Part shown: positions 1-28,996 of the stretch, piece after piece
Layout: the number at the start of each line of letters is the position of its first letter
Position numbering within the stretch: the stretch's first letter is position 1
Virus record (IMG/VR): IMGVR_UViG_3300042887_001784
Span: 1 to 28,996 of that record
Length of the DNA stretch: 28,996 nt
Reading direction: 5' to 3' (one strand)
From: a virus
The notes under the pieces: generated by a model
Seen by the model: only the letters and a program-made list of their open reading frames with translations
What the model was told of the DNA's origin: nothing
The model's database searches: none
Made by a program: the position numbers and the translations under genes

Positions 1-1
1 A

Positions 2-145
2 GCGTATTGTCTTTCTGGCAGAGTTATTGTTGCGTACTCGCAAGCCATATCCTATTTCTGGCTTTGGCTCGGTTATTAGTTTGCCTTGATCAATGCTTTT
101 TGTCTCGTTCTTCTTTTTCTTTATTTTATTATCTTCTGGTTTCAT
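2..145 (-). CDS. Hypothetical protein, N-terminal part, cut by left edge
   Basis: The first 48 codons of a minus-strand gene are present; it starts at an ATG at 145 and runs off the window. The visible part begins MKPEDNKIKKKKNE and is very rich in lysine and other polar residues, with no signal peptide or membrane segment. It follows the PT-linker gene by 9 bases in the same direction, so it probably belongs to the same late operon, downstream of the tail tip genes. No strong Shine-Dalgarno sequence precedes the ATG. No family can be recognised from this fragment, and a function would be a guess. Confidence 0.55.
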   Translation of the reverse strand, partial: MKPEDNKIKKKKNETKSIDQGKLITEPKPEIGYGLRVRNNNSARKTIR

Positions 146-154
146 AGTTTTATA

Positions 155-1159
155 TCAGGTTTGTATGTCATAGTATGTTCCAAAGTTTGTATAATCTTGT
201 GGATCTGTTGAGCCAGCAGCATTTGTCAATCGTATATTATAATAATAACGATATACTCCACTTCCCATATCATCTGGAACGCCTTCATATGGTGGAGTGC
301 TACCATTGCCAATGTTATATGTTGATGTTGTAACACCGCTTGATACATAACTGCTGCCATTGTAATAATACCATAGGCGTCCAGTTATACTTGGATAACC
401 ATCATTTCCTGTATGAGTTATTGTTATAGAGTCGCCGTCTGTGTATGATGTGCCTGCTGCTGGGCTGAATGTTGCATATGTTGGCAATATATTCTTATAT
501 ACATTTACTTCCCACTCAAATGTAGTGGACCAGCCAGCGGCATTTTGTATTTCCACAGCATAATAATATCTCCAATAAGTTCCAAAGTCATCTGGTGTGC
601 CTGTTGGACTTGATCCTATTGTATATGTTTGTGTGGTTACACCAGCAAGTTCATAACCAGTGCCATTCCAGTTATACCATCTATATCCAGTGACTGGAGT
701 ATTATTGAGAGCAGTCACTGTAACAGAAATACTAACACCCTCATCTTTATTTTGTCCAGTTATTGGATTGAATGAAACACTTGATACAGGTTCTGGTGTA
801 GTTGTTGGTGTAGGTGTAGGCGTTGGAGTTTCTGTTGATGATGGTGTTGGCGTAGGCGTTTCGCTTATTGTAGGTGTTGGTGTTGGTGTATAACTTGGGG
901 ATACAGTCGGCGTAGGTGTTGGTGTACCACCACCACCGCCAAATGCTTTGAACAATGTGGCTATATCTGTTCCACCGGTCTTGAACCCTGTATCAAAGCC
1001 AATAAGATCTCCTCCACTGCTTTGCTCAAACAAGTTTGATATATCACTGCCAGCAACTTTATAGCCAACATCTGCTCGCTTGGTAGTTGTGCGAGCAGCA
1101 AACAGTGTGTCTATATCTACTCTTACTGATGCACTGATGCAGGTATAGCCAGTAGCCAT
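155..1159 (-). CDS. Probable virion surface protein with PT-repeat linker and two Ig-like repeats
   Basis: 334 residues. Residues about 1-78 carry three degenerate copies of a GxKxxGxDIxxLF-like motif (DIDTLF, SDISNLFEQ, TDIATLFKAF) ending in a glycine run. Residues about 79-123 are a TPTPTP linker. The rest is two tandem Ig-like repeats of roughly 90 residues, each with an FxPxxG start, a GYRWY/GRLWY core, a GVTTxTYxIG turn and a YRYYY-type edge. The start is one base after the TAA of the tip gene (TAATATG), and GGAG lies upstream inside that gene. The downstream position next to the tail tip gene and the beta-rich architecture suggest a fibre or decoration protein exposed on the tail tip; the role is inferred. 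The PT linker closely resembles the one in the gene at 16511-16996. Confidence 0.8.
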   Translation of the reverse strand: MATGYTCISASVRVDIDTLFAARTTTKRADVGYKVAGSDISNLFEQSSGGDLIGFDTGFKTGGTDIATLFKAFGGGGGTPTPTPTVSPSYTPTPTPTISETPTPTPSSTETPTPTPTPTTTPEPVSSVSFNPITGQNKDEGVSISVTVTALNNTPVTGYRWYNWNGTGYELAGVTTQTYTIGSSPTGTPDDFGTYWRYYYAVEIQNAAGWSTTFEWEVNVYKNILPTYATFSPAAGTSYTDGDSITITHTGNDGYPSITGRLWYYYNGSSYVSSGVTTSTYNIGNGSTPPYEGVPDDMGSGVYRYYYNIRLTNAAGSTDPQDYTNFGTYYDIQT

Positions 1160-1160
1160 A

Positions 1161-4100
1161 TTATCTTCTCTCCAGTATAGTAATGCGTTGGCGTAAGTTT
1201 TCTATCATCAACTGCTGTTCTTTGATGGCAGTAAGCAGTAATGGAGTTAGTTTGCTATAATCAATGCTGTCTGGCTTACCTTCACTATCTTTGCCAACAA
1301 TCTGCGGATATACTTCATTTACTTCTTCAGCAATAAGACCAACAACATTTTTTTTGCTACCATCCTTTAGATCATACATCTTGGCTTCTAGTTTATTCAG
1401 TATATCAAGTGATGTATAAAATCCACGAATGTTTGTTTTATATTTTAAACCAGATGTTGTATTGAATGCTGGAGCATCAACATCTGCGTTATATATGAAC
1501 TTTCCTGTGCCGTCGGTATTGAAGTATATATTTCCATTACCTTTATGACTCAATGAAGTATTACCATTTGTTCCACTATCACGGATTATACGAAAGTCAT
1601 AGTCTGTGGCAGCAGTTGATGATATAAAATCAATATATGTTGCTCTATCGGCTTGATCATAAAATCCAACTTCTATGCTATTATTGTTATAATGATTATC
1701 TCCAAGTCTGTTGCTTGTGCCACGAACATCTACTCCATTGTTCCAATATAATGTGCCATTACGCTGAACTTGTCCTTGTTCAGTTGCTGCTGTTCTAAAT
1801 CTTATAGTGCCATCGCCAGAAGTTGTACCAACATTACCAGCACTCAATACAAGTGTGCCTCTTGTTCCAGCACCTCCACCACCAACACCTACAAGGTCAA
1901 TCTGGGCACCATTACTTTCACCGTTGGCACTACCACCAGTTATAATAAAGTTTCCGTTATTATCCTGATATCTCATACCATTCTGGCTGTTGATCATTAT
2001 GCCAGAGCCAGTTATTTCAGGAGACTCTAACTTGGCAGCAGTAAGTTTTACTGTGGCATTGATTGTACCAGCAGTTATTTTACCAGCGTCAAGTTCGCGG
2101 ATCAGTGCCTGTGGCATATACACGCCATTAGCATCAGCAACAAATGATTGTGTTATTCCAGCAGTGGTTGTATTGTATATCTTGAATACATCTGCCTGCA
2201 CAACAAACTCACTTGCTGCACTACTTTGATTTAGTATTCTAAATCCAGATACTCTATTTGTTCCTGTGGTTGTTACTGTAAGAGCATATTGATCTCCATA
2301 GTTTACAACGCTTTGGCTGATTGGTGTTATTCTACCATCATCAACTGCCTGCCAAGTTGATCCATTCCATCTATATGGCTTATAGTTGTCATCAGTATCC
2401 CACCATAGATCACCAATGGCCAATGAAACACCAGTTGGTGCTGTTGTTTGATACCAAGATACTTTACCATTCAATCTTTCTGGCGTGCTCCAACTTCCAA
2501 TCAGGGTAATGCCGTCTGCACCGCTGATAATACCATTTGACACCCATAATGTATTACCATCATCAGCAGGAATGCTGGTGCTCCAGAATGCTGGTGTAAG
2601 ATTGCCAGTTGGTGTAGATGGCTGTGTTGCACTGCGACGATAAATCTGATATTGTATATTACCAGCACTACCGGATGCACCAGTAGCACCAGCACCAATC
2701 GCAGCAACAGTAGCATTTACTGGACTGCTGACGCTTGAAGTATTATTGCTGGTATCTATATTCTGTAGCCAAGCATAATATATGCTGGAAGAAGATATTG
2801 TCTTGTTCCAAGTTGTGCCAGATATAGTTCCTTCCAGAGTTGATCCACCAAAGTTATTGGCTGTATTCAGCCATATTCTGGTGAACTTATAGTCTGTATC
2901 AACAGCGGGATTGGTCCAAGTAAGAGAAAAACTACCAGATCCACCTGTGGCAACAATATTGGTTGGTGTTTGCGGAGCAGTATTATCGCCACCAATATAA
3001 AGACTGCTGCTTACAAATGGGCTATATACACCAAGATAGTTAACATTGCGTGCCCTGAACATATATGTGTTGCCCGCAACAACATCAAGTGTAGTAAATG
3101 TATTATCTGTTCTGCTTACCAGAGCAAGGGCATCAAAGTTAGCAGATGCTGTGTTCTTGAACTCAAGAGCAACATCTGCTATGCTTCCACTATAAGAAGC
3201 ACTCCAAGATAGTGTCGCACTTGGAAACACAGTGCCATCCTTGTCAATAGTGGTTGTCTCAACTGCACTAAATCCAAATGGTGCTACAACACTGAATGGA
3301 CTTGGCAAGTTTGTATTTGGACTCAAATCACGATCAACATCCTCATCAACTGGAAAGTCATATATGGTTGCCGCAGTTTCCTTTAGCACCATAGCAATGC
3401 TCAAGTCTGTGTTAATGTTAAGTTCATTTACCTCAAATACTTTATTTTCCCAGCCATATCTCTTTAAACTCAAATATACATTATCACCAGCAATAAGTTG
3501 CAATCCACTGATCTTGGTGGTCAATGATACAGTAAGATCCTGACGACTATCAAGCAATGTCAGTTTAGCAATGCGTCTTGCTACTGTATGATCACTTACA
3601 GAAGGCATCTCAAGGTCTATTGGATTTTCTATACCATTGTCTTCATTCAGATAAAAACTGCTGGTTATAGGAACAAAGTCTGATGCCTGATAACTTGATG
3701 TATAATATTCATCTGGCTGGACTGCGGCGTTACTTACACTATATGGATTACCATCAATGTATATACCTCTTACACTATTGAACGCATTGGCTTGCGATGT
3801 CTTGGTTGTAACAGTTATACCACCAATAAGATCATCTTCATTGAGTGATACAGTTGGTGTGCTATATGCACCAGCCTTTATTATAAACTGACCATTGCTA
3901 TAAGCAAGTTTACCATAGCAACTCTTTAGTATATTTTCTATGATTGTTGCTGGCTTGGTGTTTAGTAGAAATGTATAGTTACAGGTATATCTTTTACCTG
4001 TACCAGCACCATATGGTTCATAGTTGCAAACATCTCTTGCTGCTGCAAAACTTGCTGTGTTTATTTCATCACTGGTTGCCCCAAAGTAGTTCTTTAGATA

Positions 4101-4784
4101 ATGCAATAATATAAGTGATGGATTATCATAATAACTTACTGGTGTATTATCAACATCATATAACTTATGACCAACCACCACGGCAGATATATTTGGTATA
4201 CCATTAGGATATACAGCAGGATCAGCAACCAGTTTGGCATATATACTGGCGATACCATTTAGTCTATGATCACTGGTCCATTCTGTGGCAGGCGTCATAA
4301 CATATGCTGTTTGGTTATTTGTACCAACCTTATATGTCATTGCCAGTTTATCGGCTGGGAATATTGTACTTTGACCGCTACCACTGCTAAAAGCAACCAC
4401 ATCATTGAAGAAGATATTCTTGAACTCGCTTACTTCGTGTCCAGCAATACCAACAATCATATGTAAAAACTCATTCTTACCAGAGAAGTTGCTGCTGTTG
4501 GTGCTGATAAATAATATAGGACCAGATACACGATTGATGCCATATATCACTCTGCGTGATGCTATGGTGTCTCTTGTCATTGTAATCTTGCCATTGGCGT
4601 CGCTTTGCAGATTGCCAAATGCTGGTATCTTTTGCATTGATCGTATGCTGGCATATGTGCCTGCGGCAACGACGGCATAAGCAGCATATGTGGCGGCAGT
4701 AGGAGCCCAAACAGGCATACTTACAGCGACTGCTCCCCAAACTTCTAATATCAATGTAGCAACTGCTGGGATAATCTGTGGCAT
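1161..4784 (-). CDS. Tail tip / central fibre protein (lambda J-like) with C-terminal S74 self-cleaving chaperone
   Basis: 1207 residues. The N-terminal 490 or so residues resemble phage tail tip attachment proteins, including an Ala-rich hydrophobic stretch at about 5-48 and the family-like region around ARDVCNYEPYG. Two fibronectin-III-like domains follow at about 500-605 and 605-700, then a short GATGASGSAG collagen-like bit and a stretch with GDLWWDTDDNYKPYRWNG resembling fibre regions of J proteins. The C-terminus (about 1105-1207) is an intramolecular chaperone of the peptidase S74 / endosialidase type, ending in a coiled coil. The Ser and Lys of the presumed catalytic dyad fit S1111 and K1116 in SGLKYKTNI, although the usual Asp after Ser is Gly. 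The protein should form the tail tip and contact the receptor. It directly follows the NlpC/P60-like gene through a TAAAATATG junction. Confidence 0.92.
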   Translation of the reverse strand: MPQIIPAVATLILEVWGAVAVSMPVWAPTAATYAAYAVVAAGTYASIRSMQKIPAFGNLQSDANGKITMTRDTIASRRVIYGINRVSGPILFISTNSSNFSGKNEFLHMIVGIAGHEVSEFKNIFFNDVVAFSSGSGQSTIFPADKLAMTYKVGTNNQTAYVMTPATEWTSDHRLNGIASIYAKLVADPAVYPNGIPNISAVVVGHKLYDVDNTPVSYYDNPSLILLHYLKNYFGATSDEINTASFAAARDVCNYEPYGAGTGKRYTCNYTFLLNTKPATIIENILKSCYGKLAYSNGQFIIKAGAYSTPTVSLNEDDLIGGITVTTKTSQANAFNSVRGIYIDGNPYSVSNAAVQPDEYYTSSYQASDFVPITSSFYLNEDNGIENPIDLEMPSVSDHTVARRIAKLTLLDSRQDLTVSLTTKISGLQLIAGDNVYLSLKRYGWENKVFEVNELNINTDLSIAMVLKETAATIYDFPVDEDVDRDLSPNTNLPSPFSVVAPFGFSAVETTTIDKDGTVFPSATLSWSASYSGSIADVALEFKNTASANFDALALVSRTDNTFTTLDVVAGNTYMFRARNVNYLGVYSPFVSSSLYIGGDNTAPQTPTNIVATGGSGSFSLTWTNPAVDTDYKFTRIWLNTANNFGGSTLEGTISGTTWNKTISSSSIYYAWLQNIDTSNNTSSVSSPVNATVAAIGAGATGASGSAGNIQYQIYRRSATQPSTPTGNLTPAFWSTSIPADDGNTLWVSNGIISGADGITLIGSWSTPERLNGKVSWYQTTAPTGVSLAIGDLWWDTDDNYKPYRWNGSTWQAVDDGRITPISQSVVNYGDQYALTVTTTGTNRVSGFRILNQSSAASEFVVQADVFKIYNTTTAGITQSFVADANGVYMPQALIRELDAGKITAGTINATVKLTAAKLESPEITGSGIMINSQNGMRYQDNNGNFIITGGSANGESNGAQIDLVGVGGGGAGTRGTLVLSAGNVGTTSGDGTIRFRTAATEQGQVQRNGTLYWNNGVDVRGTSNRLGDNHYNNNSIEVGFYDQADRATYIDFISSTAATDYDFRIIRDSGTNGNTSLSHKGNGNIYFNTDGTGKFIYNADVDAPAFNTTSGLKYKTNIRGFYTSLDILNKLEAKMYDLKDGSKKNVVGLIAEEVNEVYPQIVGKDSEGKPDSIDYSKLTPLLLTAIKEQQLMIENLRQRITILERR

Positions 4785-4787
4785 ATT

Positions 4788-5165
4788 TTATTTCTCCGTA
4801 TAATAGTATACACTTGTTATTTTATTTCTGTCTCTGAATGCACCGCCTGCAAACAATGCTTTATTGCCATCAAATATACCGATGGCATTTTCTGCTATGA
4901 CAACATCTCCAACATATATGGCATTATCTTCTCGTTTGCTAAATCCGGCAGATGTAAGCACACCGTGCCAACCACCCTTTTGGAAGATCAGTCTCCAACT
5001 TGCTTTTTCATCAACACATTTATCAATATATTCAGATAAAAAATCCTTGCCATACATATGCTTTAGCATCTTGCCAACAAAGAAGCCACAGTTGTTCTTT
5101 GACCAATCAAACTTCTCTTTATGAAGTTCAGATAGTTTAGTATAAAATGTAGAGTCAATATACAT
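4788..5165 (-). CDS. NlpC/P60-like tail assembly protein (DUF6950-like)
   Basis: 125 residues. The pattern fits the small papain-like proteins found just before the tail tip gene in many siphophages: a Trp-containing segment followed by NNCGFFVGKML with Cys26 as the likely nucleophile, a GWHGVL segment with His67 or close by, then YVGDVVIAENAIGIFDG, the usual GDVV strand pair. It sits between the DUF2163-like gene and the tip gene, the place where lambda gpK is encoded. Such proteins are thought to act in tail tip assembly or local peptidoglycan cleavage during entry. The C-terminal catalytic His is not obvious, so activity is uncertain. No strong Shine-Dalgarno is seen; the start lies 2 bases after the upstream stop. 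Confidence 0.75.
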   Translation of the reverse strand: MYIDSTFYTKLSELHKEKFDWSKNNCGFFVGKMLKHMYGKDFLSEYIDKCVDEKASWRLIFQKGGWHGVLTSAGFSKREDNAIYVGDVVIAENAIGIFDGNKALFAGGAFRDRNKITSVYYYTEK

Positions 5166-5167
5166 AG

Positions 5168-5806
5168 TTATGATGACATTCCTGAACCATCTGTATTACC
5201 ATCATCTTCGCCACTATTGCCAGTGCTGCCCGGAGCACTTGTGCCCCAATATACGGCTTTATCTGCCATACTGGATATAAACTCCAAGCCTTTATCATTT
5301 GGATATAACTGCTTTTGTGCTTCATCTGTATAACGCACATCTTTGGTGCGATTTAGTTCTATGAGTCTGCTTTCACATTTTACAGTTATGGTTGATATAT
5401 CAGCACTTTCTTGTATAAGAAGTTGGTCCATATATCCTCTAAAAAGTGTTACTTGCTCATAACTGCTCATATTTGTATTGAACAATACAAGATATACTAC
5501 AGCATCTCTGCCACGATATGATCCACTCAAGGCAAGACTTACATATTCTGTAGGTATACCAGATAATGTAAGATCCATTGTCTTGGCAGCAACTTCAGTT
5601 GTTTCTGTAACTGTGGATATGCTGCCAAATGTGCCAACACCAAGATAATCACCACTGCCGCCTATATCACTGAATGATTTACTGGTATTACCTGTCCATA
5701 AACGCACAGGAGCACTACCACTAAAGTCAAGATATGCAGCAAAATACGGCTGTATCAGTGTTACGCTACTACTAACATATGTATCTGTTACATTAGGTCT
5801 ACTCAT
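5168..5806 (-). CDS. Minor tail protein, DUF2163-like N-terminal type
   Basis: 212 residues. The run VRLWTGNTSKSF near residues 35-46, the RGYMDQLLIQES strand at about 123-134 and CESRLIELNRTKDVRYTD at about 143-160 match the conserved pattern of DUF2163-type baseplate or minor tail proteins. These proteins sit between the distal tail protein and the NlpC/P60 protein in many siphophages and gene transfer agents. The gene overlaps its upstream neighbour by ATGA (5803-5806), indicating translational coupling. The product is expected in the tail tip hub. The last 20 residues are Gly/Ser/Asp-rich and probably flexible. The family call rests on motif recognition, not on a search. Confidence 0.78.
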   Translation of the reverse strand: MSRPNVTDTYVSSSVTLIQPYFAAYLDFSGSAPVRLWTGNTSKSFSDIGGSGDYLGVGTFGSISTVTETTEVAAKTMDLTLSGIPTEYVSLALSGSYRGRDAVVYLVLFNTNMSSYEQVTLFRGYMDQLLIQESADISTITVKCESRLIELNRTKDVRYTDEAQKQLYPNDKGLEFISSMADKAVYWGTSAPGSTGNSGEDDGNTDGSGMSS

Positions 5807-6348
5807 ATTGCTTCAATCATTGGGATTGTAATGCCAGTAATCATCATTTGATCAACGCTATAGTTTACATCATTGGTTGCCAGACGCATTCTTACGCCAG
5901 CACTTGTATTGATGCTATATGCTGTGCTTGGTATCAACTTTGGAAATAGTGATGTTGCAGTTGTAAACTGAACAAGTCTGTTGCTGGTATTATCATATCC
6001 ATATTTGCCAACCTGAACCGTGCCACTGCTTACAGTAAAGTCATTACCAGTTGCTGTGGTTGTTATACCAACAGTATTTGATATCAAAAACTTGCTTGGT
6101 AACTTGAATGTAAATGTGCCAGTAGTTCCAGCAAGAGCATTTAGAAATCCAGTCAGTTCCTCGGCATCTGTCTGGAATAGTGGTGCAAGTGTAACAGTCA
6201 GTTCCCACCATTGACCGCCATAACGATATATCTGTGTCTTGCCAGTATATGGCGATTGGAACTGCGTGGCGATTGATCTTGATGTAAAATCTATGCTACG
6301 AGGCTGTAGTCTGGTATTAGTTGGATATGAAATGGGATATGACGGCAT
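5803..6348 (-). CDS. Minor tail protein following the tape measure (distal tail-like)
   Basis: 181 residues, immediately downstream of the tape measure gene and overlapping the DUF2163-like gene by ATGA. The sequence begins MPSYPISYPTNTRLQPRSIDF and continues with GGQWWELTVTLAPLFQTDAEELTGFLNAL given here in two parts: GGQWWELTVTLAPL, then DAEELTGFLNAL. A strand with a WW pair and an acidic helix is a layout I associate with distal tail or lambda gpM/gpL-type proteins in environmental phages. Beta-rich, no signal peptide or membrane segment. The position suggests a ring at the tube end that links tube to tip. The start lies after TAAAATATAAAATATTATG, two TAAAATA copies with no clear Shine-Dalgarno. 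The exact family is uncertain. Confidence 0.72.
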   Translation of the reverse strand: MPSYPISYPTNTRLQPRSIDFTSRSIATQFQSPYTGKTQIYRYGGQWWELTVTLAPLFQTDAEELTGFLNALAGTTGTFTFKLPSKFLISNTVGITTTATGNDFTVSSGTVQVGKYGYDNTSNRLVQFTTATSLFPKLIPSTAYSINTSAGVRMRLATNDVNYSVDQMMITGITIPMIEAI

Positions 6349-6361
6349 AATATTTTATATT

Positions 6362-8836
6362 TTAGACTGGTGATATTCCTTTGGCATATGAACCACCACG
6401 CTGTCTGGCATCAAGAACACCAGCCATTGCTTCACTCTTGAAGCGTGGTAATAGTTGTAGCATTTCTGCTCGCACAGTTTGGGCAACACCAGTCTGCACA
6501 TATATATTCTGCACTACATTGGTTGACTCACCCGGTTGCATATCATTTGGCAGTATATATCCATTCTGTGCTGGAACAAATGTTTCTGGACCTGCTTCAC
6601 CAACACGATATGCTCCACCCATAGCAACAGGACCACCTCTTGCTCTTGGAGTTAGACCAGTTAGTTGTCCAAATGCTGCACCAGCAACAGGATTTATAAA
6701 TCCTATGGAAGCCATTATACCTTGCAGTATTGCTGTGCGTAATATCAATACAGTGATGTCTTTTAGAATACTCTTGAATACATTCTTCAGGGCATCACCA
6801 AAGTTCTGTCCTTCTACTATTGCTCTGCTGAACTGGTCAGCAAAGTCAGACATATACTGGAAGCCTTGTGCTATTGCTTCATTTCTGGTCAAGAATACCT
6901 TTGCTTCTGCCTGAAGAAGCATTATCTTTTTCTGCTGATCTGTAAGAGCCAATCTGATAGCACCTTTTTCCGACTCTCTGGATGCTGCAAGAAGTTTATT
7001 TATTCTAACAAGATCTTCTGTATATTGTGCTTCACCAAGAAGTTGCTTGTCGTTTAGTGCTATAGCAATTTCTCTTTGATATATCGCATCCTTTTGTTGT
7101 TTGATGGTTAGTGCAGCAAATGTTGCTTCTGTTTGATACTTGGCTTGTATTGCAGCTGCTTCTTGCTGTAATAACTCAAGCCTTCCTTGAGTCAATGTGC
7201 CTTGTTGCTCATATCCCTGCAATATCTTTTGTAATGTAGCAACTTCAGTCTTTGCAAGTGCCTCAAAATATGCATTGGACTCTTTTAGTTTGTCATCCAA
7301 CTCTGCTAATGGTCTCGATATATCTCTAACCTCTTTATTGCTATTGCGTAAAACATCCAATATATTGACATTTGACCCTCTTGGTAAAGCAATCAAATCT
7401 CTTTGTAGTTTCAAGTATTTTTCTGTTGGGTCATATAATGCTCTATATGAACTACCTAAACTATCTATTACTGTTCTTCTTTCTTGGTCTGTTCTTATAC
7501 CATTGGCAACAAGAGCATCCAAATCTTCTAAGATTTTCTTATATCTGTTTGCTGGGTCAATAGCATCATCATATGCAGCACCAAGAAGTTTTATATTATC
7601 AGCCTTTTGTTTTTCGGATAAACCTTTATCAGCATTTATCTTTGCTACTTCTGCGGCATATTTTTTGACCGGGTCAACCGCAAATACATAAGCCTGTGAA
7701 ATGCCAGCAATAAGTTTGAGCCTATCTTCTTCACTCAACCTATTTTTCTTTACCAGTTCATTTATTTTATCTACTTCCGAGGCATATTTTGCCGCAGGGT
7801 CAATGCTGGCAAGAATACTATCTCTTACTTTTCTAAATGCTTCTGCCTGCAATGCAAGTGCGGCTGCTCTTTCTCTATCTGCCGCTGCTCTTTGGCGTAG
7901 CAATGCCTGTTCTTGTTGTGCCTGTGCCACATCGCCAATACCAGTATTTGCTCTACCTTGTGCTTCTTCTATAGCCTTTCTAAAGTTTGCAGCACCTGCC
8001 AATCCACCTTGACCCATAAACGCAGCACCTGTTGTTGAACCACCCGGTGCATTTTTTTGCAGGTTCATCAACTGTTGTGTCGCCAATACTACTTGTCCAG
8101 CAAACTCTATTGCTGCTCGTGTAATAGTTGTAAAGGTTGATGTAGCACTATCACCAAGTCTATCCAATGCTGCTATTGCTTCTTCACTGTTTACAAAAAT
8201 ACTATCCGTGGCTTTTTTTATACCACCAGATGCTGCAATATCCTGAAGAGCATTTAATACTTTTGCTGAACTTTTACCAAGAACTTCTTGAGCAAGTGCG
8301 GCTCTTTTGGCAGGATCAGATATACCATCTAATGCTCTGGAGAACCTTTCTACCTTATCTTCTGGAGACAGTTGTATAAAACTATTGGCATCAATACCTA
8401 ACTGTGTAAAAGCATCCTGTAAAGATTTATTTCCTTCTGACGCATCTATGGCACTCTTTTGTAGTTTGTTGAATACATTGCTTACATCTTCTAATGTATT
8501 TCCACTTTTCTGAAATACACTCTCAAATCTTTGCAAGTTTGATGTGCTTATATTTAGTTGATCAGACAGATCCTGTAATCTACCAGCAGAGTCAAGTATT
8601 TGTTTAGCAAAAGAGGCAAATGCTCCACCAACTGCAATATTACGAAGTTGATTTAGTTGACGGCTCAATGAGCCAATGGAACTACCAGTCTTTTTAGCAG
8701 AGTTTGATATGCCATCAAAACTCTTTGAGGCATCATTTGCTGTCTTTTTTGTTTGAGTTTCAACAATCTTTAGCCCCTGTAGATACTTTGATACATTGGC
8801 TATAAAATCAACGGCGATGGTGCTGATGGTGCTCAT
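6362..8836 (-). CDS. Tail tape measure protein
   Basis: 824 residues, the longest protein between the tail chaperones and the tip genes, as expected for a tape measure. Residues 1-130 are helical with Ser/Lys-rich heptads. The middle is alpha-helical and Gln/Ala/Glu-rich. Four copies of a repeat of about 41 residues start with DPxxKY at about 346, 388, 427 and 469 (DPAAKY, DPVKKY, DPANRY, DPTEKY), each followed by an LSE-type helix and an LGxxY helix. The C-terminal part holds a hydrophobic segment (about 700-725), an ARGGPVAMGGAYRVGEAGPE motif and a GYILPND-like motif, a signature seen in lambda gpH-type tape measures. It sets tail length and is ejected with DNA. An AT-rich leader with TATAAT and ATACTTATATAA lies just upstream. 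Confidence 0.93.
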   Translation of the reverse strand: MSTISTIAVDFIANVSKYLQGLKIVETQTKKTANDASKSFDGISNSAKKTGSSIGSLSRQLNQLRNIAVGGAFASFAKQILDSAGRLQDLSDQLNISTSNLQRFESVFQKSGNTLEDVSNVFNKLQKSAIDASEGNKSLQDAFTQLGIDANSFIQLSPEDKVERFSRALDGISDPAKRAALAQEVLGKSSAKVLNALQDIAASGGIKKATDSIFVNSEEAIAALDRLGDSATSTFTTITRAAIEFAGQVVLATQQLMNLQKNAPGGSTTGAAFMGQGGLAGAANFRKAIEEAQGRANTGIGDVAQAQQEQALLRQRAAADRERAAALALQAEAFRKVRDSILASIDPAAKYASEVDKINELVKKNRLSEEDRLKLIAGISQAYVFAVDPVKKYAAEVAKINADKGLSEKQKADNIKLLGAAYDDAIDPANRYKKILEDLDALVANGIRTDQERRTVIDSLGSSYRALYDPTEKYLKLQRDLIALPRGSNVNILDVLRNSNKEVRDISRPLAELDDKLKESNAYFEALAKTEVATLQKILQGYEQQGTLTQGRLELLQQEAAAIQAKYQTEATFAALTIKQQKDAIYQREIAIALNDKQLLGEAQYTEDLVRINKLLAASRESEKGAIRLALTDQQKKIMLLQAEAKVFLTRNEAIAQGFQYMSDFADQFSRAIVEGQNFGDALKNVFKSILKDITVLILRTAILQGIMASIGFINPVAGAAFGQLTGLTPRARGGPVAMGGAYRVGEAGPETFVPAQNGYILPNDMQPGESTNVVQNIYVQTGVAQTVRAEMLQLLPRFKSEAMAGVLDARQRGGSYAKGISPV

Positions 8837-8880
8837 AGATTATAATATTCTTTTATATAAGTATTATAAACGCAGTCTGT

Positions 8881-9198
8881 TTAGTCTTTTTTAGACGACA
8901 TATATTTTATAAACTGCGATTTTATATCAGCCTCTTGCTCATTTACATTCTTGTCTGGCTGCGGCATAAAGTCTTTTGGCTCATACTTCTTTTTGCCACC
9001 ACCCATACAGTTTGCCATTACACTACAAAGAAGGGCAGTCCTGAAGTCTGCCCTTTTTTCTTTTTCCTTCCAAGCACCTACGAGTGCTATATACAATGGA
9101 TCACTTGGACTCATTTTATACAAGTCTTCAAGTGCAACCGGCACATTTAGTTCTACTATGGCAAATGCCACAATATCGTGTGCCGATATCTTCTTCAT
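8881..9198 (-). CDS. Tail assembly chaperone, second component (lambda gpT-like)
   Basis: 105 residues, directly upstream of the tape measure gene. The central part (AFAIVELNVPVALEDLYKM) is helical, then RTALLCSVMANCMGGGKKKYEP is followed by DFMPQPD; a C-terminal xKxYxPxDFMP segment is typical of the second chaperone encoded before tape measure genes. Its ATG overlaps the TGA of the first chaperone gene (ATGA at 9195-9198), so it appears to be made by termination-reinitiation. In lambda-like phages the second part is made by a -1 frameshift, but no canonical slippery heptamer is visible at the end of the first gene and the -1 frame has a TAA just before this ATG. Expected to bind the tape measure during tail assembly. 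Confidence 0.75.
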   Translation of the reverse strand: MKKISAHDIVAFAIVELNVPVALEDLYKMSPSDPLYIALVGAWKEKEKRADFRTALLCSVMANCMGGGKKKYEPKDFMPQPDKNVNEQEADIKSQFIKYMSSKKD

Positions 9199-9422
9199 TT
9201 AGGTTCTTCGCTAAATATGTTTAGTTCGGCTTGGAATGTTTCACTACTCAAGTTCTCAACTGTATCAAATGTAGTGGTTTGATCCTTGGTATACTTGATA
9301 AGAAATACCAAGTCTCGCAAGTCTGTTGCGGACTTGCCTTCTTTTTGGAATAGTTCCATTGCGTTTTTGCCAGTTACTTTTTCATAGTGGCACATTGAAC
9401 GTAGACTTATTTTATCAAACAT
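9195..9422 (-). CDS. Tail assembly chaperone, first component (lambda gpG-like)
   Basis: 75 residues, acidic and helical: MFDKISLRSMCHYEKVTGKN, then a middle helix DLRDLVFLIKYTK and an acidic C-terminus. Small size, acidic helical character and position one gene before the tape measure fit the gpG-type chaperone. A good Shine-Dalgarno, AAAGGAACTCAAATG, precedes the start at 9422. The start region overlaps the last 8 bases of the GIY-YIG endonuclease gene, which is inserted between this gene and the tail tube gene. The 3' end overlaps the next gene by ATGA. The family call rests mainly on context. Confidence 0.72.
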   Translation of the reverse strand: MFDKISLRSMCHYEKVTGKNAMELFQKEGKSATDLRDLVFLIKYTKDQTTTFDTVENLSSETFQAELNIFSEEPK

Positions 9423-10044
9423 TTGAGTTCCTTTTGTTTATTGTTATTTGTTTTCTATCTAAAGTTTTTTTGTACTTCATTCCTTTTCTACGCTTGTTGG
9501 CCTCACCAATCTTACGTTTATGTTCTTCTGTAAATATTTTTCCTATCATTTTTGCTCTTTGTTTTTCTATAGAAATAAAAGATGGAGATTTTCCTTTATT
9601 ATGGGCCACTCTGCCTTTTCTCGTCTTTGACATTTTAGACCGTGTTTCTTCTGAAATCGTTTTTCCTATTAGGGACTCGCTAATCCTTCTTCGTGTATCT
9701 TCGCTGCATATATACTTACCATTGCCACCAATGCGTAAATTATATCCATTTGGAGCTATACTATCTAATCTGATAGACCATTCAGTTTCTTTACTATGTA
9801 ATTTTTCTATTGCACATTCTTCCAGCTTATAACAACTAAATGCTTCTTTCCCATATTTTGCAAATGATGAACTTATTAGTGGTTGAGTAGATTGAATGGT
9901 ATTTAGATATTTTTCTATTCTCTGTGGAACGTGAATACTTTCTCCAACATACCATTTGGATGTTTCGTGGCATTGAATACCATATATACCAGAAAAACAA
10001 CTTCCTGTATATACTATACTTCCACTGGAAAATAATAAATCCAC
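9415..10044 (-). CDS. GIY-YIG homing endonuclease with NUMOD3 repeats
   Basis: 209 residues with a GTG start at 10044, supported by AAGGA seven bases upstream. Residues about 19-36 show SGIYGI and KWYVGES, the GIY-YIG core; an Arg follows in VPQRIEKYL, a Glu lies in KETEW (85-89) and GYNLR closes the domain. Residues about 115-200 contain NUMOD3-type DNA-binding repeats: a SEDTRRRISESLIGK segment, a SEETRSKMSKTRKGR segment and a TEEHKRKIGEANK segment. These are hallmarks of phage and intron homing nucleases of the Seg / I-TevI type, which cut DNA near their own insertion point. It is free-standing, placed between the tail tube gene and the tail chaperones, and follows a separate NUMOD3 gene by 2 bases. 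It has no structural role in the virion. Confidence 0.9.
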   Translation of the reverse strand: MDLLFSSGSIVYTGSCFSGIYGIQCHETSKWYVGESIHVPQRIEKYLNTIQSTQPLISSSFAKYGKEAFSCYKLEECAIEKLHSKETEWSIRLDSIAPNGYNLRIGGNGKYICSEDTRRRISESLIGKTISEETRSKMSKTRKGRVAHNKGKSPSFISIEKQRAKMIGKIFTEEHKRKIGEANKRRKGMKYKKTLDRKQITINKRNSNV

Positions 10045-10046
10045 GA

Positions 10047-10280
10047 TTATTCCTTATTTTTTATTTCTTTCTGAAACTTTTTATATAGACTGTCATATTT
10101 GATTATGAACATCTTTATTCTTTGTTCTTCTACTCTTTTCTCGTGCATAGTAAGAATAAACTTGGCACGCTGCTCGTCTGTCCACTCTGCACCAAATCGT
10201 GGATGTTTGTCACCCTTATATTTGCGGCGGCTTTCAGATATCTTCTTTTTAGTCTCTTCAGTGTGTTTTCCCTTAAACAT
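10047..10280 (-). CDS. Small NUMOD3-type DNA-binding protein
   Basis: 77 residues. The N-terminus is a NUMOD3 motif, GKHTEETKKKISESRR (about 4-19), followed by GDKHPRFGAEWTDEQRAKF, a second motif of the same kind; the rest is a Lys/Glu-rich helix. NUMOD3 motifs normally occur as the DNA-binding tail of GIY-YIG or HNH homing nucleases, and here one stands alone with no nuclease domain. It ends 2 bases before the GTG of the GIY-YIG gene, so the two look like one mobile unit. It might be a remnant of an earlier nuclease, or supply extra DNA-binding specificity. The leader is AT-rich without a clear Shine-Dalgarno. Confidence 0.75.
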   Translation of the reverse strand: MFKGKHTEETKKKISESRRKYKGDKHPRFGAEWTDEQRAKFILTMHEKRVEEQRIKMFIIKYDSLYKKFQKEIKNKE

Positions 10281-10317
10281 AATATCTATATATATCTTTT
10301 AGCCTTGCTATTCAGAC

Positions 10318-10351
10318 AAAAAAAAAGACGATATTTTACAATATCGTCTTT
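10318..10351 (-). terminator. Intrinsic terminator after the tail tube gene
   Basis: On the minus strand a 12-bp stem (AAAGACGATATT / AATATCGTCTTT) with a GTAA loop is followed by a run of nine T. It lies 25 bases past the stop of the major tail protein gene, so it should end the tail tube transcript before the homing endonuclease genes. Confidence 0.9.
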
Positions 10352-10375
10352 TATATCAAATAATCTAAAGATTAG

Positions 10376-10801
10376 TTAGGACTGGCTAAAGTTTACTGCA
10401 CCAGACAAGCGAACAGATACATCGGCAGTAAGAATACCCTGCGATGGATCATCAGCAGTGATGTTAAACTCGGTGAATGAGCCGCTGAAGCCCCACTTGG
10501 TGTTATCACTGAACTTGATATGGAAGATATCGTTGGCAAGAGCAGTGTTAGCACTCTGCGAAACGATGAACTGGTGAACGCCATTGGCTGGATTGTATTG
10601 CAGACCGAAGGTTAGTGTACCCGGATCTGTTAGAGCAGCAGCCTTGTATTCCTTGGCTGTGCTACTCATATTAGTAACATCAATGTCAGGCTTGCTGAAG
10701 TTAGGGCCACCAATGTTGGTTACGCCGTTGATTTCTACTGGAGCACCTGAACCGGTTGCTACATAAAGAAGTGTTTTACTATAGATTGCTGGGGATGCCA
10801 T
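10376..10801 (-). CDS. Major tail tube protein
   Basis: 141 residues, beta-rich with few charged clusters: MASPAIYSKTLLYVATGSGA, an early GVTNIGGP strand, a TDPGTLTFGLQYNP strand (about 58-71), a W at about 103 in NTKWGFSGSFTEF and a C-terminal DVSVRLSGAV strand. This layout fits the small gpV-type tube proteins that stack as hexamers around the tape measure. Its codon use looks richer in G and C than its neighbours, like the capsid gene, which fits high expression. A strong Shine-Dalgarno (AAGGA, 6 bases before ATG) precedes it, with a leader that is free of minus-strand genes, and its own terminator follows. In most siphophages this gene comes directly after the tail terminator gene; here about 6 kb of other genes lie between. 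Confidence 0.85.
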   Translation of the reverse strand: MASPAIYSKTLLYVATGSGAPVEINGVTNIGGPNFSKPDIDVTNMSSTAKEYKAAALTDPGTLTFGLQYNPANGVHQFIVSQSANTALANDIFHIKFSDNTKWGFSGSFTEFNITADDPSQGILTADVSVRLSGAVNFSQS

Positions 10802-10903
10802 AATGTTTCCTTGTTTTGATTATTTGATTTACCTATAACAATAAGTATATGTCTGGATATAAAAAAATACGCTAAAAAATAAAAAGTATATATCTCAAAA
10901 AAC

Positions 10904-10932
10904 TTGACTATCTTGTTATTTTGATCCATATA
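10904..10932 (+). promoter_or_regulatory. Candidate sigma70-type promoter on the plus strand
   Basis: TTGACT (10904-10909), 17 bases, then CATATA (10927-10932), with overlapping TATATA also available. It points toward the hairpin terminator at 10967-11001 and no plus-strand protein gene lies between. The -10 match is modest, so this is only a candidate. Confidence 0.35.
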
Positions 10933-10938
10933 TATCGC

Positions 10939-11001
10939 TGTTGTCATAGCAAAGTAAAAAGTTGTAAGAGCCCCACCGCATAGCAGTGGGGCTCTTTTTT
11001 T
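10939..11001 (+). ncRNA. Possible short plus-strand RNA
   Basis: A candidate promoter at 10904-10932 and a canonical intrinsic terminator at 10967-11001 on the same strand would yield an RNA of about 60 bases. It has no Shine-Dalgarno or ORF of its own. It would run antisense to the 3' flank of the HNH gene at 11004-11618 but stop just before the coding part. No known RNA family is recognised. The alternative is that the hairpin is a terminator acting mainly on minus-strand or stray plus-strand transcription. Confidence 0.25.
10967..11001 (+). terminator. Intrinsic terminator, best oriented on the plus strand
   Basis: A 10-bp GC-rich stem AGAGCCCCAC / GTGGGGCTCT with a 9-base loop is followed on the plus strand by seven T. 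On the minus strand the stem is followed by TTACAAC, a much poorer U-tract. It sits 2 bases beyond the stop of the minus-strand HNH gene, so it could act weakly in both directions. Confidence 0.75.
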
Positions 11002-11003
11002 AC

Positions 11004-11618
11004 TTATGGTTTACCATACTTTTTAATGACTTTTTTATATAGTTTATTAACATCGCTGCTCAACTTGCTTATTTTCTCTACAGTATCAGCACTATAATCA
11101 TTCTGCATAGATAATAAGTCCAGTTCCATACGAGTTTTTACATACATAAATCTTATGTCATTCTCGTCCACCCAACTATGCTTACATCTATTAGTCTTCT
11201 TTGGTACTATCTGTATGTTATAATACCTATATGCCATCGGCTTTAGATGCTTGTTTTCTGGCTTATTAAACCAACTGGCAGATAGTATATGATCAATCTC
11301 GTGTGTCTTCATCATTTCATTGAACTGCTTTTGGTTCATATTCATTGTAGCAAGCAACTGCTCTCGTGTCATACCAAGGTTACTTACTACCTTATAACTG
11401 TGTCTCCAGCGATTTAGCAAATAACTGCGTAATGCTATACGCATTTTGATCTCCTCAAACTTTACTGGATCTGACCGCAGTTTACGCTGATAATCACGGT
11501 TATATGATTTGATATATTCCTTGTTGTTCTTTTGCCACTCTTTGATATAACCTTTATATGTCTTATAACTTGCCGATAATGTGCTTTCTGGGCGTTCTAT
11601 ATTTGTTGCTGTTGTCAT
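11004..11618 (-). CDS. HNH endonuclease, probably a free-standing homing type
   Basis: 204 residues. The HNH core is visible: EIDHILSASWF (Asp109-His110), YYNIQIVPKKTNRCKH with Asn134 and Asn143, and a Lys146-His147 end. The N-terminal 100 residues are basic and helical (YIKSYNRDYQRKLRSD; MTREQLLATM) and may bind DNA. No zinc Cys pairs are seen. Such genes in late phage operons are usually mobile homing nucleases. It starts with ATGACAACAGC at 11618; the same 13 bases (GCTGTTGTCATAG on the plus strand) occur at 10937-10949 and 11608-11620, flanking the gene. A hairpin lies in its 5' leader and a terminator-like hairpin directly follows it. It is not essential to virion structure. Confidence 0.75.
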   Translation of the reverse strand: MTTATNIERPESTLSASYKTYKGYIKEWQKNNKEYIKSYNRDYQRKLRSDPVKFEEIKMRIALRSYLLNRWRHSYKVVSNLGMTREQLLATMNMNQKQFNEMMKTHEIDHILSASWFNKPENKHLKPMAYRYYNIQIVPKKTNRCKHSWVDENDIRFMYVKTRMELDLLSMQNDYSADTVEKISKLSSDVNKLYKKVIKKYGKP

Positions 11619-11650
11619 AGTTTATTGTTGTTTAGTTGTTGTTTGTTGTC

Positions 11651-11680
11651 TGACACATTCTTTAGTAAAGAAGTGTGTCA
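11651..11680. promoter_or_regulatory. Imperfect inverted repeat between divergent genes
   Basis: TGACACATTCTTT (11651-11663) pairs with AAAGAAGTGTGTCA (11667-11680) through 13 bp with one bulged G and a 3-base loop. It lies 33 bases upstream of the HNH gene and 84 bases upstream of the plus-strand gene. There is no U-tract, so it is not a terminator. It could be an operator, an RNA processing site or a recombination site. Confidence 0.4.
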
Positions 11681-11763
11681 AGAATAAATAGGTATCAAAA
11701 ATCTCAAAATATCATTTTATTTGGTAAAAGTCATAATATATTTCTGATATATACTTATGTAGT

Positions 11764-11991
11764 ATGTTTGATCTTGACGACGAAGAAGACAAAGAAACAA
11801 CATATGCGGTGACAGTAAGATACAAGAGGTTCAGTATCCACAAAAATATTGTGATCAATCTGGCAATAGAATGCTGCTGCGAGAACTATGATGAATACGA
11901 GGATAAAATGGTGGTATACTTCAGCGACAAAAAGAACGCTCAAATATACACCTCGTTTTTAACCAAGCATATAAAACCTAAAAGTAACTGA
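11764..11991 (+). CDS. Small acidic protein on the plus strand, unknown
   Basis: 75 residues: MFDLDDEEDKETTYAVTVRY, then a VINLAIECCCENYDEYE segment with three adjacent Cys, and a basic C-terminus KHIKPKSN. No family is recognised. It is one of the few plus-strand genes inside an otherwise minus-strand late region, which suggests a separately acquired gene. There is no Shine-Dalgarno, but TATACT lies 8 bases before the ATG, so any transcript could be leaderless. Its 3' end overlaps the convergent gene at 11978-12730 by 14 bases. The antisense reading frame gives a hydrophobic peptide of unlikely composition, so the plus-strand reading is preferred. Confidence 0.5.
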   Translation: MFDLDDEEDKETTYAVTVRYKRFSIHKNIVINLAIECCCENYDEYEDKMVVYFSDKKNAQIYTSFLTKHIKPKSN

Positions 11992-12730
11992 TGCTATAGC
12001 CATTTACTTTCTGTTCTCGTGTTATAAGTGCCTTGCGTAATGTCTCGTGGCTGATATCAAGTTGTTTGCTTGTTTCACGCAGATTTACAAATCGTATGAC
12101 TTTGCCATCTTTGCGGAATGTTATTTTGCTTTCTTTTTCGGCTCTTGTTTCTATTTTCTGCCTGATATATTCATCCCAACTTACATTATCAACTCTTGTG
12201 CCTTTATAACACCAGTTGTTTGCTTCTACGCCATCACGCAGCATACAATATATAAGATGAGCAGTCAGTCCAGTTTGTGTCATTATATTTGATCTGTTGT
12301 CTCCAAGATGAACTTCAGCACCATTCTTTGTATTGATAAGATAATGCCCAGTCATTCTTACTTTCCATACTTTACTTGCATCTATCTTTGGCGGCACAAC
12401 CATTCTTGGCCATTTTCTGCGTTCACCCCAGTATGATGAGCAGGTCTCTTTATAGTATATCTCATTAAAGTATTTGGCCTTGTCATCCAGATGCTGTATA
12501 TTATTGCTATAAAATCCAGCAGGTTCCTTGAAGTTTACCTCTACAGATACATCCTCATCATAACTCAAGCACATCATATAGCCATCTTTGCCTTTTAGTA
12601 TATGAGCAACTGAAGAACCAGCATCTATTGTTTTTACATACTCAAATCCATCTACCTTTTGTTTGTTTGTTCGCACAAACGAAGGCATATAAACTTTCTC
12701 ATATCTACCCATTATATTGTTGTATCTCAT
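11978..12730 (-). CDS. Putative DNA-binding protein with NUMOD1-like C-terminus
   Basis: 250 residues; a second possible ATG at 12712 gives MGRYEKVYMPSFV. The last 45 residues read KVIRFVNLRETSKQLDIS then HETLRKALITREQKVNGYSI, a pattern like the NUMOD1 helix-turn-helix repeat found at the C-terminus of homing endonucleases. The middle (TQTGLTAHLIYCMLRDG, NNWCYKG) may be a second, weaker copy. No HNH, GIY-YIG or LAGLIDADG residues are seen, so this may be a homing protein that has lost or replaced its nuclease domain, or an unknown regulator. It lies between the holin gene and the HNH gene in the accessory island and is convergent with the small plus-strand gene. The family call is tentative. 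Confidence 0.6.
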   Translation of the reverse strand: MRYNNIMGRYEKVYMPSFVRTNKQKVDGFEYVKTIDAGSSVAHILKGKDGYMMCLSYDEDVSVEVNFKEPAGFYSNNIQHLDDKAKYFNEIYYKETCSSYWGERRKWPRMVVPPKIDASKVWKVRMTGHYLINTKNGAEVHLGDNRSNIMTQTGLTAHLIYCMLRDGVEANNWCYKGTRVDNVSWDEYIRQKIETRAEKESKITFRKDGKVIRFVNLRETSKQLDISHETLRKALITREQKVNGYSISYF

Positions 12731-12768
12731 ATTTCATATATATGGGATACATTATTCAAAATATTTTT

Positions 12769-13086
12769 TTAGGGCTTTATATAGTCGTCTGGTTTCTTAC
12801 CTATTCTTTTTACAAGTTTTACAACCGCAGCAATCAACTCTGGACTGGTTACGCCAACAATACCATAACTGATTGCTTTTATGAAACTGCTCACAGGCAT
12901 TTGCTCAAGCATAAACCACGCTATAGTGCTGCATATAACAGCGGCAAGTATTTTACGCACAAAGTCAAAGATAGGCATTGATTTGCCTTCTATCATCAAT
13001 CGTGCGGCCATACCAAGGCCACCTACAATGCTGACAATCCAGCCGCCAGAAATAAACTCTTTTATTATTTGTTTCTCGTCGCTCAT
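12769..13086 (-). CDS. Holin, three transmembrane segments
   Basis: 105 residues with hydrophobic segments at about 13-32 (GGWIVSIVGGLGMAARLMI), 42-62 (FVRKILAAVICSTIAWFML) and 67-92 (FIKAISYGIVGVTSPELIAA), an acidic N-terminus and a basic tail KLVKRIGKKPDDYIKP. Size, spacing and the charged tail fit class I holins of the LydA / phage holin 3 type, which form holes in the inner membrane to release the endolysin. Translation is coupled to the preceding small gene by ATGA (13083-13086). No endolysin gene is adjacent and none was recognised in the window, so the lysis cassette is split or the endolysin lies outside. Confidence 0.78.
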   Translation of the reverse strand: MSDEKQIIKEFISGGWIVSIVGGLGMAARLMIEGKSMPIFDFVRKILAAVICSTIAWFMLEQMPVSSFIKAISYGIVGVTSPELIAAVVKLVKRIGKKPDDYIKP

Positions 13087-13316
13087 AGTGTTATATTGTT
13101 TAGTTGATCTATAACATCTTGGAACTCTTGCTGTGTTATTTCCACAGGCTGAAAATCACTTATAACATCAAGGCTTTCTATTTCGCTGTTGCCATATAAT
13201 GTGGTTGGGTCGGAGGGCAAAAACATTCCTGTATTGCTATCGTCTGGCAGATATCTGTCAGGTCCGATTTTTTCATTTTCGTTGATAATCTTTAGTTTAT
13301 ATTTGAAATATTTCAT
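13083..13316 (-). CDS. Small protein B, possible fibre chaperone, paralogue of 14322-14561
   Basis: 77 residues when started at the ATG at 13316, preceded by GGAGG seven bases upstream and overlapping the TGA of the kelch gene (ATGA). This start gives MKYFKYKLK, matching MKYFTYTLK of the paralogue, so the longer frame from 13331 is not used. Both share a GPDxxLPxDSxTG core, a central acidic segment and an ITxxEF motif near the C-terminus. An ITxxEF-like ending recalls small fibre assembly proteins, and each copy is paired with a kelch-like adhesin gene, so a role as a dedicated chaperone or a base for the adhesin is inferred. It is not a recognised family. Confidence 0.72.
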   Translation of the reverse strand: MKYFKYKLKIINENEKIGPDRYLPDDSNTGMFLPSDPTTLYGNSEIESLDVISDFQPVEITQQEFQDVIDQLNNITL

Positions 13317-14320
13317 CCTAAACCTCCACATCCGGCTGATGCATATGTTTTATTCATAGCAGTTACAGCAGACACTGCTTCTGTACTAAATGGCATTTTA
13401 TATGCTCTTGTTGTTTCTGGCTGAAAATCAACTCTATTTACATAACCACCCATTGTATATCCAGTAGTTCTGCTGCTATGTGAACTATAACTGGTTACTC
13501 TTCTTGCACCAGTTGATGTTGATATTGTTGGAAAGTTTGCTGATGTAGTAGATACACTATCTGTTTGATAGTTTACTTTCATCCAATATATTGTTGGTTG
13601 ACCGGGGTCTGGTGCTCCACTTGGTAAATAACCACACTTTGATAACTCTGCGGTCATACTACCATTGCCACCAGCAGCAAGAGCATATGGTAAAGTAAGA
13701 GAACCATTAGCAGATGTAGTATCTGTAGTAAATGGCATTTTATCAGCAGTTGTTTGCAATGAGAAACTTACTGGTGTATTTTTATATCCACCAAAATATA
13801 ATGCCGATGTTTGAGTACTCAATACTGTTCCTTGACCTCTCGCAGTTGATAAGTTGGCTGAAGTTTGAGTGGATGTTGTATCATTGCTGAATGTTGTCTT
13901 ATATGCTGTAGTTTTATCGTATGTGTTTTGTCCAGATGATCCTCCATAACTATACATCGCAAGACTATTGCCAGTTCCTCTATGATCAGATGTTGCTTCT
14001 GGTAAGTTTGCTGATGCCTGTGCAGTAGTTGTATCATTACTATATGTTATTTTATCAGCATTTAAACTTGGTATATATGATAAACTTGTCATACCACCTA
14101 TACAATAACCTTTTGTATTTGATCCAAAACAACTAAAATATGTTTTTCGCTGTGTTAGATTTGCTGAAGTTACCAATGATGTTGTTTCACTATCATAAAA
14201 CGCCCTATCAACTCTACTTGGTGGTTCATCAACATAAAATGGAGTGCCTCCAGCACTATATGTTTTGGTATTGGTTTGATACCACGGCAAAGAATATGTT
14301 CTTTTCTGTGCGATAAACAT
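13313..14320 (-). CDS. Kelch-like adhesin B (putative appendage or receptor-binding protein)
   Basis: 335 residues from the ATG at 14320, one base after the TAA of the preceding gene (TAATATG); a longer frame from 14365 would add an unlikely His-rich leader overlapping that gene. Six kelch-like units are visible, each ending near a GG pair: TYSAGG, GYCIGG, MYSYGG, LYFGG, GYLPSG, GYTMGG, separated by DxTTxxxSANL-type stretches. A beta-propeller is likely. Similar kelch-like proteins occur in marine phages. It ends ASAGCGGLG, as the paralogue at 15114-16112 ends TAGCC. The two share full-length similarity, so they come from duplication and may recognise different receptors or form a mixed appendage. 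The function is inferred. Confidence 0.78.
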   Translation of the reverse strand: MFIAQKRTYSLPWYQTNTKTYSAGGTPFYVDEPPSRVDRAFYDSETTSLVTSANLTQRKTYFSCFGSNTKGYCIGGMTSLSYIPSLNADKITYSNDTTTAQASANLPEATSDHRGTGNSLAMYSYGGSSGQNTYDKTTAYKTTFSNDTTSTQTSANLSTARGQGTVLSTQTSALYFGGYKNTPVSFSLQTTADKMPFTTDTTSANGSLTLPYALAAGGNGSMTAELSKCGYLPSGAPDPGQPTIYWMKVNYQTDSVSTTSANFPTISTSTGARRVTSYSSHSSRTTGYTMGGYVNRVDFQPETTRAYKMPFSTEAVSAVTAMNKTYASAGCGGLG

Positions 14321-14321
14321 A

Positions 14322-14561
14322 TTATGCTGATCCAGATGGTGGAACAGGTGGGCTATAAACAGCATTGAACTCTGCTTCTGTTATTTCCAATGCTTCATAT
14401 TCTTTTAAAAAATCAAGATTATCTATATTAGCAGCAGCATAATATACATATGGATTTCCTAATATTTGATATCCTGTTTTGCTATCTTCTGGTAATAATA
14501 CATCTGGTCCTGCGGCCAGTCCTTCACCCACTGCTTTTAGTGTATATGTAAAATATTTCAT
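14322..14561 (-). CDS. Small protein A, possible fibre chaperone, paralogue of 13083-13316
   Basis: 79 residues: MKYFTYTLKAVGEGLAAGPD, then LLPEDSKTGYQIL, a central YYAAANIDNLDFLKEY and a C-terminal ITEAEFNAVYSPPVPPSGSA. Start and stop are tightly coupled: ATGA with the upstream coiled-coil gene (14558-14561) and a one-base gap to kelch B. The GPDxxLPEDSxTG core and ITxAEF motif are shared with small protein B. Pairing with kelch genes suggests a chaperone or anchoring role. No known domain is recognised. Confidence 0.72.
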   Translation of the reverse strand: MKYFTYTLKAVGEGLAAGPDVLLPEDSKTGYQILGNPYVYYAAANIDNLDFLKEYEALEITEAEFNAVYSPPVPPSGSA

Positions 14562-15103
14562 TGTGTTAGTTCTTTCTTTGCATTGGTCTCAATGAATGTT
14601 ATAGCAGGATTTTCTATAGCCTTTGATTGCCATAATGCATCAAGATTACCAACACCTATTCTGCCTTGAGCCAATAAATCTTCCTGACATTGTCTTGCCA
14701 AACGAATATTCCAATATTCACCCTCACCAGACTGTATCTGCTCATAAGTGAACTTTGGCATAGCCTCAAATATGTTATATAATGTATTCCATTCACGCAC
14801 TTGATTTTCCAAGCCAAGTTCCATTTCCTCAAGGTCTATGGTCAATAGTTCCTTTTCATCCTGATCTGTAGTTGATGCTATTTTCTTTAGCAACTGTTTT
14901 TTCTGCACCATCTGTCTGCGTAGATTGAATGTGCGAACCTGTAGTTCCAATACACATTGACTATATTGTCTTGGTGCTGTGTCGTGCTGACCAACAACAA
15001 AATGTTCTATCTGATAGTTGCTTCTGGCCTGATTTATGGCGTGGAAAGCAGCCTCAAGTTCTGATTTTTTCTCGTTTACGATTTTATCTATTTGGTATTC
15101 CAT
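14558..15103 (-). CDS. Coiled-coil phage protein, conserved in environmental phages, unknown role
   Basis: 181 residues, strongly helical: MEYQIDKIVNEKKSELEAAF, then a QYSQCVLELQVRTFNLRRQM segment, an acidic heptad region around DEKELLTIDLEEMELGL, and a C-terminus with FEAMPKFTYEQIQSGEGEYW, RLARQCQEDL and GRIGVGNLDAL. The QYSQCxLELQ and GRIGVGNLDAL segments resemble a protein recurrent next to fibre genes in marine phages, but its function is not established to my knowledge. It starts at 15103 after the palindromic junction TAAAATATATTTTATG, and overlaps small gene A by ATGA. The position within the adhesin cassette suggests a part in appendage assembly. Confidence 0.72.
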   Translation of the reverse strand: MEYQIDKIVNEKKSELEAAFHAINQARSNYQIEHFVVGQHDTAPRQYSQCVLELQVRTFNLRRQMVQKKQLLKKIASTTDQDEKELLTIDLEEMELGLENQVREWNTLYNIFEAMPKFTYEQIQSGEGEYWNIRLARQCQEDLLAQGRIGVGNLDALWQSKAIENPAITFIETNAKKELTQ

Positions 15104-15113
15104 AAAATATATT

Positions 15114-16112
15114 TTAGCAGCAGCCAGCAGTTTGAGCCTTTGCCACAGTTTTATTCATAGCAGATATAGCAGATAAAGTTTCTGTACTTATTGGAAGTTT
15201 ATATGATGTTACTACTTGTGTATTTGTATATCCACCAAGTGTATATGCTGTTGTTTTACTGCTTATACCACTACCTTGTGACGTTGCTGTTGGATATGCT
15301 GCTGACATATTTGCTGAAGTATCTGTAGTATATGTTACTTTAGTCCAAGTAGTTGTTGCACCATCACCAGAAATATATCCGTGCGAACTTAATGTTGAGT
15401 TGATTGATCCATAGTTAGCATAAGCTTTTGCAGTCGGTAATGCTAATGAAGTATTATTTGCGGTTGTTTCAGTGCTAAATGGCATTTTATCAACAATAGT
15501 TTGTCTTGTAAATGAACCGGGTGTATTTCTAAAACCACCAAGATACATAGCAGCAGTATTACTGCTTAATGTAGTACCACTTGCTCTACCAGTAGCAAGA
15601 TTTGCTGATGTTTGTGTCGCAGTTGTATCTGTACTATATGGTGTCTTATATGCCGCAGTTTGATCATTGCTATTTGCGGCAGCACTTCCACCATAGTTAT
15701 ATATTGCTATATTATATACTGCCGTAAGTATACCGGATCTTGCTGCTGGCAATGCTGCACTTGCATTGCTTGCCATAGTATCATTGCTATGTGTTAGTTT
15801 GTTCGCACTGGTTTGTGAAGTATCTCCAGCATCTGTTCCACCAATATAATATGCTTGTGTATCATTTCCACCAGAAGCAAGTTGTGCTCTTGCTGCTGTA
15901 AGATTGGCAGATGTTGCTGCGGCTGTAGTCTCGCTTGAGAATGTAGCCTTATCAGCAGTAACTACTGGCCCCGATGATCCACCAATACTAAATCCTTTGG
16001 TATCTGTGCCATACCAAGTTGGAATGACAGTACCAGTGTATACTGGATTTACACTTCTATATGAAATGCCCAGTTTGCTGCCAAGGCGAGGATACTTTGT
16101 TGATCGTAGCAT
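15114..16112 (-). CDS. Kelch-like adhesin A (putative appendage or receptor-binding protein)
   Basis: 332 residues. Six kelch-like units with GG-ending strands: GFSIGG, YYIGG, IYNYGG, AMYLGG, GYISG, AYTLGG, with repeated DTTAxxxSANL and FSTET-type stretches between. A beta-propeller of about six blades is likely. It shares full-length similarity with kelch B, including TAYKTPYSTDTTATQTSANL against TAYKTTFSNDTTSTQTSANL and the Cys-containing end AGCC. The N-terminus MLRSTKYPRLGSKLGISYRS is basic and may anchor the propeller to the particle. It lies in the cassette between the neck and tail tube genes. Ligand and location are inferred, not shown. Confidence 0.8.
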   Translation of the reverse strand: MLRSTKYPRLGSKLGISYRSVNPVYTGTVIPTWYGTDTKGFSIGGSSGPVVTADKATFSSETTAAATSANLTAARAQLASGGNDTQAYYIGGTDAGDTSQTSANKLTHSNDTMASNASAALPAARSGILTAVYNIAIYNYGGSAAANSNDQTAAYKTPYSTDTTATQTSANLATGRASGTTLSSNTAAMYLGGFRNTPGSFTRQTIVDKMPFSTETTANNTSLALPTAKAYANYGSINSTLSSHGYISGDGATTTWTKVTYTTDTSANMSAAYPTATSQGSGISSKTTAYTLGGYTNTQVVTSYKLPISTETLSAISAMNKTVAKAQTAGCC

Positions 16113-16115
16113 ATA

Positions 16116-16481
16116 TTATGTATTTTCTCTACCATATATAACTACATTGATACTTCCAGTTTGTGTTGCTCTCATTGTTATTTTATCACTATAGTTAGTA
16201 TCGGAGTTTAACACAAATGGTATTTTTGGAGCAACTTCAAGTGCAGCAGAACTTGAAATACCTTCACTTAAACGCTGTATAGCAAATGAAGCACTAAATG
16301 ATGCTGTTGGTGTGGTTGCTGTAAATGGAAACCACATTTGTGCGGTTGCTGTGGCACCACTATAGTTAAACATCCAGATGCTGCCAATCTCTACAGATTT
16401 GCTTACTGGTGCTGTATACACAATACTTTCAGTAGCGTGTAGTATTTGACTTGCGAGTTGTTTTATATCTCCGTATGGCAT
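16116..16481 (-). CDS. Small beta-rich structural protein (fibre or decoration)
   Basis: 121 residues: MPYGDIKQLASQILHATESIV is a short helix, then beta-strands VYTAPVSKSVEIGSIWMFNY, MWFPFTATTP, RLSEGISSSAAL, IPFVLNSDTNYSDKI and TGSINVVIYG. This VYTxPxxKxVxIxSIxxxNxS layout is common in environmental phage proteins annotated as structural or decoration proteins. The start at 16481 is preceded by TAATAGGACAATATT, with a usable AGGA. It precedes kelch A by 3 bases. Its role is inferred from context: attaching or capping the appendages. Confidence 0.65.
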   Translation of the reverse strand: MPYGDIKQLASQILHATESIVYTAPVSKSVEIGSIWMFNYSGATATAQMWFPFTATTPTASFSASFAIQRLSEGISSSAALEVAPKIPFVLNSDTNYSDKITMRATQTGSINVVIYGRENT

Positions 16482-16510
16482 AATATTGTCCTATTATATA
16501 TATTGTTTGA

Positions 16511-16996
16511 TTAGTTGAAGCGTGCGATAATCGTTTTATCACCCGGTACATTTACTCTTATTTCGGCAGTTCTACTATATTGATTAGTTCCGTTTATAAA
16601 TGACATTCCTGTACCAACAAGTTGCCATCTATCAAAGTATGGCATAAGTGTGTCATTATATACCAGACTCATAGTCATAAACTTATATGCTCCGCCAGTT
16701 ACATTCAATACTGTTGTAGAACCATATGATGGACTTGTGGCCGTAAATGATCTATTCATTGGATTGTATCTGCTCATTTGTATATAAGCATATTCTTGTG
16801 GTGGAGGAGGTTCTGGTGTTGGTGCGATTGTTGGTGTTGGTGTAGCAGTATATGATGGTGTTGGAGTTGGAGTTGGCGTTGCCGTTGCAGTGATCGTAGG
16901 TGTAGGTGTTGGTGTGAAACTAACACTTGGTGTAGGAGTAGGGGTTGGACCTTCTCCATCTGTAGGCTTATGCTTCCATTTTACACATTTAAACAT
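16511..16996 (-). CDS. PT-repeat linker protein with C-terminal beta domain
   Basis: 161 residues. Residues 1-15 are short and basic ([15 protein letters not shown]), residues about 16-68 are a TPTPTP linker with a PEPPPPQE end, and the last 90 residues form a beta-rich domain ([40 protein letters not shown]). It lies between the giant fibre gene and the small structural gene, and starts at the TAAAATATG junction after the gene upstream. The linker resembles that of the tail tip protein gene at 155-1159, so one module seems shared between neck-proximal and tip-proximal proteins. No anchor or signal peptide is visible. A structural role is likely, with the exact location unknown. Confidence 0.7.
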
Positions 16997-16999
16997 ATT

Positions 17000-19900
17000 T
17001 TATAGTCCGCTATACATCCATACATCCTGTATAGATATACCAGCAGTTCCGGCGTTTGTAGCATAACTTGCTGTGAGAGCATAACTTGCACTTACAGATC
17101 CGTTTATTACATTGAGTGCCAATGTAGCATATGATGCTGTAGTTGCATTTTCAGCATAACTTGCAGTCAAAGATCCATTGATGACATTTAGTGCGATTGT
17201 AGCATAAGAAGAACTTTCTGCGTTGTTGATATAACTTGCTGTATTAGCAAAACTGGAAGTTATGGAATAACTTGATGTTGTAGCAAATGATGCTGATGTT
17301 GCATTTTCTACTGGTGTTAGATCTCTTACATCAACAAATATTGTGCAAGGGCCACTCGGATCCATTATATTACCAACACATAATATTGTTCCACTTGTTG
17401 GTGGTGTAACTGTCAATGATCCAGTTGCATCCAAATATATTCTATCACCCGGATTTGCTCCATAAATACTATATCCAAGATCTGTTGGACCATATGTTAC
17501 TAATGGACAACTTTCTCCACCAGCAGTTTCTTTGGTTGTTATACCAACAAAGTCATTGCCATTATTGTTTACAATATCTGGCGATCCAAAAACTGAAGTA
17601 TATGATGATGTTGGTAATGTTACAAAGCCAAATCTATATCTCATATCTTTGGCACCATTATTGCCACTCCAAACACTGTTTGTTATGCAAACTGCTGTTC
17701 CTTTTGGCACAGTTCCTCCACTGTTATTTAGTGCATTAGCAAACAACTGCTCACCAAGTCTATAATCAAAGCCATCTACACTCAAATCAAGGCCCGGAAG
17801 TGTAAGGTTCTTGGCTAATACATTGCTTCCAAGGTTGCTTGCCCAATCTGATGGACTGCTGAAAGTTATACCGTTGGTTGTGCTTATAGTATTTGCAGTA
17901 TTTGCTGTTTCAGCATAATCACTATAACTTGATGTTTCGGCATAACTTGCGGACTGTGCCATCAATGCATAACTGGATGATGCGTGTATTACAGTTATAT
18001 TACCAAGATCGTCCAAGAACTTGAAGTGCTCTGGATATGCACCATCGTTCATTGTGAACTTATATCCCAAACCAGATCCACTCAACACGAATGAGTCAAG
18101 TTGAGCACTTACTTCTATAGATATTATTCCAGTTGAACCTGCTGATATATCAAGCGTATTATTATCACCGATAATCTCTGTGCCAACAAAGTGGCTTGAT
18201 GTTAGAGCATAACTTGCTGTGCCAGCAAATGAACTTGTGGTTGATATATTAGTGATATTATCCCAAGGCATTGATGTTGGTGTAATGCCGCTGGTACCAG
18301 ATGTTCCACTGGTTCCGCTGCTGCCGCTGGTTCCGTTTTGACCGCTTGTGCCACTTGTTCCAGCCTCACCACTTGTACCGGATGATCCAGATGTTCCACT
18401 TTCTCCGCTGGTTCCGCTGCTTCCAGAACTACCACCAGTTCCGCTTGTGCCACTGCTGCCAGATGATCCAGATGTTCCACTTTCTCCGCTGGTTCCGCTG
18501 CTTCCAGAACTACCACCAGTTCCGCTTGTGCCACTTGATCCAGAAGATCCGTTTGCACCACTGGTTCCGCTTGATCCACTGCTTCCAGATGAACCATTGG
18601 CTCCACTTGTGCCACTGCTGCCACTACTACCTCCTGTGCCAGAGGTTCCAGACGATCCACTGCTGCCATTGGCACCGCTTGTGCCACTGCTGCCAGATGT
18701 TCCACTGCTTCCGCTTGATCCACTACTGCCTCCTGTGCCACTGGTTCCGCTGCTGCCACTTGTGCCATTAGCACCACTTGTTCCGCTGCTACCAGATGTT
18801 CCGCTATAACTCAAAGCATAACTTGCTGTTGTAGCCCAAGAAGATGTTGCATTTAGTGCTCCAACAACTGTCAATGATCCAGTAATCAATACAGATCCTG
18901 TGGCTTGAACAGTTCCTATAAATCTGTGTATATCCAGAGTGCTGTCTCCAAATACATTTGTGCCAGAAGCATACATATCACTTGCTGTAATAGTTGTGAT
19001 ATTAGCATTGGTTGCTGTAAGTTGTGATACAATGGCGGTTGAGCCACTCAAATAAGAAGCACTTGCTGCGGTTCCACCAGCAGCATTCAGAGCATATGAT
19101 GCCGTTATGGCATAACTTGCTGTGCCAGCAAACTGGCTGGTATTTGTTATACCAGTTATGTTTGCATACGGCATTGATGTTGGAGTTGTGCCAGATGTTC
19201 CAGATGTTCCGCTGCTTCCACTGGTTCCGTTGGCTCCGCTGGTTCCACTGCTGCCGCTTGTTCCATTTGCACCGCTGGTGCCACTGCTACCAGATATTCC
19301 ACTGGTGCCACTTGATCCACTACTACCACCTGTTCCACTGGTTCCAGATGTTCCGCTGGTGCCACCAGTTCCACTTGTGCCAGAACTACCAGCAGTTCCA
19401 GATGTTCCGCTACTTCCACTCGTGCCATTTGCACCACTAGTTCCACTACTTCCACTGGTTCCAGAACTACCACTGCTGCCGCTTGTTCCACTTGTGCCAG
19501 AACTACCACCTGTTCCGCTTGTTCCACTTGATCCAGTTGTTCCAGATGTTCCGCTTGAACCACTGCTACCACCTGTTCCACTTGTTCCACTTGTTCCGCT
19601 GGTTCCGCTGGTTCCTGCTGTTCCACTGGTTCCACTCGTTCCACTATAACTCAAGGCATATGATGCTGTGATTGCATAACTGGATGTGCCATTTATTGGT
19701 CCATTTACAGTTAGAGAACCACTGACAAACATTGATCCAGTAAGTTCTACTTTACCCTCAAAAGAATGAACATCAAGAGGACTATCACCAAATCTGTTTG
19801 TGCCATCTGCTGTGATATATGATGCAGTCAGTTGTCCAACTGTTATATTATTGGCAGAACTAAATGCATTTCCACCACCATTGCTCAACTGGAAAGAACT

Positions 19901-21340
19901 ACTTATTGTGCCACCACCGCTGCCAGCATTCAGGGCATAACTTGCAGTCAGTGCATAACTAGCACTAACACTGCCATTGATTACATTTAGTGCTGTTGTA
20001 GCATATGAAGCACTCTTGGCCGCTTCAGCATAATGAGAATAAGAAGATGTTAGAGAGCCACTCAATGTATTGATGGCATATGTAGCAAAGTTTGCTGTGC
20101 CAGCAGTTGTAGCGTTGTTTGCATTTATAGCATAACTGGCTGTATTTGCATTCAGAGCATAACTTGCTGTAGCACTCAATCCAGATACATAACTTGCAGT
20201 AAGAGCAAATGAAGCACTGGTTGCATTTGTTGCTGTATTGGCAGACACCGCAGTTTGTGCGTTATTGCTATAACTTGCAGTTGTAGCAGTATTTGCTGTT
20301 TGTGCTGTTGCTGCAAAACTTGCTGTTGCCGAATAACTAGAAGATAGTGATCCATTGATGCTGTTTAGTGCAATGGTGGCATAACTTGCTGAAGTAGCAG
20401 TTGCTGCATTGACAACATAACTTGCAGTTGTTGCTATAGATGCTGTCTGTGCATAACTTGCACTGATACTACCATTGATTACATTCAGAGCAACAAGTGC
20501 ATAATCGCTGGTTGATGCATTGCCAGCATTTTGAGCAAATAAACTATAAGAAGATGTTTCGCTGGCGTTGAGGGCATAACTTGCGGTTAATGCTTTATTA
20601 GCATAACTGGATGTGCCTGCAAATGAACTTGTGTTGGTTATACCAGTTACTCCAGTATATGGAACAAACAACGCATTGAATGCAGTTTCAGCAACACTTG
20701 TATAAGAAGAAGTAACACTACTTTCTGCTGTATTGCTTTTTAATGCATAACTTGCACTTGTGGCACTTGATGCATATGAACTACTTACAGCATTAGCATA
20801 TGTGCCAGTAACTGGAACATTGATACTACCAGACAATAATATAAGATTACCTGTTATTGTAACATCGCTGCCAGTGATTTGCAATACATTGCTTCCAGTA
20901 AGAATATATCTGTCTTGCCATATTGCTATTTGTGGAGACTGACCTTCACCAATAACAACATTACGATATGGTATATCTGCACCATAAACTACATCAAAAC
21001 TTATTCCGCGTGTATATATGGCTGTATCTATATCAAAATCATCTGTTTCACTGTTCAATACCATCTGTATTTCATTGTCATATCCATTCAGGATTGAGAT
21101 AATGAAGTCACGCATTTCTTCTGCTTTTTCTATGGTCTTTGCTTTAGCAGCAAATGTAACTGTTTCAGTAAGTACACTTGGGCCACTCATTGTCTGGCTA
21201 CCCAGAGTTCCATCACGAGTAAATACTATACAAGGTAATGACACATTTTGATTTTCAAATGTGCTTTCACTATATACTGGCACCTGCAAGTTCAGGTGGA
21301 TGAGTTGGCGTAAGTTGTTATAATATTCTGTGATGGCCAT
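17000..21340 (-). CDS. Giant fibre fused to a tail-terminator-like N-terminus
   Basis: 1446 residues. Residues about 1-130 resemble DUF3168 / gpU-type tail completion proteins: VPVYSESTFENQNVSLPCIV then an ETVTFAAKAKTIEKAEEMRD stretch, and the gene directly follows the gp10-like gene, where a tail terminator is expected. About 165-490 and 1345-1435 are ASYA/ALNVINGS repeats. Two related modules (GTNRFGDSPLDVHSFEG and GTNVFGDSTLDIHRFIG) each lead into a GTSGTSG/GSSGTSG collagen-like stretch at about 562-720 and 845-1018. Residues about 1190-1345 form a beta domain with VPKGTAVCI, GDRIYLDATG and ILCVGNI, a pattern seen in phage fibres. I infer a ring protein at the head-tail joint carrying long whisker-like fibres. 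The domain junction is continuous in one frame. Confidence 0.75.
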   Translation of the reverse strand: MAITEYYNNLRQLIHLNLQVPVYSESTFENQNVSLPCIVFTRDGTLGSQTMSGPSVLTETVTFAAKAKTIEKAEEMRDFIISILNGYDNEIQMVLNSETDDFDIDTAIYTRGISFDVVYGADIPYRNVVIGEGQSPQIAIWQDRYILTGSNVLQITGSDVTITGNLILLSGSINVPVTGTYANAVSSSYASSATSASYALKSNTAESSVTSSYTSVAETAFNALFVPYTGVTGITNTSSFAGTSSYANKALTASYALNASETSSYSLFAQNAGNASTSDYALVALNVINGSISASYAQTASIATTASYVVNAATATSASYATIALNSINGSLSSSYSATASFAATAQTANTATTASYSNNAQTAVSANTATNATSASFALTASYVSGLSATASYALNANTASYAINANNATTAGTANFATYAINTLSGSLTSSYSHYAEAAKSASYATTALNVINGSVSASYALTASYALNAGSGGGTISSSFQLSNGGGNAFSSANNITVGQLTASYITADGTNRFGDSPLDVHSFEGKVELTGSMFVSGSLTVNGPINGTSSYAITASYALSYSGTSGTSGTAGTSGTSGTSGTSGTGGSSGSSGTSGTTGSSGTSGTGGSSGTSGTSGSSGSSGTSGSSGTSGANGTSGSSGTSGTAGSSGTSGTGGTSGTSGTSGTGGSSGSSGTSGISGSSGTSGANGTSGSSGTSGANGTSGSSGTSGTSGTTPTSMPYANITGITNTSQFAGTASYAITASYALNAAGGTAASASYLSGSTAIVSQLTATNANITTITASDMYASGTNVFGDSTLDIHRFIGTVQATGSVLITGSLTVVGALNATSSWATTASYALSYSGTSGSSGTSGANGTSGSSGTSGTGGSSGSSGSSGTSGSSGTSGANGSSGSSGTSGTGGSSGSSGTSGANGSSGSSGSSGTSGANGSSGSSGTSGTGGSSGSSGTSGESGTSGSSGSSGTSGTGGSSGSSGTSGESGTSGSSGTSGEAGTSGTSGQNGTSGSSGTSGTSGTSGITPTSMPWDNITNISTTSSFAGTASYALTSSHFVGTEIIGDNNTLDISAGSTGIISIEVSAQLDSFVLSGSGLGYKFTMNDGAYPEHFKFLDDLGNITVIHASSSYALMAQSASYAETSSYSDYAETANTANTISTTNGITFSSPSDWASNLGSNVLAKNLTLPGLDLSVDGFDYRLGEQLFANALNNSGGTVPKGTAVCITNSVWSGNNGAKDMRYRFGFVTLPTSSYTSVFGSPDIVNNNGNDFVGITTKETAGGESCPLVTYGPTDLGYSIYGANPGDRIYLDATGSLTVTPPTSGTILCVGNIMDPSGPCTIFVDVRDLTPVENATSASFATTSSYSITSSFANTASYINNAESSSYATIALNVINGSLTASYAENATTASYATLALNVINGSVSASYALTASYATNAGTAGISIQDVWMYSGL
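18290..18805 (-). repeat. Collagen-like GSS/GTS triplet repeat, second block
   Basis: Coding sequence for Gly-Thr-Ser / Gly-Ser-Ser triplets with occasional Ala-Asn, Glu-Ser or Gly-Gly, about 170 residues. The underlying DNA is a tandem array of 9-base units. Such arrays change length easily by slippage, which would alter fibre length. Confidence 0.85.
18381..18535. repeat. Perfect 74-base direct repeat, period 81
   Basis: Bases 18381-18454 recur without change at 18462-18535. The period of 81 bases is 27 codons, nine Gly-X-X triplets, so the copy keeps the reading frame. Identity at synonymous positions shows a recent duplication inside the collagen-like block. Confidence 0.85.
19187..19645 (-). 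repeat. Collagen-like GSS/GTS triplet repeat, first block
   Basis: The N-terminal-proximal block of the same protein, about 155 residues of Gly-X-X triplets that begin GTSGTSGTAGTSG and end GTSGTSGTTPTSMP. It is preceded by the first SGSLTV-type module and followed by the second, so blocks and modules appear duplicated as a unit. Confidence 0.85.
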
Positions 21341-21365
21341 ATGAGTGTTTTATTATAAGTAGTTG

Positions 21366-21809
21366 TTATTTCGGATTGGGATTGTTCTTCTCGTATTTTT
21401 TTATCTTACGCTGTAAAGAAGATACAAAACTATCCACTACAGATTGTCTTGCTGCTTCTGCTCCATCCCTTGTAAAGTTATATTTTGCTTCTAATACATT
21501 GGCATATCTCCACGGAACTCTTGGTCTGCCTTGACGATCTACACCACGAACTCTTTTATTGACACCAGTTATGATCAATACCACACCATCCTTTGGATAT
21601 ATTATCTTTTTGCGTGTGATGCTTGATTGTAAAAGTCCTGTATCAACCAGTCCATCATTTTGTATGGCTTCTTTGATACTATCTTCCATCTTTTTATTAG
21701 CACTATATGCTGATGCTACAATACTTTTAGCCGCAAACTCTTGACTCATCTTATCAAGTTTCTTTTGTAGTTCTTCTAAACCTCTAATGTTGATGGATAC
21801 TTCAGCCAT
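21366..21809 (-). CDS. HK97 gp10-like neck / tail completion protein
   Basis: 147 residues. The N-terminus MAEVSINIRGLEELQKKLDK and the following KSIVASAYSANKKMEDSIKE match the helical start of HK97 gp10-family proteins, with the usual VDTGLLQSSI (about 56-65) and a C-terminal VPWRYANVLEAKYNFTRDG segment. These proteins lie between head closure and tail terminator genes and contribute to the head-tail interface. The start overlaps the stop of the head closure gene by one base (TAATG). The stop is followed by an AT-rich leader with ACTTATAATAAAA ahead of the giant fibre gene. Confidence 0.85.
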   Translation of the reverse strand: MAEVSINIRGLEELQKKLDKMSQEFAAKSIVASAYSANKKMEDSIKEAIQNDGLVDTGLLQSSITRKKIIYPKDGVVLIITGVNKRVRGVDRQGRPRVPWRYANVLEAKYNFTRDGAEAARQSVVDSFVSSLQRKIKKYEKNNPNPK

Positions 21810-22123
21810 TAGTTTCTTCTTTCTCCAGTTACTCTTACATAACCATCATATACCAGTTCATCAACATATACTATGTTATATTTGTTGCTGGCATATGTTA
21901 TATTTGCTTTTTCATTTATGTTATTGTTTTCACGCAATGTAAAAACATATGTGGCAGTGTTATATACATACCCATTTATAGTTGTTTCACCACCACTGTT
22001 CTTTTTTACATTTGCAAACAATGACTGCGACGCATATGTCATAATGCTTTGACCATAACGGTCAACACTGCTGCTGGTAGGATACTCCAGCGTTATTTTT
22101 TCATCAAGTAAGCCCGGATTCAT
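21809..22123 (-). CDS. Head closure protein (SPP1 gp16 / phage_H_T_join type)
   Basis: 104 residues: MNPGLLDEKITLEYPTSSSV, then DRYGQSIMTYASQSLFANVK, a TYVFTLRENNNI strand and a C-terminal YDGYVRVTGERRN. The LDxxITLE start, the DxYGQ motif and the W/Y-xxVxxxSGGE middle are typical of head-tail joining proteins that close the connector pore after packaging. Small size and place between the connector and gp10-like genes agree. It begins at a TAAAATATG junction after the connector gene and overlaps the next gene by TAATG. Confidence 0.85.
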   Translation of the reverse strand: MNPGLLDEKITLEYPTSSSVDRYGQSIMTYASQSLFANVKKNSGGETTINGYVYNTATYVFTLRENNNINEKANITYASNKYNIVYVDELVYDGYVRVTGERRN

Positions 22124-22126
22124 ATT

Positions 22127-22612
22127 TTATTGTGGCTTTACAAGTTTGTATGGACTCAATAAAGCATCTACTGTATAGTTAAGAGGAGAAGTGGATACAC
22201 CTATTGCTTGTGGCAATCTATTTTCATACCAGTTATTCACCAAAATCATTTGTGCGATTTTGACATTGTTTGGAATACTGCCACTGTTGGCCACGGTAAA
22301 TGTAATATCTCCACTAAAATATTGTCCTTCTGGAATGTATGTATACCAACTTCCAGCATACTCATTGAGCGAACCAGTACTTACTTTATTCACAGTTTGA
22401 GTACTTAAAAATATATCACCACTGCTGCTAAAGACATACATACTATGTGTGCAAGGACTAAAATCTCTGTTGCATTCTGCTGTTACTTGCTCATAACTGG
22501 CAGTAATCAGACTTGATATAAGAACATCGTCGTCAGTGAACTGAACACGAAGATAGTTCTTTGCTTCTGTAAGTGTAGGTCCGTAGTTTGATATATTTGT
22601 TCTGGTTCTCAT
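22127..22612 (-). CDS. Head-tail connector protein (gp6-like)
   Basis: 161 residues from the ATG at 22612 (MRTRTNISNYGPTLTEAKNY). A TTG two codons upstream could extend it but is less likely. TLTEAKNYLRVQFTDDDVLI and LITASYEQVTAECNRDF match the helical core of gp6-like connectors, which form the ring under the portal; the Cys/Phe-rich middle and a C-terminal MILVNNWYENRLPQAIG helix also fit. It is the first gene after the capsid terminator and is preceded by a candidate promoter whose -10 lies only 8 bases from the ATG, with no Shine-Dalgarno. Confidence 0.85.
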   Translation of the reverse strand: MRTRTNISNYGPTLTEAKNYLRVQFTDDDVLISSLITASYEQVTAECNRDFSPCTHSMYVFSSSGDIFLSTQTVNKVSTGSLNEYAGSWYTYIPEGQYFSGDITFTVANSGSIPNNVKIAQMILVNNWYENRLPQAIGVSTSPLNYTVDALLSPYKLVKPQ

Positions 22613-22620
22613 ATACAATA

Positions 22621-22650
22621 AGTATAGGTCTAAAAGAATAAATGAGTCAT
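22621..22650 (-). promoter_or_regulatory. Candidate promoter for neck genes after the capsid terminator
   Basis: On the minus strand ATGACT (22645-22650), 18 bases, then TATACT (22621-22626). It lies between the capsid terminator and the connector gene, where a new start would be needed. A TATACTTATTG string also occurs upstream of the tail tube gene. Distances would make the connector mRNA nearly leaderless. Confidence 0.4.
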
Positions 22651-22670
22651 AATGTTATAATAAAAACATA

Positions 22671-22699
22671 AAAAAAGACCCGCATTGCTGCGGGTCTTT
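22671..22699 (-). terminator. Intrinsic terminator after the capsid gene
   Basis: On the minus strand an 11-bp GC-rich stem AAAGACCCGCA / TGCGGGTCTTT with a GCAA loop is followed by six or seven T. It lies 22 bases beyond the capsid stop. On the plus strand only three T follow, so it is oriented for the minus strand. Confidence 0.92.
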
Positions 22700-22720
22700 C
22701 TATAGAGAACCTAACAAATA

Positions 22721-23902
22721 TTAGGCGACGCTTGCAACCAACTTGACGAGCGAGTTGCCGTCAGTTAGAGCAGAGTCAAAGCGTTTGTGTGCTCTCCAGC
22801 CAACATTGCCTTCAGCAGCATACAGTTCGTTGAGGCGTTGTAGCGAGAAGCCACCACGATCACCGATTACGAAATGCTGTGGATATAGCAATGCACCCAT
22901 TACGCCAGTTGTGGCCTGCCAAGTAGCAGGAGCGGCATAAGTGGTATATACTGGACGACCCAAGAACAAGTCTGGCTGACCAGCCTGTACAGAGACTTCC
23001 CACAGGTATGTACCAGCGGTAGAAGCCTTGAGTTGACGCATCTGTGAAGCAAGACCATCACCAACGATCCAGACTGCTTCTTGACGACGATTGCCTGGCA
23101 TCTTGTAGTATGCAGCAAACATATTGTCTAGAAGAGCGGAACCAGTTGACGAGCCAAGGTTCTGGGACAGAGCAGCATTACCACCAGCAGTGGTGTAGCG
23201 TAGGATACCGCGTGGTTCAGCAGTGCCGGAACCAGAGACGAATGCTTTTTCTTCCAAGTTACCGAAGCCAACACCGATTTCAGCAGCGAGTGTGCTTTCT
23301 AAATCGGTAGAAGCGTCTTGTAGCAACTCTTCAGAGACCTTGATAAGAGCAGTGCCTTTATAAGCACCAAGAGTAGCAGAACTGAACGATACATCTGTTT
23401 CGCTGTATGAAGCAGATGGGTTCTGGTCCTTGAATACTGCGGTAACGCCAGAGCCAACGATTGGCAATGTGGTTGTGCTAGTGGTCTGAATGACACGAGC
23501 ACCGATACGACGCATTACGCTGTTCTGTGCTAGAGTGCGTTGGATGGTGTTCAACAGGATTACTGGAACATTGACGCCACCTTCTGCACTGCTGAAACTG
23601 TTCAACTGGCGGAGTTCATCCATATTGCCAGTGCGAACATATGTCATAAATGCTGAACGATATTCATCATCACCTGCACTTGTTTTGCTATTGACGGCAC
23701 GCTTGTCAAGAACTTCGCCCATCTTGCTGTTGATGGCATCAAAGCGAACTTCTGCTTCAATCTGCTTGGTCAGTTTGTTATATTCAAGTTCCAAAGAGTC
23801 ATACTTTGCGTAGTCTCCTTCAGAGCGTTTATCAGAGGCAATATCCATAATGTTTTTCATCTGGGAATATACCTCGTTGCGGGTTTTTAGTAGATTACTC
23901 AT
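22721..23902 (-). CDS. Major capsid protein, HK97 fold
   Basis: 393 residues. Residues about 1-70 form a charged coiled coil (MSNLLKTRNEVYSQMKNIMD, EYNKLTKQIEAEVRFD), the delta or scaffold domain usually removed by the prohead protease; a likely boundary is near residues 66-80. The rest shows family landmarks: SAEGGVNVPVILLNTIQRTL, RRIGARVIQTTSTTTLPIV, ALIKVSEELLQDAS, a GSGTAEPRGIL loop and a C-terminal PQHFVIGDRGGFSLQRL. AAGGA lies 7 bases before the ATG. Codons look richer in G and C than those of the neighbours, as in the tail tube gene, which fits high expression. It is followed by a strong terminator. Confidence 0.95.
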   Translation of the reverse strand: MSNLLKTRNEVYSQMKNIMDIASDKRSEGDYAKYDSLELEYNKLTKQIEAEVRFDAINSKMGEVLDKRAVNSKTSAGDDEYRSAFMTYVRTGNMDELRQLNSFSSAEGGVNVPVILLNTIQRTLAQNSVMRRIGARVIQTTSTTTLPIVGSGVTAVFKDQNPSASYSETDVSFSSATLGAYKGTALIKVSEELLQDASTDLESTLAAEIGVGFGNLEEKAFVSGSGTAEPRGILRYTTAGGNAALSQNLGSSTGSALLDNMFAAYYKMPGNRRQEAVWIVGDGLASQMRQLKASTAGTYLWEVSVQAGQPDLFLGRPVYTTYAAPATWQATTGVMGALLYPQHFVIGDRGGFSLQRLNELYAAEGNVGWRAHKRFDSALTDGNSLVKLVASVA

Positions 23903-23946
23903 ACTTTTTCCTTATTTTATTGTTTAGTTTAGTTTTACTTATTGGC

Positions 23947-23965
23947 ACGAGGTTTTGTGCCTCGT
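23947..23965 (-). promoter_or_regulatory. Hairpin in the protease-capsid intergenic stretch
   Basis: ACGAGG / CCTCGT with a 7-base loop; an alternative pairing is GGCAC / GTGCC. No U-tract follows. It lies in the capsid leader and could mark an RNA end or processing site. Function not shown. Confidence 0.3.
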
Positions 23966-23972
23966 AAAAGAT

Positions 23973-24662
23973 TTATTTGTTGTTTAGTGATAAGAACTTG
24001 AACTTCAGTTCATAGTCTTTGGTTTTATCAACTGTTATAACCGGTGTTTGTGGTGATGCTTCAACAATTTTATTGTCCAACTTCGGTTCTTCCTTGCGTA
24101 CTTCCTGTTGTTTGACTTCATCACCCTTCTCTTTATCAAGATTTTCAATAAAGTCTTCATTACGCATAACAGATAGTGTTGTTTCATTATATGCTGGGTT
24201 GGCCACTACACTTACTTCACGCAAGTTGAGGCTTTCTATTTCGCGTATTTTTTCACCGCTGCGTATATAGTTTCTGCTTTTTGGTGTATTGAAGCCAAAA
24301 CTAAAGCCACGCAAGTCTCCTCTTTCAGCAGATACAAGTGTATCATTGCCATAACTTGTTTCTGGAACATCTATTTTGACATAAAGTCCATCAGCCCTGT
24401 CTTCTAATGATAGGGTTCCAGCCGACTTACGACCGAGCAGATATGCTGGGTTATGCTCTTTAAAGGCTAATATATCATTGTTAGCCAAACTTTCACGCAA
24501 TGCACCGGGCATTATAACTTCCTTGAACTTGTCGCCGGTTGATGTGCGAAGTTCATTGCTCATACTGTTATATACGATTGCTCTGCCGACGATGGTGCGT
24601 TTGTCTTTGTCAACCTTGACATCTTCCATCATATATGCTCTATATTCCAGATTATTTTTCAT
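23973..24662 (-). CDS. Prohead protease, HK97 / U35 family
   Basis: 229 residues. Residues about 5-165 match the U35 serine protease: KRTIVGRAIVYNSMS, FKEVIMPGALRESL, then FKEHNPAYLLGR with His70, RGDLRGFSFGF with Ser121, and ESLNLREVSVVANPAY with the third catalytic position nearby. The C-terminal 60 residues are Lys/Glu-rich and probably self-cleaved. It should cut the capsid delta domain during prohead maturation. It lies between the portal and capsid genes, as in HK97. The start at 24662 follows the TATAATACTATTTATATGT leader with no clear Shine-Dalgarno. Confidence 0.93.
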   Translation of the reverse strand: MKNNLEYRAYMMEDVKVDKDKRTIVGRAIVYNSMSNELRTSTGDKFKEVIMPGALRESLANNDILAFKEHNPAYLLGRKSAGTLSLEDRADGLYVKIDVPETSYGNDTLVSAERGDLRGFSFGFNTPKSRNYIRSGEKIREIESLNLREVSVVANPAYNETTLSVMRNEDFIENLDKEKGDEVKQQEVRKEEPKLDNKIVEASPQTPVITVDKTKDYELKFKFLSLNNK

Positions 24663-24676
24663 ACATATAAATAGTA

Positions 24677-25924
24677 TTATAGCGAAGAAACAGAACCAGT
24701 TGCTTGTGCTGTAGCACCTATAACACCAAAGTTTAGTGGTCTTACATAATCATCGCCACCCTTTTCTGCTGGAATGCTGATGCCACTGTCTTCTTCCTGA
24801 TTGACCTGATTGCTGGTCATAACACCGTGTTCAAGGGCAAATCTATAATATTCTATGCGTGCTCTTACATCTCCACGCAACAGTCCATTTACATTAAAGT
24901 TTATATATGTTTCATCTTCATCATCCAATAACTGCTTTTGTATTTGCTGTTCTATGTTGGTAATGATTGGGTTCAATGTATAAGTAACAAACTCTATGGC
25001 TTCCATTTCTACGCTGGCATATGTAGGTGTGTTCTTGAGACCCAACATATGTAATGGAACTCTAAATATATCAGATGCTATGCGTTGAGCACTAAACTGC
25101 TTGTTTGCTATATATTCAGCATCTTGTGCTGTCATACCTGTGTTAGCAGTTTCAAGTTTGATTGTAGTTGGTAAGAATGCTGTCTTGCCAGAGTTTGTTC
25201 CGCTAAAGCCAGATTTCCATCCTGCTTTTAGTTTCTGCAACTCTTCTTCTTTCATATTACCCGGATAATATACAACACCTGCTGGTTTAGCAGCATTCTT
25301 TGCGATCTGTGTGCCTGCTTGTTCCAGTTCGCTGTATCCGTCAAATAATGTTCTAAATGTATCAACTGCACTCAATCCGTATATACCATTGCGTGTATAT
25401 CCTTTGATATGTATGATCTGGTCGCTGTTATATTCTTTGTAATAGTTGGTGCCATCTGTGCTTACCATATTCATTCTATAGTATGGTAATCCATCTTCAC
25501 GCACATCTACTTCTACAGAAATAGGGTTCATTGGAAATAGTTCAACAACAGTGCCATCATTTCTACGCACCTTTTGTATATACGCATTTCCAAACATCAA
25601 CAGTTGTGTAACTGTCCACTGATAAAATGTAAAGTTTGTCTGAAATCCATTTGGTCTTTTGGTGATCAGATTATAGTATGGATGATCAACTGCTGGCTCG
25701 TGCCCTTTGCCAACTTTTCTGTTTAGTTGTATTGGCAGACTTGCAATAGTAGAAGACAGCAAGTTTACACAACCATATACAACACTTAACCTATCTACAT
25801 TCTTACCATATCCAAATGCACTGTCCCAGTTTGATACAATATTACCGGGTATTGTATCACTTCTGGTCTCGGTTGATTGCTCAACCACTTTTTTGTTGAT
25901 TTTGAGGAAGTCTAAAAATGCCAT
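24677..25924 (-). CDS. Portal protein, HK97 family
   Basis: 415 residues. Family-like segments are the GYGKNVDRLSVVYGCVNLLS start (about 39-58), SLPIQLNRK, HPYYNLITKRPNG (about 81-93), LLMFGNAYIQKVRRNDG and a YSELEQAGTQIAKNAAKPAG helix, then RIASDIFRVPLHMLGL (about 279-294). It forms the dodecameric DNA channel at the capsid vertex and docks the terminase. Length is normal for the family. It lies between large terminase and prohead protease. The leader carries no Shine-Dalgarno. The C-terminal 25 residues are Ala/Thr/Ser-rich. Confidence 0.94.
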   Translation of the reverse strand: MAFLDFLKINKKVVEQSTETRSDTIPGNIVSNWDSAFGYGKNVDRLSVVYGCVNLLSSTIASLPIQLNRKVGKGHEPAVDHPYYNLITKRPNGFQTNFTFYQWTVTQLLMFGNAYIQKVRRNDGTVVELFPMNPISVEVDVREDGLPYYRMNMVSTDGTNYYKEYNSDQIIHIKGYTRNGIYGLSAVDTFRTLFDGYSELEQAGTQIAKNAAKPAGVVYYPGNMKEEELQKLKAGWKSGFSGTNSGKTAFLPTTIKLETANTGMTAQDAEYIANKQFSAQRIASDIFRVPLHMLGLKNTPTYASVEMEAIEFVTYTLNPIITNIEQQIQKQLLDDEDETYINFNVNGLLRGDVRARIEYYRFALEHGVMTSNQVNQEEDSGISIPAEKGGDDYVRPLNFGVIGATAQATGSVSSL

Positions 25925-25974
25925 TTGTTATATAACTATAAGACTAATAATAAAAATAAGCGTTTTTATTCATT

Positions 25975-27507
25975 TTATATCCACGATACTTCGCCTATTC
26001 CAGAGGTATAGTTGTTCTTACTACACTCTTCTAAAGCCATAAGACTGGATATAACAAGGTCTATGCGTTCACGACTCTTGGCCTTGTCGGCCTTGGCATT
26101 GCCAGCAGCATCTACTTTTAGTATAACATTGCTCATACACCAACGCAATACAGGATGATTATCGTGAACAATGCCTTTACTTAATACAAGTCTTTCCATA
26201 GCACGCACAGGACTAGCCATACTGGCAAAGCCTTGACCAAATGCTATAACATTAAATCCACTTTCCATCAGTTTAGTACTTAAATAACTGCTATTCCATC
26301 TATCAATACATATGGCTGCTATATTATAATCTTTTGATAATGTATTTAGTGTATTTAATACATACTCATAATCTGTGGCATTACCCGGTGTGCTTATAAG
26401 ACGATCTTGCTGCTGCCATAGTTCATATGGTACTTTATCTCTTCTGCTACGCATTTTTATGCCATCGGATGGACAAAATGGATAACTAAAAAGATAATAT
26501 TTATCATTTTTGTAAAAACATAAACTTAAAGCGGTCAAGTCTGTTGTGCTGCTCAAGTCAAGACCAGCATAACAAGTTTCTCCTTTGAACTCTGTTATAT
26601 CAATATCTTTCCCACATTCTGCCCATTGCGTATCACCAATCCAACTCTTTTGATGATCTATCCACGCATTTAGATATAATGTCTTGAACGCATTCTCAAA
26701 TCGTGGAAACTCTTTTGCTCTGTTAAACTCTGTTCTAAAGAACTCCATACCAATAGTATGACCCAGACTTGGATTACATTTTTTCCAAGTTTCTTCTTTA
26801 GTCCAATCATCATCATCTTTTAGTCCATATATCCTAGCATAAAATGTATCATCTTTTATGATACCAGCATTTATTCTTTCACCGTGCTCAACCAGTTGAT
26901 AAAGAAAACTTGCTTTGCTAAAGCCTGCTGTTGATATACTCAACATCAAAGGCTCTTTACGAGCACCCATACTTGTAACCATTGAGTTGTATAATGCATC
27001 ATCTGGTGCCGCAAGAAGTTCATCAAATATAACAAAACTGGCATTGAGGCCAAGAGCAGTGTTAGCGTCTCTGGATAATACTTTAAATGTGCTACGAGTC
27101 TTTGGGTTATATAGTGCATTTTTATATATCTTTATTTGTTTAGATAAAACCCTTGATGTACATACCATATCACTGGCAATACTAAAAATAATGCGAGCCT
27201 GATCTCTGCTATTTGCGACGGCGTATATTTCTCCATTTGTTTCTCCAAACAATAGTTCATATAAGCATAATCCAGCACATAATGTGGTCTTGCCATTCTT
27301 TCTTGGAATAAGGATAAGACCATTTCTATATCTTCTACCACCGTCTTGTTTGTATGTTCCATATAATGCTGTTATGATCTCTTTCTGCCAACCAAGCAGA
27401 TTGAACGGCGTGCCTGCGTGAGTGCCTTTGCCGTGCCGCAAGAATGTGCTAAAGAACTTCTCTATGCGGTCTGGTATCTTATTATCAACTATATACTCAA
27501 CGCTCAT
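25975..27507 (-). CDS. terL: Terminase large subunit (Terminase_1 type)
   Basis: 510 residues. ATPase domain: Walker A PRKNGKTT at 68-75, Walker B FVIFDE at 158-163, coupling segment SISTAGF near 190-196. Nuclease domain: GLDLSSTTDLTAL with Asp317, AICIDRWNSS with Asp402, and RIDLVISSLMALEE with Asp483, the metal-binding set. The order and spacing fit HK97-like large terminases that package DNA into proheads, paired with P27-type small subunits. Its start overlaps the end of the 77-residue gene upstream by 11 bases. The product acts with the portal and small terminase. Confidence 0.96.
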   Translation of the reverse strand: MSVEYIVDNKIPDRIEKFFSTFLRHGKGTHAGTPFNLLGWQKEIITALYGTYKQDGGRRYRNGLILIPRKNGKTTLCAGLCLYELLFGETNGEIYAVANSRDQARIIFSIASDMVCTSRVLSKQIKIYKNALYNPKTRSTFKVLSRDANTALGLNASFVIFDELLAAPDDALYNSMVTSMGARKEPLMLSISTAGFSKASFLYQLVEHGERINAGIIKDDTFYARIYGLKDDDDWTKEETWKKCNPSLGHTIGMEFFRTEFNRAKEFPRFENAFKTLYLNAWIDHQKSWIGDTQWAECGKDIDITEFKGETCYAGLDLSSTTDLTALSLCFYKNDKYYLFSYPFCPSDGIKMRSRRDKVPYELWQQQDRLISTPGNATDYEYVLNTLNTLSKDYNIAAICIDRWNSSYLSTKLMESGFNVIAFGQGFASMASPVRAMERLVLSKGIVHDNHPVLRWCMSNVILKVDAAGNAKADKAKSRERIDLVISSLMALEECSKNNYTSGIGEVSWI

Positions 27508-27730
27508 TTACTTTTTTGGCAAATGTTTCAGCGTCATTTTTATTTGGAAACATAAGTTGTATCAATCCATCAGACTTATTGACATTTACAACATTATGCA
27601 TTTGAGCAAGTGAATATACTTCTTCATATGTGTGAAAATGCACAAGCGGAACTGTAACCAAGTGAACCTTGATATACAATACTCCATTATCAAACATTTC
27701 TATATCTTTGTTGTCTGGTATTTGCTTCAT
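27497..27730 (-). CDS. Small hypothetical protein between terminase subunits
   Basis: 77 residues: MKQIPDNKDIEMFDNGVLYI, then VHLVTVPLVHFHTYEEVYS, and a C-terminal LIQLMFPNKNDAETFAKKVN. A beta-beta-alpha arrangement is likely, with no membrane segment. It sits tightly between small and large terminase genes: TAAAATATG junction upstream, 11-base overlap downstream, so it belongs to the packaging operon. No family is recognised. It may assist packaging or be a small regulator. Confidence 0.65.
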   Translation of the reverse strand: MKQIPDNKDIEMFDNGVLYIKVHLVTVPLVHFHTYEEVYSLAQMHNVVNVNKSDGLIQLMFPNKNDAETFAKKVNER

Positions 27731-27733
27731 ATT

Positions 27734-28132
27734 TTATTCTTCGTTCTGTAAAAACTGTTGGATCTCATCAACTTCTTCAACTTTGGCTATACGCAACTTT
27801 GCTCGTGCTGATGGTGTAATGCCAAGTTCTTTTGCTAAACTCAATACGCTTGCGGTAAGATCATTCTGTAATCTTTCATCCGCAAACTCTTTATTATCCT
27901 TCTGTGATATAACTTGTAGTCTATCCAGTTGAGATGAGAATATAGCAAGCACATTTTGATCACATCTTCCAGCAATACCAAGTTTTACAATCTCGTCTGA
28001 TGTATTTTTATAAATCTTCTTGGCATTCTTATTTAGCCAACTTGGTGCCTTTGGCACAATACCATCGCTTACTGGCTTTGGTCTTTTATCGCTGGTATTT
28101 ATGGAATGTATGTTATGTATTGGACCGGGCAT
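27734..28132 (-). CDS. Terminase small subunit, P27 type
   Basis: 132 residues from the ATG at 28132 (MPGPIHNIHSINTSDKRPKP). KPVSDGIVPKAPSWLNKNAK, EIVKLGIAGRCDQNVLAIFS and a C-terminal LAKELGITPSARAKLRIAKV are the typical layout of P27-family small terminases, with the LGITPSARAKL motif near the end. An ATG at 28186 would add MAFFKITGYIYLKDTIRF, but this hydrophobic leader is atypical and would overlap the divergent HNH start, so the shorter form is preferred. The protein recognises the packaging site and recruits the large subunit. The gene is first in the minus-strand late operon. Confidence 0.85.
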   Translation of the reverse strand: MPGPIHNIHSINTSDKRPKPVSDGIVPKAPSWLNKNAKKIYKNTSDEIVKLGIAGRCDQNVLAIFSSQLDRLQVISQKDNKEFADERLQNDLTASVLSLAKELGITPSARAKLRIAKVEEVDEIQQFLQNEE

Positions 28133-28179
28133 AAATCTTATAGTATCTTTTAGATATATATATCCAGTAATCTTAAAAA

Positions 28180-28476
28180 ATGCCAAATCATCCTAAAACA
28201 AACAAGATAAGCAGGCTAAACACACATAAACAACCTGAAAATAGACCAAATGCAGGTGATCGTGGATATGATAATAGTTGGCGTAAAGTGCGAAAGTATC
28301 ATCTATTGCACAATCCATTATGCGAAGACTGTGCTAAACAAGGATTATATACAGGAGCAACTGATGTACATCATATCAAAAAGTTGGCAGATCATCCAGA
28401 ACTGAGAGATAATCCAGATAATCTTATGAGCCTATGTCATAGTTGTCATAGTATTAGAACAGCAAAAGGTGAATAG
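28180..28476 (+). CDS. HNH endonuclease, packaging-associated type
   Basis: 98 residues. RGYDNSWRKVRKYHLLHNPL (about 28-47), CEDC at 48-51, TDVHHIKKLADH with His64-His65, then DNLMSLCHSCH with Asn81 and Cys86/Cys89 form the zinc-stabilised HNH fold typical of proteins beside terminases (HK97 gp74-like). Those assist DNA cleavage by the terminase. It is divergent from the terminase operon, with about 47 bases between starts when the short small-terminase start is used. A plus-strand leader with TATAGT and TATATATA may carry a promoter. Unlike the HNH gene at 11004-11618, this one has Cys pairs. Confidence 0.88.
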   Translation: MPNHPKTNKISRLNTHKQPENRPNAGDRGYDNSWRKVRKYHLLHNPLCEDCAKQGLYTGATDVHHIKKLADHPELRDNPDNLMSLCHSCHSIRTAKGE

Positions 28477-28493
28477 TTATATATTTATCTTAT

Positions 28494-28895
28494 ATGGCAT
28501 CATATATACCCACAGTAGAAACAGCAAACAACGCCAAGATGGCATTAAAGGTTCGTGAAGAAAAACCAGACAGCCAAAAAGGTATGACAAGTGTTGGTCT
28601 TGCTCGTGCTCGTGATCTTGCCAACCGCAGACCATTGAGTGAAGAAACTGTGCGTAGAATGAAAGCATATTTTGATCGCCACGAGATTGACAAACAAGGA
28701 AGCACTTGGAATGAACAAGGCAAAGGTTGGCAAGCGTGGAATGGTTGGGGAGGCGACGCTGGCAGAAGTTGGGCCAATAGAATAGTCGCTGAACTAAACA
28801 AACAAGAACGCCATATGGGCGAAGAACATTATGACGACGAGAGTGATGATAAAAGTTATTCTCGTAGTATGTATAAGAAAACAATCAAACTATAA
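28494..28895 (+). CDS. Small phage protein with GWGGDAGRSW motif, unknown
   Basis: 133 residues. SVGLARARDLANRRPLSEET, then RMKAYFDRHEIDKQG and WNGWGGDAGRSWANRIV form a conserved block that also occurs as a domain in larger phage proteins (for example capsid-protease or portal-type polyproteins) of other phages; here it is the whole protein. The last 30 residues are acidic then basic. Function is not known to me. It follows the HNH gene on the plus strand by 17 bases and has no clear Shine-Dalgarno. Confidence 0.72.
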   Translation: MASYIPTVETANNAKMALKVREEKPDSQKGMTSVGLARARDLANRRPLSEETVRRMKAYFDRHEIDKQGSTWNEQGKGWQAWNGWGGDAGRSWANRIVAELNKQERHMGEEHYDDESDDKSYSRSMYKKTIKL

Positions 28896-28904
28896 AGGAA
28901 ATAT

Positions 28905-28996
28905 ATGCCCGCCGTATCAGAAGCCCAAAAGAACTTTTTTAGACTTGTCAATGCCTATAAAAAAGGCGGACTAAAGAAAAGCGAAGTATCTAAAGA
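28905..28996 (+). CDS. DUF3008-like small protein, cut by right edge
   Basis: The first 30 codons are present: MPAVSEAQKNFFRLVNAYKK then GGLKKSEVSK. This matches the start of DUF3008-type proteins (MPAVSxxQQxFxxxVxxxxKG) frequent in marine phages and some bacteria, function unknown. AAGGA lies 5-7 bases before the ATG. It follows the previous plus-strand gene by 9 bases, so the three genes form one operon. Confidence 0.6.
   Translation, partial: MPAVSEAQKNFFRLVNAYKKGGLKKSEVSK

Follow-up and report, generated by a model that had tools for sequence, protein, structure and literature searches.

Genes of the kelch cluster

The window is the whole stretch of DNA analysed here (28,996 nucleotides), from a freshwater phage. 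It holds five genes in the order kelchA-ORF181-smallA-kelchB-smallB (Table 1). Their surroundings are neck and fibre genes, with the head-completion genes to one side and the major tail protein to the other. An initial annotation had listed four of them, two kelch and two small, and these open reading frames are indeed present, all on the minus strand. We took the start of kelchB to be at 14320 rather than at the upstream ATG at 14365 because it is supported by relatives that begin MFI. Alignment of both pairs supported both paralogies, with smallA and smallB matching over 68 residues (E 2e-19, as a single comparison).

Table 1. Features of the kelch cluster and its neighbours
Feature	Coordinates	Strand	Description	Length and evidence
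Holin-like gene	12769..13086	-	Boundary of the variable slot	phrog_6384 holin, E 2.2e-4
smallB	13083..13316	-	Second small protein	77 aa; 41% to smallA
kelchB	13313..14320	-	Diverged second kelch in the variable slot	335 aa; 48% identity to kelchA
smallA	14322..14561	-	Proposed adhesin chaperone	79 aa; family alignment
ORF181	14558..15103	-	PHROG 1409; proposed docking/assembly partner of kelch	phrog_1409, E 9.2e-18
kelchA	15114..16112	-	Kelch-type beta-propeller; proposed virion adhesin	332 aa
ORF121	16116..16481	-	Immediately upstream of kelchA	121 aa; 62-75% identity in L004-L009
Collagen-like fibre	17000..21340	-		1446 aa; Pfam Collagen, E 7.7e-36

The junctions are as first described: kelchB and smallB overlap by the four bases ATGA, and smallA is joined to kelchB by TAATATG. 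ATGA overlaps also join smallA with ORF181 and smallB with the holin-like gene. Of 28 junctions between consecutive genes that were examined across the window, 5 are four-base overlaps, three of them inside the kelch cluster, so that tight junctions are ordinary here. The arrangement as two kelch:small pairs did not survive, since ORF181, which the initial annotation omitted, separates kelchA from smallA; smallA therefore overlaps ORF181 and not any kelch gene. Further upstream, the N-terminus of the collagen-like fibre (residues 1-125) matches the tail terminator family phrog_347 (E 6.5e-4), with E 5.7e-5 for a relative.

Predicted kelch fold of the propeller proteins

Both kelch proteins match Pfam kelch profiles with scores (24.7 bits, for kelchA with PF24681, and 23.7 bits) below the curated cut-off of 50. 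The kelch assignment nevertheless holds, as the family profile matches solved kelch proteins (E 1.8e-7) and the AF2 model of kelchA, although of low confidence (pLDDT 64, pTM 0.70), matches kelch structures in Foldseek (E 7.8e-12). There were 263 PDB matches at E<=1e-3, and the best 50 of the 263 are all kelch domains or designs. By this model, kelchA has a kelch fold of repeated blades closing a ring, with six blades judged by its matches. GG doublets stand ~50 residues apart in several blades; the blade periodicity of kelchA did not reach significance in a simple ungapped lag test. The likeness to the propellers of KLHL12, Keap1 and the designed SAKe6 lies in predicted fold and profile match, whilst the window's proteins differ in their phage structural context and low Pfam score.

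No protein of the cluster matches an annotated adhesin. In one T4-like relative, the kelch protein begins with a 56-residue segment that recurs in a small protein encoded directly behind a Vibrio phage tail fibre gene. KelchB is without most of the N-terminal segment of kelchA.

ORF181 and its association with kelch genes

To our knowledge, the PHROG 1409 family has no assigned function; in this analysis, it was present in many cyanophages and freshwater phages. ORF181 matches it across residues 11-160. The contigs of related viruses gave 80 ORF181 loci, of which 20 have a kelch gene directly upstream (within 60 bases); all 17 of the closest loci (L036-L052) are among these 20. This adjacency spans 13 distinct lineages by our own grouping, and the backgrounds include both HK97-type siphophages and T4-like phages whose neck genes are of the gp13/gp14/gp15 type. 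The other 60 loci, many of them cyanomyovirus-type, are without an adjacent kelch. At E<1e-3, 60/923 real ORFs were recovered, against 0/923 reversed and 0/923 shuffled decoys. At seven loci in four lineages, kelch and ORF181 occur with no small gene.

We also compared divergence across only eight related lineages (28 pairs). Kelch and ORF181 gave a partial r of 0.68 given small (permutation 0.009), and kelch and small one of 0.08 given ORF181 (permutation 0.42). The divergence of kelch thus follows ORF181, not small, and the most faithful companion of the kelch propeller is the gene that had been missed.

A PDB sequence search found no relative of ORF181 amongst solved structures, and ORF181 showed no domain match to tail fibre assembly proteins of the sort that full-length small proteins show (see below). 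A similar arrangement is the T4-GC_351/352/353 cluster of the marine cyanomyoviruses Syn19 and S-BM1, where T4-GC_353, a homologue of ORF181, stands with genes of fibre type and T4-GC_351 (annotated sericin 1 precursor-like) has a weak kelch match. It differs in that T4-GC_352 lies between the two, and no small gene was found there. A host search of genome contigs found nothing with ORF181; with TerL, it gave one match (27%), in a Clostridia MAG. Neither identified a host.

The small proteins and tail fibre assembly proteins

A small gene lies beside a kelch gene and ORF181 in all 10 informative contigs besides the window. A small gene without kelch, which would count against a partnership of the two, was sought and occurred in none of these; L123 was left out as uninformative, as only 1,272 bases of its contig precede the small gene. 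A weak match in L054, to a 250-aa, 2OG oxygenase-like ORF (13.5 bits), was judged a chance hit and not counted.

In two T4-like relatives, small is the first half of a longer protein (L018, 164 aa; L119, 162 aa). The C-terminal domain of these full-length homologues is common to Ochrobactrum phage POA1180 gp20 and Rhizobium phage P106B gp39, both of which carry the annotation tail fibre assembly (Tfa) protein; the N-terminus of the latter matches phrog_105 tail fibre assembly (6e-12). The N-terminal domain of these two proteins is not recognisable in that of small: the small profile matched no N-terminal domain of Tfa-annotated proteins, and PHROGs provided no link between the two domains up to E 10. 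The window's small proteins are without the helical (trimerising) C-terminal domain conserved in Tfa proteins, the best match to it in the window (E 0.27) being an unrelated ORF.

In PDB searches up to E 10, neither the small family, full-length L018 nor the C-terminal domain matched solved Tfa structures. The matches to the model of small (pLDDT 78.5) were weak and of a generic alpha/beta kind, with none better than E 1.0 in Foldseek or Z 4.6 in VIA; 5YVQ (TfaMu) and 7YPX are absent from its Foldseek and VIA tables, and the protein may still have a Tfa-type fold. The latter entry is gp24-gp25 of Pam3, a tail fibre with its chaperone. In its published description, the fibre-binding N-terminal domain of gp25 (residues 1-55) is variable and its helical C-terminal domain (64-162) is conserved (PMC9608196). 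On that description, the length and layout of gp25 resemble those of the L119 and L018 proteins, whilst the window's small proteins differ in being without the C-terminal domain and in their proposed client, a kelch propeller. PDB searches with the small proteins gave no sequence match to the solved Pam3 chaperone.

A variable slot behind smallA

Neither smallA (E<=1) nor kelchA (E<=0.01) matched anything among GenBank phages, so relatives were drawn from IMG/VR, along with family members of greater divergence. Behind smallA and before the holin gene is a slot that may be empty, may hold a further kelch, or may hold a kelch plus a small gene. KelchB is missing in L008/L009. IMGVR 3300008116_002215 (L005) has kelchB with no smallB behind it, and 3300008450_000920 / 3300042691_016555 (L006/L007) hold a different second kelch, again with no small gene behind it; strict kelch:small pairing therefore fails. 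Among the contigs examined, smallB was found in the window only.

Between the window and L005, identity is 92% for ORF181, 77% for kelchA, 77% for small and 49% for kelchB, which makes kelchB the fastest-changing of the compared proteins. In the gene tree, the kelchB proteins of the window and L005 group together with support of 90/96, which, as for the other forks, is short of the 95/80 star threshold. On these sequences, kelchB and smallB are best read as additions peculiar to a lineage, made in a slot whose content varies.

A proposed host-recognition module

We put the chances at about even that the cluster is one host-recognition module, made up of a kelch adhesin, an ORF181 docking partner and a reduced chaperone, rather than two adhesin-chaperone pairs. 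This model draws on gene content, paralogy, the kelch fold (by prediction), synteny and domain fusion, all described above; adhesion, docking and chaperoning are the roles that we infer for the proteins. KelchA would be an exchangeable propeller on the virion, probably on fibres, that binds a host surface structure. ORF181 would be its dedicated partner, either docking the propeller onto the virion or aiding its assembly. Small may be a reduced tail-fibre-assembly-like chaperone, in which the variable N-terminal client-binding domain is kept and the C-terminal domain, still present in the T4-like relatives, is lost; the change was presumably a loss in the short proteins and not a gain in the long ones. 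KelchB and smallB would be additions to the slot that diverge faster.

The initial annotation had instead proposed two cognate pairs, each small protein chaperoning its own kelch and the pairs co-evolving, possibly for two receptors or a hetero-assembly. Duplication of both genes, the kelchB/smallB overlap and the constant presence of kelch wherever small is found would suit such pairs. We nonetheless consider them very unlikely, given that ORF181 stands between kelchA and smallA, that L005 and L006/L007 have a second kelch without a second small, that seven loci have kelch and ORF181 but no small, and that kelch and small do not co-diverge once ORF181 is accounted for. What stays plausible of that proposal is an adhesin with a chaperone, from the kelch fold, the fibre-gene neighbours, the Vibrio segment and the domain common to Tfa proteins; the co-evolving pair gained no support. 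Alternatively, kelchB and smallB could be relics of tandem duplication, drifting with no role of their own. The rapid change of kelchB, its mostly missing N-terminal segment and its absence from L008/L009 are consistent with drift, but neither reading frame is broken, the propeller repeats of kelchB are retained, its proteins from two lineages group together, and L006/L007 have a different second kelch in the slot, making relics an improbable reading.

Two further alternatives concern the roles themselves. ORF181 could be the chaperone and small a minor virion part: the divergence of ORF181 runs with that of kelch, and ORF181 persists at loci that have no small gene. It is full-length small, though, that carries a domain of annotated tail fibre assembly proteins, none being seen for ORF181, and we think this exchange of roles somewhat unlikely. 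Kelch and ORF181 might also have an architectural role, decorating the collar or a fibre and so stabilising the particle, which would agree with their place among neck and fibre genes between head-completion genes and major tail protein; nor does fast change alone prove receptor binding. Against this, kelch is exchanged, duplicated and fast-changing beside stable neighbours, as an adhesin would be, and we give the architectural role little credence.

More speculatively, and in our estimate rather doubtfully, the single host-recognition module could represent a means of host binding that is widespread in aquatic phages and so far undescribed. Kelch propellers, each exchangeable for another, would be borne at the neck. 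In siphophages their carriers would be collagen-like fibres joined to the tail terminator, and in T4-like phages the propellers would be encoded immediately upstream of the neck genes. A dedicated PHROG 1409 partner would dock them, and the chaperone that matures them would, in siphophages, be reduced to the half that binds the client. Tying PHROG 1409 to a kelch adhesin would give the family a testable role, and the link would help to approach how uncultured phages recognise their hosts. Were a tail fibre chaperone cut down to a single domain, it would reveal which half binds the client.

Accessory host-binding parts at the neck have a precedent in lactococcal phages, whose neck passage structure carries carbohydrate-binding modules (PMC6669499); the folds differ from those of the kelch module, and the likeness is one of description. 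Our full-text literature search, judged from titles, opening lines of abstracts and passages of papers that are neither subscription papers nor preprints, found no description of a kelch-PHROG 1409 module. The closest mention in this search is a Kelch-repeat protein that cyanophage P-HM2 has and the other phage of its co-isolated pair lacks (PMC3037559).

Organization of the kelch cluster

The window, all 28,996 bases of an IMG/VR record classed as a possible fragment, carries on its − strand the structural module of an HK97-type siphophage. It runs from terminase, portal, protease and capsid through the head-tail adaptor to head closure and neck proteins, and on to a 1446-aa collagen-like fibre, which is followed by ORF161, ORF121, the kelch cluster and a holin-like gene; next come endonuclease-like genes and those for the major tail protein, tape measure and tip. 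Terminase, portal, protease, tape measure and tip are named here by sequence and by place in the gene order, without a profile call.

The initial annotation described two kelch genes, kelchA and kelchB, each paired with a small partner, smallA and smallB. All four ORFs are present and both paralogies (kelchA/kelchB and smallA/smallB) hold, but not the arrangement as pairs: ORF181, a PHROG 1409 protein missing from that annotation, sits between kelchA and smallA, giving the order kelchA-ORF181-smallA-kelchB-smallB-holin. The ATGA overlap before smallA is thus with ORF181. The tight junctions, read as translational coupling, exist but are not special: 4-base overlaps make up 5 of the 28 junctions examined in the window. 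The holin-like gene, within the structural module, has an ATGA overlap with smallB; its immediate predecessor in related contigs is small (L004) or kelchB (L005).

Coordinates of features in the window and in related virus contigs or loci (L numbers)
Feature	Source	Position	Remark
Structural ORFs	window	155-1159; 16511-16996	Thr-Pro-rich linkers; shared PHROG matches (15511, 38031)
GIY-YIG-type ORF and NUMOD1 match	window	9415-10044; 11978-12730	
HNH-like ORF	window	11004-11618	204 aa
Holin-like	window	12769-13086	
smallB	window	13083-13316	
kelchB	window	13313-14320	
smallA	window	14322-14561	
ORF181	window	14558-15103	
kelchA	window	15114-16112	
ORF121	window	16116-16481	
Collagen-like fibre	window	17000-21340	
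Terminator-fibre fusions	L042	2198-4582; 6776-9535	phrog_347, 5.7e-5 and 2.1e-3
Terminator-like fragment	L008	3-161	just upstream of fused copy
Fused copy	L008	171-4640	
Kelch module	L119	7034-9685	
2OG-Fe(II) pair	L018	3783-4987	
T4-GC_351	L010	5745-7139	
T4-GC_351	L085	3745-5139	

ORF181 as the neighbour of kelch

The larger of our ORF181 alignment scans gave 79 loci, from the best 80 of 120 matches; with L119, a T4-like relative, the resulting 80 were screened with family profiles. Kelch lies ≤60 bases upstream of ORF181 in 20/80 loci (best 80 of 120 matches plus L119), comprising all 17 closest (L036-L052), L058, L059 and L119; these include several near-identical contigs, amounting to 13 lineages by our count. 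The screen, which also took in L123, a locus with no ORF181, gave a kelch match at E < 1e-3 anywhere in the locus for 55 of its 81 loci. As a decoy control, the kelch profile matched 60/923 real ORFs, 0/923 reversed and 0/923 shuffled. The other ORF181 loci are mostly cyanomyovirus-type, many with weak kelch matches by T4-GC_351; in the others the profile screen found no kelch. T4-GC_351, annotated ‘sericin 1 precursor-like’, gives this weak kelch match at E 4e-8 to 2e-4 and precedes the ORF181 homologue by two genes.

Kelch without detected ORF181 is also seen, e.g. in L028 and L029 (L027-L029 are the marine viruses AG-345-L05, AG-345-O18 and phage S-SKS1). The kelch ORFs of L027 and L028 are very long (916-1017 aa), and L027 has an ORF181-like domain inside a 631-aa ORF.

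Kelch and ORF181 are present in all 10 contigs besides the window where the neighbourhood upstream of small is visible; small without kelch, named initially as evidence against a partnership, was found in none of these. The same four-base overlap of ORF181 and small recurs in 8 loci (L036-L042, L119). In L044 and L047 small starts 1,214 bases downstream of ORF181, and in their family two 2OG-oxygenase genes intervene; T4-like L018 has a pair of 2OG-Fe(II) oxygenase genes in this place, after ORF181 and before small. In L055 and L070 an ORF resembling these oxygenases comes after ORF181. The profile screen detected no small beside kelch and ORF181 in L043, L045, L050-L052, L058 and L059; L046, L048 and L049 are uninformative, as the contigs stop too soon past ORF181.

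Co-divergence was compared over 8 lineages (28 pairs), a small and partly phylogenetic set. Distances of kelch and ORF181 correlate given small (0.68, permutation 0.009), as do those of ORF181 and small given kelch (0.56, 0.021). The co-divergence of kelch with small that had been proposed did not emerge once ORF181 was taken into account (0.08, 0.42). Leaving out one lineage at a time left the ranking unchanged (kelch-ORF181 0.56-0.92; kelch-small −0.04 to 0.24).

A variable slot after small

The order ORF121-kelchA-ORF181-small is constant in the five close IMG/VR contigs with kelchA. The slot after small holds kelchB then holin in L005. In L006/L007 it holds a different kelch (57% to kelchA) with an endonuclease-like gene behind it, and in L008/L009 there is no second kelch. 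In L004 a divergent kelch is followed by ORF181, small and holin. Of the window and these contigs (L004-L009), only the window has a second small gene. The kelchB genes of the window and L005 cluster with support 90/96, under the star threshold; identities between the two are 49% for kelchB, 77% for kelchA, 92% for ORF181 and 77% for small.

Predicted folds

KelchA is predicted to adopt a kelch fold. Kelch Pfam matches of the window proteins score under cut-off, and a profile built from 9 family sequences matched solved kelch proteins (designed SAKe6, 1.8e-7; Keap1, ~2e-4; KLHL12, 3.6e-4), which we take to be six-bladed. The AlphaFold2 model of kelchA (pLDDT 64, pTM 0.70; <50 at residues 1-35) matches the same structures, with a best E of 7.8e-12 and 263 matches at E ≤ 1e-3. 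Compared with its counterpart in L005, the window's kelchA retains 41-45 identical residues per ~50-residue segment in the middle (segment borders set by us) and changes most at the N-terminus and last two segments.

The small homologues of L018/L019 and L119 (164 or 162 aa) carry an extra C-terminal domain. The same domain ends two proteins with tail fibre assembly annotations, Ochrobactrum POA1180 gp20 and Rhizobium P106B gp39, as well as proteins downstream of fibre-type genes in other phages; the gp39 N-terminus is itself tail fibre assembly (phrog_105, E 6e-12). The Pam3 chaperone gp25 binds the fibre with its N-terminal domain and trimerizes through its C-terminal domain (PMC9608196). 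The long homologues share its two-domain layout, whereas the window's small proteins lack the C-terminal domain. A search across the rest of the window did not find this domain, and sequence and fold searches gave no tie between the small and Tfa (tail fibre assembly protein) N-terminal domains.

Possible place and function on the virion

Several features hint at a module on neck fibres. The N-terminal stretch of the 1446-aa fibre weakly matches tail terminators (phrog_347, 6.5e-4), and the fibre occupies what we take to be the terminator's slot; in L042 two terminator-fibre fusions, also weak matches, stand either side of the kelch module. In T4-like L119 the module immediately precedes the Ad2, Hc2 and sheath-stabiliser genes, and in T4-like L054, L069, L070 and L072 ORF181 is ~4-5 kb upstream of gp13/gp14-type neck genes. 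The carriers could equally well be short tail fibres or fibres of another kind. L008 has a separate terminator-like fragment.

On the genes, gene order and predicted kelch fold established here, we propose that kelchA would be displayed at the virion surface and bind host surface glycans or proteins; ORF181 may dock or assemble kelchA, small may shield or fold its binding surface, and kelchB/smallB would be an optional addition.

Other ORFs

On either side of the major tail protein region, the tail module is broken up by a GIY-YIG-type ORF, a name we presume from sequence, and by a stretch that matches NUMOD1 weakly (E 0.029). The HNH-like ORF, so labelled without a profile, shares the structural module's strand in the window; in L004, L006, L007 and L008 it lies on the other one.

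Follow-up and report, generated by a model that had tools for sequence, protein, structure and literature searches.

Tail terminators form a hexameric ring that caps the tail tube, and their loss results in polytails or in tails that remain unjoined. They are typically stand-alone proteins of approximately 110-160 amino acids and are usually regarded as small, buried parts with a single job. In lambda gpU, the tube protein is bound by the loop that connects strands two and three (PMC10721106), and in the R4C terminator the tip of this hairpin, including Met50, inserts into a tube groove (PMC10276861).

Long appendages at the neck have been described from other proteins. Collar whiskers and neck passage structures (NPS), such as T4 wac fibritin, XM1 gp40, the NPS of lactococcal 936 and TP901-1 phages, Sf14 gp30/gp31 and phi29 gp12, are separate neck-attached proteins, and the NPS of TP901-1 is described as non-essential (PMC10491603, PMC6669499, PMC4493119, PMC11821841). 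Extra domains fused to core proteins are exemplified by the Ig-like domain of the R4C adaptor, by TpeX of the 936 tube protein and by the sheath-binding domains of myophage terminators (PMC10276861, PMC6669499, PMC11784142). A fusion of a terminator with a fibre was not found in the titles, abstracts and passages searched in the open-access literature.

Fused gene F and its fibre

The window analysed here is the whole 28,996-base IMG/VR virus contig IMGVR_UViG_3300042887_001784, which is itself a fragment. The frame is a single unbroken one, as an earlier note on this DNA had claimed. This frame, gene F, opens with an ATG at position 21340 and encodes 1446 amino acids free of internal stops (Table 1).

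Table 1. Features of gene F and of the neighbouring head-tail genes in the window
Feature	Position	Strand	Evidence
Fused gene F, tail-terminator domain and giant fibre	17000..21340	minus	single open frame; same fusion in 20 other contigs
Tail-terminator domain, residues 1-125	20966..21340	minus	phrog_347, hhalign, AF2, Foldseek
Tip of long beta hairpin, residues 47-56	21173..21202	minus	conservation; AF2 strands 37-49, 56-67
Linker, residues 126-165	20846..20965	minus	identity drop between relatives
ASYA-repeat shaft, residues 187-562	19655..20782	minus	ASYA-like tetrapeptide positions, sequence
Collagen-like block 1, residues 567-719, 51 GXY triplets	19184..19642	minus	Pfam PF01391; tandem repeat 19196-19645
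Inter-collagen segment, residues 720-846	18803..19183	minus	sequence
Collagen-like block 2, residues 847-1020, 58 GXY triplets	18281..18802	minus	PF01391 best stretch 958-1016; tandem repeats 18286-18802
C-terminal fibre segment, residues 1021-1446	17003..18280	minus	sequence; final residues ISIQDVWMYSGL
HK97-gp10-like neck/tail-completion gene, directly upstream of F	21366..21809	minus	phrog_5 E 8.8e-11
Head closure (stopper, Hc1)	21809..22123	minus	PF05521 E 1.4e-9; phrog_25
Head-tail adaptor Ad1	22127..22618	minus	phrog_40 E 4.2e-17; PF05135
Major tail tube protein	10376..10801	minus	PF16460 lambda-like tube E 1.4e-8; phrog_158
121-aa gene downstream of F, possible accessory	16116..16481	minus	role inferred from position only

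The approximately 1300 residues of ASYA repeats and two collagen-like blocks reported by the same note were likewise recovered. The 40 ASYA-like tetrapeptides are distributed on either side of the collagen blocks as well as between them, both Gly-X-Y runs are uninterrupted and composed chiefly of GTS and GSS triplets, and the Pfam Collagen model matches F with an E-value of 7.7e-36, the long Gly-X-Y runs that characterize PF01391 being present. Judged from its sequence, the C-terminal segment contains a globular-looking part at about residues 1150-1345, for which tblastn found no match among phages. In Pfam and PHROG scans full-length F matches collagen, fibre-type and virion-protein families only, and no match to a known NPS/fibritin neck anchor (BppU-like N-terminus or wac) was obtained. 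Annotation by the collagen part alone therefore hides terminators of this kind, and full-length F would end up classified among tail fibres. The tail-tip protein of the window (1161-4784) has an end that resembles, by eye, an S74-type intramolecular chaperone; inspection and Pfam scanning of the neck fibre F revealed no such chaperone.

Gene neighbourhood

The minus-strand order in the window is terL, portal, protease, capsid, Ad1, Hc1, gp10-like gene, F, accessory genes, tube, tape-measure chaperone, tape measure and tail tip, some of these labels (e.g., terL, protease and tape measure) being assigned from sequence and gene order and not from a profile match. F thus occupies the expected place directly after the gp10-like gene, as had been proposed earlier, and lies before the tube gene, with approximately 6.2 kb of accessory genes separating it from the latter. 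In relatives L037 and L038 a plain terminator lies between Hc1 and the tube gene. No second terminator-like frame was detected in the 29-kb window, whose structural genes extend from the terminase through to the tail tip.

The 121-aa gene downstream of F recurs in L002, L014, L022, L046, L049 and L071 and has no family match in profile searches. Furthermore, otherwise unrelated accessory proteins encoded between F and the tube gene (window 16511-16996, 15114-16112 and 13313-14320; L004:9043; L022:10843 and 11668; L049:8393) share, by eye and by pattern, a similar short start peptide, consisting of MF or ML followed by S/T, K/R and aromatic residues, which may serve as a common docking tag for decoration proteins that can replace one another. 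Long Pro-Thr repeats are common to the protein at 16511-16996, beside the neck fibre, and to that at 155-1159, beside the tail tip. The tail module also accommodates, between the terminator and tube genes, a holin-like gene (12769-13086; phrog_6384 E 2e-4) along with further accessory genes. Immediately ahead of the tube gene, a protein of 204 aa (11004-11618) has an HNH-like appearance by eye, and between the tube and tape-measure-chaperone genes there is a gene for a GIY-YIG homing endonuclease (9415-10044; phrog_314 E 5e-23).

Terminator identity of the N-terminal domain

The proposal that the first approximately 130 residues of F correspond to a tail terminator held up against both profile and fold. 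A profile search with residues 1-135 alone returned a terminator match: the tail-terminator family phrog_347 matches residues 17-119 of F with an E-value of 7e-4 (5.9e-5 in the best relative). Pfam gave no significant match to residues 1-135, PF11367 remaining below its cut-off, and sequence searches of the PDB returned only chance or repeat-protein matches. Profile-profile comparison by hhalign of 14 family sequences with five stand-alone terminators, two of them confirmed as PF11367 and located at the syntenic place after Hc1, yielded a probability of 96.4% and a pairwise E-value of 1.3e-9; a repeat run scored 50.4 versus at most 10.8 in 40 column-shuffled controls.

The AlphaFold2 model of the domain (pLDDT 79.7, pTM 0.73), built on the deeper alignment A4 of 19 sequences, follows the order helix-strand-strand-helix-strand-strand and matches the gpU-type fold of a helix, two long strands, a helix and two strands; the shallow alignment A1 gave a pLDDT of 45. 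Since five of the 19 input sequences are known-type terminators, the fold evidence is not fully independent of the profile evidence. The best Foldseek matches of this model in the PDB were almost all terminators, namely the phiXa connector, T4 gp15, lambda gpU, T5 p142, R4C, Bxb1 and Milano (29 matches at E 0.001 or better, with E-values of 1e-5 to 1e-3 and TM of about 0.5-0.7), and named terminators and DUF3168 proteins were returned from the viral library. As indicated by PHROG, profile-profile comparison, predicted fold and gene position, residues 1-125 of F are a tail-terminator domain, globular and distinct from the fibre that follows. The length of F (1446 aa) departs from the typical stand-alone size and was treated as a variant feature that poses no bar to this assignment. 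Two BFVD terminator-fold matches among the top 50, A0A516LRZ5 (393 aa) and A0A516LX71 (641 aa), were unusually long, and other terminator fusions may hence exist.

Conservation of the fusion among relatives

The same terminator-fibre fusion was present in 20 other IMG/VR contigs, with complete proteins of approximately 470-1770 aa. Relative to F of the window, their ring domain is 74-97% identical whereas the fibre retains only 37-58% identity. Substitution rates in the terminator domain indicate strong purifying selection (dN/dS approximately 0.05-0.13 where dS was measurable). F is a repeat-rich gene of the kind in which short-read assembly can err, so that two genes might have been joined by an assembly or sequencing artefact. 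The junction, however, precedes the repeats and is identical in 21 contigs from different metagenomes, and the diverged fibre and the purifying selection on the domain speak against this explanation as well. Because 20 further, independent contigs carry the fusion and its domain is selectively constrained, the frame error that the earlier note had raised as a possible source of the fusion is excluded, as is a sequencing error, and we regard the chance of an artefact as negligible. A programmed frameshift that would free a short terminator from F was also considered and rejected, no slippery heptamer being found at about codons 110-170 in 11 genes.

The linker is 42-75% identical among relatives versus 74-97% for the terminator domain. 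This drop would be in line with a polyprotein, from which the fibre is cleaved after translation so that each part works by itself, the fibre for instance at the tail tip. Structural polyproteins occur in phages and provide a general precedent. Nevertheless, every contig retains the fusion, including those with a stand-alone terminator paralogue, where simple release of the domain would serve no purpose, and we consider cleavage very improbable.

No relatives of the terminator domain were found in the phage collection or in GTDB species genomes, and none of the capsid in GTDB genomes, while matches of terL, portal and tip proteins fell below 60% identity and were scattered over many hosts. The F family belongs to uncultured viruses of bacteria.

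A stand-alone paralogue and the tube-contact hairpin

A profile search of all fetched loci revealed three architectures. In type A, one F directly follows the gp10-like gene (window, L001-L005, L008 and L010). In type B, found in eight relatives (L006/L047, L007/L048, L014, L016/L049, L017/L050, L018, L024/L046 and L060), a plain paralogue of 118-123 aa, S, overlaps the gp10-like gene and is followed by F; owing to this overlap S and F are probably co-translated. S was seen directly before F at, e.g., L024:7631-7990, L014:2881-3237, L006:6132-6500 and L060:3758-4129, and in L034 and L035 S was seen before the contig ends. In type C, two F copies occur and S is missing (L022/L070 and L027/L073), and both modules are intact from the neck through to the tail tip; similarity to the first F copy of L022 is seen in L012 and L013. 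The two fusion genes of one phage, located at L022:3423-5807 and 8001-10760 and at L073:251-2869 and 4645-6066, enclose accessory genes between the copies. Finding S in relatives led us to reject the fusion as the sole terminator of the whole family. A separate terminator gene elsewhere, named in the earlier note as grounds for refutation, was thus not detected in the window itself, although in the eight relatives with their extra stand-alone paralogue the fusion is not the only terminator domain.

In the tree, a branch with support of 1.0 divides the S sequences from the F sequences, the root between the two groups being uncertain given the distant outgroup. In a backbone tree of concatenated protease, capsid, Ad1, Hc1 and gp10-like proteins, the window and L003, both lacking S, are sister to an S-bearing clade (100% bootstrap), and L008 and L010, also lacking S, group with the S-bearing L046 (100% bootstrap). 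The constant position of S suggests that it is ancestral; if so, the trees suggest that S has been lost at least twice. Loss of F was never seen in the loci of the family.

The coexistence of S and F bears on whether F terminates tails at all. F might be a neck-whisker protein that has retained a retired terminator domain as a mere anchor and forms a second ring or a decoration, while another protein terminates the tail: S in some relatives and an unrecognised protein in the window. The presence of both genes in eight contigs and the normal terminator size and end of S would agree with such a division, and phage 812 is described as having separate terminator decoration proteins (PMC12886913). 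Against it, 12 contigs lack S, among them the window as well as L070 and L073, whose neck-to-tip modules are complete.

Moreover, the conservation of the tube-contact hairpin is the reverse of what a retired domain predicts. The tip corresponding to the tube-contact E-loop of lambda gpU and R4C comprises residues 47-56 of F, with Met51 invariant. Compared in the same four genomes, this stretch reaches a conservation of 0.92 in F, where it is the second most conserved of 109 sliding windows, versus 0.22 in S, where it is the second least conserved of 109 (n=4 S sequences), and the divergence between F and S is greatest at this very tip. As far as four S sequences can indicate, conservation of the hairpin in F and its degeneration in S favour F as the terminator that caps the tube, also in genomes that have S, and retirement of the F domain appears unlikely.

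Alternatively, F and S, or two F copies, might share one hexamer as a mixed ring, in which three fibre chains join into one trimeric whisker, type A phages having F only. Collagen helices require three chains, S and F are adjacent, and L022 and L073 carry two F copies, all of which would suit this arrangement; the hairpin of S, on the other hand, is not conserved as a shared tube interface would need. We hold the mixed ring to be rather doubtful. It would be a sub-case for relatives with S or two F copies and is compatible, for the window, with the preferred reading given below.

Proposed function and origin of F

Our best reading, to which we assign a probability of roughly three in four, is that the fused F protein is a working terminator that also displays neck whiskers. 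Residues 1-125 would fold as a gpU/DUF3168-type subunit and, by analogy with established terminator biology, six F subunits would close off the tail tube once it is complete and attach to the stopper on the filled head. The chain of approximately 1300 residues would leave the ring as a fibre built of the ASYA shaft, two collagen-like triple helices and a variable distal part, and would appear as whiskers at the neck, their location and stoichiometry on the virion being predicted. Because collagen is built of three chains and the ring is six-fold, two trimeric whiskers per ring would be expected. The whiskers most likely make the first, reversible contact with the host surface, given the strong variation of the fibre alongside a conserved ring domain.

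Such a ring need not accommodate a C-terminal fusion, since the C-terminus of T5 p142 is reported to share in subunit contact and a C-terminal tag to yield aberrant polymers (PMC11784142). Terminators of contractile systems, on the other hand, have a C-terminal arm that extends outwards to the sheath (PMC10491603) and, by analogy, this outward route is where the fibre of F would have to leave.

As for the origin of the family, a terminator gene would have been duplicated, whereupon one copy gained the fibre and was always kept, while the plain copy persists in only part of the family, having disappeared on at least two occasions. Loss of the plain copy and constant retention of the fused one would imply that F by itself suffices for tail termination. 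Further points weigh against our best reading: in the eight S-bearing relatives the plain S beside F could do the terminating, Pfam alone does not recognise residues 1-135, and a terminator gene might conceivably lie beyond the ends of the window fragment.

A conserved fusion of terminator and fibre would mean that fibres for host contact sit at the head-tail joint itself and would constitute a new route to neck whiskers. Duplication and loss of the plain copy would offer a natural experiment in how a core ring protein gains a second job. More tentatively, and as a possibility instead of an expectation, the head-tail ring might act as a host-sensing organelle, whose terminator subunits carry collagen-type whiskers and in which S or a second F, mixed or stacked, sets their number and kind; were this true, the pull of a whisker could pass directly to the ring adjoining the DNA gate.

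Comparison with known systems

Collagen-like PHROG tail fibres (phrog_5073, 1806 and 8745) share with F the GXY blocks and the low-complexity shaft. These families, however, carry tail-fibre or minor-tail-protein annotations, and their best matched stretches never cover the terminator domain. The R4C adaptor, the 936 tube protein with its TpeX extension and the myophage terminators resemble F in that a core ring protein bears an extra domain, but what they carry is a small globular domain or a sheath arm, whereas the fibre of F is ten times longer than its core. Like collar whiskers and NPS, F would provide long thin fibres at the neck that probably aid first host contact; unlike them, its fibre belongs to an essential-type ring protein. 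Stand-alone terminators (lambda gpU, SPP1 gp17, T5 p142 and R4C; PF11367/phrog_347) agree with F in fold, profile, gene order and conserved tube-contact hairpin, and differ in being plain proteins of approximately 110-160 aa, while the terminator domain of F carries a fibre of approximately 1300 aa behind it.
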